A stretch of DNA of 64,000 nucleotides from Falsiroseomonas algicola (GTDB lineage: Bacteria; Pseudomonadota; Alphaproteobacteria; Acetobacterales; Acetobacteraceae). The number at the start of each line of letters is the position of its first letter. The stretch's first letter is position 1. The stretch spans positions 1-64,000 of the forward strand of contig NZ_JAAIKB010000019.1 of the NCBI RefSeq assembly GCF_011040385.1, written 5' to 3'. The notes beneath the pieces were generated by a model, which had not been told where the DNA came from, did no database searches, and saw only the letters and a program-made list of their open reading frames with translations. The position numbers and the translations under genes are program-made. Positions 1 to 64,000 of this stretch are shown here, piece after piece.

Positions 1-225
1 CGTCGCCGTGCCGATCGCGGCCAGGTCCGCCGTCTCGAAGGCCGCCACCTGCGCCGTCGTCAGCGATGCCAGCTGCGTCGAGCTGAAGCCTGCCATCTGG
101 GCTGTCGTCAGGGCGACGAGCTGCGCCGTCGAGAAGCTGCGGATTTCCGTCGTGCTCAGACCGGCGATCGTCGCCGTCGTCAGAGTCTGGATCTGGTCGG
201 TGGTCAGGTTGGAGATCAGTGTCAT
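1..225 (-). CDS. octapeptide-repeat Thr/Ser-rich protein, N-terminal part (runs off the left edge)
   Basis: Seventy-five codons are visible from an ATG at 225 to the window edge without a stop. After a six-residue leader the chain consists of octapeptides of the form L-[TS]-T-x-[QE]-[ILMV]-x-[AGST]: eight clear units (for example LTTDQIQT, LSTTEIRS, LTTAQVAA) and part of a ninth, giving a 24-nt period in the DNA. GGAAAG stands about 10 nt before the ATG. There is no N-terminal signal peptide, as expected for type I secretion substrates, whose signal is C-terminal and here out of view. The gene is divergent from a type I exporter pair and an OGT-like glycosyltransferase, so being their substrate is a reasonable inference. 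Similar Thr/Gln octads occur in large surface or secreted proteins of alphaproteobacteria (family knowledge, not searched). Function unknown. Confidence 0.8.
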   Translation of the reverse strand, partial: MTLISNLTTDQIQTLTTATIAGLSTTEIRSFSTAQLVALTTAQMAGFSSTQLASLTTAQVAAFETADLAAIGTAT

Positions 226-694
226 CTGCGGCGTGCTTTCCTGCTTGATCCGTTGTCGCTTTGCTGGGAGGGCAGGGTTTTCCCTGAGGCCTGCCCCATC
301 GATCTCAATGTCAGGTCCACCAGCCGCGGTCGGGGGCGGCCGAGCGGTGTCCTGGGAATGTCGGAGGTGAGTGGGTCGGGCAGCCGTGGCGCGGATTGGG
401 CACGATTTTCTCCATCCTCCCGGCCCCTGCTGGACTGGGATGAAGCCAAATCCTTTGGCCCGTTACGACAGCGCCCGAAGTGCCGAGGCGCACCGCAGTG
501 AGCGAGGCACCATCCAAATGAGCCGCTCCATGCCAGGGCATCCTGGTCCCCGACTATGAACCGCTTTTTAACGCTTCTTCCGAGACGAGCCTTTGCTACG
601 ACCCAGGCGACGCGGCCTGCGATGGCGATCCTGGTTCAGAGCCGATCAACAGCGCCATGGTGCCTTGTGATGCCCGGCAACACTGGAACTCGCT
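226..694. other. intergenic region between divergent repeat protein and exporter genes
   Basis: No convincing gene. Short open frames at 371-559 and 556-1134 on the plus strand lack family features, and the second runs into the exporter in another frame. The region should hold divergent promoters for the repeat protein (minus) and the exporter (plus). A relatively AT-rich patch near 556-575 is the best place for the latter, but no clear -35/-10 pair is visible. Confidence 0.5.
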
Positions 695-2836
695 TTGGCA
701 CCGGAATTCACCGCCCTCCGCAGCCTGTTCCTCATCGCGATGCACCACGGCGTGCAGCTTGCACCCGAGGAACTGCCGCCCGTGGTCAAGGGCGACATGA
801 CGGGCACCATCCTCCGCGCGATGGAGCAGGTCGGGCTCTCGCCCAAGGTGCTGCGCAGCCGGCGCTGGGAGGATGCGGCAGGGCTGGGCACGGCCTATCC
901 CGCCATCGCCATCTGCAGGGATGGCAGCTGGATCATCCTCGTGCATGTCGTTGCCGCGGCCAATGGCAACCGCATGGCGGCCGTTCTGGACCCTGCAGAC
1001 GAGCAGGCCGGCGTCACGCTGGTCACAAGCGACGACTTCATCGCCCGCTGGAGCGGCACGATGATCCTGGTCCGCAAGCAGCACCGCCTGACCGACGAGG
1101 ACCAGCCCTTCGGACTGCGCTGGTTCCTGCCTGAACTCATCCGCCACGGCCGTCTCCTCTCGGGCGTCGCCGTGGCCGCCATCATGTGCAACCTGATCAG
1201 CTTCGCGATCCCGCTGCTGTTCCAGGTCATGATCGACAAGGTGATCGCGCACCGATCGACCCAGACCCTTTTCGCCATCGTCGTGGTCTTCGTGCTGCTC
1301 GTCGCCTTCGATGCCCTCTTCAGCCTGGCGCGGCAGCGCCTCATGCTGCTGGCCGGCAACAAGATCGATGGCCGCCTCAACGCCCGCACCTTCAGGCACC
1401 TGCTGGGCCTGCCGCTTTCCTTCTTCGAGGCGAATACGGCGGGCGTCCTGACGCGGCACATGCAGCAGGCCGAGAAGCTGCGGCACTTCCTGACAGGACG
1501 CCTCTTCCAGACGCTGCTCGATGCGGTCGCCATGCCGGTGCTGCTGGTCCTGCTGCTTCTCTACAGCTGGCAGCTGACCCTGGTCGTGCTGGGGTTCTCG
1601 GCGGCCATCGCCGCGGTGATCGGCGGGCTGGTGCCGTGCTTCCGCCGCCGGCTCGACCGCCTCTACCAGGCCGAAGGCGGGCGCCAGGCCTTCCTGGTCG
1701 AGACCCTGCACAACATGCGGGCGGTGAAGGCGCTGGTCCTGGAACCGACGCGGGAGAAGACCTGGAACACGAAACTGGCCGAGACGCTGCGCAGCAGCGC
1801 CGCCGTCGGCAGGCTCGGCGCAGCGGGCAACGTGACGACCGGCGCGCTCGAGAAGCTCATGCAGATCGCCGTGCTGGCCATCGGCGCCATGCTCGTCTTC
1901 GACGGCCACCTGACCATCGGCGCCCTCGTCGCCTTCAACATGCTGTCCTCCCGCGTCACCGGGCCGCTTGTCCAGATCGTGGCGCTGATCAACGAGTATC
2001 AGGAGGCCGCGCTCTCGGTCGCGATGCTTGGCACGGTGATGAACACGGCGCCGGAGCGCGCTGGGCAGGACCGCCGCGCACGCCCGGCCATCGCCGGCAA
2101 CTTCGTCTTCGACGATGTCGGCTTCATCTACCCAGGTGCCGCGGCGCCGACGCTCAACCGCATCAGCTTCGCCATCCGGGAGGGCGAGGTTATCGGCGTC
2201 GTCGGCCGATCGGGCTCCGGCAAGACGACGCTGACGCGCGTGCTCCAGGGCATCGCCGTGCCGCAGCAGGGCGTCGTCCGGTTGGACGGTACCGATCTGC
2301 GGCATATCGACCTTGCCCATCTGCGGCGCAACGTCGGGGTCGTGCTGCAGGAGAACCTGCTGTTCCGGGGCACGATCCGGGAGAACCTGGCCGCGGCCCG
2401 CCCCGATGCGTCCCTGCCGGAGATCGTGCAGGCGGCCCGGCTGGCGGGGGCGGAGGAATTCATCGACCGGCTGCCAAGATCCTATGACACGATGGTCGAG
2501 GAGAATGGCGCAAACTTCTCGGGCGGACAGCGCCAGCGCCTGGCGATCGCCCGCGCGCTGCTGACCCGCCCGCGCGTCCTTGTCTTCGACGAGGCGACGA
2601 GCGCGCTCGATCCGGAAAGCGAGGCGATCATCCAGCGCAACCTCGCGGACATCGCGCGTGGGCGGACGATGATCATCGTCTCGCACCGCCTCTCCTCGCT
2701 TGTCCACGCGGATGCGATCCTGGTTCTTGAAAACGGGCAGGTTGCGGACTTCGCGTCGCATGCCGTCCTGCTCCAGCGCTGCGACGTCTATCGGCACCTA
2801 TGGCAGCAGCAGACACAGCACCTCCAGGCGGCCTGA
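695..2836 (+). CDS. type I secretion ABC transporter with degenerate C39 peptidase-like domain (HlyB type)
   Basis: Inner-membrane exporter ATPase of a type I secretion system. Residues 1 to about 130 form a C39 peptidase-like domain that lacks the catalytic cysteine, as in HlyB. About 145-420 is the transmembrane domain. About 465-700 is the nucleotide-binding domain, with Walker A GRSGSGKTT (near 504), signature SGGQRQRLAIARAL (near 608), Walker B VLVFDEATSALD and the H-loop SHRLSS. The start is a TTG with GGA 7 nt upstream. It is supported by the homologous exporter beginning with ATG at 63867, whose first residues align (MAPEFTALR against MAPALTAIR). The stop overlaps the HlyD-type gene by 37 nt. 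The degenerate C39 domain implies binding of an unfolded repeat-type substrate and not leader cleavage (family knowledge). Confidence 0.93.
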   Translation: MAPEFTALRSLFLIAMHHGVQLAPEELPPVVKGDMTGTILRAMEQVGLSPKVLRSRRWEDAAGLGTAYPAIAICRDGSWIILVHVVAAANGNRMAAVLDPADEQAGVTLVTSDDFIARWSGTMILVRKQHRLTDEDQPFGLRWFLPELIRHGRLLSGVAVAAIMCNLISFAIPLLFQVMIDKVIAHRSTQTLFAIVVVFVLLVAFDALFSLARQRLMLLAGNKIDGRLNARTFRHLLGLPLSFFEANTAGVLTRHMQQAEKLRHFLTGRLFQTLLDAVAMPVLLVLLLLYSWQLTLVVLGFSAAIAAVIGGLVPCFRRRLDRLYQAEGGRQAFLVETLHNMRAVKALVLEPTREKTWNTKLAETLRSSAAVGRLGAAGNVTTGALEKLMQIAVLAIGAMLVFDGHLTIGALVAFNMLSSRVTGPLVQIVALINEYQEAALSVAMLGTVMNTAPERAGQDRRARPAIAGNFVFDDVGFIYPGAAAPTLNRISFAIREGEVIGVVGRSGSGKTTLTRVLQGIAVPQQGVVRLDGTDLRHIDLAHLRRNVGVVLQENLLFRGTIRENLAAARPDASLPEIVQAARLAGAEEFIDRLPRSYDTMVEENGANFSGGQRQRLAIARALLTRPRVLVFDEATSALDPESEAIIQRNLADIARGRTMIIVSHRLSSLVHADAILVLENGQVADFASHAVLLQRCDVYRHLWQQQTQHLQAA

Positions 2837-4263
2837 CCGCCTCCGGCACCGTTTGGACCGGCAACCTCCTTGCGCGCCTGCGCCCAGGACGGGCGGGCCG
2901 CCGCGCGCCCGCGCCACGTGTGATCGCCGACGCCCTGGCCTTCCAGGATGAGCTGGACCAGGTGATCGCCGAGCCGCCGCCGCCCTGGCTCCGCGGCCCT
3001 CACCTGCTGGCGATGCTCCTCCTGGTCTCGATGTTCGGGATCTCCGCCCTGCTGCGGACCGATATCGTCGTCATGGGCCAGGGCCGGCTGCTCACGGACA
3101 GCCCGCCCATCATCCTGCAATCGCTGGAACGGTCGGTCATCCGCGAGATCCGGGTGAGGCCGGGCGATGCGGTGCGTCAGGGCGACGTGCTCGTGGTGCT
3201 GGACTCCACCTTCGCGCGGGCGGACCGCGAGGCGCTGCTGATCCAGCAGCGGCGGCTGCAGGCCGAGCAGGCGCGGATCGAGGCCGAGCTGGCCGGCCTG
3301 CCCTATCCCGCCGGTGTCCGGGGCGCCGATCACGCGCTGCAGGCACTGCTCCATGCGCAGAGGCAGGCGCAGTACAACGCCCGGCTGCAGGGATTCGACG
3401 AGCAGATCGGCGGCCTCGAGGTCGCCTTGCGCTCCGCCCAGGACTCGGCCGGGACCCTCGCGCAGCAATTGTCGATCGCGGTGGATGTGGAGAGGGCCCG
3501 GAGCCGCCTGCTGGAGGAGCAGGTCGGGTCCCGCCTGCAATACTGGGGGGCGCGAAACCAGAGGCTGCAGGCGGAACGCGAGCACCGCGAAACGCTGAGC
3601 CGGATCGCCGAGCTGCGGCACCAGCTGCAGGCGCTGCAGGCCACCCGCCAGGGCTTCGCCGATGAATGGCGCCGGCAGGTCCTGGAAGACTCGGTCCGGG
3701 TCATCGGCGAACGGGCACGGGTCGAGGAAGCCCTGGCCAAGGCCTCGCTCGTCGATTCGATGACGGTCCTCGCAGCGCCCGCCGACGGCATCGTGCTGGA
3801 GGTCGTGCGGCGCGCCGCAGGCTCGGTGACGCGGGAAGCGGAACCGCTCGTCAGCATCATTCCCGACGGCGTGCCCCTGATCGCGGAGATCGGCATCGCA
3901 TCCTCCGATGTCGGGCATGTGCGGGCAGGGGCCGATGTCGTGCTCAAGGTGGATGCCTTTCCCTTCCAGCGCCACGGTCATGTCAGCGGCACCTTGCGGT
4001 CGCTCAGCCTCGCCTCCTTCTCCCAGGGCGCGCAGGGCGTTCCTGGAGAGCCCGAGGCGCCGGTCGCCGCAAACGGTTCGGGCGCCTTCCACCGCGCCAG
4101 GGTGGAGATCACGGCGCAGCAGCTCGTGGACCTCCCGCCCGGGGCCCGTCTGCTGCCCGGCATGACGCTGACGGCGGAGGTGATGGCGGGCACGCGCAGC
4201 GTGCTGTCCTACTTCCTGAACCCGGTCCTGCGTGGCTTCCGGGAGGCTGCGCGCGAACCCTGA
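2800..4263 (+). CDS. HlyD-family type I secretion periplasmic adaptor
   Basis: Membrane fusion protein linking the inner-membrane exporter to an outer-membrane TolC-like channel (none is encoded in the window). The N-terminal cytoplasmic tail is about 65 residues long. One membrane segment follows near 67-90 (HLLAMLLLVSMFGISALL), then a lipoyl-like half motif (IREIRVRPGDAVRQGDVL), a long Gln/Arg/Ala-rich coiled coil (about 140-330), and the returning barrel with IIPDGVPLIAEIGI. Length (487 aa) is usual for HlyD/PrtE. The ATG at 2800 lies inside the exporter gene and indicates translational coupling. It probably works with the exporter at 695 on the octad-repeat protein encoded divergently at the left edge; this pairing is inferred from position. 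Confidence 0.92.
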   Translation: MAAADTAPPGGLTASGTVWTGNLLARLRPGRAGRRAPAPRVIADALAFQDELDQVIAEPPPPWLRGPHLLAMLLLVSMFGISALLRTDIVVMGQGRLLTDSPPIILQSLERSVIREIRVRPGDAVRQGDVLVVLDSTFARADREALLIQQRRLQAEQARIEAELAGLPYPAGVRGADHALQALLHAQRQAQYNARLQGFDEQIGGLEVALRSAQDSAGTLAQQLSIAVDVERARSRLLEEQVGSRLQYWGARNQRLQAEREHRETLSRIAELRHQLQALQATRQGFADEWRRQVLEDSVRVIGERARVEEALAKASLVDSMTVLAAPADGIVLEVVRRAAGSVTREAEPLVSIIPDGVPLIAEIGIASSDVGHVRAGADVVLKVDAFPFQRHGHVSGTLRSLSLASFSQGAQGVPGEPEAPVAANGSGAFHRARVEITAQQLVDLPPGARLLPGMTLTAEVMAGTRSVLSYFLNPVLRGFREAAREP

Positions 4264-4464
4264 CGGTCGCCGTCCCTCACAAACGGTTAACAGGCCGATG
4301 GCACCTCCTGGTCTCGAAGGATGGCAAGGAGTGCCGGCACAGCTGGACAGGCGATCCGCGGCTCTCCGCGCGATCCACGCCAGCGGACGGCGCTTCTTCC
4401 CGCCCCGCCACGATCGACCGGCCGGCCTGATGCCGGAGCGACCGGTCCGGCTGCAGGAAGAGCG

Positions 4465-6312
4465 ATGATCCAGGACACGGCCTTCGCCCCCGACACGAAC
4501 TGGCTTCGCAGCCGCCTTGGCGTCGACCTGCCGCCCGCCGAACTGGCAAGGCGCCGGGCGATGCTGGGCGGCATGCGGCTGGAGGCGCTGCTGCCGCTGA
4601 TCGAGGGTGCGGGAAGCGCCTTGCTGCGCATCCAGGCCTATGCCGACTGGATCACCGCGAATCCCGCATCGCCTCAGCGCATTGCCGCCTGGTTCAACCT
4701 GGGCGCGGAGTGGTCCGCGTTCGGCGACAAGGCGAAGGCCGCCTCCGCCTACCAGCAGGCCCTGCTGGCCGACCCCACCTTTCATCCGGCGGCGGTCAAT
4801 CTTGGCCTGGCGCTCGAAGCGCTGGGCCAGCAGGATGCGGCCCTCGCGTGCTGGACCAGGGCGCTGCAGCCGGACGGCGCTCGTACCGCGCTGCTCAATC
4901 ATCGCGGGCGGCTGCTGGAGGAGCAGGGGCGCCTGGCCGATGCCGAGAAGGCGCTGGTCCAGAGCCTGCTGCTCGATCCCGCCCAGCCCGACGTCATCCA
5001 GCACTGGCTGCACATCCGCCAGAAGACCTGCAGCTGGCCCGTCGTGCCGGAAGGCCTGCCCGGCCTTCCCGCGGCCGCGCTGCGCGCGGCCTGCGGTCCG
5101 CTGGGTGGATTGGCGCTGGTGGATGATCCCGATGAGCAGCGGCGCATCGCGCAGGACTGGCTCATCCGGAAGGTTCCGCCGGCGCCCGAGCGCCTGAGCC
5201 CGCCTGGCGGCTACCGCCATGACAGGATCCGCCTCGGCTACCTCTCCTCCGACTTCTGCCGCCACGCGATGAGCTTCCTGATCGCCGAGATGCTGGAACT
5301 GCATGACAGGAGCAGCTTCGAGGTCTTCGGCTACTGTTCGAGCCCCGAGGACGGAAGCGACATCCGCGATCGCGTCATCCGGGCGCTCGACCACCACGTA
5401 CCGGTGCGGCAGTTGGATGATACGGCCGTCGCCCGACGCATCCGCGAGGATGAGATCGACATCCTCGTGGACCTGAACGGCCTGACCAGGGGCGCCCGGC
5501 TGCACACGCTGCGCTGGAAGCCAGCGCCCGTGCAGGTGACCTATCTCGGCTACATCGGATCGGTCCCGCTGCCCGAACTCGACTACCTGCTCTGCGACGA
5601 CTACGTCATCCCGCCCGGCTTGCGTCCGCAGTACATGCCCGCGCCGTTGAGCCTGCCCGGCATCTATCAGGCCAATGACGGCCGCTCACCCGAACTGCCC
5701 GTGGCAACGCGCGCGGCAGAGGGGCTGCCCGAGGACAAGTTCGTCTTCTGCTGCTTCTGCAGCACCTACAAGATCACGCCCGAGATCTTCGACGCGTGGA
5801 TGGAGATCCTCCGATCCGTCCCCGATTCCGTGCTGTGGCTGGTTTGCGAGAACGAGACCGCGCGCGCGAACCTCGCGGCACGCGCCGGGGCGGCGGGCAT
5901 CACGGCGGAACGTCTGATCTTCGCGCGGCGGGTGGAGCCGAGCCTCTATCTCGCGCGCATGGCACTGGGCGACCTGTTCCTGGACACGTCGCCCTACAAT
6001 GCCGGGACGGTGGCGAGCGATGCGCTTCGCATGGGCCTGCCGCTGGTGACGCTGTCGAAGCAGCCTTTCGCGTCGAGGATGGCGGGAAGCCTGCTGAACG
6101 CCATCGGTCTGCCGGAGACGGTCACCGATACCGTCGAAGAGTATGTTCGTCTGGCCGTATCCATCGCCTGCAGCCCGGAATTGCTTGCGACCTTCCGATC
6201 CCGGATCGGCGGGGACCGCTGGCAGCACACCCTCGGCGACGTGCGCGGCTTCGTCGCGGGCCTCGAGGACATCTTTCGCCGCGTCAGGATACGCCCGGAC
6301 GCGCTCGGCTGA
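4465..6312 (+). CDS. TPR-containing O-GlcNAc transferase-like (SPINDLY/GT41) glycosyltransferase
   Basis: Cytoplasmic glycosyltransferase of the GT41/OGT type, 615 aa. TPR-like helices span about 70-185 (for example AWFNLGAEWSAFGDKAKAAS), and the catalytic part begins near 255 with GYLSSDFCRHAM, which contains the His aligned to the OGT catalytic-region His. The Lys of FCSTYKITPEIF corresponds to the UDP-contacting Lys. The UDP-binding motif reads SPYNAGTVASDALRMGLPL, where animal OGT has NGHTTGMD, so the His is missing here. Family members transfer sugars to Ser/Thr (OGT, SPINDLY) or Asn (HMW1C-like). The ATG at 4465 has GGAAGAG upstream; a longer frame to 4321 looks non-coding. It follows the exporter genes by 201 nt, suggesting that the Thr/Ser-rich repeat protein is its target (inference). 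Confidence 0.88.
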   Translation: MIQDTAFAPDTNWLRSRLGVDLPPAELARRRAMLGGMRLEALLPLIEGAGSALLRIQAYADWITANPASPQRIAAWFNLGAEWSAFGDKAKAASAYQQALLADPTFHPAAVNLGLALEALGQQDAALACWTRALQPDGARTALLNHRGRLLEEQGRLADAEKALVQSLLLDPAQPDVIQHWLHIRQKTCSWPVVPEGLPGLPAAALRAACGPLGGLALVDDPDEQRRIAQDWLIRKVPPAPERLSPPGGYRHDRIRLGYLSSDFCRHAMSFLIAEMLELHDRSSFEVFGYCSSPEDGSDIRDRVIRALDHHVPVRQLDDTAVARRIREDEIDILVDLNGLTRGARLHTLRWKPAPVQVTYLGYIGSVPLPELDYLLCDDYVIPPGLRPQYMPAPLSLPGIYQANDGRSPELPVATRAAEGLPEDKFVFCCFCSTYKITPEIFDAWMEILRSVPDSVLWLVCENETARANLAARAGAAGITAERLIFARRVEPSLYLARMALGDLFLDTSPYNAGTVASDALRMGLPLVTLSKQPFASRMAGSLLNAIGLPETVTDTVEEYVRLAVSIACSPELLATFRSRIGGDRWQHTLGDVRGFVAGLEDIFRRVRIRPDALG

Positions 6313-6419
6313 CCGCGGCAACCGGCTCGCGCCCGGTGCCTCCATCGTCGTGCGGCAGAAGCGCTGGCACCAGGATGAATTGGTAGCACGGGGTCGGCGC
6401 CATCTGACGTTTCCGCCAC

Positions 6420-6656
6420 CTCCGGCTCGCCCGGCGAGATGCTGATCGCTACCGGGACGGGCTGGGACCAGGTGCTGGCGATGCGCACCGTCTCATGCAG
6501 CATCCGGCGGCTGATGTCCCGATTCAGGCCGTCGGCCTCCGCCACAGCAGTGAAGCGGCCGGGGCCGATCAATCCGTGCTGCGCGTGCTGCCACCGAATC
6601 AACGCCTCGACGTCGCTCCGCCTGCCGTCTTCCATCCGCATCTGCGGCGGCCGGAA
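6420..6656 (-). pseudogene. EAL-domain (c-di-GMP phosphodiesterase) fragment
   Basis: One frame on the minus strand encodes a clear piece of an EAL domain: FRPPQMRMEDGR, then EALIRWQHAQHGLIGPGRF, then AEADGL and, about 30 residues on, PVAISISPGE, matching the first third of the domain. Neither the upstream part nor the catalytic core after the Asn-loop (TES, DDFG, KID motifs) follows in any frame. The fragment is cut at its 5' end exactly where the GH8 fragment on the other strand begins. It is a remnant and should not be functional. An intact receiver-GGDEF-EAL gene exists at 41757-43538, but the two are not close copies. Confidence 0.7.
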
Positions 6657-6905
6657 GCCGACTGGCGGCTGTTCCGCGACCGCTTCGTCACCGAAGCCGG
6701 CCACGTGCTGGATGGCGACGGCAAGCGTCCGGAAGGCCTGGCCTGGGCGCTGTTCCTCGCGGCGTGGCATGGGGATCCGACGACCTTCGATCTCATGCTT
6801 CGCTCAGCCCGGCGGAAGGACGCAGCCGCACTGCTGCCATGGGCGCAGCAGGCTGGGTCGGACGTACCGTTGCGGGCCGATGACGCTTCGGCGCGCTCGT
6901 CCCGG
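6651..6905 (+). pseudogene. GH8 endoglucanase (BcsZ-like) fragment
   Basis: The plus frame beginning near 6651 reads EADWRLFRDRFVTEAGHVLD, then GLAWALFLAAWHGDPTTFDL and RRKDAALLPWA-like residues. This aligns with the start of the catalytic domain of the intact GH8 protein at 48911 (EWRQFRDRFVARDGRVID, GFALLLAEWCADRASFERIL, RPRDNLFAWSW). The SEGQG motif carrying the catalytic Glu is altered to RPEGLAW-type sequence, and the (N)NATDGD motif is lost (VPLRADDAS). No signal peptide or C-terminal two thirds can be found. It is therefore a decayed paralogue fragment. Confidence 0.65.
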
Positions 6906-7733
6906 CCGATGAAGGGCGCGGCCCTTCGCGGACATGCCACGCAAGGGCGCCGATGCCTGGCCGCGCGATGGCCAGTTCGGCCCGGCAATTCGCTGAAGCA
7001 CCTTGGCGGCCGCCACCGCTGCCCGGACCCATGGCCTGCACGCGCGCGTCGGCATCACATCAAGGCGCCACATCCGGGCCGGGTGAACGATATCCTGCGG
7101 CACTTCACGCGCGCGACGCTGCGGTGCCGCGAGCAGCGGGACCATCGTCCGAGGCCTGAGATGCGTCGGCCGTGCAAGCGTCGTCCCTTCACGCTGAGCG
7201 GCCCCGCGGCGTTATTTCCACAAACATACATCGAAGCGCGAACGGGGAGGGCGGCTGGCGAGACGTAGGGCGCCGGCTGGACGGCACTGACGCAGGCCCC
7301 GCCGACCGGATGCTAATCAGTGGCGTCCTCGGTGATGCGCGCATGCTCTCGCACCTCGTCGGTGCCGCGAACCGCGCCGAGCCCGGCCACCCGATCACCG
7401 GCCTGCGAACGCGCCTCGCCGGGCTCGGTCCCCGACGCGTCGCCTCCCAAGCGCGGAAGGCGACGGCCCGCGCGGCGCTGGCGGATCGACGCGCCGCGCC
7501 GGAGGAGCCGGCCCCCGCGACCTGCCCCTGCGGCACGAGCCTGCATGTCGGCGACCGTTCGGGGCAGAGCGCAGCATCGCGCCGACCAGGTCATCATCCC
7601 GCTGGATGGCATTGGCCGTGACGCAACCCCTGGCGTGAAGCGCCTCTGCCGGCAGCGGGAACTTGCTTCCGCTCGCGGCCCTGCGGAATCCCGTTTCCCT
7701 GCCGGAGTGATGGACGGCGCGGACACGGTGGGC
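6906..7733. other. long region without recognisable genes
   Basis: About 830 nt separate the GH8 fragment from the mod promoter region. Several open frames exist on both strands (for example 7172-7621 plus, 7313-7726 minus), but all are Arg/Ala/Gly/Pro-rich translations typical of high-GC non-coding DNA, and none shows a family motif. Given the two gene fragments just upstream, this is probably further decayed gene material. Confidence 0.5.
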
Positions 7734-7770
7734 TATGTCCAGTGACATACAACGTTCGCGGGACATGTCC
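7734..7770. promoter_or_regulatory. two palindromes upstream of modA, candidate operator
   Basis: TATGTC-cagt-GACATA (7734-7749) is a perfect 6+4+6 inverted repeat, and GGACATGTCC (7761-7770) is a perfect palindrome ending one base before the modA ATG. They share the GACAT core. They do not match the known ModE box (CGnTATAT...TATAnCG), so a link to the ModE-like protein at 10647 is only positional. Confidence 0.4.
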
Positions 7771-7771
7771 G

Positions 7772-8557
7772 ATGCGCCGCCGCTTCCTTCCCGTGCTTGC
7801 CGCCCTTGCGCTGTCACTCTCCGCATGGCCCGCCCGCGCCCAAGGGACTCAAGGCGAGGCGGTCACCGTCTTCGCCGCGGCCAGCCTGACGGACGCTCTG
7901 CGCGACCTCGGCGCGCAATGGGCGGCACGCGGCAATCGCGCGCCGCGTCTTTCCTTCGCCGCCTCCTCGGCGCTTGCGCGCCAGATAGAGCAGGGCGCGC
8001 CAGCCGACCTGTTCATGTCGGCGGACGAGGCCTGGGCCAACTACCTCCAGGAACGCAACCTGCTGGTGAACGCAACGCGCAGCTCACCGCTCGGCAATTC
8101 CCTGGTGCTGATCTCGCCCGTCAACGCCGCGCGGCCGGTCACGCTGGCGCGCGACACCAACCTGGCCGTGCTCCTCGGCCCCAACGGACGCATCGCAACC
8201 GGTGATCCGGCGCATGTGCCGGTCGGGCGATATGCGCAGGCCGCCCTCACCTGGATGGGGCAGTGGGACGCGATCGCGCCGCGCGTCGCGCGCGCCGACA
8301 ATGTCCGCGCCGCGCTGCTGCTGGTCGAACGTGGCGAGGCTCCCTTCGGCATCGTCTATTCCACCGACGCCGCCGCCAGCCAGGGCGTGCGCGTCGTCGG
8401 CACCTTCCCCGCTGCCAGCCACGAACCGATTACCTACCCCTTCGCGCTGACGCGGCGCGCGGAGGGCAATGCGCAGGCGCGCGCGCTGCTCGCCTTCCTG
8501 ACCGGGCCCGAGGCCGCGGCCACCTGGCAGCGCTTCGGCTTCATCCGCGCACAGTGA
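7772..8557 (+). CDS. modA: molybdate ABC transporter periplasmic binding protein
   Basis: Periplasmic molybdate (or tungstate) receptor feeding the ModBC importer. The ATG at 7772 gives a classical signal peptide (MRRRFLPVLAALALSLSAWP, cleavage after ARA); a GTG at 7742 would add ten residues that fit less well. The mature part shows the ModA hallmarks FAAASLTDALRDLG, LSFAASSALARQIEQGAPAD and LFMSADEAW near the N-terminus, and YPFALTRRA with FLTGPEAAATWQRFGF at the end. Length (261 aa) is normal. modB follows after 22 nt. Two palindromes lie directly in front. Confidence 0.95.
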   Translation: MRRRFLPVLAALALSLSAWPARAQGTQGEAVTVFAAASLTDALRDLGAQWAARGNRAPRLSFAASSALARQIEQGAPADLFMSADEAWANYLQERNLLVNATRSSPLGNSLVLISPVNAARPVTLARDTNLAVLLGPNGRIATGDPAHVPVGRYAQAALTWMGQWDAIAPRVARADNVRAALLLVERGEAPFGIVYSTDAAASQGVRVVGTFPAASHEPITYPFALTRRAEGNAQARALLAFLTGPEAAATWQRFGFIRAQ

Positions 8558-8579
8558 TGCCGGGCCGGGACGGCGCGCG

Positions 8580-9278
8580 ATGACGGCGTGGTTGAGCGCG
8601 GAGGAATGGCAGGCGGTCCGCCTCAGCCTCGATGTCGCGACGCGATCCGTGGCTGGTTCGCTGCTGCCGGCAGTCGCCGTCGCCTGGGTGCTGACGCGGC
8701 TGCGCTTCCCCGGCCGCGCGCTGCTGGATGCGCTGGTGCACCTCCCGCTGGTCGTTCCGCCCGTCGTGGTCGGCTGGGGGCTGCTGATGCTGTTCGGCAT
8801 CCGCGGGCCGATCGGCGCGCCCCTGCATGAGTGGTTCGGCGTGCGCCTGGTCTTCACGACGGATGGTGCGGCGCTCGCCACCGCCGTGATGTCCTTCCCG
8901 CTGATCGTGCGATCGGTCCGTCTTGGCCTCGAGAACGTGGACCAGGGGCTGGAAGCGGCGGCACGCACCCTGGGCGCGGGGCCGGTGGACCGCTTCCTCA
9001 CCGTGACGCTGCCGCTGATGTCACCGGGCATCCTGGCCGGCGCGGTGACCGCCTTCGCGGCGGGGCTCGGTGAATTCGGCGCGGTCATCACCTTCGCGTC
9101 CAACATTCCCGGCCAGACGCAGACCCTGCCGCTCGCGATCTATGCCGCGACGCAGACGCCGGGCGGGGAGGCAACGGCCGCGCGGCTCGCGCTGGTGTCG
9201 TTCGGCCTGGCGGTTTCAGGGCTGCTGCTGGCGGAGCTGATCGCGCGGCGCATGCATCTCTGGCTCGGACGCGGCTGA
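8580..9278 (+). CDS. modB: molybdate ABC transporter permease
   Basis: Inner-membrane channel subunit of the molybdate importer, 232 aa with about five membrane segments (for example LLPAVAVAWVLTRLRF, LVHLPLVVPPVVVGWGLLML). The cytoplasmic coupling motif for the ATPase is present as EAAARTLGAGPVDRFLTVTL. GAVTAFAAGLGEFGAVITF is typical of ModB/CysT permeases. The stop overlaps the modC ATG (TGATG), so modBC translation is coupled. Confidence 0.95.
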   Translation: MTAWLSAEEWQAVRLSLDVATRSVAGSLLPAVAVAWVLTRLRFPGRALLDALVHLPLVVPPVVVGWGLLMLFGIRGPIGAPLHEWFGVRLVFTTDGAALATAVMSFPLIVRSVRLGLENVDQGLEAAARTLGAGPVDRFLTVTLPLMSPGILAGAVTAFAAGLGEFGAVITFASNIPGQTQTLPLAIYAATQTPGGEATAARLALVSFGLAVSGLLLAELIARRMHLWLGRG

Positions 9279-10408
9279 TGCTGGGTGTGGCACTGCGGCA
9301 TCGCTTCGGGCGAGACGGCTTCACCATCGATGCGTCCTTCAAGGCGCCCGGGGACGGCGTGACCGCGCTGTTCGGACCGTCGGGCTGCGGCAAGTCCACC
9401 ATCCTTGCCGCCGTTGCCGGGCTGCTTCGGCCGGACGAAGGCCGCGTGACGCTGGACGATGCCGTGCTGCTCGACACTGCGCGGCGCGTCTGCCTCGCGC
9501 CCGAGCGGCGGCGCTGTGGCGTCGTCTTCCAGGAGGCGCGGCTGTTCCCGCATCTCAGCGTCGAGGCCAACCTGCGCTACGGCCTGAAGCGTGCGCCGCA
9601 CGACGCGACCGGTCCGGGCTTCGAGGCGGTGGTCGCGTTGCTGGGCATCGCGCAGCTGCTGCCGCGCCGCCCGGGCCGGCTTTCCGGCGGCGAGCGCCAG
9701 CGGGTCGCGCTGGGTCGCGCCCTGCTGTCACGTCCGCGGCTGCTGCTGATGGACGAACCGCTCGCCGCGCTGGACGCTGCGCGACGAGCCGAGGTGTTGC
9801 CCTTTCTCGCGCGGCTGCGCGATGCGGCCCGCATCCCGATCCTCTACGTCACGCATGCGCTGGACGAGGTGGATGCGCTGGCTGATCGTCTGGTGCTGCT
9901 GGAGGCCGGGCGTGTGGTGGCCGAGGGCAGCGTCGAGGACCTGACCGCGCGCACCGACCTGCCGCTTGCCGCGCGGCGCGATGCCGGCGTGCTGGTCGGC
10001 TGCACGGTGCGTTCGGTGCAGGATGGCCTGGCGACGCTGGACTTCGAGGGGGGGACGCTGGTGACCACCTCGCGCCCGGGCCCGCCAGGCACGAGGCTAC
10101 GCGCGCGGCTGCGCGCGCGAGACGTGGCGGTCGCCACAGAGCAGCCGCGCGGCATCTCGACGCAGAACATCCTGCCAGTGACGCTCGTCGCCATCGACGA
10201 AGGCACGGAGGCAGGGGAGGTATTCCTGCGCCTCGCCGCCGGGCCGACGACGCTGCTGGCGCGCATCACGCGCGAGAGCGTCGCGCGGCTGCAACTGCGC
10301 CCCGGCATCACCGTCTGGGCGCTGGTCAAGGCTGTGACCTTCGATCATCGCGTCGTCAGGCAGGTCGCGGCGCACACACCGCCGGGGCGAGGGGAGATTC
10401 CGACCTGA
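9278..10408 (+). CDS. modC: molybdate ABC transporter ATP-binding protein
   Basis: ATPase of the molybdate importer, 376 aa. Walker A is GPSGCGKST (33-41), the signature LSGGERQRVALGRALLSRP lies near 135, and Walker B LLLMDEPLAALD is followed by the H-loop YVTHALDEV. The C-terminal third (about 290-360) is a Mop/TOBE molybdate-binding domain (QNILPVTLVAIDEG, TTLLARITRESVARLQLRPG), which senses intracellular oxyanion in this family. It is the last intact structural gene of modABC. Confidence 0.95.
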   Translation: MLGVALRHRFGRDGFTIDASFKAPGDGVTALFGPSGCGKSTILAAVAGLLRPDEGRVTLDDAVLLDTARRVCLAPERRRCGVVFQEARLFPHLSVEANLRYGLKRAPHDATGPGFEAVVALLGIAQLLPRRPGRLSGGERQRVALGRALLSRPRLLLMDEPLAALDAARRAEVLPFLARLRDAARIPILYVTHALDEVDALADRLVLLEAGRVVAEGSVEDLTARTDLPLAARRDAGVLVGCTVRSVQDGLATLDFEGGTLVTTSRPGPPGTRLRARLRARDVAVATEQPRGISTQNILPVTLVAIDEGTEAGEVFLRLAAGPTTLLARITRESVARLQLRPGITVWALVKAVTFDHRVVRQVAAHTPPGRGEIPT

Positions 10409-10452
10409 CCGGATTGCCGCCGACATCCCGGTGCGCTCGCTGTCTTTCGGCG

Positions 10453-10542
10453 GTGATCATCAACGACGTGATCGACGAGCGGGGCTGTTCCATCGCCAGC
10501 AAGGCCAGCGCCGTCGTCGAGACTTCGGATGACGGGGACTGA
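10453..10542 (+). pseudogene. possible Mop (molbindin) domain remnant
   Basis: A 29-codon frame ending in TGA reads VIINDVIDERGC followed by SIASKASAVVETSDDGD. It resembles the end of a Mop domain (pattern V-x-T-x-E-S-V-x-x-L-G-L ... ASAVIKAS). The front half of the domain is absent. It sits between modC and the ModE-like gene, where a molbindin or a regulatory Mop domain would make sense. The similarity is short, so this is a weak call. Confidence 0.3.
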
Positions 10543-10646
10543 CGTTCCGCCGTTGCGCGGCACTGTCCGGAGCATCGGCTGCGCGCCATGATGGGCCGCG
10601 ATCACGAATCGCGCCGCAGTGCCGCCAAGGCGGCTGGAGGAACGCC

Positions 10647-11027
10647 ATGGGAGGCGCACCGAAGCAGCGAGAGTCCGCCCCGCGGCCTGCGGCCGGCACG
10701 CTCAGCCTGCGCATCGACCTGCCGCAGGGCCGCATCGGTCCCGGCAAGATCCACCTGCTGGAAGCGATCGACCGCGAGGGCTCGATCTCGGCCGCCGGCC
10801 GTGCGCTGGGCATGAGCTACAAGCGCGCCTGGGACCTGGTGGATGCCCTCAACAAGCTGATCGGGGAGCCGGTGGTGGCGGCGAGCACCGGCGGGTATCG
10901 CGGAGGCGGGGCAACGCTGACAGATGCAGGGCGCAACCTGGTCGCCGACTATCGGGCGATCGAGCGGGCGGCGCATCGCGCGGCGGAACCGAGGCTCGCC
11001 GCCCTGCTCAGGCGGATGCCCGGCTGA
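10647..11027 (+). CDS. ModE-like winged-helix molybdate regulator, DNA-binding domain only
   Basis: A 126-aa protein matching the N-terminal domain of ModE: LRIDLPQGRIGPGKIHLLEA, then a helix-turn-helix DREGSISAAGRALGMSYKRA, then WDLVDALN and the wing GYRGGGATLTDAGR. Escherichia coli ModE has two additional Mop domains that bind molybdate; this protein ends after the dimerisation helix. It is thus either a short ModE-type regulator common in alphaproteobacteria or a truncated one. It probably controls modABC from its position 240 nt behind modC; how it would sense molybdate is not evident. The ATG at 10647 has GGAGGAA about 10 nt upstream. Confidence 0.88.
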   Translation: MGGAPKQRESAPRPAAGTLSLRIDLPQGRIGPGKIHLLEAIDREGSISAAGRALGMSYKRAWDLVDALNKLIGEPVVAASTGGYRGGGATLTDAGRNLVADYRAIERAAHRAAEPRLAALLRRMPG

Positions 11028-11496
11028 GCTTCCCGGAGAGCCCGCTCGGGCGGGGCCCTGGCCGTGGCGATCCATGACGGCAAGGACTGCCATTCGATCT
11101 CGTTGCGACGCGGCGGACAGTCGCTCCGGCACGAGGCGCGCACCGCCCGATCACGGTGAAGGAGGCGAGGCAAGCGGCCGGGTGGCATGGGGCCCGGACG
11201 GGCGCCGCGGCATATGCCGCGAAGCCAAGGAAACCGGAGGTTTCCGCCCGGCGTCTGAGGGGGGCCTGAGCGGTCACGCGAACGGGCCGTTGGTATCAGG
11301 CCGGCTTTCCCGCGGTGCGAACCGCGGCGACGCTCATCCATGATGTCGGCAACCCCGGGGCACTGCCAGCCCTCAGGCTGCCGCCGAGAAGGGCTGGAGC
11401 GTCTCGCCGGAAACCCCGTCGCCACGCCCCCTGTCCCCATCGCCCATGCTTCTGCCGGCCCGCCGGCAGGCGGACGCCGCTCCCCGCCGCCGGCGC
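11028..11496. other. intergenic region between convergent genes
   Basis: Follows the ModE-like gene (plus) and precedes the 3' end of the Bug receptor gene (minus). The open frames here have no family features. The only structure seen is a perfect inverted repeat GGAAACC-GGA-GGTTTCC at 11229-11245, without a T-run. Confidence 0.5.
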
Positions 11497-12450
11497 CTAC
11501 TGCACCGTGATGCCGCGCAGCAGCACCGCCTTCTGGTCGATGTCCTGCTGTAGCCGACGATTGAAGTCGGCGGCGTTCAGGAAGTAGTTGGCGGGCTGCG
11601 AGGCATTGCGCGCGGCGTTGCGGTAGCTCTCGGTCTGCGCGGCCTGGGCACAGGCCGCCTCGATGCGCGCGATGCGGTCATCGGGCGTGCCGGTCGGCGC
11701 GAAGAGGCCGCCGAAACTCGCCGGCGCCACGTCGAAGCCCTGCTCCATCGCCGTCGGCGCTTCCGGGAAGTCCGGATGGCGCTGCGCGTCGAAGACGGCG
11801 AGGATGCGCAGGTCGTTCCGCCCCGCGGCCGACCCGAGCACGATCGACCCGACATCGAGCCGCCCGGCCAGCACCTCGGTCATGACCGTGGCATCGGCAC
11901 GGAAGGGCACGTGCTCCACCTCCACCCCCGCGGCCTGCGCCCACTGCACCATGGCGAGGTGCGGGATGGAGGTGACGCCGAGCGTGCCGTAGGTGACCTG
12001 GCTCGGCCGCGCCCGGGCCGCCGCCTGCAGGTCGCGCAGCGTGCGGAAGGGGCTGTCCGGCTTCACCACCAGCGCCATGGAATTGCTGAACACCTGGCAG
12101 ATCGGGCGGAAGGAATTCCGCTGCAGGCCCGACTGCGCCTGGATCACCGGCAGGACGGAGGCGACGAGCGCCGGGACGAAGAGCAGGGTGTAGCCATCGG
12201 CGGGCGACCGCATGACGGAAGCCGAGCCGACCGCGCCGGCGGCGCCGTCGCGGTTCAGCACCACGGCGGACTGCCCAAGATGCGGCTGCATGGCGGCCGC
12301 GAGCGCGCGGACCAGCAGGTCGATCGCATTCCCCGGCGGGTAGGGAATCACGATCTGCACGGGCCGGTTCGGGAAGGCTTCCTGGGCGCGCGCCGCGAAG
12401 GGCAGCGCGAGGCCGGCCGCCGCGGCGGCCAGGCTTCGACGGGTCAGCAT
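11497..12450 (-). CDS. Bug-family tripartite tricarboxylate transporter receptor
   Basis: Periplasmic solute receptor of the Bug/TctC family, 317 aa. The signal peptide is MLTRRSLAAAAAGLALPFAA with cleavage after ARA. Family landmarks are FPNRPVQIVIPYPPGNAIDL, VVLNRDGAAGAVGSASV (usual NRPGAGGxIG region), SPADGYTLLF and VTYGTLGVTSIPHLAM. The usual ligand-carboxylate-binding loops are altered (PPGNAID in place of PPGGxxD). No TctA/TctB membrane genes are near, as is common for the expanded Bug families. The dioxygenase gene lies 82 nt upstream in the same direction, so an aromatic or organic acid ligand is plausible but unproven. Confidence 0.92.
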   Translation of the reverse strand: MLTRRSLAAAAAGLALPFAARAQEAFPNRPVQIVIPYPPGNAIDLLVRALAAAMQPHLGQSAVVLNRDGAAGAVGSASVMRSPADGYTLLFVPALVASVLPVIQAQSGLQRNSFRPICQVFSNSMALVVKPDSPFRTLRDLQAAARARPSQVTYGTLGVTSIPHLAMVQWAQAAGVEVEHVPFRADATVMTEVLAGRLDVGSIVLGSAAGRNDLRILAVFDAQRHPDFPEAPTAMEQGFDVAPASFGGLFAPTGTPDDRIARIEAACAQAAQTESYRNAARNASQPANYFLNAADFNRRLQQDIDQKAVLLRGITVQ

Positions 12451-12532
12451 GTCTTTGTCTTTCCGTGGTGGGTGGGCGATCTTGGACGTGAAGCCGGCGG
12501 CGCTTCCGCGCCGCCGGGTGAACCTGCAGGCG

Positions 12533-13477
12533 TCAGCCGGCCGGCATCAGCTTCGATGGGTCGGAACCGACGCGCCCCGCGGGCACCAGCTTGGACGGGT
12601 CGGAGCCCACGCGGCCACCGGAGCCATCCAGATCGCGGGACATGGTGAAGTCGTAGCGGATGCTCGGCAGGCCCTTGATGGGCGCGTCCGGCAGGTCGAG
12701 CGACGGCATGATGACCAGCGACTTGGACACGCCGAAGACCGTGTCGCTGTCCACATGCTTGTCATCGGCGAAGTAGAGCGCGGTGACGAGTTCCCGGTAG
12801 CCGGGTGCCGCGATCAGGGTGTGGATATGGGCCGGGCGGAAGCCATGGCGCGCCTGGCGCTTCACGAGGTCACCGACCGGCCCATCCATCGGGATGGAGT
12901 AGCCGAGCGGACGGAAGGTGCGGAAATGGAACCGCCCATTCTCGTCGCATTGCAGTTGCCCGCGCATGTCCATCGTGGTGGGGTCGTAGGCCTGCAGGTC
13001 GTAGTGCCCGTCCTCGTTGGTCTGCCAGACATCCATGACGGCATGCGGCACCGGCTTGCCCTCGGAATCCGTCACCTGGCCATAGATGACGATCTCCGAG
13101 CCCTTCGAGACATTGGCCAGCGTCCCGCCGAGCGGGATCTTCGGCGCGCTTTCGCGGAAGAAGGGGCCGAGGAGGCTGGTCTCGGTGCCGGCTGCCTCGC
13201 GCCCGCCGGCGTCATGCATCACGTTCACCAGGCGCGACAGGCCGATGACGTCCGACAGCAGGATGAATTCCTGCCGGTAGGGCGTGCAGGCCTGGCCGAC
13301 GGCGGTCATGAAGGCGATGCCCTTCAGCCATTCGTCGGGGGTGAGGTTCGTCTCCCGCGCGAAGGCATGGAGGTGCCGGACGGCGGCCTCCATGATCTCC
13401 TTCAGCCGCGGGTCGGGCGTCGTCGCCATCTGTTCGATGACGGCGTCGGTGACGTCGTTGACGTTGAGGTCCTGCAC
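12533..13477 (-). CDS. intradiol ring-cleavage dioxygenase (catechol/hydroxyquinol 1,2-dioxygenase family)
   Basis: Non-haem Fe(III) enzyme that splits catechol-type rings between the hydroxyls. An N-terminal helical dimerisation domain (1 to about 100) precedes the catalytic beta-sandwich. The four iron ligands are all present: Tyr159 (GHYD), Tyr193 (GYSIP), and His217 and His219 (RPAHIH). The SLLGPFFRE and VWQTNEDGHYD sequences fit the hydroxyquinol/catechol branch, and the exact substrate cannot be fixed from sequence. The last 27 residues are two copies of a 13-residue tail (GRVGSDPSKLVPA and GRVGSDPSKLMPA), a lineage-specific addition after the normal end of the fold. Confidence 0.92.
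   Translation of the reverse strand: MQDLNVNDVTDAVIEQMATTPDPRLKEIMEAAVRHLHAFARETNLTPDEWLKGIAFMTAVGQACTPYRQEFILLSDVIGLSRLVNVMHDAGGREAAGTETSLLGPFFRESAPKIPLGGTLANVSKGSEIVIYGQVTDSEGKPVPHAVMDVWQTNEDGHYDLQAYDPTTMDMRGQLQCDENGRFHFRTFRPLGYSIPMDGPVGDLVKRQARHGFRPAHIHTLIAAPGYRELVTALYFADDKHVDSDTVFGVSKSLVIMPSLDLPDAPIKGLPSIRYDFTMSRDLDGSGGRVGSDPSKLVPAGRVGSDPSKLMPAG
12536..12613. repeat. tandem 39-bp repeat at the 3' end of the dioxygenase gene
   Basis: Two adjacent 39-nt units encode the 13-residue tails GRVGSDPSKLVPA and GRVGSDPSKLMPA. The units differ at several bases (for example cttcgatgggtcggaa against cttggacgggtcggag), so the duplication is not recent. Confidence 0.8.
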
Positions 13478-13567
13478 TGCTTCCTCCTGTCGCCTGCGCC
13501 GGGCGGCGCGGAAATTGTTCCGGTCCTACGATCCGCCCCGCATGCTTCGCATGGCGGCAGTCTGCTG

Positions 13568-14299
13568 TCAGCCCGATCGGGCTGGTGTCTCCGATACGCC
13601 GTCGCGGCGCGCATCGCCGCGCATCTCCCCCTCCGCACTCACATAGGCAGCCAGGTCCGGCCCGGGCAGCCCCCGCCACATCGGCAGGCAGGCCTCCGGG
13701 AAATCCTGGTGGAAGGTCGCGCCGGCATCCTCCAGCCGGCCGAGGAAGGCGTCGAGGTGGCGCGTCGCGCCGTTCGGCAGGTCATGCAGCACCAGGACCG
13801 GGCGCGGCTCCGCCAGGCATTGCCGCAGCGCCACCTCCGGCCAGCCATCCGGGTCGCGCCAGTCACCGGGCACGGCGCTCCAGGTGACGATGGTGTGCCG
13901 CCCCGCCGCGAGCAGGTCCCTCGCCTCCTGGCTCAGCAGATGCGGGCCGAGAAGGCCGCCGCCGCCGACCGGCCGGAACAGGCGATCGGCATGGGCCAGC
14001 GGGCCGAGTTCCGCCTCCGTGCGGGCGATCTCCGCCTCCGCATGGCCGGGATCGTGGCGGTCACCGAGCGGCCCCGAATGGGTCCACGAATGGTTGCCGA
14101 TCCAGTGCCCTTCGTCATGCGCGCGTTTCGCCAGGGCACGACGCGCAGGTTCCTGCAGCTTCTGGCCGATGACGAAGAAGGTGGCCTTCAGGCCGCGACG
14201 GCGCAGCACGTCCAGCACGGCGGGCGTCGCCTCCGGCTCCGGGCCGTTGTCGAAGCTGAGGGTGACCGCCGGCCCCTGCATCGCGCCACTATCCCCCAT
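13568..14299 (-). CDS. polysaccharide deacetylase (NodB-homology domain) family protein
   Basis: Putative deacetylase of the CE4/NodB fold, about 243 aa from the chosen ATG at 14299. Motif 1 is LSFDNGPEPEAT (usual TFDDGP; the second Asp, a metal ligand, is Asn). Motif 2 is NHSWTH with both zinc-type His. Motif 3 reads LFRPVGGGG instead of RxPYG. TWSAVPGDWRDP and VLVLHDLPNG resemble motifs 4 and 5. An in-frame start at 14386 would add 29 residues that overlap the divergent promoter region, so the shorter form is preferred. The changed motif 1 occurs in a subgroup of the family; activity on a polysaccharide is uncertain. The final 25 or so residues look disordered. Confidence 0.8.
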   Translation of the reverse strand: MGDSGAMQGPAVTLSFDNGPEPEATPAVLDVLRRRGLKATFFVIGQKLQEPARRALAKRAHDEGHWIGNHSWTHSGPLGDRHDPGHAEAEIARTEAELGPLAHADRLFRPVGGGGLLGPHLLSQEARDLLAAGRHTIVTWSAVPGDWRDPDGWPEVALRQCLAEPRPVLVLHDLPNGATRHLDAFLGRLEDAGATFHQDFPEACLPMWRGLPGPDLAAYVSAEGEMRGDARRDGVSETPARSG

Positions 14300-14398
14300 G
14301 CGAGCCCCGAGCAGGCCCCCATTTTCCCGACAAAACACTCGATAATCCCGTTTCATCGACTTGTCGAGCCGGGATGATCGCGCCATGGTGGCGCGGCC

Positions 14399-15151
14399 AT
14401 GAGCACGACGGCCGCTGAAACCGACCGCCAGCCCTCACCGGACACGCAGGCGACGGCCGTGTACCGGCGGCTGCGCCTGGACATCCTCAAGGGCCGCCTG
14501 GCCCCCGGAATCCGCCTGAAGGTGCAGGACCTGTCGGCAGCCTATGGCGCCGGCCAGGCGCCGCTGCGCGAAGCCCTGGCGCAACTGGCGGCCGAGGGCC
14601 TGGCCCGGCGCATCGAGCAGCGCGGCTTCCGCGTGGCGGATGCCGATCCGACGGAATTCGCCGGCCTGATCCGCACGCGCTGCCTGACGGAAGCCCTGGC
14701 GCTTCGGGAATCCATCGCGCGCGGCGATGCGGCGTGGGAGGATGCCGTGGCCGCCGCGGAACGCCGCCTGCAGCGCCTGCCGCGCTCCCTGGAAGCGGGG
14801 CGCTTCGTGGCCAATCCGGCCTGGGAAACCGCGCACCGGGCCTTCCATACCGCCCTGCTGGCCGCCTGCGACGCGCCACCGCTGCTGGCCTTCTGCGAGC
14901 GGCTGCGGGAGGAGGCGGACCGCTACCGCATGCTGGCCAATGCCATCGCCTATCCGGGCCGGGACGTCGCTGCCGAACACGCCGCCATTGCGGAAGCCGC
15001 GCTCGATCGGGATGCGGAGCGCGCCGGCGCCCTGCTGGCGCAGCACCTCGGCAGCACCGGCGAATTCGTTCGCCTTGCCCTCGAACGCCGCGCGGCCCAT
15101 CAGGGGCAGCAGCGCAAGCGGCGGCATGCCGCCGTGCTGGCGGCCGAATAG
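14399..15151 (+). CDS. GntR-family transcriptional regulator with FCD domain
   Basis: DNA-binding regulator, 250 aa. Residues 20-90 form the GntR winged helix (AVYRRLRLDILKGRLAPGIR, LSAAYGAGQAPLREALAQL, GLARRIEQRGFRVADAD). About 95-230 is the all-helical FCD ligand domain, with metal-type residues in TRCLTEALALRESIARGD, AHRAFHTALLAACDAP and HAAIAEAALDRD. FCD regulators usually respond to organic acids. It is divergent from the deacetylase and 21 nt upstream of the MetE-like gene, which it probably controls (inference). The start is fixed because the ATG at 14385 runs into a stop after five codons. Confidence 0.93.
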   Translation: MSTTAAETDRQPSPDTQATAVYRRLRLDILKGRLAPGIRLKVQDLSAAYGAGQAPLREALAQLAAEGLARRIEQRGFRVADADPTEFAGLIRTRCLTEALALRESIARGDAAWEDAVAAAERRLQRLPRSLEAGRFVANPAWETAHRAFHTALLAACDAPPLLAFCERLREEADRYRMLANAIAYPGRDVAAEHAAIAEAALDRDAERAGALLAQHLGSTGEFVRLALERRAAHQGQQRKRRHAAVLAAE

Positions 15152-15172
15152 CACCCCAGGAGACACCATCGC

Positions 15173-16216
15173 ATGGCAACCCCGCAGAAGCTGCTGCCGA
15201 CCACCGTCGTGGGCAGCTACCCGCAGCCCGCCTGGCTCGTGGACCGCAACATCCTCATCAAGAACAACGTCGTGCCGCGCGTGCGGCTGAAGGAGATCTG
15301 GCGCGTCGCGGAGGATGCGCTGGAGCAGGCGCAGGACGACGCCACGCTGATCGCCATCCGCGACATGGAGCGCGCGGGCATCGACATCATCACCGATGGC
15401 GAGATGCGGCGGGAGAGCTATTCGAACCGCTTCGCCCTGGCGCTGGATGGCGTGGATGTGGACACGCCCGCCATCGTGAGCGGCCGCAACGGCAAGCCGA
15501 CGCCGGTGCCGCGCGTGGTCGGCCCGATCCGGCGGCGGGAGCCCGTGGAACTGCGCGACATGCGCTTCCTGCGCGCCAATACGGAGCATGGCGCGAAGAT
15601 CACGCTGCCCGGCCCCTTCACGCTCTCCATGCAGGCGGTGGACGAGTACTACCAGGACCCCGAAGCCCTCGCCATGGCCTATGCCGAGGTGGTGGCGGAG
15701 GAAGCGCGGGACCTGAAGGCGGCCGGCGCCGACGTGATCCAGCTGGATGAGCCCTGGCTGCAGGCCCGCTCCGAACAGGCGAAGCGCTACGGCGTGAAGG
15801 CGATCAACCGCGCGCTGCAGGGCGTGGAGGGCACGACCGTGGTGCATCTGTGCTTCGGCTACGCGGCCGTCGTCTCCGACAAGCCGTCAGGCTATTCCTT
15901 CCTGCCGCAGCTGGCCGACAGCACCGCGGCGCAGATCTCGATCGAGGCGGCGCAGCCGAAGCTCGACCTCGGCATGCTGTCCGATCTCTCGAACAAGACG
16001 ATCATGCTGGGCGTGCTGGACCTCGGCACCCCGGAGGTGGAGACGCCGGACATCGTCGCGGCGCGCCTGCGCGAAGGCCTGCGCCACGTGCCGGCCGAAC
16101 GGCTGGTCGCGGCGCCGGATTGCGGCATGAAGTACCTGCCGCGCGACCGCGCCTTCGCCAAGCTGAAGGCGCTGGCCGATGGCGCCGCGATCGTGCGGCG
16201 CGAACTGGCGGGGTGA
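15173..16216 (+). CDS. MetE C-terminal-like cobalamin-independent methyltransferase
   Basis: A 347-aa single-domain relative of the catalytic half of methionine synthase II. Landmarks are TTVVGSYPQP at the start, DIITDGEMRRESY, DVIQLDEPWLQ, the zinc ligands in VVHLCFGY, and APDCGMKYLPR near the end. It lacks the N-terminal half of true MetE (intact metE is at 34581), so it is probably a methyltransferase with another methyl donor or acceptor. It has AGGAG 10 nt before the ATG and lies directly behind a GntR regulator with which it is likely co-transcribed. Catabolic or C1 roles have been proposed for such proteins; none can be assigned here. Confidence 0.88.
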   Translation: MATPQKLLPTTVVGSYPQPAWLVDRNILIKNNVVPRVRLKEIWRVAEDALEQAQDDATLIAIRDMERAGIDIITDGEMRRESYSNRFALALDGVDVDTPAIVSGRNGKPTPVPRVVGPIRRREPVELRDMRFLRANTEHGAKITLPGPFTLSMQAVDEYYQDPEALAMAYAEVVAEEARDLKAAGADVIQLDEPWLQARSEQAKRYGVKAINRALQGVEGTTVVHLCFGYAAVVSDKPSGYSFLPQLADSTAAQISIEAAQPKLDLGMLSDLSNKTIMLGVLDLGTPEVETPDIVAARLREGLRHVPAERLVAAPDCGMKYLPRDRAFAKLKALADGAAIVRRELAG

Positions 16217-16302
16217 CGCCGCAGGCGGCGCATTGCCGCGGCAGTCCCGCTTCCTGAACGTCGTGGGCGCGGACCTCGTCCGCGCTCACGAACAGGCCGA
16301 CC

Positions 16303-17730
16303 TCAGCCTTCGCGCCGCAGGCCTGTGGGATAGAGCCGCCCTTCCGGCGCTGCGCGCATCGCCTCCAGCACGAAGCCACGCGGCAGGGCGATGGCGGCCT
16401 GGATGGGCGCCGCATCCTCCGCCGGCGCCCAGGCCGCGCGCAGCGGGCGGCCTTCCATGCCCTCATGCGACAGGCCGAGCAGGTGCAGCACGGTCGGCGC
16501 GATGTCGGTCAGGTCCGCCGGCATCGTCGCCACGGCGCCGTGGGCGAAGGGCCCGCCTTCCATCACCAGCACCGTCGCCAGCTCCGCGCGGTGCAGCCCC
16601 CCATGCATGCCGCCGCCCTCCGGCACATCCGGCGCATCGAAGGGCGCGAGGCCGGGCAGGCCCCATTCATCCGGCGCCTCGCTGCCCGCGAAGGTCACGA
16701 CCAGGTCTGCGCTGCGACGATGCCCGCTGCCGAGCAGCGAGAGCGACGCGGCCTGGCCGTCCGGCAGGATGGCAGGATCGCGCGCCAGCAGCGGCCCGGC
16801 CCAGGGCTGTTGCGCCAGGAAGGCCGCGACCTGCGGCGCCAGCGAAGGATCGCGGAACCAGAGGCCCGGTGCCGCGGCCGGCGCCACGGCGATATCCACG
16901 CCCTCCGCCAGGCCCGTGCCGGCGCGGAAGCCGGCGCGGACCAGTTCCTCCCGCAGCGAGAGCTTGCCGCGGCCGGTCACATGCCCGTGGTCGGACAGCA
17001 CGATGATGGCGATGTCCTCGGCATCCGGCTGCGCGTCGCGCCAGGCGATGACGTCGCCCAGCACGGCATCGGCGGCGCGCAGGCCCTCTTGCGCCTCATG
17101 GGAAAGCAGGCCGCCCCAGTGGAAGGCGATGTCGGGCTCGGACAGCCAGACCAGCGTCACATCGGGCCGACGTTCCGGCAGCACGATCTCCAGCAGCACC
17201 TGCGCGGCGTGGCGCAGCCGCGCCAGGTTCGGCACGGCATGGGGCGGCGTGGGGCCGAGGCGATCGCGCACCAGCCGCGCCGTCTCGCCCTCCTCATCCT
17301 CGACATTCCAGCGAAAACTGCCGAGGCGCTCCGCTGCCGGGTGCAGCAGCCGCGCCGCGCCCGCCGTGCCGGCGCTGACGAGGGCGAAGCTGAGCCCCTT
17401 CTCCGCCAGCCGCTCGCCGAGGCTCGGCCGTTCCAGCGGGCTCTCCCGCCCCTGCGCCATGGCGAGCACATCGGCGACGAGCTTGGTGCGCAGCAGCCGG
17501 TCCGGCGCCACGGCGGCATCGAAGAGCGTGTTGGCCACCATCCCATGCCCGCCGGGCCGGCAGCCCGTGATGAGGGAGGGGGTGGCCACGCGCGTCTCGC
17601 TCGGGAAGACGCTGCGCGCATTGGCGAAGCGCGTGCCGCGCGCGGCGAGGGCGGCGAGGTTCGGCGTCGCGGACGGCGAGACCATGTCCGGCCGCAACCC
17701 GTCGAGCGCCACCAGGATGAAGCGTGTCAT
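16303..17730 (-). CDS. alkaline phosphatase superfamily (nucleotide pyrophosphatase/phosphodiesterase-like) hydrolase
   Basis: Binuclear metal phospho/sulfo-ester hydrolase of the NPP branch, 475 aa. Metal and catalytic motifs are VALDGLRPDM (first Asp), SVFPSETRVATPSLITG (nucleophile Thr/Ser region), LSEPDIAFHWGG (Asp, His), VLSDHGHVTG (Asp-His) and GGGMHGGLHRAEL (His). No signal peptide is visible, so it is probably cytoplasmic. It is the last gene of an eight-gene operon, 11 nt behind a permease gene. It would act on a compound brought in by the ABC importer encoded upstream; the substrate is unknown. Confidence 0.88.
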   Translation of the reverse strand: MTRFILVALDGLRPDMVSPSATPNLAALAARGTRFANARSVFPSETRVATPSLITGCRPGGHGMVANTLFDAAVAPDRLLRTKLVADVLAMAQGRESPLERPSLGERLAEKGLSFALVSAGTAGAARLLHPAAERLGSFRWNVEDEEGETARLVRDRLGPTPPHAVPNLARLRHAAQVLLEIVLPERRPDVTLVWLSEPDIAFHWGGLLSHEAQEGLRAADAVLGDVIAWRDAQPDAEDIAIIVLSDHGHVTGRGKLSLREELVRAGFRAGTGLAEGVDIAVAPAAAPGLWFRDPSLAPQVAAFLAQQPWAGPLLARDPAILPDGQAASLSLLGSGHRRSADLVVTFAGSEAPDEWGLPGLAPFDAPDVPEGGGMHGGLHRAELATVLVMEGGPFAHGAVATMPADLTDIAPTVLHLLGLSHEGMEGRPLRAAWAPAEDAAPIQAAIALPRGFVLEAMRAAPEGRLYPTGLRREG

Positions 17731-17741
17731 GGCAGGAAAGC

Positions 17742-18617
17742 CTATCGCAGCGTGGGGTCGAGCCGGTCGCGCAGCCAGTCGCCGATGAGGGAGACGGAAA
17801 GCGTGGTCAGCACGATGGTGAGGGCGGGGGAGAGCAGGATCCAGGGCGCGCGCGTCAGGTATTCGCGCCCATAACCCACCATGGAACCGAGCGACGTCGC
17901 CGGCGGCTGCACGCCGAGGCCGAGGAAGGACAGGCCGCTTTCCAGCAGGATGATCTCCGGGAAGGCGAGCGTCATGGAAACGATCAGCGTGGAGGCGATG
18001 TTCGGCAGCACGTGGCGCCCATAGATCCGCCAGGGAGAGGCGCCCAATTGCCGCACCGCCGCCGCATAGCCCTGCGACCCCGCGCTGATGGCCAGCCCGC
18101 GCGCGATGCGGGCGTAGCGTTCCCAGGCATGCAGGCCGAGCAAGCAGATGAACAGCACCATCGAATTGCCGAAGAAGGCCAGCACGGCGAGGGCCAGGAT
18201 CAGGAAGGGCAGGCTGGCAGAGAAATCGACCAGCGCCAGCACCACCTGTTCGACGAAACCCCGGAAGTGGGCCGCGAGGAAGCCGAGCGTCGTGCCGATC
18301 AGCGCGCCGATGATGGTGGCGCCAAAGGCGATCAGCAGGCTCATGCGGATGGAGTAGATCAGCCGCGCCAGCACATCCCGCCCCAGCTCATCCGTGCCCA
18401 GCGGATGCAGCCAGGTGCCACCCATGAAGGCGGGCGGCGAGAGGCGGTTGCGGAGGTCGAGCGCGGTATAGGCATAGGGGCTGATGACATCGGCCAGCAC
18501 CGCCGTCAGCAGCATCAGCGTGAGCCACACCAGGCCGAACATCACCATGGGCGGCGGCAAAGCGCGCTTGGCGCGCGGCGGCGCCTCCGCGATGGCGGGC
18601 AGGGTCATGTCGGACAT
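17742..18617 (-). CDS. peptide/nickel-type ABC transporter permease (DppC/OppC family)
   Basis: Inner-membrane subunit, 291 aa. An N-terminal OppC-type segment (MVMFGLVWLTLMLLTAVLAD) is followed by five membrane spans and the ATPase-coupling loop AVRQLGASPWRIYGRHVLPN. PLGTDELGRDVLARLIYSIR is the standard DppC signature. It pairs with the DppB-type permease encoded 1 nt upstream. Confidence 0.93.
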   Translation of the reverse strand: MSDMTLPAIAEAPPRAKRALPPPMVMFGLVWLTLMLLTAVLADVISPYAYTALDLRNRLSPPAFMGGTWLHPLGTDELGRDVLARLIYSIRMSLLIAFGATIIGALIGTTLGFLAAHFRGFVEQVVLALVDFSASLPFLILALAVLAFFGNSMVLFICLLGLHAWERYARIARGLAISAGSQGYAAAVRQLGASPWRIYGRHVLPNIASTLIVSMTLAFPEIILLESGLSFLGLGVQPPATSLGSMVGYGREYLTRAPWILLSPALTIVLTTLSVSLIGDWLRDRLDPTLR

Positions 18618-18618
18618 G

Positions 18619-19560
18619 TCAGGCCATCCCCGCCGCGCGCCGCGGCTGGTTGCGCAGCCGCGGGTCGAGCAGCCCGTAGAGCAGATCGACGATGAGGTTG
18701 GAGGTCACCATCGTCATCGCCACCAGCAGCAGCACGCATTGCACGACGGCGAGGTCCCGGTTGGCGACGGCGACGACCAGTAGCCGCCCTACCCCGGGCC
18801 AGGAGAAGACGCTTTCGACCACCACGGCGCCGGCGATCAGGCTGCCGACCATGAAGCCCACGATGGTGACGGTGGGGATGGCGGCGTTGGGCAGCGCATG
18901 GCCCCAGACCACGGCGCGCCAGGGCACGCCCTTGGCGCTGGCGGTACGGATATAGGGCTGGCCCAGCACTTCCAGCATGGCGCTGCGGGTGAAGCGCGCC
19001 AGCACCGCGGCACCGCCAATGCCGAGCGTGATGATCGGCAGGATCGCGTGCCGCCAGCTGTCCTGCCCGCCGGAGGGAAGCCAGCCCAGCTGCACCGCGA
19101 AGACCAGCACCAGCAGCAAGCCGAGGACGAAAGACGGCACGGTGAAGCCGGCGACGGCAAGCATCATCACCGCGCGGTCGATGAAGGAATTGCGGTGCAG
19201 CGCCGCGGTGATGCCGGCGGGAATGCCGAGGCCCACCTTGATGGCCAGCGCCGGCAAGGTGAGTGCCAGCGTCGCGGGAATCCGCTCCGCCACCAGCACG
19301 ATCGCGTCGCGCCCGTCGCGCATGGAGCGCCCCAGGTCGCCCTGCAGGATCGCACCGAAGTAGTGGAAGTACTGGATCCAGACGGGCTGATCGAGGCCCC
19401 AGGCGGCGCGGAAAGCCTCCACGGCTTCCGGCGGCGCGTCGGCGCCCATGATGATCTGCGCGGGGTCGCCCGACAGGCGCAGCACGACGAAGGCGAAGGT
19501 GACGACCATCACGATGGTGACGGCCGCGCGCAGCAACCGGCTGCCGAGGAAGCGGATCAT
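18619..19560 (-). CDS. peptide/nickel-type ABC transporter permease (DppB/OppB family)
   Basis: Inner-membrane subunit, 313 aa from the ATG at 19560 (MIRFLGSRLLRAAVTIVMVV), one base after the stop of the upstream ATPase gene. An upstream ATG at 19623 would extend into that gene without family support. DppB features are FVVLRLSGDPAQIIMG, LDQPVWIQYFHYFGAILQGD, a coupling loop TASAKGVPWRAVVWGHALPN and a final span followed by LLYGLLDPRLR. Confidence 0.93.
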   Translation of the reverse strand: MIRFLGSRLLRAAVTIVMVVTFAFVVLRLSGDPAQIIMGADAPPEAVEAFRAAWGLDQPVWIQYFHYFGAILQGDLGRSMRDGRDAIVLVAERIPATLALTLPALAIKVGLGIPAGITAALHRNSFIDRAVMMLAVAGFTVPSFVLGLLLVLVFAVQLGWLPSGGQDSWRHAILPIITLGIGGAAVLARFTRSAMLEVLGQPYIRTASAKGVPWRAVVWGHALPNAAIPTVTIVGFMVGSLIAGAVVVESVFSWPGVGRLLVVAVANRDLAVVQCVLLLVAMTMVTSNLIVDLLYGLLDPRLRNQPRRAAGMA

Positions 19561-19561
19561 C

Positions 19562-20557
19562 TCAGGCGGCCCTTTGCGTGACGGCAGGCGCGACATCGCC
19601 CTGCGCGACGTGGCAGGCGACAAGGCGCCCGTCGCCGCGCCGCGGCTTCAGCACCGGCGCCTCCCGCGCACACAGCGCGGTCGCGACGGGGCAGCGCGGG
19701 TGGAAGGCGCAGCCGGTCGGGCGGTCCGCGGGGTTGGGCGGATCGCCCTGCAGCACGATGCGCTGGCCCGATCGGCCGGGATGCGGGATGGCGGAGACAA
19801 GGGCCTGCGCATAGGGATGCGCGGGGTCATGCAGCACCGCATCGGGCTCGCCTTCCTCCACGATGGTGCCGAGATACATCACGGCGACCCGGTGGCTCAC
19901 CTGGCGCACCGCGCGCAAATCGTGGCTGATGAAGAGGATGCCGAGGCCGAGGCGTTCCTGCTGGTCCACCAGCAGGTTCATCACCTGCGCCTGGATCGAG
20001 ACATCCAGCGCGCTGATCGGCTCGTCGCAGACCAGCAAGGCGGGTTCCGTCGCCAGCGCGCGGGCCAGCACGGCGCGCTGGCGTTGGCCGCCGGAGAGTT
20101 CATGCGGATAGCGCGCGGCCTGGTCGGGGCGGAGCCCCACGGCGCGCAGCGCCTCGATCGCGCGGGCGGGGCGGTCCTTCGCCTCTCCGATGCCGTGGAT
20201 ATCCAGCGGTTCCTGCACCTGCGCCAGGATGGGCAGGCGGCGATCCAGCGCGCCGAGCGGGTCCTGGAACACCATCTGCATGCGCGACCGCAGCGCGCGC
20301 CAGGGGGCCGTGCCGGGCGCCGGCATGGGCTTGTCCTGGAAGGAAACGCTGCCGGCATCCGGCGCTTCCAGCCCCAGCACGAGGCGACCCGTGGTGGATT
20401 TCCCGCAGCCTGATTCACCGACCAGCCCCAGCGTCCGCCCGCGCTCCACGGAGAGCGAGACGCCGTCGACGGCGCGGACCTCCACGCTGCGCCCCATCAG
20501 CCCGCGCCGCATGGCGTAGCGGCGCACCAGGCCCTTGGCCTCCAGCATCGGCGTCAT
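19562..20557 (-). CDS. oligopeptide-type ABC transporter ATP-binding protein (DppF/OppF family)
   Basis: Cytoplasmic ATPase, 331 aa from the ATG at 20557, which overlaps the upstream stop by 4 nt (ATGA). Walker A is GESGCGKST, the signature LSGGQRQRAVLARALATEPA, and Walker B LLVCDEPISALD. The OppF/DppF C-terminal domain includes DRPTGCAFHPRCPVATALC, whose cysteines match the Fe-S-binding tail known from this family. It forms a heterodimer with the neighbouring DppD-type ATPase. Confidence 0.93.
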   Translation of the reverse strand: MTPMLEAKGLVRRYAMRRGLMGRSVEVRAVDGVSLSVERGRTLGLVGESGCGKSTTGRLVLGLEAPDAGSVSFQDKPMPAPGTAPWRALRSRMQMVFQDPLGALDRRLPILAQVQEPLDIHGIGEAKDRPARAIEALRAVGLRPDQAARYPHELSGGQRQRAVLARALATEPALLVCDEPISALDVSIQAQVMNLLVDQQERLGLGILFISHDLRAVRQVSHRVAVMYLGTIVEEGEPDAVLHDPAHPYAQALVSAIPHPGRSGQRIVLQGDPPNPADRPTGCAFHPRCPVATALCAREAPVLKPRRGDGRLVACHVAQGDVAPAVTQRAA

Positions 20558-21534
20558 GCGGCGACGGTTTCCTTCAGCAGGCCCATGGCGGTGGCGCGGA
20601 TGCAGGCGGCCTGGTGGCCGGGCGCGAGCGGCACGGCGCCCGGCACGGCGATGTCGCAAGCGGGCGAGCGTTCGGCGCAGCGTGGCGCGAAGGCACAGCC
20701 CTTCGGCATGGCCCAGGGTTCCGGCACGCTGCCGGGGATCGCCGCGAGTCGACGGCGCGGCCCGTCCAGCGGCGGCAACGCGCCGAGCAGGCCGTTGGTG
20801 TAGGGATGGGTCGGTGCCTCGAACAGCCGCGCCACCGGCGCCTGTTCGACGATGCGCCCGGCATACATGACGCAGACGCGGTCGCAGCTGTCGGCGACCA
20901 CGCCGAGGTCGTGGGAGATCAGCACCAGCGCCATCCCCGTCTCCCGCCGCAGATCCTGCAGCAGGGTCAGGATCTGCGCCTGGATGGTGACGTCGAGCGC
21001 CGTGGTGGGTTCGTCCGCCACCAGCAGTTCCGGCCTTCCGGCCAGCGCGATCGCGATCATCACGCGCTGGTTCTGCCCGCCGGAGAGTTCATGCGGCCAG
21101 GCATCGAGCCGCCGCGCGGCATCGGGGATGCCAACCTGGTCGAAGAGCCGCTTCGCCTCCGCCCGCGCCGCGGCGCCCTGCATGCCGCGATGCAGGCGGA
21201 GCGCCTCCTCAACCTGGCGACCGATGCGGATCACGGGGTTCAGGCTGCTGGCGGGGTCCTGGAAGATCATGGCGATGCGGCCGCCACGGACGCGATCCAG
21301 CACCGCCGGCGCCGCGCCCAGCAGTTCCTGCCCCTGCAGCGTCGCGCTGCCCGTGACGCGCGCCTTGGCCGGCAGCAGGCCGAGCGCGGCGAGCCAGGTC
21401 ACGGATTTCCCGCAGCCGGATTCACCGACGAGGCCGACGGCCTCGCCCGGCGCGACATCAAGGTCGATGCCCCGCAGCGCCGCCTGGCCATCGAAGCTGA
21501 CGCGCAGGTTGCGCAGCGAGACGAGGGCGTTCAC
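20554..21534 (-). CDS. oligopeptide-type ABC transporter ATP-binding protein (DppD/OppD family)
   Basis: Cytoplasmic ATPase, 326 aa. The GTG at 21534 is chosen because it overlaps the upstream stop by 4 nt (GTGA) and the homology begins there (VNALVSLRNLRVSF); the longer frame is antisense-like Pro/Gly/Arg. Walker A is GESGCGKSV, the signature LSGGQNQRVMIAIALAGRP, and Walker B LLVADEPTTALD. The C-terminal motif PKGCAFAPRCAERSPACDIA carries the family cysteines. Confidence 0.92.
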   Translation of the reverse strand: MNALVSLRNLRVSFDGQAALRGIDLDVAPGEAVGLVGESGCGKSVTWLAALGLLPAKARVTGSATLQGQELLGAAPAVLDRVRGGRIAMIFQDPASSLNPVIRIGRQVEEALRLHRGMQGAAARAEAKRLFDQVGIPDAARRLDAWPHELSGGQNQRVMIAIALAGRPELLVADEPTTALDVTIQAQILTLLQDLRRETGMALVLISHDLGVVADSCDRVCVMYAGRIVEQAPVARLFEAPTHPYTNGLLGALPPLDGPRRRLAAIPGSVPEPWAMPKGCAFAPRCAERSPACDIAVPGAVPLAPGHQAACIRATAMGLLKETVAA

Positions 21535-23135
21535 GAGGCGAAGTTCCGGCTGCGGAAATCCATCTGGAAGGACTGCCCCGGCGCCCAGCCGAGGTCGCGC
21601 CGCTTCGCCGTCAGGTTCACCGACTGGTGCAGCACGGTGTAGGCGGGGTCCTCCCGCTCCGCGATCTCCAGCATGCGGCGGAAGGTGCGGCGGCGCTCCG
21701 CCGGATCGGTGCCGGTCTCCAAAGCCTCCGACAGGCGGCCGAATTCCTCGTTCCGCCATTCATTGATCTGCCATTGCTGGCCTTGCGGCCCATGGGCCGC
21801 GACGATGGAGGAGACGGGGTCGTTGAAGCTGGCGCTGCCCGACCAGTCCCGCACCCCGCGCTGCCCCTCGCGAGACAGCACCTGCGGGAAGTTCTCGCGC
21901 ATCTCGATGACGACGTTGAGGCCGACGGCGCGCCAGCCCTCCACCAGGATCTGCGCGGTGGGCACCTGGTTGGTGTAGTAGCCGTTCAGCAGGCGATAGG
22001 GGATCGGCTCCCCGCGATAGCCGGCTTCCCGCAGCAGGCGGCGCGCCTCGGCGGGGTCGAAGCGCGGCGCGGACCAGTCGGCCTGGTACATCGGGCCGTA
22101 GAATTCGAACTGCAGCCCCTTCGGCACCGGCGCGCGATTGCCCCAGAGCGCCTGCACGATGGCGTCGCGGTCGATGCTGTGGGTGAAGGCGCGGCGGATG
22201 CGCGCGTCCCGCAGATGCGGGTGATTCTTGTCGAACACCGTCAGGCGGTGGTTCATGATCGGGCCGCCGACGACGTGATGGCGCGGGCTGCGCTCCACCG
22301 TCGCGATCTGGTCGGGCGGAATGTCGCAGGCGAAATCGGCCTCGCCCGAGAGCAGCGCGTTGATGCGCGACGACACCTCCGGCACTTCCAGGAAGCGCAG
22401 GCGCCGCACGGGCGGGCGCCCGCCCCAGTAGTCGTCGAAGGCGTCCAGCACCAGCGAATGGTCGGGGCGGAACTCCACCACGCGGAAGGGGCCGGTGCCG
22501 ACGGGCCGGCGAGCCCAGTCGAGCCAGGAGCCCGCCTTTTCGAAGGCGTCGCGGGACAGCACCATCGCGACGTTGCGGCTGATGCGGCCTTCCAGCGTCA
22601 CATCGGGCACGCGGTTGTGGAAGCGGATGGTGCGGGCATCGACGATCTCGATGCGCTCCAGCCCCGGAAAGGTGCGGCGTGCCACGGCCAGCGCTTCCGG
22701 CGGCGGGGTGCGGCCCTGGGTCTGGCCGGGGACGGAGCCGAACAGGTTCCGCGCCTGCTCCACCGTCAGGTTCCAGCCCATGCGCTCCGCGCTGAAGGTG
22801 AAGGCGACATCCTCCGCCGTCATGGTGCGGCCGTCATGGAACAGCACGCCCTGGCGCAGGGTCAGTTCCAGCGTGCGGTCATCGATCCGCCGCCAGGACT
22901 CCGCCAGGCCCGGACGCAGCGAGAGGTCGCCCGTCCAGGACTGGTCGATCAGCGTCTCCGCATAGGAATTCCAGGTGCGGCTGCCGACGTTCGACTGCTC
23001 GCGCAGCGTCTCCAGCGTGTTGGTGTTGGCGATCTTCTGCACGGCGATGGTCATCACCGGGCGCTGGTCGGATTGCGCCAGCGCGGGGGCAGCCAGCAGG
23101 GTCGGGCTGGCGAGGAGGAAGCGGCGCGTCAGCAT
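21531..23135 (-). CDS. peptide/nickel-type ABC transporter substrate-binding protein, copy 2
   Basis: Periplasmic SBP_bac_5 protein, 534 aa. The signal peptide is MLTRRFLLASPTLLAAPALA. The family core includes TLRQGVLFHDGRTMTAEDVA, AWARRPVGTGPF-like sequence (DWARRPVGTGPFRVVEFRPD) and YDPAEARRLL-type sequence (FDPAEARRLLREAGY). It is a tandem paralogue of the next gene upstream (shared AVQKI, REQSNVG, RRMLEIAEREDPAYTV blocks). Two different receptors feeding one importer implies two related ligands. Ligand unknown. Confidence 0.93.
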   Translation of the reverse strand: MLTRRFLLASPTLLAAPALAQSDQRPVMTIAVQKIANTNTLETLREQSNVGSRTWNSYAETLIDQSWTGDLSLRPGLAESWRRIDDRTLELTLRQGVLFHDGRTMTAEDVAFTFSAERMGWNLTVEQARNLFGSVPGQTQGRTPPPEALAVARRTFPGLERIEIVDARTIRFHNRVPDVTLEGRISRNVAMVLSRDAFEKAGSWLDWARRPVGTGPFRVVEFRPDHSLVLDAFDDYWGGRPPVRRLRFLEVPEVSSRINALLSGEADFACDIPPDQIATVERSPRHHVVGGPIMNHRLTVFDKNHPHLRDARIRRAFTHSIDRDAIVQALWGNRAPVPKGLQFEFYGPMYQADWSAPRFDPAEARRLLREAGYRGEPIPYRLLNGYYTNQVPTAQILVEGWRAVGLNVVIEMRENFPQVLSREGQRGVRDWSGSASFNDPVSSIVAAHGPQGQQWQINEWRNEEFGRLSEALETGTDPAERRRTFRRMLEIAEREDPAYTVLHQSVNLTAKRRDLGWAPGQSFQMDFRSRNFAS

Positions 23136-23139
23136 GGCG

Positions 23140-24759
23140 TCAGGCCCCCCAATTGCCCTGGCGGAAATCCATGGCGAAGGCGGGGCTCGCCTTCCAGCGG
23201 ATGTCGCGGCGCTTGGCGGTGAAGGTCGCGTTCTGGTGGATGACGGTGTAGGCAGGGTCTTCCCGCTCCGCGATCTCCAGCATGCGGCGGAAGGCGGCGC
23301 GGCGGCGGGCGCGGTCCGTGCCCGTCTCCAGTTCCACCGACAGGCGGTTCAGTTCCTCGTTGGCATATTCGCCGACCTGCTGCTGCTGGCCGTTCGGGCC
23401 ATGCTGCGCGACGAGGGAGGAGACGGGGTCGTTGAAGGGCGCGCTGTTCGACCAGTCCCGCACCGCGCGCGTCGGCGTGCGTTCCAGGATCTGCGACCAG
23501 TTCTCCTTCATCTCGATCTGGATGTTGAGGCCGACGCTGCGCCACATCTCCACCAGCACCTGCGCGGTCGCGTTCTGGTTGGTGTAGTAGTTGTTCAGCA
23601 GGCGATAGGGGATCGGCTCCCCGCGGTAGTTGGCCTCCCGCAGCAGGCGCCGCGCCTCCGCAGGGTCATAGGCCGGGACGTCCCAGTCGGCATGGAACAT
23701 CTGGTCGTAATAGGGCCATTGCAGCCCCTTCGGCACTTCCGTCCGTCCGGCCCAGAGGCTGTCCACGATCGCCTTGCGATCCATCGAATGGGTGATCGCA
23801 CGCCGAACCCGCGCATCGCGGAGCTGCGCGTGGTTCTTGTCGAAGCAGATCAGGCGGTGGTTGAGGATCGTGCCGCCCTGCACCTCGAAGGCGCGGTTGC
23901 GCTCGATGCCCGGAATCTGGTCGGGCGGGATGTCGCAGGCGAAGTGGTAGTCGCCGGCCAGCAGGCCGTTGATGCGGGAGGATACTTCCGGCACCTCCAC
24001 GAAGCGGATCTGCCGCAGCGGCGGGCGGCCGCCCCAGTATTCGTCATGCGCGACCAGCAGCAGCGACCGGTCGGCCTGGAAATCCGCGACGCGATACGGG
24101 CCGGTGGTGACGGGCTTGCGCGCCCATTCCAGCCAGGACGGCGCGGCTTCGAAGGCGCGGCGGCTGATGATCTCGCTGCCATAGCGGGACAGGCGGCCTT
24201 CCAGCGTCACGTCCGGCGTCGCGTTGTGGAAGCGCACCGTCATCCGGTCCACCGCCTCCACCCGCTCCAGCGCCGGCCAGGCGCGGCGTGCCACGGCGGG
24301 CACTTCCGGGGGCAGTTCCTTGCCCGGGCGCGGCGCGGGCATGCCCTCCCCGATCGGAATGGTGCGGCCATGCGCGGTGGCCAGCGTCTCCCCGAACATG
24401 CGTTCGCGGGAGAAGGAGAAGACGACGTCTTCCGCCGTCAGCTCGTCGCCATTGTGGAAGCGCACGCCGGGGCGCAGCTTCAGCTCGATCACGCTGTCGG
24501 AGATGCGGCGCCATTCGGTGGCGAGCCCCGGCACGGGCCCGAGTCCGCCCAGCCAGTCGCGGCCGATCAGCCCTTCCCAGATCGAGGAGAAGAAGATCCG
24601 CTCCCCCACATTCGACTGCTCGCGCAGCACTTCCAGCGTGTTGGAGTTGCTGATCTTCTGCACGGCGATGGTGATGGCGGGGCGCTGGTCCGCCTGCGCG
24701 ATGGCGAAGCCCGGCAGGAGAAGCGCGGGAGAGGCGAGAAGCAGGCGGCGCTGGAACAT
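23140..24759 (-). CDS. peptide/nickel-type ABC transporter substrate-binding protein, copy 1
   Basis: Periplasmic SBP_bac_5 protein, 539 aa, with signal peptide MFQRRLLLASPALLLPGFAI and mature start near QADQRPAITIAVQ. The core shows LKLRPGVRFHNGDELTAEDV, WARKPVTTGPYRVADF and YDPAEARRLLREANYRGEP. It stands 4 nt ahead of its paralogue and 12 nt behind the sulfatase-like gene. Compared with copy 2 it has an extra stretch after the ERMFGE motif (PIGEGMPAPRPGKELPPEVP), where ligand specificity could differ. Confidence 0.93.
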   Translation of the reverse strand: MFQRRLLLASPALLLPGFAIAQADQRPAITIAVQKISNSNTLEVLREQSNVGERIFFSSIWEGLIGRDWLGGLGPVPGLATEWRRISDSVIELKLRPGVRFHNGDELTAEDVVFSFSRERMFGETLATAHGRTIPIGEGMPAPRPGKELPPEVPAVARRAWPALERVEAVDRMTVRFHNATPDVTLEGRLSRYGSEIISRRAFEAAPSWLEWARKPVTTGPYRVADFQADRSLLLVAHDEYWGGRPPLRQIRFVEVPEVSSRINGLLAGDYHFACDIPPDQIPGIERNRAFEVQGGTILNHRLICFDKNHAQLRDARVRRAITHSMDRKAIVDSLWAGRTEVPKGLQWPYYDQMFHADWDVPAYDPAEARRLLREANYRGEPIPYRLLNNYYTNQNATAQVLVEMWRSVGLNIQIEMKENWSQILERTPTRAVRDWSNSAPFNDPVSSLVAQHGPNGQQQQVGEYANEELNRLSVELETGTDRARRRAAFRRMLEIAEREDPAYTVIHQNATFTAKRRDIRWKASPAFAMDFRQGNWGA

Positions 24760-24771
24760 CGGGATCGCTCC

Positions 24772-26340
24772 TTATTCGGCGGCTTCGCGGGTGACGGCGG
24801 CGGCGGGGCTCGGCTTCCGCTCCTCCAGCCCCTGCGGCGTGGCGCGGAAATGGGTCAGGGTGCGTTCGGCATGGCGCATCCGCAGCGACAGCGCCTTCTG
24901 CGCGTAGTCGCGCACCAGGCCCGCATGGGCGGGATCGTCGGCCAGGTTCTCGAACTGGTTCGGATCGCGTTCCAGGTCGAAGAACAGCGGCGGCAGCGCG
25001 GCGAAGTGGACGTATTTGTAGCGATCATCCTGCACGACGCAGAGGCTGCTTTCATCCATCGAGAGGCCGAGCTCGCCCTCCGGCTTCGAGTAGTGCACGT
25101 CACGGAAATCGTATTCGTAGTGCAGGACGTCGCGCCAATCCGCGGGCTTGTCCCCGGCGATGACGGGCAGCAGCGAACGGCCATCGACGCTGCGCGGCGC
25201 CTCACCCCCCAGCCATTCCAGGATGGTCGGCATCACGTCCACGCTTTCCGTGTAGCTGGCGTCGATCTCGCCGGCGCGATGCGTGCCGCCCGCGCCCTTC
25301 ACCACCAGCGGGATGCGGAAGCTCTCATCGAAATAGCCGACCTTGCCGAGCAGCCAATGGTCGCCGAGCTGCTCGCCATGGTCGGAGGTGAAGATGATGG
25401 TGGTGTCGTCCCACTGCCCCGTCTGCTCGAGGTAGTCGAAGACGCGGCCGAGGCAGTCATCGATCTCCGACATCAACCCGGCATAGGTCGCGCGCATCTG
25501 CCGGATCGCGGCCTCATCAAGGCCGGTCGCGACGCCGCCGGCGCCGTGGAAGAAGCTGCCCTGGCGGATGCCGCGGAGGTAGTGGCGCAGCATCGGATGC
25601 TGCGCGGCCTCCTCCTCCCACATCGCCCGCCGGATCGGCGCCGGCATGTCGGCGGGGTCGTACATCGTGTTGTAGGGCGCAGGCGCGATGAAGGGGGGAT
25701 GCGGGCGATAGTAGCCAAGGTGCAGGAACCACGGCTTGTCGCCCTTCCCCTTGAGGTAGGTCAGCGCCTTCTCCGTGAAGAAGGTGCTGTCCGACAGCTC
25801 CGCCGGGATGCGGCAGGGGCGGTTGGTGGCGCCGGGCACGGCGTCCTCGCCTTCCGGCAGCCAGATGTCTTCCCGCTTCGGCGGCAGCGTGTAGCCCTGA
25901 TGCGCCAGCCAGCCGAAATAGCCATCCATGTTCGGCTCGAAGGCGCCGACGCTGCGGAAGCCGTCCATCAGGTCGCCGAGCGTGGTGAAGCGCGGATCCT
26001 TCGGGCCGCTCGTGCGCGGATCCGGCGTGGTGGTGGTGTAGCCGATCAGCGCGGGATCATAGCCCAGCAGCCGCAGCTGCTTGCCGAGGTTGGTGTGGCG
26101 CGCATCCAGCGGCACGGTGTTCTGCACCGCACGGTGGTTCATCAGATACAGGCCCGTCAGCAGGCTGGCGCGCGCCGGGCCGCAAGGAACCGCGGTGGTG
26201 ACATGGTTGCGGAACGTCACGCCTTCGCGGCAGAGGCGGTCGAGGTTCGGCGTGCGCAGGAAATCCGCGCCGAGATGCGGCACGAAATCCGCCCGCCATT
26301 GATCGACCACGATGAGAAGTACGTTGCGCCGCTGCCGCAT
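24772..26340 (-). CDS. sulfatase/phosphonate monoester hydrolase-like protein with formylglycine motif
   Basis: Arylsulfatase-superfamily hydrolase, 522 aa, first gene of the operon. The core CxPxR motif is Cys53-Gly-Pro-Ala-Arg57 (VPCGPARASLLTG), which formylglycine-generating enzyme converts to the catalytic aldehyde. Metal residues are in VVDQWRADF and FTSDHGEQLGDH. The sequence after the motif (LYLMNHRAVQNTVPLDARH) and the long C-terminus resemble the rhizobial phosphonate monoester hydrolase group, which cleaves phosphonate, phosphodiester and sulfate esters. No signal peptide is seen, so the substrate is probably imported first. No formylglycine-generating enzyme gene is in the window. 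Confidence 0.88.
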   Translation of the reverse strand: MRQRRNVLLIVVDQWRADFVPHLGADFLRTPNLDRLCREGVTFRNHVTTAVPCGPARASLLTGLYLMNHRAVQNTVPLDARHTNLGKQLRLLGYDPALIGYTTTTPDPRTSGPKDPRFTTLGDLMDGFRSVGAFEPNMDGYFGWLAHQGYTLPPKREDIWLPEGEDAVPGATNRPCRIPAELSDSTFFTEKALTYLKGKGDKPWFLHLGYYRPHPPFIAPAPYNTMYDPADMPAPIRRAMWEEEAAQHPMLRHYLRGIRQGSFFHGAGGVATGLDEAAIRQMRATYAGLMSEIDDCLGRVFDYLEQTGQWDDTTIIFTSDHGEQLGDHWLLGKVGYFDESFRIPLVVKGAGGTHRAGEIDASYTESVDVMPTILEWLGGEAPRSVDGRSLLPVIAGDKPADWRDVLHYEYDFRDVHYSKPEGELGLSMDESSLCVVQDDRYKYVHFAALPPLFFDLERDPNQFENLADDPAHAGLVRDYAQKALSLRMRHAERTLTHFRATPQGLEERKPSPAAAVTREAAE

Positions 26341-26439
26341 GGATCCCCCGCCTTGTCCTGACGGGGGCGATCTACGCCCGCTGGGCGACCATCCGATGAC
26401 AGTCAGGCTGCGGGTTTGTGAAAGCGGGCACCCCTTCCG

Positions 26440-27654
26440 TCAGGCCAATGATCGTCGGCGCGGCAATCCGAGCGTGAAGAGCCAGCACGCCGCGAGCATG
26501 AGGGCGGAGCCCGCGAGGCAGGCCTCGAGGCCGCCCACCCCGTACAGCAGGCCCGACAGCAGGGTGCCCGCGAAGCGGCCCGCGGCATTGGCGGCGTAGT
26601 AGAAGCCCACATCCTCCGCCGCCTTCTCCGACCCCGCATAGGCCAGCACCAGGTAGGAATGGACGGAGGAATTGACTGCGAAGACGAAGCCGAACAGCGC
26701 GAGGCCCAGGACCACCACCAGGTCCGGCCGCGGGACATCGGCGGCCAGCGCGCCGGTCAGGACGACCGGCACCATGACCAGCAGCAGGGACCACCACCGC
26801 GCCGCCGGCACTTCCGCCGAAAGCCCGTCGGCGCTGCGGCGGACCAGCGATGGCGCCGCGGCCTGCACCACGCCGTAGCCGATGGTCCACAGCGCCAGGA
26901 ACGCGCCCACCATGGTGAAGGTCCAGCCGGCGGCATAGAGAAAGACCGGCAGCCCCACGACGAACCAGACATCCCGCGCGCCGAACAGGAAGAGGCGCGC
27001 CGCCGCCAGCAGATTGACGCCGCGGCTCTTGCCGAGGAATTCTCGCGCCGTCCGGGACGCCTTCGCCTTTCCGGCCAGCGGCGGCAGGGAGAGCACGACG
27101 CAGGCCAGCACCAGCGCCAGCGCCGCCGCCATGGCCCAGAGCGCGCCGCGGAAGCCCGCGACCTCCAGCAGCAACCCGCCCAGGAAGAAGCCCAGCCCCT
27201 TCATCGCGTTCTTGCTGCCGGTGAAGAAGGCGACCCAGCGGAACAGCCGCCCGGCAGCCTCGCCGGCCGTCAGCTTGATGGCGGATTTGCTGGCCGTCTT
27301 GGTCAGGTCCTTCGCGACGCCGCAGATCCCCTGCGCCACCACCACCCAGGCGACGGAGAGCGTGGCCCCCCAGGCCGGCGACATCGCCGACAGCAGAAGA
27401 AAGCCCGCGATCTGCGTGGCCAGCCCGATGGCCAGCATGCGCGTGATGCCGAAGCGCGTCGCCAGCCAGCCGCCGACCAGGTTGGCGCCGATGCCCGCGG
27501 CCTCATACAGCAGGAAGAGGAAGGCAAGCGTGAAGGGCGAATAGCCCAGCCGGAAGAAGTGCAGCAGCACCAGCATCCGCAGCGCGCCATCGGTCAGGGT
27601 GAAGCCCCAATAGGCCGCCGTGACGATGGCGTAGTGCCGGGTGCCGGCGTTCAA
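26440..27654 (-). CDS. arsJ: organoarsenical efflux MFS transporter ArsJ
   Basis: Inner-membrane major facilitator protein, 404 aa with about 12 spans. The ArsJ-type N-terminus is recognisable ([40 protein letters not shown]), as is the loop [20 protein letters not shown]. ArsJ exports 1-arseno-3-phosphoglycerate made by a dedicated GAPDH from arsenate (established for Pseudomonas aeruginosa). Its start overlaps the stop of the adjacent GAPDH gene by 4 nt, and it is the last gene of a three-gene arsenate operon. Confidence 0.92.
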
Positions 27655-28712
27655 AGGCTGACGCTTTCCAGGTGGCAGGCCAGGTCCACCATGCGGCAGG
27701 CATAGCCCATCTCGTTGTCGTACCAGGCATAGACCTTGAGCAGCGTACCATCGGTAACGAGCGTGCTGGCCGCATCCACGATCGCGCTTCGCGTGTCGCC
27801 GGCATAATCCGCGCTGACCAGCGGCCGCGCCTCATGGCCCAGGATGCCGGCCAGCGGCCCGGCCGCGGCGGCGGCGAACAGCGCGTTCACCTCCTCCGCG
27901 CTCGTCTCCCGCTTCATCTCGAAGACGCAGTCGGTCAGCGAGGCATTGAGCACCGGCGCGCGCACGGCATGGCCGTTCAGCCTGCCCTTCAGCTCCGGAT
28001 AGATCAGTGCGATGGCGGTGGCGCTGCCCGTCGTCGTCGGCTGCAGCGACAGCATGGCGGACCGCGCCCGGCGCAGGTCCTTGTGCGGCGCATCGACCAC
28101 GACATTGGTGTTGGTGGGATCGTGGATCGTGGTGATCTGGCCATGGCGGATGCCGATCGCCTCATGCACCACCTTCACCACGGGGGCGAGGCAGTTGGTG
28201 GTGCAGGACGCCGCGGTGACGATCGGGTGCCGCGTCGGATCGTAGAGGTCGTGGTTCACGCCGACGACGACGTTCAGCACGGTCTCCACCTTCACCGGCG
28301 CGGCGACGATGACGCGCTTCGCCCCGCGGTCGAGATGGCCCTGCAGCACGTCGGGCGTCAGGAACTTGCCTGTGCATTCCAGCACCAGATCGACACCCAG
28401 GTCGCCCCAGGGAATATCGGCCGGCCTGGCATGCTCGGAGAAGCCGATGCGCCGGTCGCCGGTGCGGGGGTCGCCGATGTGGATCGCCGCCGCGCCCTCC
28501 GCCGCGATGCGCGGCCCGCGCCAGCGGCCCTGCACGCTGTCGAATTCCAGCAGATGCGCACAGGCCGTGGCGCCGCCCTTGATCTCATTGAGGTGGACGA
28601 CCTCCAGCCTATTGCCGCGGCGCGGATCATCCTCTGGCCGATGCGCCCCCCCCATCGCCGCCCGCAACGCGAGCCGCCCGATCCGGCCCATGCCGGAGAT
28701 GCCGACCCTCAT
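27651..28712 (-). CDS. ArsJ-associated glyceraldehyde-3-phosphate dehydrogenase
   Basis: GAPDH-family enzyme, 353 aa, expected to form 1-arseno-3-phosphoglycerate from glyceraldehyde-3-phosphate and arsenate. The NAD-binding start is [19 protein letters not shown], the catalytic Cys170 lies in [12 protein letters not shown], the His follows in [12 protein letters not shown], and the C-terminal [16 protein letters not shown] is canonical. An extra loop near residues 23-35 ([12 protein letters not shown]) distinguishes it from glycolytic GAPDH. ATGA overlaps join it to the ArsR-ArsC gene upstream and arsJ downstream. Confidence 0.92.
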
Positions 28713-29566
28713 GCCCGCGCCACCGCGCCGGGCTGCGCCAGCTCATCCAGCCGCGCCTTCAGCGCCATGCGGTCCAGCGTGCCGAAGGGCAGGCTGGTGA
28801 AGATGTCGAGCCGCCGGTGCAGCGCGGCATAGAGCTCGTTCAACAGGGTCGCGCGTTCCGGCGGGCTGCCGCTGAACTTGGCGGGATCGGGCAGCGGCCA
28901 GGCGGCGGTGATGGTGGTATCGCCGAAATCCGGGCAGGCCTGGCCGGCCAGCGTGTCGCAAAGCGCCACGACGAAATCCATGCGAGGCGCCTCGGGCCCG
29001 GTGAATTCCTGCCAGGATTTCGACCGCAGCGTCGAGACATCGTGGCCGAGCGCCTTGAGCTGCTGCAGCACTTCCGGCAGCGGCCCTTCCGCCGATGGTT
29101 CCGACCCCGCGGAGAAGGCGCGGAAGCGCCCGGCCCCGATCCGCGCCAGGATGGCTTCCGCCATGATCGACCGTGCGGCGTTCCGCGTGCAGAGGAACAG
29201 CACGTTGAAGACAGGGGGCTGCATCCGGGTGATCTCCCTGGAAGGGTCGAAGAGACGGGCGAGGTCGCCGCAGCGGTCAGGCGCCCCGCCGCAGCAGGCT
29301 TCGGCGAGGAAGGCGACCAGGGCGCGCAGCGCCGCGATCCGCGGCGCATAGACCAGGCTGCGCCCATGGCGCGTCGCGGCCACCAGGCCGACCTGTTCCA
29401 GCGCCTTGAGGTGGAAGGAGAGCGTGGAGGGCGCCACGCCAAGCCGCCCCGCGATGTCACCAGCGGCGAGGCCGCTGGGCCCGGCAGCCAGCAGGGTACG
29501 CATCAGGTCCAGCCGTGTGGGCTGGCCCAGCGCCATGAAGCCGGCAGCAGCCTGTTCCGTATCCAT
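28709..29566 (-). CDS. ArsR repressor-arsenate reductase fusion
   Basis: Two-domain protein, 285 aa. Residues 1-90 form an ArsR winged helix ([34 protein letters not shown]), and Cys91, Cys92 and Cys99 ([13 protein letters not shown]) make a likely arsenite sensor. Residues about 118-285 form a low-molecular-weight-phosphatase-type arsenate reductase with P-loop [15 protein letters not shown] (Cys126), further cysteines at 203 and 211, and [11 protein letters not shown]. The P-loop differs from the usual CTGNSARS. It leads the operon with GAPDH and arsJ, so one polypeptide would both repress the operon and reduce arsenate, while the other two genes export arsenate as an organic adduct. Confidence 0.92.
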
Positions 29567-29623
29567 GATTCCAGAATAGTCGAAGCATGGATGCGGCGGC
29601 GTGAAGCTTCGGTGACAGGCGCC

Positions 29624-30658
29624 TCAGAAGGCCAGCTGCACCTTCATGGCGCGCGTGCGGTCACTGGCCAGGTCGAAGGCCCGCTTGGCTTCCGCCACCG
29701 GCACCACCTCCGTCAGCAGCGGCGTCACGTCGATGCGCCCCGCGCCCAGCGCCTCCACCGCCCAGCGGAATTCCTCATGGAAGCGGAAGGTGCCGCGCAG
29801 CGCGATCTCCTTCGCCACCAGCGCATTCACGGGCAGCGGCACCTCGCCCCCCAGGCCGAGCTGCACGATGGTGGCGCCGGGCCGCGCCGCCGCGATCGCG
29901 CCCGCCAGCGCCGCCCCGGCGCCGGACGCCTCGAACACCACGTCGAAATGCCCCTTCTCCGCGGCATAGGGTTCGAGGGCGGCGGGGTCCGCCCGCAGGT
30001 CCAGCGCGGCATCAGCGCCGAGGCGCCGAGCGATGGCGAGCGGCGCGGGGGACAGGTCCGTGCAGACCACCTCCCGCGCGCCGGCATGGCGGGCGACGAG
30101 GATCGCCAGCGCGCCGATCGGCCCCGTGCCCGTCACCAGCACGCGCGCGCCCATCAACGGCCCCGCCTGGCGCGCGGCATGCAGGCAGACCGCCAGCGGC
30201 TCCGCGAAGGCGGCGCGCGCCAGATCCATGCCGGGCGGCAGCGTCACGGCCTGCGCCTCCTCGCAGACCAGCGCCTCCCGGAAGGCGCCCTGCACATGGG
30301 GGAAGCGCATCGCGGAGCCGTAGAAGCGCATGTCGAGGCAATGGTTGGGCTTGCCTTCCAGGCAGTAGCGGCAGGCGCCGCAGGGGAGAGACGGGCTGAC
30401 GGCGACGCGGTCACCCGGCTGCACCGTGGTGACCTCGTGCCCCACCGCCGTGACCTCGCCGGCGACTTCATGGCCCAGCACCATCGGCTCCCGCAGCCGC
30501 ACCGTGCCGAAGCCGCCCTGGTGGTAGTAGTGCAGGTCTGACCCGCAGATGCCGCCGGCGCGGATGCGCACCGCCACCTGGCGCGGGCCGGGCGCCGCGG
30601 GGGGCGGCGCCTCCTCCACGCGAAGGTCGTGCGGGCCATGGATGATGACGGCCTTCAT
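29624..30658 (-). CDS. zinc-dependent alcohol dehydrogenase, L-idonate 5-dehydrogenase-like
   Basis: MDR-family NAD(P)-dependent polyol/sugar-acid dehydrogenase, 344 aa. The catalytic zinc Cys and His are in GGICGSDLHYYHQGG and VLGHEVAGEV. The structural-zinc cluster CGACRYCLEGKPNHC is complete, and the Rossmann motif is VLVTGTGPIGALAI. GSAMRFPHVQGAFREALV is typical of the L-idonate 5-dehydrogenase branch. No gluconate or idonate pathway neighbours are present, so the substrate is a family-level guess. It stands alone between the ars operon and the acyltransferase gene. Confidence 0.87.
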   Translation of the reverse strand: MKAVIIHGPHDLRVEEAPPPAAPGPRQVAVRIRAGGICGSDLHYYHQGGFGTVRLREPMVLGHEVAGEVTAVGHEVTTVQPGDRVAVSPSLPCGACRYCLEGKPNHCLDMRFYGSAMRFPHVQGAFREALVCEEAQAVTLPPGMDLARAAFAEPLAVCLHAARQAGPLMGARVLVTGTGPIGALAILVARHAGAREVVCTDLSPAPLAIARRLGADAALDLRADPAALEPYAAEKGHFDVVFEASGAGAALAGAIAAARPGATIVQLGLGGEVPLPVNALVAKEIALRGTFRFHEEFRWAVEALGAGRIDVTPLLTEVVPVAEAKRAFDLASDRTRAMKVQLAF

Positions 30659-30744
30659 GCTTCCTCTCCCCGGGGCCTGCCTTCACGCGGCGGCCGCTGG
30701 CCCGCATTCTCCACCGCGCGGCGCGCGCCGTCGATCCGGCCCGC

Positions 30745-33700
30745 TCAGGCCGCCACCGCCTGGGACGCCGCCGCCAGGCGCTGCACCGCGGGGTAGTCGA
30801 TCTTCCCCGTGCCCAGCAGCGGCATGGCCGCCACCGGCAACACCGCGCGCGGCACCATGAGTTCCGGCACGCCGCGCGCGCGGGCCTCCGCCAGGATGTC
30901 CCGCACCGCCGCATCGCGCCGCGTCGTCACCAGCAGCAGCGCCTCTCCCTTCCGCGCATCGGGCAGGCTGACCACGGCGTGCTGCGCCTCCGGCCACAGG
31001 GTCGCGACCAGGCTTTCCGCCGCGGTCATGGACACCATCTCGCCCGCGATCTTGGCGAAGCGCTTCGCGCGGCCGCGGATCTCGACGAAGCCCTGCGGGT
31101 CCAGCGCGACGATGTCGCCGGTGTCGTAGTCGCCGCCGCTCGGCACCAGCGCGCCGGGCGCGCTGGGCAGCAGGTAGCCCAGCATCACGTTCGGCCCGCT
31201 GACATGCAGGCGCCCCGCGCCCTCCACCCCCGGGACCGGTTCCAGCCGGTGGCGGATGCCGGGCAGGAAGCGGCCGACGGTGCCGGGGCGGTTGTTCATC
31301 GGCGTGTTGATGGCCAGCGCCGGCGCGGTTTCCGTCGCGCCATAGCCTTCCAGCAGCCGCACGCCGAAACGGTCGGCGAAGAGCCGCCGCGTCTCCTCCC
31401 GGATCTTCTCCGCGCCGCCGAAGATCATGCGCATGGCGTAGAAATCGTAGGCATGCGCATGGCGCGCCCAGCCATTCAGGAAGGTATCCGTGCCGAAGGC
31501 GATGGTGGCGTCGGTGTCGTAGATCAGCGCCGGCACCACGCGGTAATGCAGGGGCGAGGGATAGTGGAAGGTCCGCACCCCGTGCAGCAGCGGCAGCAGC
31601 GTGCCGCCCTGCAGGCCGAAGGAATGGAAGACCGGCATGGCGTTGAAGACGCGGTCGGCTGCCGTGAAGTCGATGACGGAGGCAAGCTGCGCGCAATTCG
31701 CCAGCAGCGATCGGTGGCTATGCACCACGCCCTTCGGCGTGCCCTCCGACCCGCTGGTGAAGAGCACCACGGCCCAGTCATCGGCCGCCGCGCGCGCGCC
31801 CGGCAGGCGGCGGGCGAAGGCGGCGTCCCACTGGGCGCGGAGCTTGTCGCGCAGCCCGATCCCGGCGCGGATATCCTCCAGCCAGAGGAACTCGACCTCC
31901 TGCTCCATCCGCGCCACCACGGCGCCGAGCCTGCCCTTCTCCACGAAGGCGCGGCTGGAGACGATGTGGCGCAGCTTCGCGGCGCGGCAGGCCGCCAGCA
32001 TGCCATCCGCCCCCGCGCTGAAGTTCAGCATGGCCGGCACCAGGCCGAAGGCCTGCAGGCCCATGAAGGCGACCAGCGTGGCATTGGCGTTGGGCAGCAT
32101 CAGCCCGACCGTCGCAGCCTCCCCCGTCACGCGCTGGGCAATCTGCCGGCCGAGCGCCGCAGCGCCCAGCACCAGCCGGTCATAGGAAACCGGCGCGCGG
32201 TTGATGTCCTCCGCGATCAGGGTGCGGCCGCCATGCAGCGCGCGGGCATCGAGCAGCGCCGCGAAGAGCGTGCGGTCCGTGTTCCGGGCCTGGAAGACCG
32301 TCTCCACCATCAGATCCTGCAGCGCGCGGCCGATCGCCTCCCGCCGCCGCCGCGGCGTCTGGCCTTCCAGCCGCGGCGGGTCGATCCGGACGGGCGGCAT
32401 GATGGTCAGCGACAGGCGCGGGAACCAGCGCATGGGCAGCTTGCCGCGCATGCGGCCGAGCCGGGTGAATTGCAGCCCCTCGATGCTGATGGGCAGGATG
32501 GTGGCGTCGGCCTTGTCGGCCACCACGCCGGCGCCCTCATAGACCTTCATCAGGCTGCCGGTCTTGGTCAGGCGGCCCTCGGGGAAGATCATCAGCTTCC
32601 GGCCGTCCCGCACCGCCTCCATCATCGGGCGGATGGCGAAGGGCGACTGGATGTCGACCTTGAAGGTCTCGACGGTCGCCAGGAAGGGCCGTACCCACCA
32701 GGCCTGCGCCATCCTCGTGTCGATGGCGAAGGTCGGGCTTTCCGGCAGGTAGCAGGCGATCAGGCAGGCATCCGCGAAGCTGAGGTGGTTGGCCACGATC
32801 ACCACGCGGTCGCCGGCGGCGCGGTAGTGGTCCAGCCCCTTCACCCGCACGCCGTGGAAGGTCTCGAAGTAGAAGCGGAACAGCGCGCGCAGCACCTGCT
32901 GCGGCAGCAGGCGGATGATCCAGCAGGCAACGGCGAGGTTGGCGATCGCCGCGGCCATCAGCACGGTCGCCGGCGCCAGGCCCAGCGCCGCCAGTCCCGC
33001 CGCCACGCCCGCCCCCGCCACCATGAAGACCGCGTTCACCACGTTATTGGCCGCGATCATCCGCGCCCGCCCCGTCTCCGGCGCGCCATCCTGCAGGATG
33101 GCGTAGAGGGGGACGGAGAAGATGCCCCCGCAGGCCGAGAGCAGGGCGAGGTCCACCAGGATGCGCCAGCCCGCCAGGCTGCCCAGCACATCACCCACCG
33201 TGGCGAGCCCACCCGCCGCCGTGCAGGCCGCCGCGAAATCCCAGAGGAAGACGGACATGCCGATCGCCGCGAAGGGCACGTGGCGGGGCGAGACCTCCCC
33301 CTTCAGCAGGACGGAGGATACCAGGGAGCCAGCGCCGACGCCGACCGCGAAGACGGTCAGGAACAGCGTCACCACATGGCCATCGGCGCCGAGCGTATCG
33401 CGGGCCAGAAGCGGGAATTCCGTCAGCAGCAGCGCGCCCACCGTCCAGAACCAGGACAGGCCGAGGATCGCCAGCCAGACCGGGCGGATCGACGCGGCCT
33501 GGCGCACCGTGCGCCAGGTCTCCGCCAGGATGTTCGCATTGATCCGCAGCGCCGGGTCGGCTGGCGGCGCCGGCAGCACGCGGAGCGCCGCCGCCACGCC
33601 GACCAGCGCGGCGCCGAGACCCACGGCGGAGACCAGAGTCGCCCCATCCTCTAGCAGGATCAGCGCGCCGCCGGCGACGGTGCCGGCCAGGATGGCGAGG

Positions 33701-34155
33701 AAGGTGGAAGCCTCGATCACGCCATTGCCGGCGACCAGCTCCTCGCCCCGCAGCTGCTCCGGCAGCAAGCCGTATTTCAGCGGGCCGAACATGGCGGATT
33801 GGACGCCGAGGCCGAACAGAACGGCGAGCAGGCCGGGGATGCTGCCGGTGGCGAAGCCGGCGGCCGCCGCGCCCATCAGCCCGACCTCCGCCAGCTTCGC
33901 GACCAGGACCAAGCGCGGCTTCGGGAAGCGGTCCGCCAGCTGCCCTGCCGTGGCGGAGAGCAGGATGTAGGGCGCGATGAACAGCGCACCCGCCAGGGCG
34001 GAAAGCCCCGCGCCGCCTGCCCCGAGCTTGAAGAGCGCCAGCACCACCAGCGCGTTCTTCACGAGGTTGTCGTTGAAGGCGCCGCAGGCCTGCGCGAGCG
34101 CGAGCGGCCAGAGGCGACGGGTCTTCAGGAGCGCGAAGGGAGAGGCGGGTGGCAT
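30745..34155 (-). CDS. trifunctional LplT-like transporter / PlsC acyltransferase / acyl-ACP synthetase (Aas-like)
   Basis: A 1136-aa fusion. About 1-410 is a 12-span LplT-type lysophospholipid flippase (FALLKTRRLWPLALAQACGA, FNDNLVKNALV). About 430-630 is a PlsC acyltransferase (ANHLSFADACLIACYLPESP with the usual HxxxxD as HLSFAD; FPEGRLTKTG). About 650-1136 is an AMP-forming acyl-ACP synthetase (VVLFTSGSEGTPKGVVHSH, EGYGATETAPALAINTPMN, SGGDYDTGDIVALDPQGFVE). In Escherichia coli the transporter is separate and Aas recycles 2-acyl-lysophospholipid; here all steps are in one inner-membrane protein. The ATG at 34155 has AGGAA upstream and is preferred to ATGs at 34185 and 34218, which lie inside the operator region. 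Confidence 0.9.
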   Translation of the reverse strand: MPPASPFALLKTRRLWPLALAQACGAFNDNLVKNALVVLALFKLGAGGAGLSALAGALFIAPYILLSATAGQLADRFPKPRLVLVAKLAEVGLMGAAAAGFATGSIPGLLAVLFGLGVQSAMFGPLKYGLLPEQLRGEELVAGNGVIEASTFLAILAGTVAGGALILLEDGATLVSAVGLGAALVGVAAALRVLPAPPADPALRINANILAETWRTVRQAASIRPVWLAILGLSWFWTVGALLLTEFPLLARDTLGADGHVVTLFLTVFAVGVGAGSLVSSVLLKGEVSPRHVPFAAIGMSVFLWDFAAACTAAGGLATVGDVLGSLAGWRILVDLALLSACGGIFSVPLYAILQDGAPETGRARMIAANNVVNAVFMVAGAGVAAGLAALGLAPATVLMAAAIANLAVACWIIRLLPQQVLRALFRFYFETFHGVRVKGLDHYRAAGDRVVIVANHLSFADACLIACYLPESPTFAIDTRMAQAWWVRPFLATVETFKVDIQSPFAIRPMMEAVRDGRKLMIFPEGRLTKTGSLMKVYEGAGVVADKADATILPISIEGLQFTRLGRMRGKLPMRWFPRLSLTIMPPVRIDPPRLEGQTPRRRREAIGRALQDLMVETVFQARNTDRTLFAALLDARALHGGRTLIAEDINRAPVSYDRLVLGAAALGRQIAQRVTGEAATVGLMLPNANATLVAFMGLQAFGLVPAMLNFSAGADGMLAACRAAKLRHIVSSRAFVEKGRLGAVVARMEQEVEFLWLEDIRAGIGLRDKLRAQWDAAFARRLPGARAAADDWAVVLFTSGSEGTPKGVVHSHRSLLANCAQLASVIDFTAADRVFNAMPVFHSFGLQGGTLLPLLHGVRTFHYPSPLHYRVVPALIYDTDATIAFGTDTFLNGWARHAHAYDFYAMRMIFGGAEKIREETRRLFADRFGVRLLEGYGATETAPALAINTPMNNRPGTVGRFLPGIRHRLEPVPGVEGAGRLHVSGPNVMLGYLLPSAPGALVPSGGDYDTGDIVALDPQGFVEIRGRAKRFAKIAGEMVSMTAAESLVATLWPEAQHAVVSLPDARKGEALLLVTTRRDAAVRDILAEARARGVPELMVPRAVLPVAAMPLLGTGKIDYPAVQRLAAASQAVAA

Positions 34156-34171
34156 CGGCGGGTTCCTGCTT

Positions 34172-34239
34172 TGAACAACGTTCATCGCCACGCTAGCCGT
34201 CACCTGAACATGGTTCAAGTAGCATTTGAACGGCGTTCA
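34172..34239. promoter_or_regulatory. three TGAAC-N3-GTTCA operators
   Basis: Perfect palindromes TGAACaacGTTCA (34172-34184), TGAACatgGTTCA (34205-34217) and TGAACggcGTTCA (34227-34239) have centres 33 and 22 bp apart, close to three and two helical turns. They lie just upstream of the Aas-like gene and ahead of the metE riboswitch. The shape suits a TetR-type dimeric repressor; no such gene is in the window. Confidence 0.7.
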
Positions 34240-34289
34240 GCATCCGGCAGCGCTCTTGCGGTGAACATCGCATAAAGATATCTGGATAT

Positions 34290-34500
34290 GGCGTTGGTCC
34301 CGCGCGAGCGGGTGAAAAGGGAAGTCCGTCCGGGGTTCGCGCCTCAAGTCGGACGCTGCCCCAGCAACTGTCGGCGGGAAGCCGCCGGCCCGATCCCTCC
34401 CTCCCTTTCCAGGGTCCGGGGGGCGCCACTGCGCAAGCGGGAAGGCAGGGCCGGCAGCGAGGGGCGCAAGCCCGGCACCCGCGAGCCAGGAGACCTGCCC
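34290..34500 (+). ncRNA. cobalamin riboswitch upstream of metE
   Basis: The aptamer hallmarks are present in order: GGTGAAAAGGGAAGTCCG near 34311, CCAGCAACTGTCGGCGGGAA near 34362, the GCCACTG box followed by GGGAAGGC near 34425-34446, and the B12 box GAGCCAGGAGACCTGCC at 34483-34499. In this class, adenosyl- or methylcobalamin binding shuts off the downstream gene. That fits metE, which is not needed when the cobalamin-dependent enzyme MetH can work. Confidence 0.95.
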
Positions 34501-34505
34501 GCGCC

Positions 34506-34559
34506 GTGCACCCTGCCTCGCGCGGGGGCGCGCCACCCCCACGGCCGGGCTGGGTGCAC
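34506..34559 (+). promoter_or_regulatory. expression-platform hairpin of the metE riboswitch
   Basis: GTGCACCC (34506-34513) pairs perfectly with GGGTGCAC (34552-34559) and encloses a GC-rich loop. It sits between the B12 box and the metE Shine-Dalgarno (GGAG at 34569). No T-run follows, which points to translational control over transcription termination. Confidence 0.5.
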
Positions 34560-34580
34560 CGGGCGACGGAGACGACTGCG

Positions 34581-36896
34581 ATGACCATCGCCGCCAATCT
34601 CGGCTACCCGCGCATCGGCCCCCGGCGCGAGTTGAAGACCGCGCTCGAGGCCTTCTGGGCCGGCCAATCCACCGAAGCCGAGCTGCAGGCCACCGCCACG
34701 GGGCTGCGCGCCGGCGCCCGTGCCCTGCAGCAGGGCAGCGGGATCAGCCACATCCCCTCGGCCGATTTCGCGCTCTACGACCATGTGCTGGAAACCGCCT
34801 GCGCCTTCGGCCTGGTGCCCCAGGGCTATGGCTGGAACGGGGAGGGCCCGGTCTCCCTCGCCACGCTCTTCGCCCTCGCGCGGGGTGCGCGCGGCAGCGC
34901 GGCGGAACGCGCCGCCGGCATCCCCGGCGATGCGGTGGCGCTGGAGATGACCAAGTGGTTCGACACCAACTACCACTACATGGTCCCGCGCCTCTCCGCC
35001 GCCACGCGCCCGCGCCTGGTGGACAATCGCTGGGCCCGCGCGCTGCGGGAGGGCACGCAGCACGGCACGCGCACCCGGCCCGTGCTGCTCGGCCCCGTCT
35101 CCCTGCTGCTGCTGTCCAAGGCGTCCGACGGCACGCGACCGCTGGACCTGCTGCCGGCGCTGCTGCCCGCCTATGCCGATGCGCTGCGCTACCTCGGCGA
35201 GGCTGGCGCCAGCTGGGTGCAGCTGGATGAGCCCTGCCTGGTGACGGACCTGCCCTGCGGCGCGCAGGACGCCTATCGCACCGCCTTCCGCGCCCTGGCG
35301 GATGCCGCGCCGGGGCTCGACCTGCTGCTGACGACCTATTTCGAGGGGCTGCGCGACAACCTCGCCCTCGCCACCTCCCTCCCCGTCTCCGGCCTGCATG
35401 TGGACCTGGTCCGCGCGCCGGACCAGCTTCCGGCGGTGCTGGGCGCGCTGCCGCGGGACCGTTGGCTGTCCCTCGGCCTGGTGGATGGCCGCAATGTCTG
35501 GCGCACCGATCTCCGCCAGGCACTCGGCCAGGTCCAGCTGGCGCAGCAGGCGGGGTTCGAACGCCGGCTGATGGTCGCCCCCTCCTGCTCCCTGCTGCAT
35601 GTGCCCCACAGCCTGGCGATGGAGACGTCGCTGGACCCCGCCCTGGCCCGCCGCCTGGCCTTCGCCAATGAGAAGCTGAAGGAGGTCTGGGCCCTGGCCC
35701 GCGCGGCGGACGAGGGCGAGAAGTCTGTCGCCGGCGTCTTCGCCGACAGCGACCGCGCCCTGGCCGAAGCCCGCGCCGATGCGCGGCTGCATGACCCCGC
35801 CTTGGCCGCGCGGCTCGCCGCCGTGACGCCCGCCATGGAACACCGCGCGCGCCCCTATGCCGAACGCGCCGTGGCGCAGCAGGCGCGCCTCGACCTGCCC
35901 GACCTGCCCGTCACCGCCATCGGGTCCTGGCCGCAGACGGCGGAGGTGCGCCGGCTGCGCGCCGACCTCGCCCGCGGCGCCATCGACCAGGCCGCGCATG
36001 ATGCGGCGATGGAGGCGCTGATCGCGGAGTCCGTGCGCTGGCAGGAGGAGATCGGCGTGGACGTGCCCGTCCATGGCGAGTTCGAACGCAACGACATGGT
36101 CAAGCATTTCGGCGAAAGGCTCGGCGGCTACGCCTTCACGAAGCATGGCTGGGTGCAGAGCTACGGCAGCCGCTGCGTGGCACCGCCCATCATCTGGGCC
36201 GATGTCACACGCCCCGCGCCGATGACGGTCCGCTGGTCCGCCTTCGCGCAATCCCTGACGGCGAAGCCGATGAAGGGGATGCTGACGGGGCCGGTGACGA
36301 TGATGCAGTGGTCCTTCGTCCGCACCGACATCACCCGCGAAGCCGTCTGCCGCCAGGTCGCCCTCGCCATCCGCGACGAGGTGGCCGACCTGGAAGCGGC
36401 GGGCATCCCCATCATCCAGATCGACGAGCCCGCCTTCCGCGAAGGCCTGCCGCTGCGCCTGGCCGACCGCGCCGACTATCTGCGCTGGGCCACGGCGTGC
36501 TTCCGCCTCTCCGCCAGCGCGGTACGGGACGAGACGCAGATCCACACCCACATGTGCTACAGCGAGTTCAACGACATCATCGACAGCATCGCTGCCATGG
36601 ATGCCGACGTGATCTCGATCGAGACCGCGCGCAGCGACATGGAGCTGCTGGAAGCCTTCGCCGCCTTCGACTACCCGAACGGCATCGGCCCGGGCGTCTG
36701 GGACATCCATTCACCGCGCGTGCCAGGGGCGGCGGAGATGGCGCGGCTGGCGCAGCGGGCAGCGCAGCGCATCCCGCGCGACCGGCTCTGGCTGAACCCC
36801 GACTGCGGCTGCAAGACGCGGGGCTGGGCGGAGGTGAAGCCGGCCATGGCGAACCTGGTCGCGGCGGCGAGGCTGTTGCGGGCAGAGGCAGCGTAG
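34581..36896 (+). CDS. metE: cobalamin-independent methionine synthase
   Basis: 5-methyltetrahydropteroyltri-L-glutamate-homocysteine methyltransferase, 771 aa, full length. The N-terminal barrel starts with IAANLGYPRIGPRRELKTAL. The C-terminal barrel carries TAIGSWPQTAEVRRLR, MKGMLTGPVTMMQWSFVR, IQIDEPAFREGLPLR and the zinc residues in HTHMCYSEFNDI and NPDCGCKTRGW. The ATG at 34581 has GGAG 8 nt upstream; the frame extends to 34506 but that part overlaps the riboswitch hairpin. Regulation by the preceding cobalamin riboswitch is strongly indicated. A two-hairpin repeat begins 9 nt behind the stop and may end transcription. Confidence 0.97.
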   Translation: MTIAANLGYPRIGPRRELKTALEAFWAGQSTEAELQATATGLRAGARALQQGSGISHIPSADFALYDHVLETACAFGLVPQGYGWNGEGPVSLATLFALARGARGSAAERAAGIPGDAVALEMTKWFDTNYHYMVPRLSAATRPRLVDNRWARALREGTQHGTRTRPVLLGPVSLLLLSKASDGTRPLDLLPALLPAYADALRYLGEAGASWVQLDEPCLVTDLPCGAQDAYRTAFRALADAAPGLDLLLTTYFEGLRDNLALATSLPVSGLHVDLVRAPDQLPAVLGALPRDRWLSLGLVDGRNVWRTDLRQALGQVQLAQQAGFERRLMVAPSCSLLHVPHSLAMETSLDPALARRLAFANEKLKEVWALARAADEGEKSVAGVFADSDRALAEARADARLHDPALAARLAAVTPAMEHRARPYAERAVAQQARLDLPDLPVTAIGSWPQTAEVRRLRADLARGAIDQAAHDAAMEALIAESVRWQEEIGVDVPVHGEFERNDMVKHFGERLGGYAFTKHGWVQSYGSRCVAPPIIWADVTRPAPMTVRWSAFAQSLTAKPMKGMLTGPVTMMQWSFVRTDITREAVCRQVALAIRDEVADLEAAGIPIIQIDEPAFREGLPLRLADRADYLRWATACFRLSASAVRDETQIHTHMCYSEFNDIIDSIAAMDADVISIETARSDMELLEAFAAFDYPNGIGPGVWDIHSPRVPGAAEMARLAQRAAQRIPRDRLWLNPDCGCKTRGWAEVKPAMANLVAAARLLRAEAA

Positions 36897-36905
36897 CGGC
36901 GCGCC

Positions 36906-36980
36906 CTGGGGAAGGCGCTGCCTTCCCCAGACCCCCTTCGCCCAAGGGGCCAACGGGGCCGTGACGGCCCGGACCATCCT
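36906..36980 (+). repeat. two-hairpin intergenic repeat, copy A
   Basis: CTGGGGAAGGC-gct-GCCTTCCCCAG (36906-36930) forms an 11-bp hairpin. It is followed by a CCCC-rich spacer, a GGCC-containing second part and the end block GGACCATC at 36971. The same order occurs at 55505 and, inverted, at 37291. It sits directly behind metE and could serve as its terminator. Confidence 0.75.
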
Positions 36981-37034
36981 CAGTAGCCGTCAAGAGCCGA
37001 GGCGTGCATGCCGCGATCAGCGCGGGGGAGGAAG

Positions 37035-37287
37035 GTGATGACGGCGCGATTCGACAGGCGCCGCCGCCACGCGCTGGGGCGTGCCTCCGGCGGAATGCAC
37101 GACGGAGCCTGGCTTCGTCATCCACGCCACGACCGGCCGGTGCCTGGCCGATGCACAGCTAACCGAGGTCGCGCTGATCGACCATGCCGAGCATCCCGTC
37201 GGCCTGGGCGAGGCTGGTGTCCCGGGCGCCGCCGTCGCGAATGCCCTGTCGGTACTGGGTGGTGATGTTCCCACGCGCATGCCCCTC
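37035..37287 (+). pseudogene. remnant of a molybdenum hydroxylase large subunit (xanthine dehydrogenase family) C-terminus
   Basis: The frame through 37081-37287 ends in EVALIDHAEHPVGLGEAGVP, GAAVANALSVLGGDVPTRMP and L. It matches the C-terminal block of XdhB/isoquinoline-oxidoreductase proteins (E-V-x-x-I ... P-x-G-x-G-E-x-G-x-P ... A-x-A-N-A ... R-x-x-P-L). A KVMTARFDRRR-like piece just before is in another frame, implying a frameshift. The rest of the roughly 750-residue protein is gone. The remnant is wedged between two copies of the intergenic repeat. Confidence 0.55.
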
Positions 37288-37290
37288 ATC

Positions 37291-37357
37291 TCACGACGGT
37301 CCAGGGGCGTCTCGCCCCTGGCATGGGGGGCCGGAGGGAACAGCGTTCCCCCCGCGC
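37291..37357 (-). repeat. two-hairpin intergenic repeat, copy C (inverted)
   Basis: Read on the minus strand it starts immediately after the stop of the enoyl-CoA-hydratase-like gene: GGGGGGAACGCTGTTCCC, a CCCCCC spacer, CCAGGGGCGAGACGCCCCTG and GGACCGTCGT. The order and the GAGAC loop match copy B at 55505. Confidence 0.7.
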
Positions 37358-38140
37358 TTACTGACCTTTGAAGCTCGGCCTTCGCTTCTCCCTGAACGCC
37401 GCCTGTCCTTCCTTCAGGTCGTCGCTTTCCGCGCAGGCCTGTGACAGCGCCGCGATGCGTGCGGGGTCGCGCAGTGCCGGATCGCCGCCGACCTGGTCGA
37501 TGGTGATCTTGGCCGCGCGCATGGAGAGCGGTGCGTTGCGCGCGATGATCCGCGCGAACTCCATCACCGCGTCTTCCAGATCGGCCGCCGGGACCACTCG
37601 GTTCAGCAGCCCGCGCGCGAAGGCGATATCGGCGGGGTAGTTGGTCCCGGTGAAGAGCATCTCCTTCGCGAAGCCGGGTCCGACCAGTGCCGTCAGCCGT
37701 TCCAGGCTCCAGGTGGCATAGGCGATGCCGAGTTTGGAGGCAGGCACGCCGAAAACGCTGTCCTCGGAGGCCACGCGAAGGTCGGCGCGCAGAGCCAAAG
37801 CGAGGCCCCCGCCGATGCAGTGCCCCTGGATCATCGCGATCAGCGGTTTCTCCAGTGTATCGAGCACGGCGCGGGCGGCGGTGGCGCGGGCGGTGTACTC
37901 GGCCGCGCGGCCTTCGGCCCGCATGCGCTCCATCTCCCCGATATCCGCACCGGCCGCGAAGGATTTCCCGCCGGCGCCGGTCATCACCACCAGGCGCACG
38001 GCGTCATCCGCCATGAAGTCGGTCACAGCGGCTGCCATCGCGTCCCACATCGCCAGCGTGATGGCGTTGCGCTTCGCGGCGTTGTTCAGCGTGATCCAGC
38101 CGATGCCGTCCGCCTTCCGGACCAGGACAAGGTCCGTCAC
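37358..38140 (-). CDS. enoyl-CoA hydratase/isomerase family protein
   Basis: Crotonase-fold protein, 260 aa. The oxyanion-hole segments KSFAAGADIGEMERM and QGHCIGGGLALALRADLRVA are clear. The two Glu residues used by true enoyl-CoA hydratases are not in their usual places: the segment after FGVP reads ASKLGIAYATW instead of PEx-LG. Another crotonase reaction (isomerase, hydrolase or decarboxylase) is therefore possible. The TTG/ATG region overlaps the upstream CoA-transferase gene by 4 nt, so the two act together on a CoA thioester. Confidence 0.9.
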   Translation of the reverse strand: MTDLVLVRKADGIGWITLNNAAKRNAITLAMWDAMAAAVTDFMADDAVRLVVMTGAGGKSFAAGADIGEMERMRAEGRAAEYTARATAARAVLDTLEKPLIAMIQGHCIGGGLALALRADLRVASEDSVFGVPASKLGIAYATWSLERLTALVGPGFAKEMLFTGTNYPADIAFARGLLNRVVPAADLEDAVMEFARIIARNAPLSMRAAKITIDQVGGDPALRDPARIAALSQACAESDDLKEGQAAFREKRRPSFKGQ

Positions 38141-39318
38141 ACCACGCCCTTCTCGCGCAGGCTGGCGATGGCGGCCTCGTCATAGCCGAGCGAGGCCAGC
38201 ACTTCCGCCGTGTGCTGTCCGTGGCTCGGCGTCGGCAGGCGGATGCCTTCCTCCACGCCCGCCATGTTGATGGCGGTGCCGACCATGTGCTGTTCGCCAA
38301 GCCGGGGATGCGTGACGGGCTGCGCCATGCGCAGATGCTGCACCTGCGGATCGGCGAAGACCTGGTCCACCGTGTTGATCGGCCCGCAGGGAATGCCTGC
38401 TTCCTCCAGCAGGGAGATCCAATGCGCGGAGGGCTGCGTCGCGGTGACGGAGGAGATGGCTTCGTTGATCGCCGCGCGATCCTTCGATCGCCCGTTCATG
38501 GTCTGCCAATCGGGATGCTGCAGCCATTCCGGCTTGCCGACCACTTCGCAGAACCGCGTCCAGTGCCGCGCCGACGACGCCGCGATGGTGATCGGCCGAT
38601 CCGTCGTCGGGAAGACGCCGGTCGGGATTCCTGTCGGATGGTCATTGCCCGCCTGTCCCGGCACCTCGCCCGCCATCAGCCAGCGGGAGGCCTGGAAGTC
38701 GAGCATGAAGATCATTGCCTCCAGCAGGCTCGTCTGGACCCATTTGCCACGTCCCGTCGCCTCCCGCTCATACAGCGCCATCATGATGCCGAGCGCGAGC
38801 AGGTTGCCGGCGGTGAGGTCCGCGATGGGGATGCCGACGCGCACCGGCCCCTGGCCCGGCAGGCCGGTGATGGACATGAGGCCACCCATCCCCTGCACGA
38901 TCTGGTCGAGCCCCGCGCGATGGGCATAGGGCCCGTCCTGCCCGAAGCCGGAAATCGATCCGTAGACGATGCGCGGGTTCAGCGCGCTCAGCGTCTCGTA
39001 ATCCACCTTCAGCTTGTACTTGACCGGTGCCCGCATGTTCTCGACGACCACATCGGCGTCCGCCGCCAGGCGCCGGAAGATCGCCTGGCCTTCCTCGGTC
39101 TTCAGGTCGAGCGTCATGCAGCGCTTGTTGCGATGCAGGTTCTGGTGGTCGAAGCCGTCCTGCTTGCCGGTGATCTCGCCCGCCGCCGATCCCGGCGGCT
39201 CGATCCGCAGCACATCCGCCCCCCAATCGCCGAGGTGCCGCACGCAGGTCGGTCCCGCCCGCGCCAATGTCAGGTCCAGCACCTTGATGCGGGACAGCGG
39301 CAGGGTGGCACCGATCAT
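38137..39318 (-). CDS. class III CoA-transferase (CaiB/BaiF family)
   Basis: Formyl-CoA-transferase-type enzyme, 393 aa. It starts with LSRIKVLDLTLARAGPTCVR. Family blocks are FDHQNLHRNKRCMTLDLKT, DVVVENMRAPVKYKLKVDY, YGSISGFGQDGPYAHRAGLD (catalytic Asp) and IVQGMGGLMSITGLPGQGPV. It would activate a carboxylic acid by CoA exchange for the downstream crotonase. The Bug receptor gene lies 13 nt upstream in the same direction, suggesting an uptake, activation and processing unit for an organic acid (inference). Confidence 0.93.
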   Translation of the reverse strand: MIGATLPLSRIKVLDLTLARAGPTCVRHLGDWGADVLRIEPPGSAAGEITGKQDGFDHQNLHRNKRCMTLDLKTEEGQAIFRRLAADADVVVENMRAPVKYKLKVDYETLSALNPRIVYGSISGFGQDGPYAHRAGLDQIVQGMGGLMSITGLPGQGPVRVGIPIADLTAGNLLALGIMMALYEREATGRGKWVQTSLLEAMIFMLDFQASRWLMAGEVPGQAGNDHPTGIPTGVFPTTDRPITIAASSARHWTRFCEVVGKPEWLQHPDWQTMNGRSKDRAAINEAISSVTATQPSAHWISLLEEAGIPCGPINTVDQVFADPQVQHLRMAQPVTHPRLGEQHMVGTAINMAGVEEGIRLPTPSHGQHTAEVLASLGYDEAAIASLREKGVV

Positions 39319-39331
39319 GACACTATCGTCC

Positions 39332-40306
39332 TCATTCCTGCAGGTTCATCGCGCCGAGCACGGCGCGGAAGCGCGCCTCCCGCTCCCGCATCCCCGCCAG
39401 CGCCGTGGCGCCATCGAGATCGACGGGCGTCAGCTCCGCCGCCAGCAGCCGGTCGCGCAGCGCGGGCCCGTATTTCTCCATCACCGAGCGGTGCGCGGCC
39501 AGCAGGCGCGCGGTGACCGCGGGCGGCAGGCCGCGCGGCCCGGCGACGGTGTTGGTGAAGCCGAGTTCGACGTCATGGCCGAGCTCGCGCATCGTCGGCA
39601 CATCCGGCGCATAGGCAAGGCGCTGCGGCGCGGAGGTGGTGAGCACGCGCACGCTTCTGGCATCGCTGCTGCCGCCGAGCGAGCCGATGATGCCGATATC
39701 CACCTGGCGTCCGAGCAGCGCGACATTCGCCTCCGCGGTCGATCGATAGGGGATATGCGCGACATCGACGCCGAGTGCCCGCCACAGCATCGTGCCGCCG
39801 AAATGCGCCAGGCTCGCGATGCCGTAGCTGGCATAGGTGAGCTTCCCCGGATCGCGCCGCGCCGCCTCAGCAAGATCGGCCAAGGACCGGTAGGGCGAGG
39901 CGCCGTGCACCGCGACGAAGAGCGAGCCGACGCCGTAGGAGAACAGCATGGTGAAGCTGTCGAGCGTGTAGCCCGTGTCGCTCCGTGTCAGCGGGACGGT
40001 GACGAAGGAGGAATCGCTCGCGACCAGCAGCGTGTAGCCATCCGGCGCCGCCTGCGCGACGGCGCGGGTTCCAATGGCGGAGGCGCCGCCCGCGCGGTTC
40101 TGGATGACGATGGGCTGGCCGAGGAACTCGCTCCAGAGCGGGGCCAGCATGCGGGAGGAGAGATCGAGCGTCCCGCCCGGCGAGGTCGGCACGATCAGCT
40201 GGATCGGCCGCGTCGGGTAATCCTGCGCCGCAACGGGTCGCGTTGGCGCGACGCCCGCCAGAAGGACAAGGAGTGGCGCCAGCAGGCGCAACGGGAACCG
40301 CGACAT
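39332..40306 (-). CDS. Bug-family tripartite tricarboxylate transporter receptor
   Basis: Periplasmic solute receptor, 324 aa from the ATG at 40306 (signal peptide MSRFPLRLLAPLLVLLAGVA, cleavage after VAA). Family blocks are YPTRPIQLIVPTSPGGTLDL, VIQNRAGGASAIGTRAVAQA, APDGYTLLVASDS, LTYASYGIASLAHFGG and ELGHDVELGFTNTVAGPRGL. First gene of a three-gene unit with the CoA-transferase and the crotonase. Its ligand is presumably the acid they process. Confidence 0.93.
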   Translation of the reverse strand: MSRFPLRLLAPLLVLLAGVAPTRPVAAQDYPTRPIQLIVPTSPGGTLDLSSRMLAPLWSEFLGQPIVIQNRAGGASAIGTRAVAQAAPDGYTLLVASDSSFVTVPLTRSDTGYTLDSFTMLFSYGVGSLFVAVHGASPYRSLADLAEAARRDPGKLTYASYGIASLAHFGGTMLWRALGVDVAHIPYRSTAEANVALLGRQVDIGIIGSLGGSSDARSVRVLTTSAPQRLAYAPDVPTMRELGHDVELGFTNTVAGPRGLPPAVTARLLAAHRSVMEKYGPALRDRLLAAELTPVDLDGATALAGMREREARFRAVLGAMNLQE

Positions 40307-40425
40307 GCCGCATCCTCCCTCGGCCGCCGCGTGCATCCTGCGCGGCGGACGGGGAAAGACGACCGGATGAGGATGGGCCTGTCAATCGCGTACGACGGCC
40401 GCAACCCGGCCGTCGCACGGCAGCA

Positions 40426-40851
40426 TCACATGTCCGCCGCACCCGCTTCGGCCGCGAAGGCCTTCACGATGGACAGCAGGCGCCGGCGGGATTGCGGATG
40501 GCGCATGGAAGCGAAGGCGGAGACGAGTTCGGCCGTCTCCCGCTCATCCGGCCCCTGATGCGGCGGCACGATGGCCTCCTGCGCCTGCACGCCGGCCAGC
40601 AGCAATTCGGTGTCCACGCCCAGCATCCGCGCCAGCACCGGCAGCATGCGCGCGGGCAGGCGGGTCTTGCCGGTCTCGTATTTCTGCACCTGCTGGTAGG
40701 TCACGCCGAGCGCCTGGGCGATGTCGGCCTGGGACAGGCCGCGCAGGCGCCGCAGCTGCCGGACGCGGACGCCGAGCCGCGCATCGGAGGTATCCGCCGC
40801 CCGGCTGCTGGCGGGGCGGTCTTCGAGGATCTGGACGTGCATGTCGGGCAT
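40426..40851 (-). CDS. XRE-family helix-turn-helix regulator
   Basis: A 141-aa protein with one Cro/C1-type HTH at about 27-82 (GVRVRQLRRLRGLSQADIAQ, then ALGVTYQQVQKYETGKTRLP) and a helical C-terminus (ERETAELVSAFASMRHPQSR). This layout is common in alphaproteobacterial regulators such as Caulobacter-type XRE proteins. A TTG at 40872 overlaps the response-regulator stop by 4 nt and is an alternative start; the ATG at 40851 is preferred with GAGG upstream. Co-transcribed with the response regulator; targets unknown. Confidence 0.88.
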   Translation of the reverse strand: MPDMHVQILEDRPASSRAADTSDARLGVRVRQLRRLRGLSQADIAQALGVTYQQVQKYETGKTRLPARMLPVLARMLGVDTELLLAGVQAQEAIVPPHQGPDERETAELVSAFASMRHPQSRRRLLSIVKAFAAEAGAADM

Positions 40852-40868
40852 TTCGGGTCGAGCCTCGA

Positions 40869-41597
40869 TCAATGGGCGGTGCCGAAGGCGTTGACGGGGT
40901 TGCCGACCCCGGGGCGCGCGCCGCTGGACGGCGCCTCCACCCGATAGCCCACGCCCCAGACGGTGCGGATGATGTCGTCGGCGCCGGCCTCGGCCAGCTT
41001 GCGGCGCAGGCGGCAGACGAAGACGCGCAGCACGCCGGGGGCGGCATCGCCCTCCCCCTCCCGCAGCGCGTCGCAGATGCGTTCCTTGCCCAGCACGCCG
41101 CCACGCGCGCCCATCAGCATGTCGAGCACGCGCAACTCGCAGGGCGTCACCTCCACCGGCTGGCCGGCCACGCTCAGCAGCCCGCTCTCTCGGTCGATGC
41201 TGACATTGCCGCAGCGGATGCCGGCGACCTTGCGGCTCGGCGCACGGCGGCGGATCGCCTCGATCCGCGCCATCAGCGTGGCGGCCGGGGCGCCGCGCGG
41301 CATCACGGCATCGGCGCCGAGGTTGAAGGCCTCGGCCTCCGTGCGCGGGGATGCATTGGCCAGCAGCAGCAGCGGCAGCTTATGCCCGGCTTCCCGGAAG
41401 CGGCGGAGCAGCGGGAAGCCCATGCCGGCCAGGTCGCCGGTATCGATCACCACGCCATCCACGCCGTCATCCAGCGCCTGCTCGGCTTCCGCGATGCCGC
41501 CCGGCGTGGTCACGAAGGTGCCCACCTGTGCCGCCGCCAGCTTTTCCGCGACCCGGCTCGGCCCGTTCGCCGCATCCGCAATGATGAGAACCTGCAT
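40869..41597 (-). CDS. OmpR-type response regulator with atypical receiver (CtrA-like)
   Basis: A 242-aa regulator starting MQVLIIADAANG. The receiver (1 to about 115) lacks the acidic pair of normal receivers (IADAANG in place of VxDD), although an Asp is present at the acceptor strand (VVIDTGD), and the conserved Lys is missing (AVMPRGAP). The winged helix (about 130-225) is intact: VEVTPCELRVLDMLMGARGG, VFVCRLRRKLAEAGADDIIR, TVWGVGYRVE. The upstream ATG at 41651 is less likely because the fold begins at 41597. It precedes the XRE gene, and phosphorylation control is doubtful. Confidence 0.85.
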   Translation of the reverse strand: MQVLIIADAANGPSRVAEKLAAAQVGTFVTTPGGIAEAEQALDDGVDGVVIDTGDLAGMGFPLLRRFREAGHKLPLLLLANASPRTEAEAFNLGADAVMPRGAPAATLMARIEAIRRRAPSRKVAGIRCGNVSIDRESGLLSVAGQPVEVTPCELRVLDMLMGARGGVLGKERICDALREGEGDAAPGVLRVFVCRLRRKLAEAGADDIIRTVWGVGYRVEAPSSGARPGVGNPVNAFGTAH

Positions 41598-41756
41598 GAC
41601 ACTGCCCCGTTCTGTCCGCCCGCCGCGCTCAACTCGCGGGCGAGTGGCCATTGTCTAGCGCCATGATTGTCGCGGCGCCTGTCGGGCTTCGTCAGGAATT
41701 CTCGTCGGCGGGGAACCGTTCCGCGTGGGGAGACGGGTAATCCGGCGTGATCGTGG

Positions 41757-43538
41757 TCAGCCTTCCGCCGTCACGAGCGCCGTGGCGGCGGCTGCAGTCA
41801 GGGGGCGGCCCAGCAGGTAGCCCTGCGCGGCCTCGCATCCGGCCTGGCGCACAACCTGAAGCTGACCATCCGTCTCGATCCCTTCCGCCACCACCTTGAG
41901 GCCGAGCGCGTGGATGGTGGAGACGAGGCCCGTCAGCAGTCGCCTCTCCCGCGTATCGGTCACCACGCGCATGACAAGCGCGCGGTCGAGCTTCACGGTA
42001 TCGACCGAAAGCCCACCCAGCACGCCGAGTGAGGAGTAGCCGGCGCCGAAATCATCCAGGGCCACGCGGATGCCAAGCGCCCGGATCGCCTCCACCACCT
42101 CGCCCGCCTTGGGGCCGAGGGCGACGGTTTCCGTCACCTCCGCCACCAGGGCCTTGGCGGGCAGCTTCTCGGCATCGAGCACCGCCTTGAACATGCCGGG
42201 CACATCGGCCTCCGCGATCTGGCGGCCGGAGAGGTTGACCGTGACGTAGAGGTCCCGGGTCGTGCCCGCTCCCCATTGCGCCGCCTGCGCCGCGGCGACG
42301 CGCAGCGCCCAGGCGCCGAGGTCGAGGATGATCCGCCCTTCCTCCGCGATGGCGATGAACTCGCCCGGGGAGACGAAGCCCAGCGTCGGGTGCCGCCAGC
42401 GCATCAGCGCCTCGAACCCCAGCAGGCGGCGATCGGCGATGTTGAAGATGGGCTGGTAGTAGATGGCGGTTTCCTGCCGCGCGATGGCATGCGGCAGGTC
42501 GCGCACCACGGTCAGGCGGCGTTCCGCGGCTTCCTGCATGGCGGGGGTGAAGAGGATGCAGCGGCTGCCGCCCTCCCGCCGCGCCACGCTGCCCGCCACC
42601 AGCGCGGCGTCGTCCAGCGCCACGCGGTCCGCCGTGGCGCGATGGGCGACGCCGATGCTGGCGGTCAGGTGCAGGGCGCCGGTCGGCTGGGGCACCGGTT
42701 CCTCGATCGCGGCACGCAGCCGCTCCGCCACCGCCAGCGCATCCGCCTGGCTGGCGCAGGAAGCGGAGGCGATGGCGAATTCATCGCTGCCGATGCGGGC
42801 GGTGAACCATTCCGGCCCCGCCGCCTGGCGCAACCGGGCACCGATGGTCTGCAGGATGATGTCGCCAACGGCGCTGCCGCCGGCCTCGTTCAGCGCGGCG
42901 AAACCGTCGAGGTCGATGGCGATCACCGCCATGCCGCTGCCATCGCGGGCCGCGTCCAGGGTCATCTCCGCCAGGCGGGCGCTGAAGGCGGCACGGTTGG
43001 GCATGCCGGTCAGCGGGTCGCGCGCCCGCGCCTCCTCCCGCTCCGCCTCGGCCTCCGCCAGGCGGCGGCTTTCCTGCACGCGGCTCCGCGCCTCATGCCG
43101 CTTGGTGGCGGCGCGGCTGCGGGCGGCGGCCACCACCGCGATCATCTCATCCAGCGTGAAGGGCTTGCGGACGAAATCGAAGGCGCCGGCGCGCACGGCG
43201 GCCACCGCATCCTCGATCGTCGCATGGCCGGTCATCACCACCGTCTCGATGGCATCCGTCTCCGGCCGGTTCATGACCAGGCGGCGGACCAGGGACAGGC
43301 CATCCTCCCCCGGCATGCGGATATCCGTGACGACCACGCCGATATCGGCGGTCTCCGCCAGCGCGGCCTGGGCGGTGATGGCGGAGGTGGCGATCTTCAC
43401 CGCCATCCCGGCCTCTTCCAGGCCGAGCGCCAGCTCCTCCGCGATCCAGACCTCGTCATCCACGACCAGCACGACCAGCCGGGCCTCTTCGGCCGGCATC
43501 CCATCCCCGGTTGCGGGCTGGGTCTCGTTGGCGAACAT
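41757..43538 (-). CDS. response regulator with GGDEF and EAL domains
   Basis: c-di-GMP enzyme under two-component control, 593 aa. The receiver (about 20-140) has VVDDE, phospho-acceptor VVTDIRMPGEDG, and KPFTLDE. The GGDEF domain (about 170-330) reads RIGSDEFAIA, so the second Gly is Ser and cyclase activity may be reduced or lost. The EAL domain (about 345-590) looks complete: GFEALMRWRHPTLG, VTVNLSGRQ, VAEVTETVAL, ALDDFGAGYSSLG, VKLDRAL, VAEGIETDGQL, GYLLGRPL. Phosphodiesterase activity is therefore expected. Probably partnered by one of the nearby histidine kinases. Confidence 0.93.
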   Translation of the reverse strand: MFANETQPATGDGMPAEEARLVVLVVDDEVWIAEELALGLEEAGMAVKIATSAITAQAALAETADIGVVVTDIRMPGEDGLSLVRRLVMNRPETDAIETVVMTGHATIEDAVAAVRAGAFDFVRKPFTLDEMIAVVAAARSRAATKRHEARSRVQESRRLAEAEAEREEARARDPLTGMPNRAAFSARLAEMTLDAARDGSGMAVIAIDLDGFAALNEAGGSAVGDIILQTIGARLRQAAGPEWFTARIGSDEFAIASASCASQADALAVAERLRAAIEEPVPQPTGALHLTASIGVAHRATADRVALDDAALVAGSVARREGGSRCILFTPAMQEAAERRLTVVRDLPHAIARQETAIYYQPIFNIADRRLLGFEALMRWRHPTLGFVSPGEFIAIAEEGRIILDLGAWALRVAAAQAAQWGAGTTRDLYVTVNLSGRQIAEADVPGMFKAVLDAEKLPAKALVAEVTETVALGPKAGEVVEAIRALGIRVALDDFGAGYSSLGVLGGLSVDTVKLDRALVMRVVTDTRERRLLTGLVSTIHALGLKVVAEGIETDGQLQVVRQAGCEAAQGYLLGRPLTAAAATALVTAEG

Positions 43539-43723
43539 GCCTGGTCATCCTTGGCAAACTGTCGTCGTCGCCCCGGACTCAGCGGGAACGCCGGCCGGGG
43601 ACAGCGGCACACACAAGCAGGATGATATTAGCAAGTGCTGAAGCAGCCGCCATCAAGATCGGGCTTGGCGAGGCACGGCCGTGAAACCAACGAAACAATC
43701 CGGCAGCGGGCACGCCGCCTGGG

Positions 43724-44194
43724 TCAGTCGCCCGCGCCCGGATTCCCCACACCGGGATCCCGGCTGGAGATGCCCGCCCGGCGCGCCCGCGCCAGGTCCA
43801 GCGCTTCCTCCACCGCCCGCGCCAGGTCGTCCCAGGCGAAGGGCTTGTTCAGCACCACCCGCGCCCCGGCCTGCCGCGCCGCCTGCTTCTCGGCCGCGGA
43901 GGCGTGGCCGCTCATCATCACGACTTCCGGCACCGCGGCACCTCGCGCGGGGTCGCGCAGCCGGCGGATCAGGCCGAGCCCGTCCATGCCCGGCATCCGA
44001 AGGTCCGTCACCACCACGCCGATACGGCCCTCATTGGCATCAAGCAGCGCGAGGACCTGCTCCGCCGAACCGGCGGCCAGGGTCTGGAATCCATCTGCGG
44101 ACAGGCCCTCGGCGATTTCCCGGGCGATGTCGGGTTCGTCGTCCACCACGACCACCATGGCGCAATCGGTGGATGACACGGTCCCAATATCCAT
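43724..44194 (-). CDS. single-domain response regulator (receiver only)
   Basis: A 156-aa receiver with all phosphorylation residues: VVVVDDEPDIAREI, acceptor Asp in VVVTDLRMPGMDGLGL, Ser in MMSGHAS and Lys in VLNKPFAWDD. No output domain follows, only a short basic tail. The ATG at 44194 is chosen; the frame to 44293 adds Pro-rich sequence lying in the divergent promoter region. The receiver resembles that of the GGDEF-EAL protein at 41757. Divergent from the OmpR-type gene at 44443. Confidence 0.88.
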   Translation of the reverse strand: MDIGTVSSTDCAMVVVVDDEPDIAREIAEGLSADGFQTLAAGSAEQVLALLDANEGRIGVVVTDLRMPGMDGLGLIRRLRDPARGAAVPEVVMMSGHASAAEKQAARQAGARVVLNKPFAWDDLARAVEEALDLARARRAGISSRDPGVGNPGAGD

Positions 44195-44442
44195 TATCCG
44201 GTCTCGCTGGACCCCCTGCGGATCCTTTGCCGATGGGGGAGGGATCCGTGGTGCGGGGCACCCCGCGGCGTGTCCAACGCCGCCCATCTTCATGGCGGCG
44301 GGATATTGACGGAAGACAGGGCTTTGAGTTTGTCGGGAAGTGTCGGATTTTCTGTCCTGTTGTCCCGAAGATACCCAGACCGCACGAAATCAGGGCATCA
44401 TGGGGCGACGCCGGCTACGGATCGGGAGCTTTGGTCTTGTCA

Positions 44443-45198
44443 ATGTCGTCAGGCACGGAACTCGGCGCGGAGGAGGCGGGGCCGGCGCCCAACGTCCTCA
44501 TCGTCGAGGATGACGAGGCGCTGGCCGAGGAGATGGCGCTCACGCTGTCCGACTACGGGATGCGCCCCACCACGGCTGCCACCTGGGAAGCCGCCATCGC
44601 GGCGGTCGAGGCCGCGCAACCCGACCTGGTCGTGCTCGACCAGCGGCTGGGCCGCGTCGACACCCTCCCGCGCATCGGCACGCTGCGCGCGCTGACCGAC
44701 GCGCCGGTCCTGATCCTGACCGGCAACCGCGCCGAGACGGACCGGATCGTGGCGCTGGAGATCGGCGCCGACGATTTCCTCCTCAAGCCGATCTCCGGGC
44801 GGGAACTGGTCGCCCGCATCCGCGCCCATCTGCGCCGCGTCCAGCAGACCCGCCCGGCCGAGAAGGAGCGGGAGAAGGAGAAGGAGCCGGAGGCCCCCCA
44901 GGGCAGCGCCTGGACCCTGCTGACGGTGGAACGGGAGTTGCGCCGCGGCGATGGCTCCGTCGTGCCGCTGACGGGCGCGGAGTTCGACCTGCTGGCCGTG
45001 CTGGCCGAAGCCCCCGGCCACCCGGTGGACCGGGAGACGCTGACCAAGCGCGTGCTCCGCCGCCCCTGGCGGCCGGATGACCGGGCGCTCGACAACCTGG
45101 TCATGCATCTCCGCCGCAAGCTCGGCCCGGGCGGCGACAGGGCGATCACCGCCATCCGCAGCCAGGGCTACGTCTTCACGGGCTTTCCCCGGGGCTAG
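44443..45198 (+). CDS. OmpR-family response regulator
   Basis: A conventional DNA-binding response regulator, 251 aa. The receiver has NVLIVEDDEALAEEMALTL, acceptor Asp in LVVLDQRLGRVDTLP, ILTGNRAE and the Lys in DDFLLKPISGREL. A charged linker (EKEREKEKEPE) separates it from the winged helix (LTGAEFDLLAVLAEAPGHPV, RALDNLVMHLRRKLGP, AIRSQGYVFTGF). The start follows a 248-nt divergent intergenic region. The PAS histidine kinase begins 196 nt downstream and is the likely partner. Confidence 0.93.
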   Translation: MSSGTELGAEEAGPAPNVLIVEDDEALAEEMALTLSDYGMRPTTAATWEAAIAAVEAAQPDLVVLDQRLGRVDTLPRIGTLRALTDAPVLILTGNRAETDRIVALEIGADDFLLKPISGRELVARIRAHLRRVQQTRPAEKEREKEKEPEAPQGSAWTLLTVERELRRGDGSVVPLTGAEFDLLAVLAEAPGHPVDRETLTKRVLRRPWRPDDRALDNLVMHLRRKLGPGGDRAITAIRSQGYVFTGFPRG

Positions 45199-45394
45199 CG
45201 ACGATGGCCGCGGGCGGCAGCCCGGCCGCACGGCCAGGCGCCCCTACCGCACCCGCGCCGCAGGGCGCCGGGCTTGGCCATGCGCGCGCCCTGTTGGCGC
45301 CGGAAGGCGGCGCCCCTGCCCGCCGCCACATTCCGGCAACACCCATCCGCCATGAAGGCACCTGCACCGGACCAGGTTCGCCCACCCTTCCCCC

Positions 45395-47560
45395 ATGCCC
45401 GTGCCGCCCCGTCCCATGAATGCGCAGGCGCCGCTTCCGCCGCTGGCGCCCGCCGCGGCCCCGCCCCGCCGCTGGCTGGCCTGGCTGTCCGCCATCGCCA
45501 TCGGCTGCGCGCTGCTCCTGGCCGGGGAGGCGCTGATCGCCCGCCTGTCGCGCGATGCGACCGACAGCGCGCGGGTCGAGGCGGAGGCCGCCGCCGACGT
45601 CGTCCACCAGGTGCTGCTGCGGCGGCTGGAGGCGGTGGAAGTCCTGCACCGCCTCACCCAGTCCTGGCTGGTCCTGCGCGAATCCGGCAACGACCAGGGC
45701 CGCTCCGCCATCGAGACGGAACTCGCCAGCACGGTGAATGCCGGCCAGTTCGGCTTCATCCAGGTCGCCATCATCGGCCGCGACGGCTGGATGCTCTGGT
45801 CCTCCATCCCCGGATCCGGCGCGCCCGTCTATCTCGGCGACCGGGAGCATTTCCAGGTCCATGCCCGGGGCCTGCGCAGCCTGTTCATCAGCATCCCGCT
45901 GGTCGGCCGCGTCAGCCAGCGCTGGACGGTGCAGTTGACCCGCCCGCTGCTCGGCCCCGACGCAGCCTTCGCCGGCGTCGCCGTCGTCTCGATGGACCTG
46001 CATGACCTGTCGGATGCGCTGGCGGAAATCCAGTTCCGTCCGCAGGACAGCGCCATGCTCCTGCGCGGCACGATGCGCGCCGCCCACAGCCGCAATCCGG
46101 GCGCCGCCATCGGCACGGAACTGCCGGCGGAGGATCCGCTGCGCCTGGCCCACCCCGACCAGATGACCGGATCCATGCTGCGCGCCACGCCGGAGGGGCA
46201 GCAGAGCATCACGGCCTGGCGGCGGGTTGCCGGCACGCCACTCACCGTCGCCTATATCCGGGACTATGCCGCCAGCCAGGCCGGCGTCGCCAACCTCGCG
46301 CTCCTTGTCCGCCTGACCGCCGGCGCGGGTGCCGCCATGGCGCTGATGCTGGTCTGGGTCGGCCTGTCCCGCCGCGGCCGCGCCGCCGCCCGCCGTGCCG
46401 CGGAAGCGGCGGAGATCGAACGCTCCCTCGCCCAGGCGGCCAGCCGCACCTATGCGCGCCGCATCGGCGGCCTGCCCGGGCTGATCTATGGCGGCGACAT
46501 CCTGCCCGACGGCACCTTCACCCTGACGCATGCCAGCGAGAGCGCGGAACGCGTCATCGGCTGGACCGCCGAACAGCTGCTCTCCCTGCCCGATCCGCAT
46601 GTGCTGATGGAGCCCGAGGACGCGTCCCGCCAGGGCGACTTCTACGCAAGCGTCGCGGACCAGGGGGAGGCGCAGCGCGAGTTCCGGGTGCGCCGCGCCG
46701 ACGGGCAATGGATCTGGGTGCGCGATTCCGTCCGCGTGGTCGATCGCCGCGCCGATGGATCGACGGAAATGGTGGGCTACGTCGCCGACATCTCCGACGA
46801 ACGCGCGATCCAGGCCAGGCTGCAGAATGCCGGCCGCCTGACCACGCTGGGCGAGATGGCGACCGGCCTGGCGCATGAGCTGAACCAGCCGCTCGCCGTC
46901 ATGTCGCTGGCGGCCGACAACGCCTCCCGCGCCCTGCAGCGCCGGGGCGCGGCGGCGCTGCCGGACATCCAGGAAAGGCTGTCACGCATCGGCCAGCAGG
47001 CCCAGCGCGCCCGCGACATCGTGGACCACCTCCGGGTCTTCGGCCGGTCGGACGAGGGAGAGCCGGAGCCGATCGCCCTCTCCCAGGCCGTGCAGGGCGC
47101 CGCGGTGCTGACCAATGGCGCGCTGCATGCCTCCGGCATCGACCTGGCGGTGGAACTGCCGGGCGACCTGCCGCTGGTGATGGCGCGGCTGGTGCCGCTG
47201 GAACAGGCCATCGTGAACCTGGTGATGAACGCCCGCGACGCGATCGACGAGCATCGCCGCGATGGCGAAGGCCCGGGCTGGATCCGCATCGGCGCGACCG
47301 TGCAGGGGCGGATGGTGGCCATGACCATCGCCGACAGCGGCGGCGGCATCCCCGACAGCCACATGGAACGGCTCTTCGAGCCCTTCTTCACCACCAAGGC
47401 GCCCGGCAAGGGCACCGGGCTCGGCCTGCCGCTGGTGCATGCCGCCATGCGCGCCTTCGGCGGATCGATCACCGCCGCCAACGGCCCCGATGGCGCGGTG
47501 ATGACGCTGACCTTCGCCATCGCGACGCCGCCAGCGACCCCGCCAGGCCTGGAAGCCTGA
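45395..47560 (+). CDS. PAS-domain sensor histidine kinase with periplasmic sensor
   Basis: A 721-aa kinase. A first membrane segment near 27-50 and a second near 300-325 flank a dCache-like periplasmic domain (VAIIGRDGWMLWSSIPGSG, DREHFQVHARG). A PAS/PAC region (about 355-475: SAERVIGWTAEQLLSL, EFRVRRADGQWIWVRDSVRV) follows. The H-box is LGEMATGLAHELNQPLAVMS with His near 492. The ATPase has NLVMNARDAIDEH, IADSGGGIPD, LFEPFFTTK and GTGLGLPLVHAAM. Architecture matches the kinase at 50203, its probable paralogue. Confidence 0.92.
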   Translation: MPVPPRPMNAQAPLPPLAPAAAPPRRWLAWLSAIAIGCALLLAGEALIARLSRDATDSARVEAEAAADVVHQVLLRRLEAVEVLHRLTQSWLVLRESGNDQGRSAIETELASTVNAGQFGFIQVAIIGRDGWMLWSSIPGSGAPVYLGDREHFQVHARGLRSLFISIPLVGRVSQRWTVQLTRPLLGPDAAFAGVAVVSMDLHDLSDALAEIQFRPQDSAMLLRGTMRAAHSRNPGAAIGTELPAEDPLRLAHPDQMTGSMLRATPEGQQSITAWRRVAGTPLTVAYIRDYAASQAGVANLALLVRLTAGAGAAMALMLVWVGLSRRGRAAARRAAEAAEIERSLAQAASRTYARRIGGLPGLIYGGDILPDGTFTLTHASESAERVIGWTAEQLLSLPDPHVLMEPEDASRQGDFYASVADQGEAQREFRVRRADGQWIWVRDSVRVVDRRADGSTEMVGYVADISDERAIQARLQNAGRLTTLGEMATGLAHELNQPLAVMSLAADNASRALQRRGAAALPDIQERLSRIGQQAQRARDIVDHLRVFGRSDEGEPEPIALSQAVQGAAVLTNGALHASGIDLAVELPGDLPLVMARLVPLEQAIVNLVMNARDAIDEHRRDGEGPGWIRIGATVQGRMVAMTIADSGGGIPDSHMERLFEPFFTTKAPGKGTGLGLPLVHAAMRAFGGSITAANGPDGAVMTLTFAIATPPATPPGLEA

Positions 47561-47583
47561 TCGCCCCACCAACGGCCCGCCAT

Positions 47584-47614
47584 GGCATGCCGCCCGCCCC
47601 CGGCGCGGCATGCC
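47584..47614 (+). terminator. hairpin behind the histidine kinase gene
   Basis: GGCATGCCGC (47584-47593) and GCGGCATGCC (47605-47614) form a perfect 10-bp stem with an 11-nt loop, 23 nt after the stop. No T-run follows, so intrinsic termination is uncertain. Confidence 0.4.
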
Positions 47615-47764
47615 TGGCTGACACTTCAGGATCAGCGTCGAGACATTTCCTGACATACCGCACAAAACACGTAAACGAGAGCTTGTGGCGGTGACCAACC
47701 CTTAAGAAAGCCGACTCGATCCTGAGACACCCTGCGGCGACATTGATCCCGTTACGGATCGAGG

Positions 47765-47783
47765 GCGAACGAACATCGTTCGC
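47765..47783. promoter_or_regulatory. perfect palindrome upstream of the CtrA-like regulator gene
   Basis: GCGAACGA-aca-TCGTTCGC is an 8+3+8 inverted repeat that ends 30 nt before the ATG at 47814. It could be an operator, possibly autoregulatory, or an mRNA hairpin. The 100 nt upstream is more AT-rich than its surroundings and contains a TTAA, but no full CtrA box (TTAA-N7-TTAA). Confidence 0.45.
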
Positions 47784-47813
47784 TGCCGGGCGAAGATCGC
47801 GAGGGATACCGAC

Positions 47814-48590
47814 ATGCGCATTCTGGTTGTCGCTTCCACCCTGCCGGCGGGACAGAGGCTGAAGGTTGCCCTCGGGCATGAGGGGCTGATGGTGGACACC
47901 GTTGCCCTCGACGAAGATCCCGGCGCCGTCGCTGCGCAGACCGGCCCCTACGACGCCATCCTGATCGAGGCCGCGGGCCTCACCCCCGGTGTCATCGGTG
48001 GCATCCGCGCCGTGGCCCGCCAGCGCCTGGGCGTCCCCACCGTGGTGCTCGTCGCCGCCGCGACGCCAGAGAGCGAGGCGGAGGCACTCGATGCCGGCGC
48101 CGATGACGTGCTGATGGCGCCGATGGCGATCACCACCCTCGTCGTCCGGCTGCGGGCCCTGCAGCGCCGCATGCTCGGCCACCTCTCCGCCTGGATCACC
48201 ATCGGCAACACCACGCTGGACCAGGCGAACCTGGCGCTGACCGTCGATGGTCGCGATGTCCGCATCACGCGCCGCGAATTCGACGTGCTGGAGATGCTGT
48301 TCCTGCGCCGCGGCAGCCTGGTGACGAAGGCCGATTTCCTGCAGCGCCTCTACGGGTCGGATGAGGGGCCGGACAGCCGCACGCTCGACGTCTTCATCTG
48401 CAAGGTGCGCCGCAAGCTGGCGGCCGCCGGCGCTGCCGAGTTCATCCGCACCGCCTGGGGCCGCGGCTACATGGCGGAGGAGCCGCCGCCGGCCGCGATC
48501 GCCGCAGCCCGCGCCCGCTTCGCGGAAGGCCATCTGCGCCGCCCGAACCGCCTGACCAGCCCGGCCAAGGCCTGGGCAGAGGCCGCCTGA
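47814..48590 (+). CDS. CtrA-like regulator with degenerate receiver
   Basis: A 258-aa OmpR/CtrA-type protein. The receiver begins MRILVVASTLPAGQRLK, without the acidic pair, and the acceptor strand reads ILIEAAGLTPG (Glu/Ala, no Asp); the Lys position is Met-Ala (VLMAPMAI). The DNA-binding domain is close to CtrA: ITRREFDVLEMLFLRRGSLV, KADFLQRLYG, DVFICKVRRKLAAAGAAEFI, WGRGYMAEEP. It therefore probably acts without phosphorylation. Sister proteins are at 57238 and, more distantly, 40869. A basic tail of about 40 residues follows. The stop codon lies inside the first of three tandem hairpin repeats. Confidence 0.88.
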   Translation: MRILVVASTLPAGQRLKVALGHEGLMVDTVALDEDPGAVAAQTGPYDAILIEAAGLTPGVIGGIRAVARQRLGVPTVVLVAAATPESEAEALDAGADDVLMAPMAITTLVVRLRALQRRMLGHLSAWITIGNTTLDQANLALTVDGRDVRITRREFDVLEMLFLRRGSLVTKADFLQRLYGSDEGPDSRTLDVFICKVRRKLAAAGAAEFIRTAWGRGYMAEEPPPAAIAAARARFAEGHLRRPNRLTSPAKAWAEAA

Positions 48591-48649
48591 CGGCGGCGGG
48601 GGCCGAAGCCGCCTGACGGCGGCGGGTGGCGGAAGCCGCCTGACGGCGG
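48582..48649 (+). repeat. three tandem copies of a stop-codon-region hairpin
   Basis: GCCGCCTGACGGCGGCGGG occurs at 48582-48600 and 48608-48626, and its first 15 nt again at 48635-48649 (periods 26 and 27). Each unit folds as GCCGCC-TGAC-GGCGGC. The first unit includes the TGA of the regulator gene, so the copies appear to derive from the gene's 3' end. Confidence 0.85.
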
Positions 48650-48701
48650 TGGAGGGACGGCGGCGGCGCCGCGGCCACCGTCCCCACTGAAGCAGCAAAG
48701 C

Positions 48702-48733
48702 GCCCGCCCGGATGGCAGCATCCGGGCGGGCTT
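48702..48733 (+). terminator. strong hairpin terminator
   Basis: GCCCGCCCGGATG-gcag-CATCCGGGCGGGC is a perfect 13-bp stem with a tetraloop, followed by TTCGCCGTTTC. It lies 112 nt behind the CtrA-like regulator gene. The T-tract is weak, as often in high-GC genomes. Confidence 0.75.
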
Positions 48734-48910
48734 CGCCGTTTCTGCAACGCCCCGGCACCCCCTCAGTTTCTGCGGCCTTTCCCGATACTTGCGACCGGTT
48801 TCTGAACCTTCCCGACCGAACCCGACGGGATTTTCCCGCGCGCATGCGGCAACGATGCGGGAAGCCCGTCGTGCCCCAAAAACGGGCCATGGACGGCGCG
48901 GAGGAGTATC

Positions 48911-50134
48911 GTGGCCATCACCGAAGCGCCCTGCATGCCGTCGACGCCCGCGCAAACCGCGCGGCGCGGCTCCGTGCTGCCTGGGCGAAGAGCCTTGCTG
49001 ACCCTCGGCCTCGGCGGCGCGGCGAGCCTGACCCTGAGGCCGCGCACCGTCGCCGCGCCGGCGGCCAATCCCGGCATCATGCACCTGCCGCCAGCACCGC
49101 CCCTGGCCTCCACCGCCGATGTGCGGGACATCGCGGAATGGCGCCAGTTCCGCGACCGGTTCGTCGCGCGCGATGGCCGCGTCATCGATACCGGCAATGG
49201 CGGCGTCTCCCATTCCGAAGGCCAGGGCTTCGCGCTGCTGCTCGCCGAATGGTGCGCGGACCGCGCCAGCTTCGAACGCATCCTGTCCTGGACGCGCGAC
49301 AATCTCGCCCGCCCGCGCGACAACCTCTTCGCCTGGTCCTGGCGGCCACACCAGGCCATCGCGGTGCCGGACAACAACAACGCGACCGATGGCGACATCG
49401 CCATCGCCTGGGCGCTGCAGCGCGCCGCCGCGCGCTGGTCGGTCCCGGCGTGGGAGGACATGGCCGCCGCCATCACGCAGGACATCGTCAGGCTCTGCAC
49501 CCGCGACATCGCCGGACGGACGGTACTGCTGCCGGGTGCCTATGGCTTCACGCGGCCGAATGCCTGCGTGGTCAACCCCTCCTACTACATCCTGCCCGCC
49601 ATCCGCTCCCTTGCGCCGCTGGTGCCGGGGGCGGAGCTGCGGCGGATCGATGCCGATGGCCGCCACATCCTCTCCGCCGGCCGCTTCGGCAATTGGCGCC
49701 TGCCGCCGGACTGGCTGCACATCGATGCCGCGACGGGCCGCATGACGCCCGCCAGCGGCTGGCCGCCGCGCTTCTCCTGGGATGCGATCCGCGTGCCGCT
49801 CTACCTCGCCTGGGCCGGGCTGAACGAGGCCGACTCGCTCCGTGCCGCGGCCGCCTTCTGGGAAGCCGCGCGGCCGGAGACGCTGCCCGCCTGGACGGAC
49901 CTGCATACCGGCGCGCTATCCCCCTATCCCGGGCATGAGGGGGTGCGCGCCGTCGCCTCCCTCACCCTGTCCACGCGTCGCGCGGGGGCCGGGATCGTCC
50001 GGCCGGATTTTCCCGCCGTGTCCTCGGCGCCGGACTACTACGCGGCGGCGCTGATCATGCTGGCGCGCATGGCCTCCATGGAAGCCGGCCGGGGCGCCGC
50101 CGCGGGCGCGGTGCCGGCCGAAGGCGCCGCCTGA
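48911..50134 (+). CDS. glycoside hydrolase family 8 (endo-1,4-beta-glucanase, BcsZ-like)
   Basis: Secreted cellulase-type hydrolase, 407 aa. The N-terminal export signal has a twin-arginine-like start (GRRALLTLGLGGAASLTL). The GH8 catalytic Glu is in GGVSHSEGQGFALL and the Asp in PDNNNATDGDIAIAW. VNPSYYILPAIR and RFSWDAIRVPLYLAWAGLN are standard GH8 blocks. It starts at a GTG with GAGGAG upstream; an ATG at 48935 is an alternative. In many bacteria such an enzyme belongs to a cellulose synthase operon. Here no bcs genes are present; its neighbours are signalling genes, suggesting c-di-GMP-linked exopolysaccharide turnover (inference). A decayed paralogue lies at 6651. Confidence 0.93.
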   Translation: MAITEAPCMPSTPAQTARRGSVLPGRRALLTLGLGGAASLTLRPRTVAAPAANPGIMHLPPAPPLASTADVRDIAEWRQFRDRFVARDGRVIDTGNGGVSHSEGQGFALLLAEWCADRASFERILSWTRDNLARPRDNLFAWSWRPHQAIAVPDNNNATDGDIAIAWALQRAAARWSVPAWEDMAAAITQDIVRLCTRDIAGRTVLLPGAYGFTRPNACVVNPSYYILPAIRSLAPLVPGAELRRIDADGRHILSAGRFGNWRLPPDWLHIDAATGRMTPASGWPPRFSWDAIRVPLYLAWAGLNEADSLRAAAAFWEAARPETLPAWTDLHTGALSPYPGHEGVRAVASLTLSTRRAGAGIVRPDFPAVSSAPDYYAAALIMLARMASMEAGRGAAAGAVPAEGAA

Positions 50135-50202
50135 ACGCCAGCCGCGCGGGACGCGCGGCCGGGAATGTTTCCCGGCCGGCGCGATCGGCGCTATGGTCAC
50201 GC

Positions 50203-52698
50203 ATGGGTCTTCGCCTGGGTTTCCGCGGCAGGGACGGCGGCAAGGACAGGAGCAGGGGCGCCGGTGCGGCCCGGCTGGCACTCGGCGCCTTCGCCCTGCT
50301 GGTGGCGATCCCCGCCTGGATGGCAGCCGAAGCCATCATCGACCGCGCGGAAAGGCTGGTCGCGCAGGACGCCTATCTCCGCGCCAGCGCCGCCGCCGCC
50401 GCCGTCGGCCATGTCGCATCCCATGTCGTGGACGACGCGAATTTCGCGACCATCCTCGCGCGGCGTTGGCTCACGCTCCGCGCCAGCGGCGACGACGTCG
50501 CACGGGCGGAGGCGGAGCGGATGATGCGCACCATCATCGGCCAGGCCGCCGCCGGCCGCGCCGCGCTGGCCAGCATCGTCATCGCCGGGGCGGATGGCGA
50601 CGTGATCTTCCACTCCGATCCCGCCGCGCCGCCCTTCTCCGTCGCCGACCGTGCCTATTTCACCGAAGCGGAAGCCGGGTTCACGGGCCTGCGCATCAGC
50701 GCCCCCTTCTCCGGTCGCTATGTCACCCAGCCCCTCTTCGCCGCGGTGGCGCGGCTGGAGGATCCGGGCGGACGCTTCGCCGGCGTGGTCATCTCCTCCG
50801 TCAGCCCGCGCGACATTTCCGTCCGCCTCGGGCAGATGACGCCGCGGACGAACGATATCCTCGCCATCCTGCGGGAGGAGGGGGAGCTGCTCGCCCGCAG
50901 CCATGGCGTGGCCGCGTTGCTCGGCCTGATCATCCCGCTGCCGGAACCGGCGATCGCTGCGCTGCAGCGGGACGGCGCCTTCACCTTCCGACAGGCCAAC
51001 CAGTTCACCGGCCGCGACCAGTTCGTCGCCGTGCAGGCCGTGGACGACACCAACCTCGTTGCCTTCGCCGCCGTCGATGCGGAAGCGGAGATGGAGGCGA
51101 TGCCGCTGCTGCGCGGCGCGGCGCGCATCGCCGTCGTCGCCGTCACGCTCGGCGCGCTGCTGGCGCTGCTGTTCGGCCGGCTGGCGGTCCGCAGCATGGC
51201 ATTGGCCGGCACGGCCGAGGCGCTCCGCCGGGGCCGCGAACAGGTGGAACGCCTGCATGCCGGCCTGCCCGTCGGCCTCTTCCTCCTCGATGTCGAACCC
51301 GATGGTGCGGCACGGCTGCTCTATCGCGCCGGCGGCGCGCAGGACCCGCCGGCGGAGATGCTGCAGGAAGCGCTGCGCACCACGCTGTCGGCGGAAACCG
51401 GCAGCTTCGAATGGACCGCGCCTTCCGCCTTCGCCCCCCGGCCGACGCTGGTGACGAGCCTTCACCGCCTGTCGCTCCGTGCCGATGGCGGCGGCGAGGT
51501 CGTCGGCTACACCCGCGACGTGACAGCGGAGCGGGAGGCCGCAGCCCAGGCCGATGCCGCGCGGCGGGAGTTGGACCGCACGCTGGAAGGCGCACCGATC
51601 GTCGTCTTCCGCGTGCTGATCGCGCCGAACGGGCGCGGCACCAAGACCTATGTAAGCCGTTCCATCGAACGCATGACGGGCTGGCCCTATGACCAGGTGA
51701 ACGCCCCGGGCGGCCTGCGGTCCATCTTCGATCCGCCGCAGGCCGGCTTCACGGGCGACCGCACGCTGTTCGCCGGTGCCGATGAATGGTCGAAGGACCT
51801 GCGCCTGCGCTGCGCCGATGGCCGCCTGCTGGCGGTGAAGGTCACGCTGACGGTCATCGCCCGCCTGCCCGATGGCAGCGCCGATGCCGTCGGCTACATC
51901 GCCGACGTCACCGCCGAACGCGCCGCCGATGCGCGCGCCATCGCCGCCGCGCGCCTCGCCTCGTTGGGTGAGATGTCGGCCAGCCTGGCGCATGAGCTGA
52001 AGCAGCCGCTGCAGGCCATCGCGCTGGCGGCCAACAACGCCCGCACCGCCATGCGGCGCGACCGCGTGGACATGGCGGAACAACGGCTGGACCGCATCGC
52101 CGGCTATACCCAGCGCGCCGCCGCGCTGATCGAGCATCTGCGCCGCTTCGCCCGCGGCGCCGACGAACAGGCCGCGCCCCAGCCCGTGCCGCTGGCGGAT
52201 GCGGTGGAAGGCGCGCTGGTGCTGACTGGCGCGGGTCTGCGGGAGGCGGGGATCGAGATCCGCTGCACGCTCGGCGATCCGCCGCCCGTGGTGCTGGGCC
52301 ACCTGGTGGCGCTGGAGCAGGTGCTGGCCAACCTGCTCGCCAATGCGCGGGACGTGCTGGCGACCGCGCCCGGTGACGCACCGCGCTGGATCGCCATCAC
52401 CGCCGCACCGGCCGCTGCCGGCTTCACCGCGCTGCGCGTGGCGGACAGCGGCGGCGGCCTGCCCGCGGAAGTGCTGGCCCGGCTGTTCGAGCCCTTCGTC
52501 ACCACCAAGGGGCCGGACCGCGGCACCGGCCTCGGGCTTTCCATCTGCCATGGGCTCGTCGTGGCGATGGGGGGCAGCATCACGGCGGAGAACGGGCCGG
52601 ATGGCGCCGTCTTCACCATCCACCTGCCGGATGCGCCCGCGCTGCCGGATGACGGCAGGCCGGCCTCCATCTCTGCCTCGGAACCCAGCAACGGTTAA
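50203..52698 (+). CDS. PAS-domain sensor histidine kinase with periplasmic dCache-like sensor
   Basis: An 831-aa kinase. Membrane segments near 24-45 (LALGAFALLVAIPAWMAAEA) and 305-330 flank a dCache-like domain (IVIAGADGDVIFHSDPAAPP, FSVADRAYFTEAEAG). Two PAS-like regions follow (LHAGLPVGLFLLDVEPDG; GAPIVVFRVLIAPNGRG with SRSIERMTGWPYDQV). The H-box is LGEMSASLAHELKQPLQAIA with His near 595. ATPase motifs are NLLANARDVLATA, VADSGGGLPAE, LFEPFVTTK and GTGLGLSICHGLV. It is 68 nt behind the GH8 gene and parallels the kinase at 45395. No cognate regulator is adjacent. Confidence 0.92.
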   Translation: MGLRLGFRGRDGGKDRSRGAGAARLALGAFALLVAIPAWMAAEAIIDRAERLVAQDAYLRASAAAAAVGHVASHVVDDANFATILARRWLTLRASGDDVARAEAERMMRTIIGQAAAGRAALASIVIAGADGDVIFHSDPAAPPFSVADRAYFTEAEAGFTGLRISAPFSGRYVTQPLFAAVARLEDPGGRFAGVVISSVSPRDISVRLGQMTPRTNDILAILREEGELLARSHGVAALLGLIIPLPEPAIAALQRDGAFTFRQANQFTGRDQFVAVQAVDDTNLVAFAAVDAEAEMEAMPLLRGAARIAVVAVTLGALLALLFGRLAVRSMALAGTAEALRRGREQVERLHAGLPVGLFLLDVEPDGAARLLYRAGGAQDPPAEMLQEALRTTLSAETGSFEWTAPSAFAPRPTLVTSLHRLSLRADGGGEVVGYTRDVTAEREAAAQADAARRELDRTLEGAPIVVFRVLIAPNGRGTKTYVSRSIERMTGWPYDQVNAPGGLRSIFDPPQAGFTGDRTLFAGADEWSKDLRLRCADGRLLAVKVTLTVIARLPDGSADAVGYIADVTAERAADARAIAAARLASLGEMSASLAHELKQPLQAIALAANNARTAMRRDRVDMAEQRLDRIAGYTQRAAALIEHLRRFARGADEQAAPQPVPLADAVEGALVLTGAGLREAGIEIRCTLGDPPPVVLGHLVALEQVLANLLANARDVLATAPGDAPRWIAITAAPAAAGFTALRVADSGGGLPAEVLARLFEPFVTTKGPDRGTGLGLSICHGLVVAMGGSITAENGPDGAVFTIHLPDAPALPDDGRPASISASEPSNG

Positions 52699-52848
52699 TT
52701 CAGGGGTCACATCCCCGGCGTCTCCTCCACCCGTGGAATGCCGTCGCCACGGCATTGCGCATGGAAGACCCAGAGCGGCCGGGAACATCCCGGCGGAGGA
52801 CCGAACAGTGGCCAGGATGAACGCCGCAACGGCGCATGGAGCGCGCCC

Positions 52849-54333
52849 ATGAGCCTGGAATCCGCGCTGCTGCGCGCCACCGCCGGAATCCGCCACACCT
52901 CCCGCCAGATGGAGGCGACCTCCCAGAACGTCGCCAATGCAGGAGTCGAAGGCTACACGCGCAAGACCGTGCGCGGCGAGCAATCCGCCGCCGGTGTGCG
53001 CAGTTCCACGCCGCAGCGCGACGTCGACCGTTCGCTGCGCACGGAAGCGCGCGGCGCGCGCGGGGAAGCGGCGGCGGCCTCGCTCCGCGCCGATGTGCTC
53101 GGCCCGCTGGCCGAATTGCAGGGCGCGCCGGCGGATGGCGCCAGCCTCGGTGGCCAGATCGGCTCGCTGCGCGACCGCTTGACCGAACTGCGTGCCAATC
53201 CGAACGACACCGCCGCGCAGGCGGAGGCGCTGGGCGTCGCCAAGGATGTCGCCGCACAGCTGAACGACCTTTCCGGCGCCATCACGCGGTCGCGGCAATC
53301 CGTGCAGGACGGGCTGCGCACGGATGTCGATACCGCCAACGCCCTGCTGCGGGATGTCGCCGCGCTGGACAAGCAGGCGCGCGCCATGCGCAGCGCCGGG
53401 CTCGACGATGCCGGGCTGCTCGACCGCCGTGATGCCGCGATCGGCCAGCTTTCCGAACTCATCGGCGTGACGCCGGCGGAGGGCCGGAACGGGGAACTGA
53501 CGCTGATCCTGCAGGGTGGCGCCGTGCTGCCGCTGGAGGAGAATGGCAGCCCGCTCGGCATCGCCGATGCCGTCATCGCCCCCGGTTCCTACTACGGCGC
53601 GCCGGCGGGCACGTTGCCGGGCCTGACCTTGAACGGCATCCCGCTGTCGGACGTGCCGCGTGGCGGCCGCATCGGTGCTGGCCTCGAGCTGCGGGACGAG
53701 ACGCTGCCGCGCATGACGGCGGAGCTCGACACCCTGGCCACCACCATGGCCGGGCGCCTCAGCGAACAGGGGCTGACGCTGTTCACCGACAATGACGGTT
53801 CGGCACCACCCGCCGCCGGCAGCGCGGCCGCGGTGGGCTTCGGGGGCCGCATGATCGTGAACCCCGATGTGGCGGCGAAGCCTGCGCTGCTGCGCGACGG
53901 CACCAGCGATGTCCCCGCCTTTCCGCCCAACCCGGACAACCAGGCGGGCTACACGAAGCTGCTCGACCGCGTGCTGGACTACGCCTTCGGCAACCAGCGC
54001 GCCGCGGGCGTGCCGCATGCGGCGATCCCCGGCACCGGCCTTGGCCCGGATGGCACGCTCACCGCCTCCTTCTCGCCGCCCCGCGCGCTGCTCGACTACG
54101 CCGCGGCGCTGACCTCCGCCCATGCCAAGGAAGCAAGCGACGCGGCGGCGGAGGAGATGACCACCGCCAGCCTCTCCACCCAGATCAACGCCCTGGTGCA
54201 GAAGCGGGAAGGCGTCGATGTGGATGCCGAGATGGCGTCGATGGTGACGCTGCAGAATGCCTATACCGCCAATGCGCGCGTGATCTCCGCGATCCAGTCC
54301 ATGTGGGACGCGCTCATGGGCATGGTCCGCTAG
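52849..54333 (+). CDS. flgK: flagellar hook-associated protein 1 (FlgK)
   Basis: Hook-filament junction protein, 494 aa. The N-terminal flagellar rod/hook motif is intact (SLESALLRATAGIRHTSRQM, SQNVANAGVEGYTRKTV), and so is the C-terminal one (AYTANARVISAIQSMWDALM). The central part is shorter than in enterics. The ATG at 52849 is chosen because homology begins there (GGAG 7 nt upstream); the frame continues to 52738 in non-coding sequence. flgL follows after 13 nt. Confidence 0.93.
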   Translation: MSLESALLRATAGIRHTSRQMEATSQNVANAGVEGYTRKTVRGEQSAAGVRSSTPQRDVDRSLRTEARGARGEAAAASLRADVLGPLAELQGAPADGASLGGQIGSLRDRLTELRANPNDTAAQAEALGVAKDVAAQLNDLSGAITRSRQSVQDGLRTDVDTANALLRDVAALDKQARAMRSAGLDDAGLLDRRDAAIGQLSELIGVTPAEGRNGELTLILQGGAVLPLEENGSPLGIADAVIAPGSYYGAPAGTLPGLTLNGIPLSDVPRGGRIGAGLELRDETLPRMTAELDTLATTMAGRLSEQGLTLFTDNDGSAPPAAGSAAAVGFGGRMIVNPDVAAKPALLRDGTSDVPAFPPNPDNQAGYTKLLDRVLDYAFGNQRAAGVPHAAIPGTGLGPDGTLTASFSPPRALLDYAAALTSAHAKEASDAAAEEMTTASLSTQINALVQKREGVDVDAEMASMVTLQNAYTANARVISAIQSMWDALMGMVR

Positions 54334-54346
54334 AAGGAATCCGGCC

Positions 54347-55420
54347 ATGACGATCTCGGGCTTCGCCGCCGTGGACCGCGCCACGGAAGCCGCCAGCCAG
54401 CTGCGCGTGCGGCTCGCGGAACAGACGCGCCAGACCTCCAGCGGCCAGCGCGCCGCGACCTATGCCGGGCTCGGCGGCGATGCGCGCCGCGCGATCGACC
54501 TGCGCACGGAAGTCGCGCGGCATGAATCGCTCACCCGCGCGGCGGAACGCGGGGAGGCCCGCGCCGCCGTCACGCAATCCGCGCTGTCGCGCATCACCAA
54601 GATCAGCACCGACATGGTCGCGACCGCCACCGCGCTGCTCAGCGGCGGCGCCACGCAGGTCAGCGCCGCCGCGATCGGCGCCCGGTCCGCGCTGCGCGAG
54701 GTGACCGGCATGATCAACGAACGCTACCAGGGGGAGAGCCTGTTCGGCGGCGCCGACCTGGATGGCACGCCCATCCCCGGCGCGATCGAGGACAGCCCGC
54801 TCTTCGCCGCCATCCGCGACGCGATGAAGGGCATGGCGCAGGGCGGTGGCGCGGCGTTGCGCGGCACGCTGCGCGACCTCGGCGCCAGCAACGACCCCGC
54901 CATCACGCCCTTCTCCGCCTATGCGACGGCGGCGCAGAACGGGGAGGTGGAGGACAGCCTGACCTCCGTACCGGTCAGCGAGGGCGGCGCCGTGCAGATC
55001 GGCCTCTATCCCAACCGCAATGCCGGCGCGATGCCGTCGAAGGATGCGGACAGCACGGGATCCTGGGCGCGGGACCTGATCTACGGCCTGACGGTCATCG
55101 CCAATCTCGACCAGCTCGGCGTCACCGATGGCGCGGACTACCAGCAGGTGGTGACGGGTGCGCTGGGCGCGCTGCGCGCCGGCCTTTCGGGCGTGAGCGA
55201 CGAGGCCGCGGGCCTCGGCACCGCGGAACAGCGCTTGGCCGATTCCCGGCTGCGGCACAGCGAACTCGCGACGCAGCTGGAGGGGCAGCTCTCCGAGATC
55301 GAGGGCGTGGACCTGGCGGAAGCGATCAGCCGCGCCCAGGCGACGCAGGCGCAGCTGGAGGCCAGCTACCGGTCGCTCGCCATGCTCTCCGGCCTGTCGC
55401 TGACCAAGTTCCTGAGCTGA
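54347..55420 (+). CDS. flgL: flagellar hook-associated protein 3 (FlgL)
   Basis: Second junction protein, 357 aa, flagellin-like fold. The N-terminal coiled coil reads ATEAASQLRVRLAEQTRQTS, followed by GQRAATYAGLGGDARRAIDL. FGGADLDGTPI and the C-terminal SRAQATQAQLEASYRSLAML, LSGLSLTKFLS-type end fit FlgL. AAGGA lies 8 nt before the ATG. A terminator stands 30 nt behind the stop. Confidence 0.92.
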   Translation: MTISGFAAVDRATEAASQLRVRLAEQTRQTSSGQRAATYAGLGGDARRAIDLRTEVARHESLTRAAERGEARAAVTQSALSRITKISTDMVATATALLSGGATQVSAAAIGARSALREVTGMINERYQGESLFGGADLDGTPIPGAIEDSPLFAAIRDAMKGMAQGGGAALRGTLRDLGASNDPAITPFSAYATAAQNGEVEDSLTSVPVSEGGAVQIGLYPNRNAGAMPSKDADSTGSWARDLIYGLTVIANLDQLGVTDGADYQQVVTGALGALRAGLSGVSDEAAGLGTAEQRLADSRLRHSELATQLEGQLSEIEGVDLAEAISRAQATQAQLEASYRSLAMLSGLSLTKFLS

Positions 55421-55449
55421 CGCGAAGCGCCAGCGCCGGGCGACCGACG

Positions 55450-55484
55450 CCGCGCCATCCCGGAAGGGGTGGCGCGGTTTTTTG
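55450..55484 (+). terminator. rho-independent terminator of flgKL
   Basis: CCGCGCCATCCC-ggaa-GGGGTGGCGCGG forms a 12-bp stem with one G-T pair, followed by six T residues at 55478-55483. Confidence 0.92.
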
Positions 55485-55504
55485 TTGTCTGGGTCAGGAG
55501 AGTC

Positions 55505-55568
55505 GGGGAAGGCGCTGCCTTCCCCAAACCCCATCCGCCAGGGGGGAGACCCCCCTGGACCATCGTCA
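55505..55568 (+). repeat. two-hairpin intergenic repeat, copy B
   Basis: GGGGAAGGC-gct-GCCTTCCCC (55505-55525), then AAACCCCATCCGCC, then AGGGGGGAGACCCCCCT and GGACCATCGTC. The first 21 nt are identical to copy A at 36908-36928. Confidence 0.8.
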
Positions 55569-55574
55569 ATTCAC

Positions 55575-55683
55575 GGGTTCCAAGGGCCCGCTGGCCCTTG
55601 GCCGGGGGTGCAGGGGGGCGGAGCCCCCTTGCATAAACGCTCGGTGCAGGGGTGAGGGGAGGGCAACGCCCTCCCTGCGGGGC
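55575..55683 (-). repeat. two-hairpin intergenic repeats, copies D and E (inverted, diverged)
   Basis: Read on the minus strand from the transglycosylase stop: GGGAGGGCGTTGCCCTCCC with a CACCCC spacer (copy E, partial), then AAGGGGGCTCCGCCCCCCT, CACCCCCGGCC, AAGGGCCAGCGGGCCCTTGG (copy D). The stems have changed sequence but kept pairing, and the two copies face copy B. Confidence 0.6.
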
Positions 55684-55686
55684 CGC

Positions 55687-56502
55687 TCAGAACAGCCGCC
55701 GGTTCCCGATGCCGCCCAGCCCCACTTCCGCCACCACATGCGGTGCCCGCGCGGCCACCACCTGCACCAGCGGCGCCGGCGCGGCACTCGGTGCCGGGTT
55801 GGGCGCTTGGCTCGGCAGATTCTGCCCACGCCCGGCGACGGGGATCGGCGCGGCCCGATAGGCATCCAGCGCCCCCCGCGGCGGCGGCGCCACCGCCGCC
55901 AGCGCCATGCCGCCCGGCGCGGGCGGCGCCGCGGCCAGGCGCGGCAGCGCGGCCGGCTCCGGCGTCGGCGACCGGCGTTCATTCGCCATCACTGCCGCCA
56001 GGCGGGCGCGGTAGCGCTCCGCGAATTCCGGCGTCTGCGAATGGTAGTGGCCGGAGGCCACCGTCCAGTCGCCCGCCCGCTGCTGCAGGCTCGTCAGGAA
56101 GCGCGCGGCGTAGCGCGCGCTGGCCTGCGGGTCGAAGGCCTCCTCCAGGCTCGCGAAGGCATTGGGGTGGTGGCGCAGGTTGATCTGCATGCAGCCCACA
56201 TCGATGGACCGCACGCCGGAGGCCTGCAGCGCCCGCACCGCTTCCACCGCCGCCTCGCGCGATGGGAAGAAACTGCCGCGTCCCTCCGCATTGATGGTCC
56301 AGGGCCAGGGGTCGAAGGCGCCGGTCTGGGGATCGCGCCGGCCGCTTTCCACGCGCCCGATGCCCAGCAGCAGCCGGTCGGGGATGCTGAACTCGGCCTC
56401 CGCGGCCGTGATGGCCGCGCGGCACAGCGCGACCTGCGCGCGCGCGGGCGCACCCAGGATGGACAGCGACAGCAGCAGCAGGAAAGCCAGGATGCGGTTC
56501 AT
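55687..56502 (-). CDS. lytic transglycosylase (SLT domain), possibly flagellum-associated
   Basis: Periplasmic murein hydrolase, 271 aa, with signal peptide MNRILAFLLLLSLSILGAPA. The SLT domain (about 25-170) has the catalytic Glu in LLLGIGRVESGRRDP, and ASGVRSIDVGCMQINLRHHP is the usual G-x-M-Q motif. The last 100 residues are Ala/Pro-rich and probably disordered. It lies between flgKL and fliX on the opposite strand. Opening the peptidoglycan for the flagellar rod is a plausible job. Confidence 0.88.
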   Translation of the reverse strand: MNRILAFLLLLSLSILGAPARAQVALCRAAITAAEAEFSIPDRLLLGIGRVESGRRDPQTGAFDPWPWTINAEGRGSFFPSREAAVEAVRALQASGVRSIDVGCMQINLRHHPNAFASLEEAFDPQASARYAARFLTSLQQRAGDWTVASGHYHSQTPEFAERYRARLAAVMANERRSPTPEPAALPRLAAAPPAPGGMALAAVAPPPRGALDAYRAAPIPVAGRGQNLPSQAPNPAPSAAPAPLVQVVAARAPHVVAEVGLGGIGNRRLF

Positions 56503-56712
56503 GCGCCGCGCGTCGCAACGCCTGTGCCAGCAGCGCTACCAAATCTGAACGACGACGATCTTCGCGACAGCGCGCGCAGCCGCGATCACGAAACCGTGCG
56601 CAGCGTCTGGCGCTGCCGCGGCCCCGGCCCACGCCGGGCGCATTGTTCACACCGCAGAAATCGACGGCGCGCAAATGGGCAGTCGCGAAACCCAGAAGGG
56701 GTGCCCTTGCCC

Positions 56713-57159
56713 ATGTTGCGCGTCGCCACCGCCGCTTCCCCGTCGCTGCCGCCCGCGGCATCGCGGCTGCGCGCGCTGCGGGGCGATTTCGGCGCGCTGC
56801 TCGGCAGCAGCGAAGCCGGTAGCGGCATCATGGCCGGCGGCGGTGCGCAGGCGGCCGCCGGCCTCTTCGCCATCCAGGGCATTGCGGACCAGCCGCAGGA
56901 TCCACCGCCACGCCGGCGCCACGCCTCGCCCCAGGATGCCGCGCAGCAGGGCCTCGCCTTGCTCCGGACCGTGCAGCGCCAGCTGCTGTCCAACGAACCC
57001 CCCTCGCTGGAGGTGCTCGAAGCCGCCGCGGCGGAAGCCGATTCCCTCGCCGCCGAAGGGGCGGAAGCGCATCGAATCTGTGCCCCCGTGGCACTGCGCC
57101 TGCGCATCGAGATCGCCAAGCGGCTGCCGCCCGACGGCGCCGCCGCCGGCCGCGCGTGA
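56713..57159 (+). CDS. fliX: flagellar assembly regulator FliX
   Basis: A 148-aa protein of the alphaproteobacterial FliX family, which couples class II flagellar assembly to FlbD activity in Caulobacter. The diagnostic part is AGLFAIQGIADQPQDPPPRR, then QDAAQQGLALLRTVQRQLLS and the end VALRLRIEIAKRL. The ATG at 56713 follows AGAAGGGG; an in-frame GTG at 56701 is possible. It is upstream of the CtrA-like regulator and motBA. The 210 nt between it and the divergent transglycosylase gene should hold both promoters. Confidence 0.85.
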   Translation: MLRVATAASPSLPPAASRLRALRGDFGALLGSSEAGSGIMAGGGAQAAAGLFAIQGIADQPQDPPPRRRHASPQDAAQQGLALLRTVQRQLLSNEPPSLEVLEAAAAEADSLAAEGAEAHRICAPVALRLRIEIAKRLPPDGAAAGRA

Positions 57160-57237
57160 GGCGCGGTGGACATGTCCTTTTTCAGCGACGCCGCGGCGTC
57201 GCGCACTCCCCCTGCGAAAATCGCGAGGCAAAGACCG

Positions 57238-58014
57238 ATGAGAATCCTGCTCGGCGCCACGGCCGATGATCAAGCGCCTCTCCGCCGGGCGCTGACCGGT
57301 GCCGGCCGTTTCGTCGAACAGGCCCCGGATTTCGACGGCATCGGTGCCACCACCGCGGCCAGCGGCCCCTTCGATGCCGTGGTGCTCAGCGTGGACGATC
57401 TCAGGCGGGAAGCGCTGCCCGTGCTGCGCGACATCCGCCGCCAGGGCGTGCAGGCACCGATCCTCGTCATCGCCGGTGCCGTCAGCCCCGCGGAGGAAGC
57501 GGCCGCGCTGAACCATGGCGCCGATGACCTGGTGGCGCGCCCCGTCGCCAATCCCGTCGTGGTCGCACGCGTGCAGGCCATGGTCCGTCGCACCGCCGCC
57601 CATGCGCCGACGCTGCTGGTCTGCGGCAATGTCGCGCTGGACCGCGACCGACAGGCCGTCTCCGTCGATGGCCGCCCCGTGAACATCACGAGCCGGGAGT
57701 TCGAGGTGCTGGAGACGCTGCTGCTCCGCCGCTCCGCCCTGCTGAGCAAGGAGCGCTTCATGAGCCGCCTCTATGGCGACGAGGAAGGCCCCGACCAGCG
57801 CATCATCGACGTCTTTGTCTGCAAGCTGCGCCGCAAGCTGGCCGCCGCCGGCGCGGCGGAGATCGTGCGCACCGTCTGGGGCCTCGGCTATGTGGCGGAG
57901 GATCCGGGCCCCGCCGCCGTCGCCGCCGCGCGCGCCCGCTATGCCGCCGGCCAGCCTCGTGCCCGCCGCGCGCACCTCGTCCCCGCCGCCGGCTTCGTCC
58001 CGGCCGGCGCCTGA
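57238..58014 (+). CDS. CtrA-like regulator with degenerate receiver, in the flagellar cluster
   Basis: A 258-aa sister of the protein at 47814. The receiver starts MRILLGATADDQAPLRRAL; the acceptor strand reads AVVLSVDDLRRE (Ser in place of the first Asp position), and the conserved Lys is absent (LVARPVANP). The DNA-binding domain is CtrA-like: ITSREFEVLETLLLRRSALL, SKERFMSRLYG, DVFVCKLRRKLAAAGAAEIV, TVWGLGYVAEDP. The ATG at 57238 is chosen; the frame begins at 57166. It stands between fliX and motB, 24 nt ahead of the latter, so it probably regulates flagellar genes (inference). Confidence 0.88.
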   Translation: MRILLGATADDQAPLRRALTGAGRFVEQAPDFDGIGATTAASGPFDAVVLSVDDLRREALPVLRDIRRQGVQAPILVIAGAVSPAEEAAALNHGADDLVARPVANPVVVARVQAMVRRTAAHAPTLLVCGNVALDRDRQAVSVDGRPVNITSREFEVLETLLLRRSALLSKERFMSRLYGDEEGPDQRIIDVFVCKLRRKLAAAGAAEIVRTVWGLGYVAEDPGPAAVAAARARYAAGQPRARRAHLVPAAGFVPAGA

Positions 58015-58038
58015 CGATCGCGGCGCAGGAGGCACCCC

Positions 58039-59079
58039 ATGGCGAAGCCGGGCGGCAAGGGCAATCTGGCCCCGATCGTCGTCAAGCGGATCGAGGAAGG
58101 CGAACACGGCCATCACGGCGGCGCGTGGAAGATCGCCTATGCAGACTTCGTCACGGCGATGATGGCCTTCTTCCTGCTGATGTGGCTGGTCAACGCCACG
58201 ACGGAAGCGCAGCGCCGTGGCATCGCCGACTATTTCGCGCAGCCCAACGACCTGGCGCGCGGGCCGAGCGGTTCCGGCCAGCCCTTCGGCGGCCGCAGCC
58301 TCTACAGCGACGGCCCCCTCATCTCCGATGCGCCGCTGGTGCCGATGATGCGCACCGCCCAGCCCGGCCTGGATTCGGAGGAGGAGGAGGAAGGCCCGGA
58401 GATCCGCCTGCCCCGCCCCTCCGCCCGCCAGCAGACGCCCCCCGCCCAGGCGGTGCCGGAGGGCGACGCCATGGCTGATGCGGCACGCCGCGCGGGCGAG
58501 CTGGAAGCGGCGCTTCGCGGGTCCGACAATGCCGCCCGTCGCGGCTCCGTGGACAACGAAGCGCTCCGCCGTGCTGCCGAAGCCGCGCGCCAGGAATTGC
58601 TGACCCGCGCGGCGGAGGAGATCCGCCAGGCCGTCCGCAACGATCCCGCCCTCGCCTCGCTCGGCCGGCAGCTGATCGTGGAGGAGGTGGCGGAGGGTCT
58701 GCGCATCCAGCTGGTGGATGCCGAGGGGCAGCCGGTGTTCGAGACCGGCCGCGCCGCGCCCAATGAGCGCGGCCGTGCCCTGCTGCTGCGCGTGGCGCAG
58801 GTGCTGGCCCGCCTGCCGCATCCCATCGAGGTCACCGGCCACACCGATGCCGCGCCCTTCCGGGGTGGTGGGGAGCGGTCCAACTGGGACCTTTCCGCCG
58901 AACGCGCCAATGCCACGCGCCGCCTGTTGGTCGATGCCGGCGTGACGGACCGGCGGATGCGCAGCGTGAGCGGCCGCGCCGAACGTGAACTCCTTGTCCC
59001 CGCCAACCCGCTTGATGCCGCGAACCGACGCGTCGCGGTGCTGATGCTGCTGCCAGCCCAAGGAGGGACTGCGCCATGA
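58039..59079 (+). CDS. motB: flagellar motor stator protein MotB
   Basis: Peptidoglycan-anchored stator subunit, 346 aa. The single span near 32-53 contains the proton-carrying Asp (AWKIAYADFVTAMMAFFLLM, then WLVNATT). A flexible region of about 130 residues precedes the OmpA-type domain (about 205-345: IQLVDAEGQPVFETGRAAPN, PIEVTGHTDAAPFRGGGERS, NWDLSAERANATRRLL). AGGAGG lies 7 nt before the ATG. The stop overlaps the motA start (ATGA). Confidence 0.95.
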   Translation: MAKPGGKGNLAPIVVKRIEEGEHGHHGGAWKIAYADFVTAMMAFFLLMWLVNATTEAQRRGIADYFAQPNDLARGPSGSGQPFGGRSLYSDGPLISDAPLVPMMRTAQPGLDSEEEEEGPEIRLPRPSARQQTPPAQAVPEGDAMADAARRAGELEAALRGSDNAARRGSVDNEALRRAAEAARQELLTRAAEEIRQAVRNDPALASLGRQLIVEEVAEGLRIQLVDAEGQPVFETGRAAPNERGRALLLRVAQVLARLPHPIEVTGHTDAAPFRGGGERSNWDLSAERANATRRLLVDAGVTDRRMRSVSGRAERELLVPANPLDAANRRVAVLMLLPAQGGTAP

Positions 59080-59936
59080 TCCTGATCGGCGGCTTCGCCA
59101 TTCTGCTGGCCTGCGTCTTCGGCGGCTACATCATCGCCGGCGGCCATATGGGCCCGATCCTGCACGCCCTGCCCTTCGAGATGCTGATCATCGGCGGCGC
59201 CGCCGTCGGCAGCTTCCTGATGTCCAACTCCATGTCGGACGTGAAGCACACGCTGGGCGGCATCGGGAAGGCGATGAAGGGCAGCAAGTACACGCCGCAG
59301 GACTACCTCGACCTCGGCGTGCTGCTGCACAAGCTGCTGAAGGTCGCGCAGTCCAAGGGCGCCGCGGGGCTGGAGCCGCATATCGAGAAGCCGGAGGAAA
59401 GCGCCATCTTCCAGGCCTATCCCCGCATCGCCAATGACCACCACGCGACGCCGCTGATCTGCGACTACCTGCGCATGGTCGGCATGAATGCCGACGATCC
59501 GCACCAGATCGAGGACATCATGGCGAGCGAGCTGAAGAAGGTGAAGAACGAGGAGCTGCACGCCGCCCATGCCCTGCAGAACATGGCGGATGCGCTGCCG
59601 GCGCTCGGCATCGTCGCGGCCGTGCTCGGCGTCATCAAGACCATGGGCTCGATCGACAAGCCGCCGGCGGTGCTGGGCGCCATGATCGGCTCCGCGCTGG
59701 TCGGCACCTTCCTCGGCGTGCTCCTCGCCTATGGCCTGGTCGGCCCCATCGCGGTGCGCCTCAAGGGCGTGGTGGAGGAGGATGCGCGCTTCCTCGAGGT
59801 GATCCGCGCCGTGCTGGTCGCGCACCTCCATGGCAATGCGCCGCAGGTGGCGATCGAGGTCGGCCGCAAGACCATCCCGACCGGCCTGATGCCGAACTTC
59901 GCCGCGATGGAAACCGCGCTGCAGGAGGCGAAGTAG
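59076..59936 (+). CDS. motA: flagellar motor stator protein MotA
   Basis: Four-span stator subunit, 286 aa. The first span is ILIGGFAILLACVFGGYIIA. The cytoplasmic charged loop includes the FliG-contact region (EKPEESAIFQAYPRIANDHH). The third and fourth spans contain ADALPALGIVAAVLGVIKTM and AMIGSALVGTFLGVLLAYGL. It follows motB with a 4-nt overlap, the reverse of the common motA-motB order. Confidence 0.95.
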   Translation: MILIGGFAILLACVFGGYIIAGGHMGPILHALPFEMLIIGGAAVGSFLMSNSMSDVKHTLGGIGKAMKGSKYTPQDYLDLGVLLHKLLKVAQSKGAAGLEPHIEKPEESAIFQAYPRIANDHHATPLICDYLRMVGMNADDPHQIEDIMASELKKVKNEELHAAHALQNMADALPALGIVAAVLGVIKTMGSIDKPPAVLGAMIGSALVGTFLGVLLAYGLVGPIAVRLKGVVEEDARFLEVIRAVLVAHLHGNAPQVAIEVGRKTIPTGLMPNFAAMETALQEAK

Positions 59937-60003
59937 CACCCCTCTTCCGCCCGCGCCCCGGCCCGTCGATGATGCCCCCGCACAGATCGGGGGAAAGGCG
60001 GGC

Positions 60004-61176
60004 ATGGGTGGCATGGCGGAGGAAGCCTGGGCGCTGGGCTTCGGCGACCTGTCCGTGGAGGAAGGCTTCGCGCTGCGGGAGGGCACGGATTGGCGCCACT
60101 TCCCGGCGCCGAGCCCGGACCGCTATGCCGGCCTGCTTTCCATCGCTGACCTCGACGCCTTCCTGGCCACGGATGCCGCGCGGCGCCCCCGCATCTCCAT
60201 GGCCGATGGCAGCCGCCAGGGCAGCGCGGCGGTGCCGGAGGAGGAGTATGCCGGCCCCGACGGCACCGCCGACCTGCCCCGCCTGTTCCAGGCCTTCGAC
60301 CGCGGCGCGACGCTCGTCGTCTCCCAGTTCCATGAGCTGCACCCTAGGCTCGCGCGCTTCTGCCGCGGGCTGGAACAGGTCTTCCTGCACGGGGTCCAGG
60401 CCAACATCTACCTGACGCCACCCGGCGCCCAGGGCTTCCGCATGCATTACGACACGCATGACGTGCTGGTCCTGCAGGTCGTGGGCGAGAAGAACTGGCG
60501 CATCTGGCCCGGCCAGCCCTTCCCCGCGCCCACGCGCCGCACACCTTGGGTCGGCGGCGTGGAGCCGCTGGCGGAGGCGGTGGAGCTGACGCTGCGGCCG
60601 GGCGATGCGCTCTACGTGCCCCGCGGCGTGCTGCATGACGCGGCGGCGCAGGACGGCACCGCGCCGTCCCTGCATGTCACCGTGGGCTTCATGGAACCCT
60701 CCTTCGCCAGCGTGCTGCGCATGGCGGTGGACTTGCTGGAGGAGGCGGAGCCGGGCCTCCGCGCCGCCTTCCCCACCTGGCGCCTGGCCGATGGCCCGGG
60801 CGCGCTGGCGCCCCTCGCGCGGCCGCTGGCGGCCATGCTGGCGGAGCCCGCCGCGCTGGAACGCACTGCGCTGGCGCTGCTGGACCGGCTGGCGACGGAC
60901 CGCGCGCCGATGCTGGGCCGCGGCCTCTTCCCCCGCCTGCCCGGGGGCGGCACGCGGCTGCGCCTGGCAGGCGGGGTGCTGCACGCCCTGATCCCGGATG
61001 AGGAAACCGGCGGCGCCTGGCTGCGCTGGGCCGGGGACCCGCTGGCGCTGTCGCCGCAGGAAGCCGGATGGATCGGCGCCCTGGCGGAAGGCGCCACGCC
61101 GGATGCGCTGGGCGAGGGCGGGCTCGATTTCTGCCGCCGCCTCACGCGGCTGGGGCTGCTGGAGGAGGATGCGTGA
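60004..61176 (+). CDS. JmjC/cupin-type 2-oxoglutarate oxygenase family protein (ribosomal oxygenase-like)
   Basis: A 390-aa protein of the cupin_4/ROXA type. The double-stranded beta-helix iron site is FRMHYDTHDVLVLQVVGEKN (HxD) with the distal His in GDALYVPRGVLHDAA. VVSQFHELHPRLARF and HGVQANIYLTPPGAQ are typical of the family, whose best-known members (YcfD/RoxA) hydroxylate ribosomal protein uL16 Arg. The C-terminal half is a winged-helix-like dimerisation region. The substrate is not determined. Start at the first ATG (60004) with GGAAAGG upstream. It is coupled to the FMN reductase gene by TGATG. Confidence 0.85.
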   Translation: MGGMAEEAWALGFGDLSVEEGFALREGTDWRHFPAPSPDRYAGLLSIADLDAFLATDAARRPRISMADGSRQGSAAVPEEEYAGPDGTADLPRLFQAFDRGATLVVSQFHELHPRLARFCRGLEQVFLHGVQANIYLTPPGAQGFRMHYDTHDVLVLQVVGEKNWRIWPGQPFPAPTRRTPWVGGVEPLAEAVELTLRPGDALYVPRGVLHDAAAQDGTAPSLHVTVGFMEPSFASVLRMAVDLLEEAEPGLRAAFPTWRLADGPGALAPLARPLAAMLAEPAALERTALALLDRLATDRAPMLGRGLFPRLPGGGTRLRLAGGVLHALIPDEETGGAWLRWAGDPLALSPQEAGWIGALAEGATPDALGEGGLDFCRRLTRLGLLEEDA

Positions 61177-61760
61177 TGCGGATCATCGGTCTCTGCGGCA
61201 GCCTCCGCGCCGCCTCCACCAACGCCGCCCTGCTGCGCGCCGCGGCCACGATGCTGCCGGAGGGCGCGGTGCTGGAGGTGGCCGGGATCGGCGACCTGCC
61301 CCTGATGAACGAGGATCTGGAGAAGCCCGCCTGGCCGGAGCCGGTGCAGCGCCTGCGCCGCCATCTCTGGACGGCCGAGGCCCTGCTGATCGCCTGCCCC
61401 GAATACAATGCCGGCATCCCCGCGCCGCTGAAGAACGCCATCGACTGGGCCTCGCGCGCGGAGGGCATCGGCGGCGTGACGGCACCAGCGGGGGAGGCGC
61501 GGAAGACCCCGCTGGCAGACCTGCCCGTCGGCATCATCGGCACCTCGCCCGGCATGCTCGGCACCGCGCGTGCGCAGCAGCATCTGCGCATGTCCCTGCA
61601 ATCCACCGGCGCCCGCGTCATGCCCGGGCCGGAGGCCTTCGTGGGCAGCGCGCGCGGCAAGTTCGATGCGGCGGGTGAGCTGACGGACGAACCGAGCCGC
61701 GCCGCCATCGGCCGCGTGGTGGCGGGGCTGGTCGCCTGGGCGGAGCGGGTGCGGGACTAG
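61176..61760 (+). CDS. NADPH-dependent FMN reductase family protein
   Basis: Flavodoxin-fold oxidoreductase, 194 aa. The FMN-phosphate loop is IIGLCGSLRAASTNAALLRA, and the isoalloxazine loop is CPEYNAGIPAPLKNAIDWAS. PVGIIGTSPGMLGTARAQQH is usual for the chromate/azo/quinone reductase subgroup. The ATG at 61176 shares a base with the upstream stop. Its 3' end overlaps the convergent lolA gene by 4 nt. Confidence 0.92.
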   Translation: MRIIGLCGSLRAASTNAALLRAAATMLPEGAVLEVAGIGDLPLMNEDLEKPAWPEPVQRLRRHLWTAEALLIACPEYNAGIPAPLKNAIDWASRAEGIGGVTAPAGEARKTPLADLPVGIIGTSPGMLGTARAQQHLRMSLQSTGARVMPGPEAFVGSARGKFDAAGELTDEPSRAAIGRVVAGLVAWAERVRD

Positions 61761-62410
61761 CCCCCCCGCCGCAGCCCTTCCTGCTCCATGAAGGTCGGGT
61801 CGTTGAAGTCGAACAGCTTGTTGTCGAGCCGGACGCCCGTCTCGACCTCGTAGAGCGTGACGCGCGTCTCCCGCCCCTGCGCGTCCAGCACCGTCCATTG
61901 CCGCAACTCCATCGGCTGTTCCTGGAAGGCCAGCACCAAGCGGCCCTCCTGCGGCGCGCCGGTGCGATGGATCGCCACCCGCAGGAAGCCGCCCGAGCGC
62001 TCCGTCCCCGTCACGGTGATGTCGCCGGACAGCCGGATCTCGGACCGCAGCAGCAGGCCGAGCGGCGTGGATGACGCCGGCACGGTGCTGGGCTGCCGCA
62101 ACTCCCGGTCATACATCATCACCTGCCCGCCGGAGGCCACCAGCAGCATCGGCTCCGGCGGGTTGTAGTCGAAGCGCATGCGCCCGGGCCGGCTGATCAG
62201 TGCCGTCCCCTCGGCGGAGGCGCCATTCTGCGCCACCTGCAGGAAGCGCGCCTTCAGCGTGCGCAGCCCATTCAGGTAAGCCTCCACCCGCGCCAGCGCC
62301 GCGCGGTCGATGCTGGCGGCCGGCGGCGGCGGTGCGGCGGGCCGGGACGGCTGCGCCAGCGCGGGCGTGCTGAACAGGGCGGCGGCGGCGATCAGGGTGC
62401 GTCGTTGCAT
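61757..62410 (-). CDS. lolA: outer-membrane lipoprotein carrier protein LolA
   Basis: Periplasmic chaperone that takes lipoproteins from LolCDE to the outer membrane, 217 aa. The signal peptide is MQRRTLIAAAALFSTPALAQ. LolA features are ALARVEAYLNGLRTLKARFL, then VAQNGASAEGTALISRPGRM and RFDYNPPEPMLLVASGGQVM with YDRELRQPSTVP. An ATG at 62428 is an alternative start six codons upstream. Convergent with the FMN reductase gene. Confidence 0.92.
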   Translation of the reverse strand: MQRRTLIAAAALFSTPALAQPSRPAAPPPPAASIDRAALARVEAYLNGLRTLKARFLQVAQNGASAEGTALISRPGRMRFDYNPPEPMLLVASGGQVMMYDRELRQPSTVPASSTPLGLLLRSEIRLSGDITVTGTERSGGFLRVAIHRTGAPQEGRLVLAFQEQPMELRQWTVLDAQGRETRVTLYEVETGVRLDNKLFDFNDPTFMEQEGLRRGG

Positions 62411-62572
62411 GGCTGGCAGATGGCCCATCCCGGGCGCTGCGGAAAGACCTCCCGGGATTTACCCGTCGTCAACCCTCGGTGCGCTTTATTGGGCCCACGC
62501 GAACCGGGCCAGAACGGCCGGCACCCCCCGAGGAACGGGATCCCCACCACGATCCCGGTCACGGAGCTTCCC

Positions 62573-62857
62573 ATGCCCTTCGATTTCGCCCCCTCTTCCT
62601 TCGCCGCCACGACCCTGCTGCCGATCGATGCCGGCACCATCCACGGTGTGCCGCGGCATGAGCTGGTCGCGCATGCGATGGAACAGATCGCCCCCGCGCT
62701 CCGCAGCCAGGTGGCGGAGATGGAGGTGACCGCCGGCGGGCAGTTCTTCCACATGGGCATGGTGTTCGACCAGGTCGCCTGGCGCGCCGTCTGGCGCCGC
62801 CCCGGCCTGCCCGTCGCCTCCGGCAGCTTTCCCGTGTGGAACGGCGCCCTGGTTTGA
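62573..62857 (+). CDS. small protein of unknown function
   Basis: A 94-aa frame with GGAG 6 nt before the ATG, starting MPFDFAPSSFAATTLLPIDA. Composition looks like real protein (balanced acidic, hydrophobic and His/Phe residues, for example PRHELVAHAMEQIAPALRSQ, GGQFFHMGMVFDQVAWRAVW) and not like antisense translation. I recognise no family and no membrane segment. It lies between divergent lolA and the hydratase-like gene at 62927. Confidence 0.6.
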   Translation: MPFDFAPSSFAATTLLPIDAGTIHGVPRHELVAHAMEQIAPALRSQVAEMEVTAGGQFFHMGMVFDQVAWRAVWRRPGLPVASGSFPVWNGALV

Positions 62858-62926
62858 CGGGACGCGAGCACCACCCGTAGCGTCCCCCTCGCCCGCGACC
62901 GGCGGGCGAATGGGAGACGCCTGACC

Positions 62927-63715
62927 ATGTTCGATGCCCCGCAGACGCGCGACGCGCGCATCGCCGGCGCCGCCGCCCTGCTGGCGGATATCCGCCGCGG
63001 CCGGCGCGAGAAGCCCGAAGGCCTCCCCGCCGAACTCCGCCCGGCCGACCAGGCGGAAGCCGAGGCCGTGCAGATCGCCACCTACGCCGCGCTGGGCTGG
63101 TCGATCGCCGGCTGGAAGGTGGGGCGCGCCAATGCCCATGTCTTCGCCGCCCCCCTGCCCGATGCCGCCGTCGCGCCCGTCTCCGACAAGCCGATCCGCC
63201 TGCCGCTGCATAGCGGGATGGAACTGGAAGTGGCGCTGCGGCTGACCCGTGCGCTGACCAGCGCCGAGCTCGCCACCCTCACCCCCGCCGCGCTGCCGGA
63301 AATGGCGGAGATGGTGATGCTCTTCGAACTGGTGGAGACACGCTACGCGCCCGGCGCGAAGCCCTCCGACCTCGAGAAGATCGCCGACATCGTCTCCAAC
63401 GGCAGCTGCGTCGTCGGCCCCTCGGTGGGCCCCTGGAGCTGGGCGGATGTCGAGAATGCCGCGATGCGCCTCACCGTCGATGGCATCGAGGTCGCGAAGC
63501 ATGAAGGCCCGCACCGTGCCATGCCGATCGCCCCCCTCATCGAGGCCTGGCGCGACCGCTGCCTCGCCATCGGCCATGAACCGAAGGCAGGGGAGGTCGT
63601 CACCCTCGGCAGCCTGACCGGCCTTCTCCCCGTGCCCGCCGCAGGCGGCGTGCTGCATGGCGAATTCGCGGGCCGCGGCACGCTGACCATCACGGTGGCG
63701 CCGCTCGGTGCCTGA
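62927..63715 (+). CDS. 2-keto-4-pentenoate hydratase/fumarylacetoacetate hydrolase-family protein
   Basis: FAH-superfamily protein, 262 aa, closest in layout to MhpD/2-hydroxypentadienoate hydratase. Key segments are SIAGWKVGRANAHVFAAPLP, HSGMELEVALRLTRALTSAE (metal-site Glu-x-Glu), FELVETRYAPGAKPSDLEKI and VVTLGSLTGLLPVPAAGGVL near the end. GGGAG lies 9 nt before the ATG. The family hydrates or decarboxylates 2-keto acids in aromatic breakdown. No other pathway genes are adjacent, so the substrate is open. Confidence 0.88.
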   Translation: MFDAPQTRDARIAGAAALLADIRRGRREKPEGLPAELRPADQAEAEAVQIATYAALGWSIAGWKVGRANAHVFAAPLPDAAVAPVSDKPIRLPLHSGMELEVALRLTRALTSAELATLTPAALPEMAEMVMLFELVETRYAPGAKPSDLEKIADIVSNGSCVVGPSVGPWSWADVENAAMRLTVDGIEVAKHEGPHRAMPIAPLIEAWRDRCLAIGHEPKAGEVVTLGSLTGLLPVPAAGGVLHGEFAGRGTLTITVAPLGA

Positions 63716-63803
63716 TACGGGCGCCTGAAACGCTAACCGGGCGTCAAGCCTCCCCGCGCTATCCCGCAAGGCCGGCAACAGGCCGGCTGAGCGGGAGAGG
63801 CCC

Positions 63804-63851
63804 ATGACGCGCGCATACCAGCAGGACCGATCGGGCCGGGCGGCAGGCTGA
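63804..63851 (+). CDS. possible 15-residue leader peptide upstream of the second exporter
   Basis: A 16-codon frame (MTRAYQQDRSGRAAG, stop) begins 4 nt after GGGAGAGG, a better ribosome site than that of the following exporter gene, and ends 15 nt before it. It could be a leader controlling translation of the exporter or chance. No similar frame precedes the exporter at 695. Confidence 0.25.
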   Translation: MTRAYQQDRSGRAAG

Positions 63852-63866
63852 CCGCGGGCAGCACCG

Positions 63867-64000
63867 ATGGCCCCCGCCCTCACGGCGATCCGCTGCGTCT
63901 TCCTCGTCGCCATGCATCACGGGCTGCGCCTGCGGCCGGACCAGCTGCCGGCGGTCGCGGAAGGCGACATGCTGCGCCCCGTGCTGCGCGCGCTGAAGGC
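63867..64000 (+). CDS. type I secretion ABC transporter, N-terminal part (runs off the right edge)
   Basis: Forty-four codons from the ATG at 63867 are visible. They align with the start of the exporter at 695: MAPALTAIRCVFLVAMHHGL here and MAPEFTALRSLFLIAMHHGV there, followed by LRPDQLPAVAEGDMLRPVLR here against LAPEELPPVVKGDMTGTILR. This is the degenerate C39-like domain, again without the catalytic Cys in the expected place. The DNA-binding and ATPase parts expected later in the protein lie outside the window. It implies a second exporter system about 63 kb away. Confidence 0.85.
   Translation, partial: MAPALTAIRCVFLVAMHHGLRLRPDQLPAVAEGDMLRPVLRALK

Follow-up and report, generated by a model that had tools for sequence, protein, structure and literature searches.

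A candidate gene set for cytoplasmic glycosylation and type I export of an octapeptide-repeat protein in Falsiroseomonas algicola and other proteobacteria

Introduction

Can a bacterial protein built from octapeptide repeats be glycosylated in the cytoplasm and then leave the cell by type I secretion? This question is raised by the first 64,000 nucleotides (the window) of contig NZ_JAAIKB010000019.1 (C10) of Falsiroseomonas algicola, in which an octad-repeat gene lies beside an exporter pair and a GT41 transferase gene. In the HMW1C system, Asn is the modified residue and the adhesin is exported by two-partner secretion; serine-rich repeat glycoproteins undergo cytoplasmic O-glycosylation by neighbouring enzymes, followed by accessory Sec export. 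The present reading gives a likely function to the widespread Pfam repeat PF20080 (ALTTAQ) and its adjoining GT41 enzymes and, if true, would add type I secretion to the routes by which O-glycosylated proteins are exported, as a counterpart to both systems. Our literature search found no published description of an ALTTAQ/GT41/exporter system, and the gene set looks like an undescribed route to a bacterial surface glycoprotein. The initial annotation had proposed glycosylation followed by export. The genomic evidence reported here, which comprises gene content, linkage and co-occurrence together with the covariation of enzyme class and octad composition, lends support at the sequence level to that proposal, and we consider it likely that the genes form a self-contained system making an exported glycoprotein, in which GT41 would O-glycosylate the octads in the cytoplasm ahead of type I export.

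Gene content of the locus

Pfam and NCBIfam profiles bore out the gene layout first described, in which an octad-repeat gene is divergent from an HlyB-like/HlyD pair that is followed by a TPR/GT41 gene. The repeat gene (225 to 1, minus strand) is represented by its N-terminal 75 codons and is incomplete because the window starts at base 1 of C10 (73,618 bp); its N-terminus, MTLISNLTTDQIQ, is similar to that of complete relatives. The octad repeat is not nameless, as Pfam already holds it as PF20080, which the fragment matches at 62.2 bits (cut-off 26.4). Self-identity of the fragment reached 0.34 at lag 8 and 0.39 at lags 16 and 24, compared with 0.04-0.19 at the remaining lags (1 to 29), and because of these peaks the octad periodicity is not attributable to chance. 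The consensus, L-[T/S]-[T/S]-x-Q-[L/I/V]-x-[A/G], makes up nearly the whole of the acceptor, and the fragment carries a mean of 2.62 hydroxyls per octad (n=8 octads), so that the two or three per repeat stated in the initial annotation were right on average. We regard this fragment as the putative acceptor and secreted substrate. A complete ALTTAQ protein of the same genome, on contig C55 (1146 aa, PF20080 485.8 bits), contains Asn at 6 of its 1146 residues and abundant Ser/Thr in its repeats, with neither a GT41 nor an exporter gene nearby. Whether or not a GT41 gene lies nearby, ALTTAQ proteins are not told apart by Ser/Thr density alone; a separation appeared only when octad position 4 was set against GT41 class.

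The window fragment also matches HeliScrew4 (PDB 9zem; E 5e-11), a solved 120-residue protein with the same octad length and register, on which we found no paper; its octads differ, being L-[T/S]-P-[E/D]-[Q/K], and neither glycosylation nor secretion is among its shown features. On the basis of this similarity, each octad probably opens a short capped helix and displays one or two hydroxyls, the whole forming a helical screw. Matches of the octad to LRR and TALE repeats were set aside as composition effects.

The intergenic stretch that separates the repeat gene from the divergent exporter operon (226 to 694) presumably carries both promoters. Next to it, the HlyB-like ABC exporter gene (695 to 2836, plus strand; PF00664, PF00005) has TIGR01846 (HlyB) as its best NCBIfam match, at 608.9 bits, which is below the curated type I cut-off of 725.55; its ABC domains and its pairing with HlyD indicate that it works like a type I exporter ATPase. 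Its C39-like N-terminal domain is without the peptidase Cys, having Ser/Thr instead at what we take to be the catalytic position. The HlyD-type periplasmic adaptor (2800 to 4263, plus strand) scores above its curated cut-off (TIGR01843, 277.7 bits against 208.65). No TolC-type channel gene adjoins the window genes, and the OEP-family genes of the same genome sit on contigs C77 and C6.

The transferase gene (4321 to 6312, plus strand) lies 57 bp past the HlyD stop on the same strand and encodes TPRs and a PF13844 (Glyco_transf_41) domain (E 4.3e-71, 240.2 bits, cut-off 25); alignment with relatives suggests that its start is more likely at 4465 than at 4321. Its nearest solved structures are human OGT (E 1e-80), XcOGT and SPINDLY, members of the same GT41-with-TPR family. 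K438 occupies the place of OGT Lys842, a catalytic Lys according to PMC4683255, and is invariant in 13 of 13 aligned enzymes. The enzyme differs from OGT in having Tyr in place of His901, Gly in place of His920 and Val in place of Thr922, with Thr kept at Thr921, so that the OGT UDP-sugar contacts are not matched, and it differs from OGT and SPINDLY in that its gene is linked to those of a single putative substrate and its own exporter. GT41 enzymes of such loci sort into active-site classes, including class a, to which the window enzyme belongs (signature DHKYGTV), and an OGT-like class c, which retains H/H/T/T at the four places.

A second, paralogous set at the opposite end of C10 was missed in the initial annotation. 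The window contains only the start of its exporter gene (63867 to 64000, plus strand; whole gene C10:63867-65999), whose product is 70% identical over 711 residues to the first; beyond the window follow genes for HlyD, a methyltransferase-GT fusion, GT41 enzymes of classes a and c and the N-terminal part of an ALTTAQ protein. In this genome, all three close GT41 genes are on C10, each beside ALTTAQ.

Co-occurrence across genomes

The genes for the repeat protein, the probable sugar transferase and the probable pump are kept together in many other proteobacteria. Among 150 genomes of the host's family, PF20080 was present in 24, and the co-conservation of the three parts on which the initial annotation had staked its proposal was evident: a GT41 match (E<=1e-60) occurred in 23 of the 24 PF20080 genomes versus 8 of the 126 others (Fisher p 2e-19), and an exporter match of at least 870 bits, taken as close, in 12 of 24 versus 1 of 126, leaving 12 PF20080 genomes in which no close exporter was found. 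All 19 genomes with strong GT41 matches (>=500 bits) were PF20080-positive. In genus g64 (two genomes, G063 and G138), ALTTAQ, GT41 and exporter are all present, on separate contigs.

A reverse survey of GTDB genomes started from GT41 and covered the best 80 of 592 relatives, with ALTTAQ ORFs called by a custom regular expression and not by Pfam's model. An ALTTAQ ORF lay within 10 kb in 44 of the 80 loci, and within 500 bp in 31 of these 44, across alpha-, beta- and gammaproteobacteria and Geobacteraceae. The other 36 loci, some of which are truncated where a contig stops, had no ALTTAQ ORF within 10 kb. Conversely, 20 of 93 ALTTAQ stretches, the C55 protein included, had no GT41. One call, G342_C37, is probably a false positive of the expression, though PF20080 matches that genome.

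Export route

With the start taken as the last Met ahead of the first octad, the first 20 residues were free of Lys/Arg in 36 of the 37 distinct ALTTAQ N-termini listed. These N-termini are thus not Sec-like, and the Sec signal that the initial annotation had named as evidence against its proposal was not seen. It had also proposed looking for Ca-binding repeats and C-terminal type I signals. PF00353 (RTX) was absent from the scanned ALTTAQ proteins and fragments of the host genome, and in the ALTTAQ-only proteins of the host's family neither RTX repeats nor other recognised type I signals occurred. One protein encoded beside a GT41 gene (locus L215) combines ALTTAQ and RTX repeats, and 19 of 34 ALTTAQ C-termini end in A-[L/I]-[F/Y], compared with A-L-[F/Y] in 2 of 10738 interior octads; the copy in the window is cut off ahead of its C-terminus.

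The exporter might instead be devoted to a different substrate, for example an RTX protein, while GT41 glycosylates an ALTTAQ protein that stays inside or exits otherwise. ALTTAQ is indeed tied more tightly to GT41 than to the exporter (23 versus 12 of 24 genomes), the host genome has 181 PF00353 matches, and a Calx-beta/RTX protein gene adjoins the ALTTAQ gene in Cereibacter. However, no PF00353 fell on C10 among the matches listed, L215 joins both repeats in one polypeptide, and in Pseudomonas asturiensis a plasmid carries ALTTAQ, GT41, TolC, HlyD and ABC genes together. Moreover, PF20080 occurs in 12 of the 13 close-exporter genomes, and in the thirteenth (G145, 66% complete) GT41 adjoins the exporter. 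We thus judge an exporter dedicated to another substrate to be unlikely. Under the glycosylation-and-export reading, the ALTTAQ protein would leave via its dedicated ABC-HlyD pair and a TolC-type channel, probably by an uncleaved C-terminal signal often ending in A-[L/I]-[F/Y], and may form a mucin-like surface fibre or coat outside the cell. ALTTAQ, GT41, ABC and HlyD genes also lie together on plasmid pA of Cereibacter sphaeroides 2.4.1, a closed locus that makes the system accessible to ordinary genetics in a laboratory strain. On this plasmid (record NZ_CP030273), the respective proteins are WP_011836189, WP_011836188, WP_011836187 and WP_011836186.

Relation to known glycosylation systems

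HMW1/HMW1C and other NGT systems resemble the present one in that the GT41 gene accompanies those of a large adhesin and of the partner that secretes it, but here the Ser/Thr-rich repeats are nearly devoid of Asn, the enzyme bears TPRs and the exporter is an ABC-HlyD pair. Serine-rich repeat proteins of accessory Sec systems share the Ser/Thr repeats, neighbouring transferases and a dedicated exporter, but have other transferases, another export machine and Gram-positive hosts. Caulobacter FlmG, according to PMC7591256, is a soluble cytoplasmic TPR and GT-B enzyme whose TPR part binds the substrate, which is modified ahead of export; there, the substrate is flagellin leaving via the flagellar apparatus and the donor is pseudaminic acid, whereas here an octad-repeat protein is paired with a type I exporter. 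On the favoured reading, the TPR/GT41 enzyme would bind the acceptor, a long protein almost wholly of octads that probably display one or two hydroxyls each, in the cytoplasm and O-glycosylate those hydroxyls.

FlmG, as a flagellin glycosyltransferase, also suggests that GT41 may modify something else, for example flagellin, its adjacency to ALTTAQ being historical. At 52.7-59.9 kb, the window has genes for FlgK, a flagellin-like (FlgL-type) protein, MotB and MotA, and in Pseudorhizobium flavum ALTTAQ and GT41 have two flagellin genes in their neighbourhood. However, the host's two strong flagellin matches are on C66 and C55 and not on C10 with the close GT41 genes, the GT41-ALTTAQ adjacency recurs in several classes and octad composition tracks GT41 class, and we hold this alternative to be very unlikely.

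GT41 class and octad position 4

In all 24 deduplicated loci with a class-c enzyme, the fraction of Ser/Thr at octad position 4 was at least 0.5, compared with 3 of 45 class-a-only loci, and a prediction fixed beforehand was correct in 14 of 14 new loci; positions 2 and 3 were unshifted (medians 0.68/0.70 and 0.89/0.87, respectively). The octad hydroxyl pattern thus tracks the class of the neighbouring GT41, as expected of an enzyme and its acceptor. The exceptions were L165, G253_C92 and L191 (a short contig), and six Rhizobiaceae loci whose signature (DHKHHST) resembles that of OGT but is distinct did not follow the rule, with position-4 values of 0.16-0.30. The putative acceptor consists of one octad in up to hundreds of copies, and the GT41 classes track a single residue of it, which opens GT41 site choice, a question of long standing for OGT, to direct tests.

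The same link could reflect shared ancestry, with two old ALTTAQ lineages keeping their own enzymes and no chemistry involved, and we give this explanation an appreciable, if minority, chance. Only three independent switches occurred on the tree of 77 class-a loci, and the Rhizobiaceae enzymes fall outside any simple rule. Against it, all three switches agree (p 0.25), the eight class-c-only loci on other branches all reach at least 0.57, and both types occur on C10 with matching octads (left set, class a, 0.25; right set, classes a and c, 1.0).

If the covariation does reflect chemistry, class-a enzymes, that of the window included, would act on position-3 Ser/Thr and class-c enzymes, where present, on position 4. 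A tentative extension, to which we likewise give a minority chance, is that the helical-screw protein bears a glycan code of two letters, one for each of two neighbouring hydroxyls of the octad, in which class-c GT41 would use a different donor from class a, perhaps a pentose in view of a UDP-glucuronate-decarboxylase-like gene; hundreds of sugars would be placed in register on one polypeptide in the cytoplasm, and a mucin-like rod would then be exported by the type I system. An epimerase-like neighbour scored below every NCBIfam cut-off, its name resting on the record annotation. All 11 loci that have the UDP-glucuronate-decarboxylase-like gene also encode a class-c enzyme.

Gene content of the putative export set

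At the left end of contig C10 (73,618 bp, of which the window covers bases 1-64000; one of 90 contigs in the 6.56-Mb genome), the minus strand encodes the N-terminus of an ALTTAQ protein (225->1), a match to the Pfam octad repeat PF20080 that starts MTLISNLTTDQIQTLTTATIAGLSTTEIRSFSTAQLVALTTAQMAGFSSTQLASLTTAQ... and runs off the contig. Divergent from it lie genes for an ABC exporter (695-2836), HlyD (2800-4263) and a TPR/GT41 transferase (4321-6312). The initial annotation had correctly observed this arrangement of octad protein, divergent exporter pair and GT41, and its reading of the set as a glycosylate-and-export system has good genomic support. Systems that glycosylate a protein in the cytoplasm and then export it by a dedicated route are already known; as far as we searched, the combination of acceptor, enzyme and exporter is new, as is the covariation of GT41 class with the octad described below. 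The closest precedent studied so far is FlmG (PMC7591256). No published description of an ALTTAQ/GT41/exporter system was found in the open-access papers searched. PMC10462132 places an 'ice nucleation protein' in the Caulobacter operon CCNA_02815-02816; our phylum survey revealed a PF20080 match in Caulobacter vibrioides, possibly the same gene. The inspected genes downstream of the window set read like a molybdate-uptake operon, as judged from their ORFs.

The right end of C10 (locus L006) holds a second set, comprising an ABC exporter that shares 70% identity with the one at the left end, HlyD, a fusion of a methyltransferase and a glycosyltransferase, a pair of GT41s, and an ALTTAQ N-terminus running off that end. 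Contig C8 begins within an ALTTAQ C-terminus and probably carries the missing end of this right-hand copy, because a single protein in a relative (L147) joins the N-terminus of the latter to the C-terminus of the C8 piece. Between the two sets, at 48911-59933, genes for a family 8 glycosyl hydrolase, FlgK, a flagellin-like FlgL-type protein, MotB and MotA were observed. Contig C55 encodes a complete 1146-residue ALTTAQ protein with neither exporter nor GT41 nearby. On the same contig, a DUF1217 protein (L133:9249-10550; about 301.2-302.6 kb of C55) contains approximately 150 residues of ALTTAQ repeats inserted mid-protein and adjoins a flagellin gene (C55:303825). Outside the export system, the repeat can act as a mobile insert domain. 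A fourth, distant GT41 ORF (C11:693753-696139; L226:8752-11139), with no adjoining ALTTAQ, has a setting that reads as a polysaccharide cluster, its neighbors resembling a sugar nucleotidyltransferase and a dehydratase.

Closed loci were found on plasmids. On pA of Cereibacter sphaeroides 2.4.1, a 1561-residue ALTTAQ protein (PF20080, 1192.4 bits; annotated 'ICE nucleation protein') is encoded next to ABC and HlyD, a GT41 annotated 'O-linked acetylglucosamine transferase', and a methyltransferase. Also beside this gene is one for a Calx-beta/RTX protein (L222:3778-6864) that matches LapA weakly. GT41, TolC, HlyD, and ABC adjoin ALTTAQ ORFs on pCC1524 of Pseudomonas asturiensis, and behind the ALTTAQ ORFs of a Pseudoroseomonas cervicalis plasmid come ABC and HlyD genes, one for a 'UDP-glucuronic acid decarboxylase family protein', and a pair of GT41s.

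Features bearing on export

With translation assumed to begin at the final Met ahead of the first octad, so that an upstream extension could stay hidden, ALTTAQ N-termini open with the repeat, residues 1-20 contain no Lys/Arg in 36/37 distinct ones, and none of the 37 has a strong hydrophobic core. At what we take to be the place of the peptidase Cys motif in the C39-like domain of the exporter, Thr or Ser occurs in 33/34 aligned rows, the window included (one row is gapped). The C39-like domain of HlyB likewise lacks the peptidase Cys, and a cleaved leader is therefore unlikely. At the other end, 19 of 34 complete proteins close with an octad and then A-[L/I]-[F/Y], at most three residues from the stop, and A-L-[F/Y] occupies the matching place in only 2/10738 interior octads. 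A single Methylocucumis protein (L215) combines ALTTAQ with RTX repeats (PF00353, 50.2 bits; cut-off, 23). In beta- and deltaproteobacterial relatives and in genome G517, the repeats terminate in a Ca-binding-looking region, where EF-hand scores fell below the cut-off.

Co-conservation

Repeat, GT41, and exporter proved to be co-conserved in the kind of genome survey that the initial annotation had proposed. Among 150 genomes of the family, 24 carry PF20080; the window GT41 was detected (E<=1e-60) in 31, namely 23/24 PF20080-positive versus 8/126 other genomes, and the window ABC (>=870 bits) in 13, namely 12/24 versus 1/126, the Fisher p-values being indicative only as the genomes are related. 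All 19 genomes with a GT41 of at least 500 bits were PF20080-positive, and in one of the eight GT41-positive, PF20080-negative genomes (G005) an ALTTAQ-like ORF missed by the cut-off adjoins GT41. Across the phylum, PF20080 occurs in 21/398 genomes; in 12 stretches from 10 of these, ABC and HlyD adjoin ALTTAQ in genomes G193, G225, and G183, and GT41 does so in G517, G496 (C2), G253 (C92), G193, and G225.

A GTDB scan with an alignment of 13 GT41s retrieved at least 592 relatives. Among the best 80, 44 loci have an ALTTAQ ORF within the 10-kb flanks (31/44 at <=500 bp), the share being 22/27 at >=640 bits to the query GT41s, 1/7 at 510-640, and 21/46 at 400-510. Hosts include Acetobacteraceae, Roseomonadaceae, Azospirillaceae, Paracoccaceae, and Beijerinckia, and further Oxalobacteraceae (Duganella, Massilia, Rugamonas), Cupriavidus, Paraburkholderia, Methylocucumis, and Geobacteraceae. 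On the GT41 tree, from which 14 short loci were omitted, the ALTTAQ label required 8 changes versus a mean of 19.0 with shuffled labels (0/500 shuffles as low). In two loci (L213, L217), GT41 relatives without ALTTAQ lie directly upstream of a distant ABC and HlyD pair; GT41 may therefore also work with type I systems that carry different substrates.

GT41 class and octad composition

The solved structures nearest to the window GT41 are human OGT (E 1e-80), Thermobaculum OGT, XcOGT, and SPINDLY; the structure listing labels 5a01 only as an O-glycosyltransferase. Residues D265, H269, and K438, invariant in the 13 aligned GT41s, align with OGT D554, H558, and K842 (chain numbering minus 10), and at the places of OGT His901, His920, Thr921, and Thr922 the window GT41 reads Y, G, T, and V. 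PMC4683255 describes Lys842, His920, Thr921, and Thr922. Over all loci, 107/157 GT41 ORFs carry the signature DHKYGT[T/V/I] (class a, as in the window) and 36/157 carry DHKHHTT (class c).

Scoring the Ser/Thr fraction at octad positions 2-4 in 93 ALTTAQ stretches gave position 4 values of 0.57-1.0 in the 26 with a class-c enzyme, 0.05-0.92 in the 47 with class a only (three above 0.5), and 0.10-1.0 in the 20 without GT41. When loci were merged at >=97% GT41 identity, position 4 reached 0.5 or more in 24/24 class-c versus 3/45 class-a-only loci. Positions 2 and 3 did not shift between classes; position 3 never fell below 0.58 in class-a-only loci and was 0.22-0.39 in 4/8 class-c-only loci. The corresponding prediction, written down before 28 further stretches were fetched, held in 14/14 new loci after 2/11 class-c records already used were dropped: position 4 was 0.77-0.88 in all 11 class-c stretches and 0.00-0.10 in all five with class a only, among them L267, whose GT41 matches poorly and whose octads are atypical. 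Four stretches without GT41 and one with a partial GT41 were left unscored. Only three independent switches occur on the class-a tree of 77 loci, all agreeing with the rule (sign test p 0.25). L165 is a clear exception; L191, another, comes from a contig of 5.9 kb, from which a class-c gene may have been lost, and a third, G253_C92, has one recognizable class-a domain.

Seven Rhizobiaceae plasmids among the 28 new stretches carry a third GT41 signature, DHKHHST, that falls outside the rule; ALTTAQ is present on six of these plasmids (position 4, 0.16-0.30). These loci limit the rule, because their enzymes are nearer class c than class a in sequence yet position 4 is low.

Possible sugar donor

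An epimerase-family gene resembling the decarboxylase-family gene of the P. cervicalis plasmid (>=500 bits) was present in 8/141 first-round and 3/28 new loci, accompanied by a class-c GT41 in every case (11/11), which hints at a UDP-pentose donor. In Rhizobiaceae plasmid loci L272-L277, the DHKHHST GT41 adjoins ALTTAQ; a UDP-galactopyranose mutase gene comes next in L274 and L277, which suggests a different sugar.
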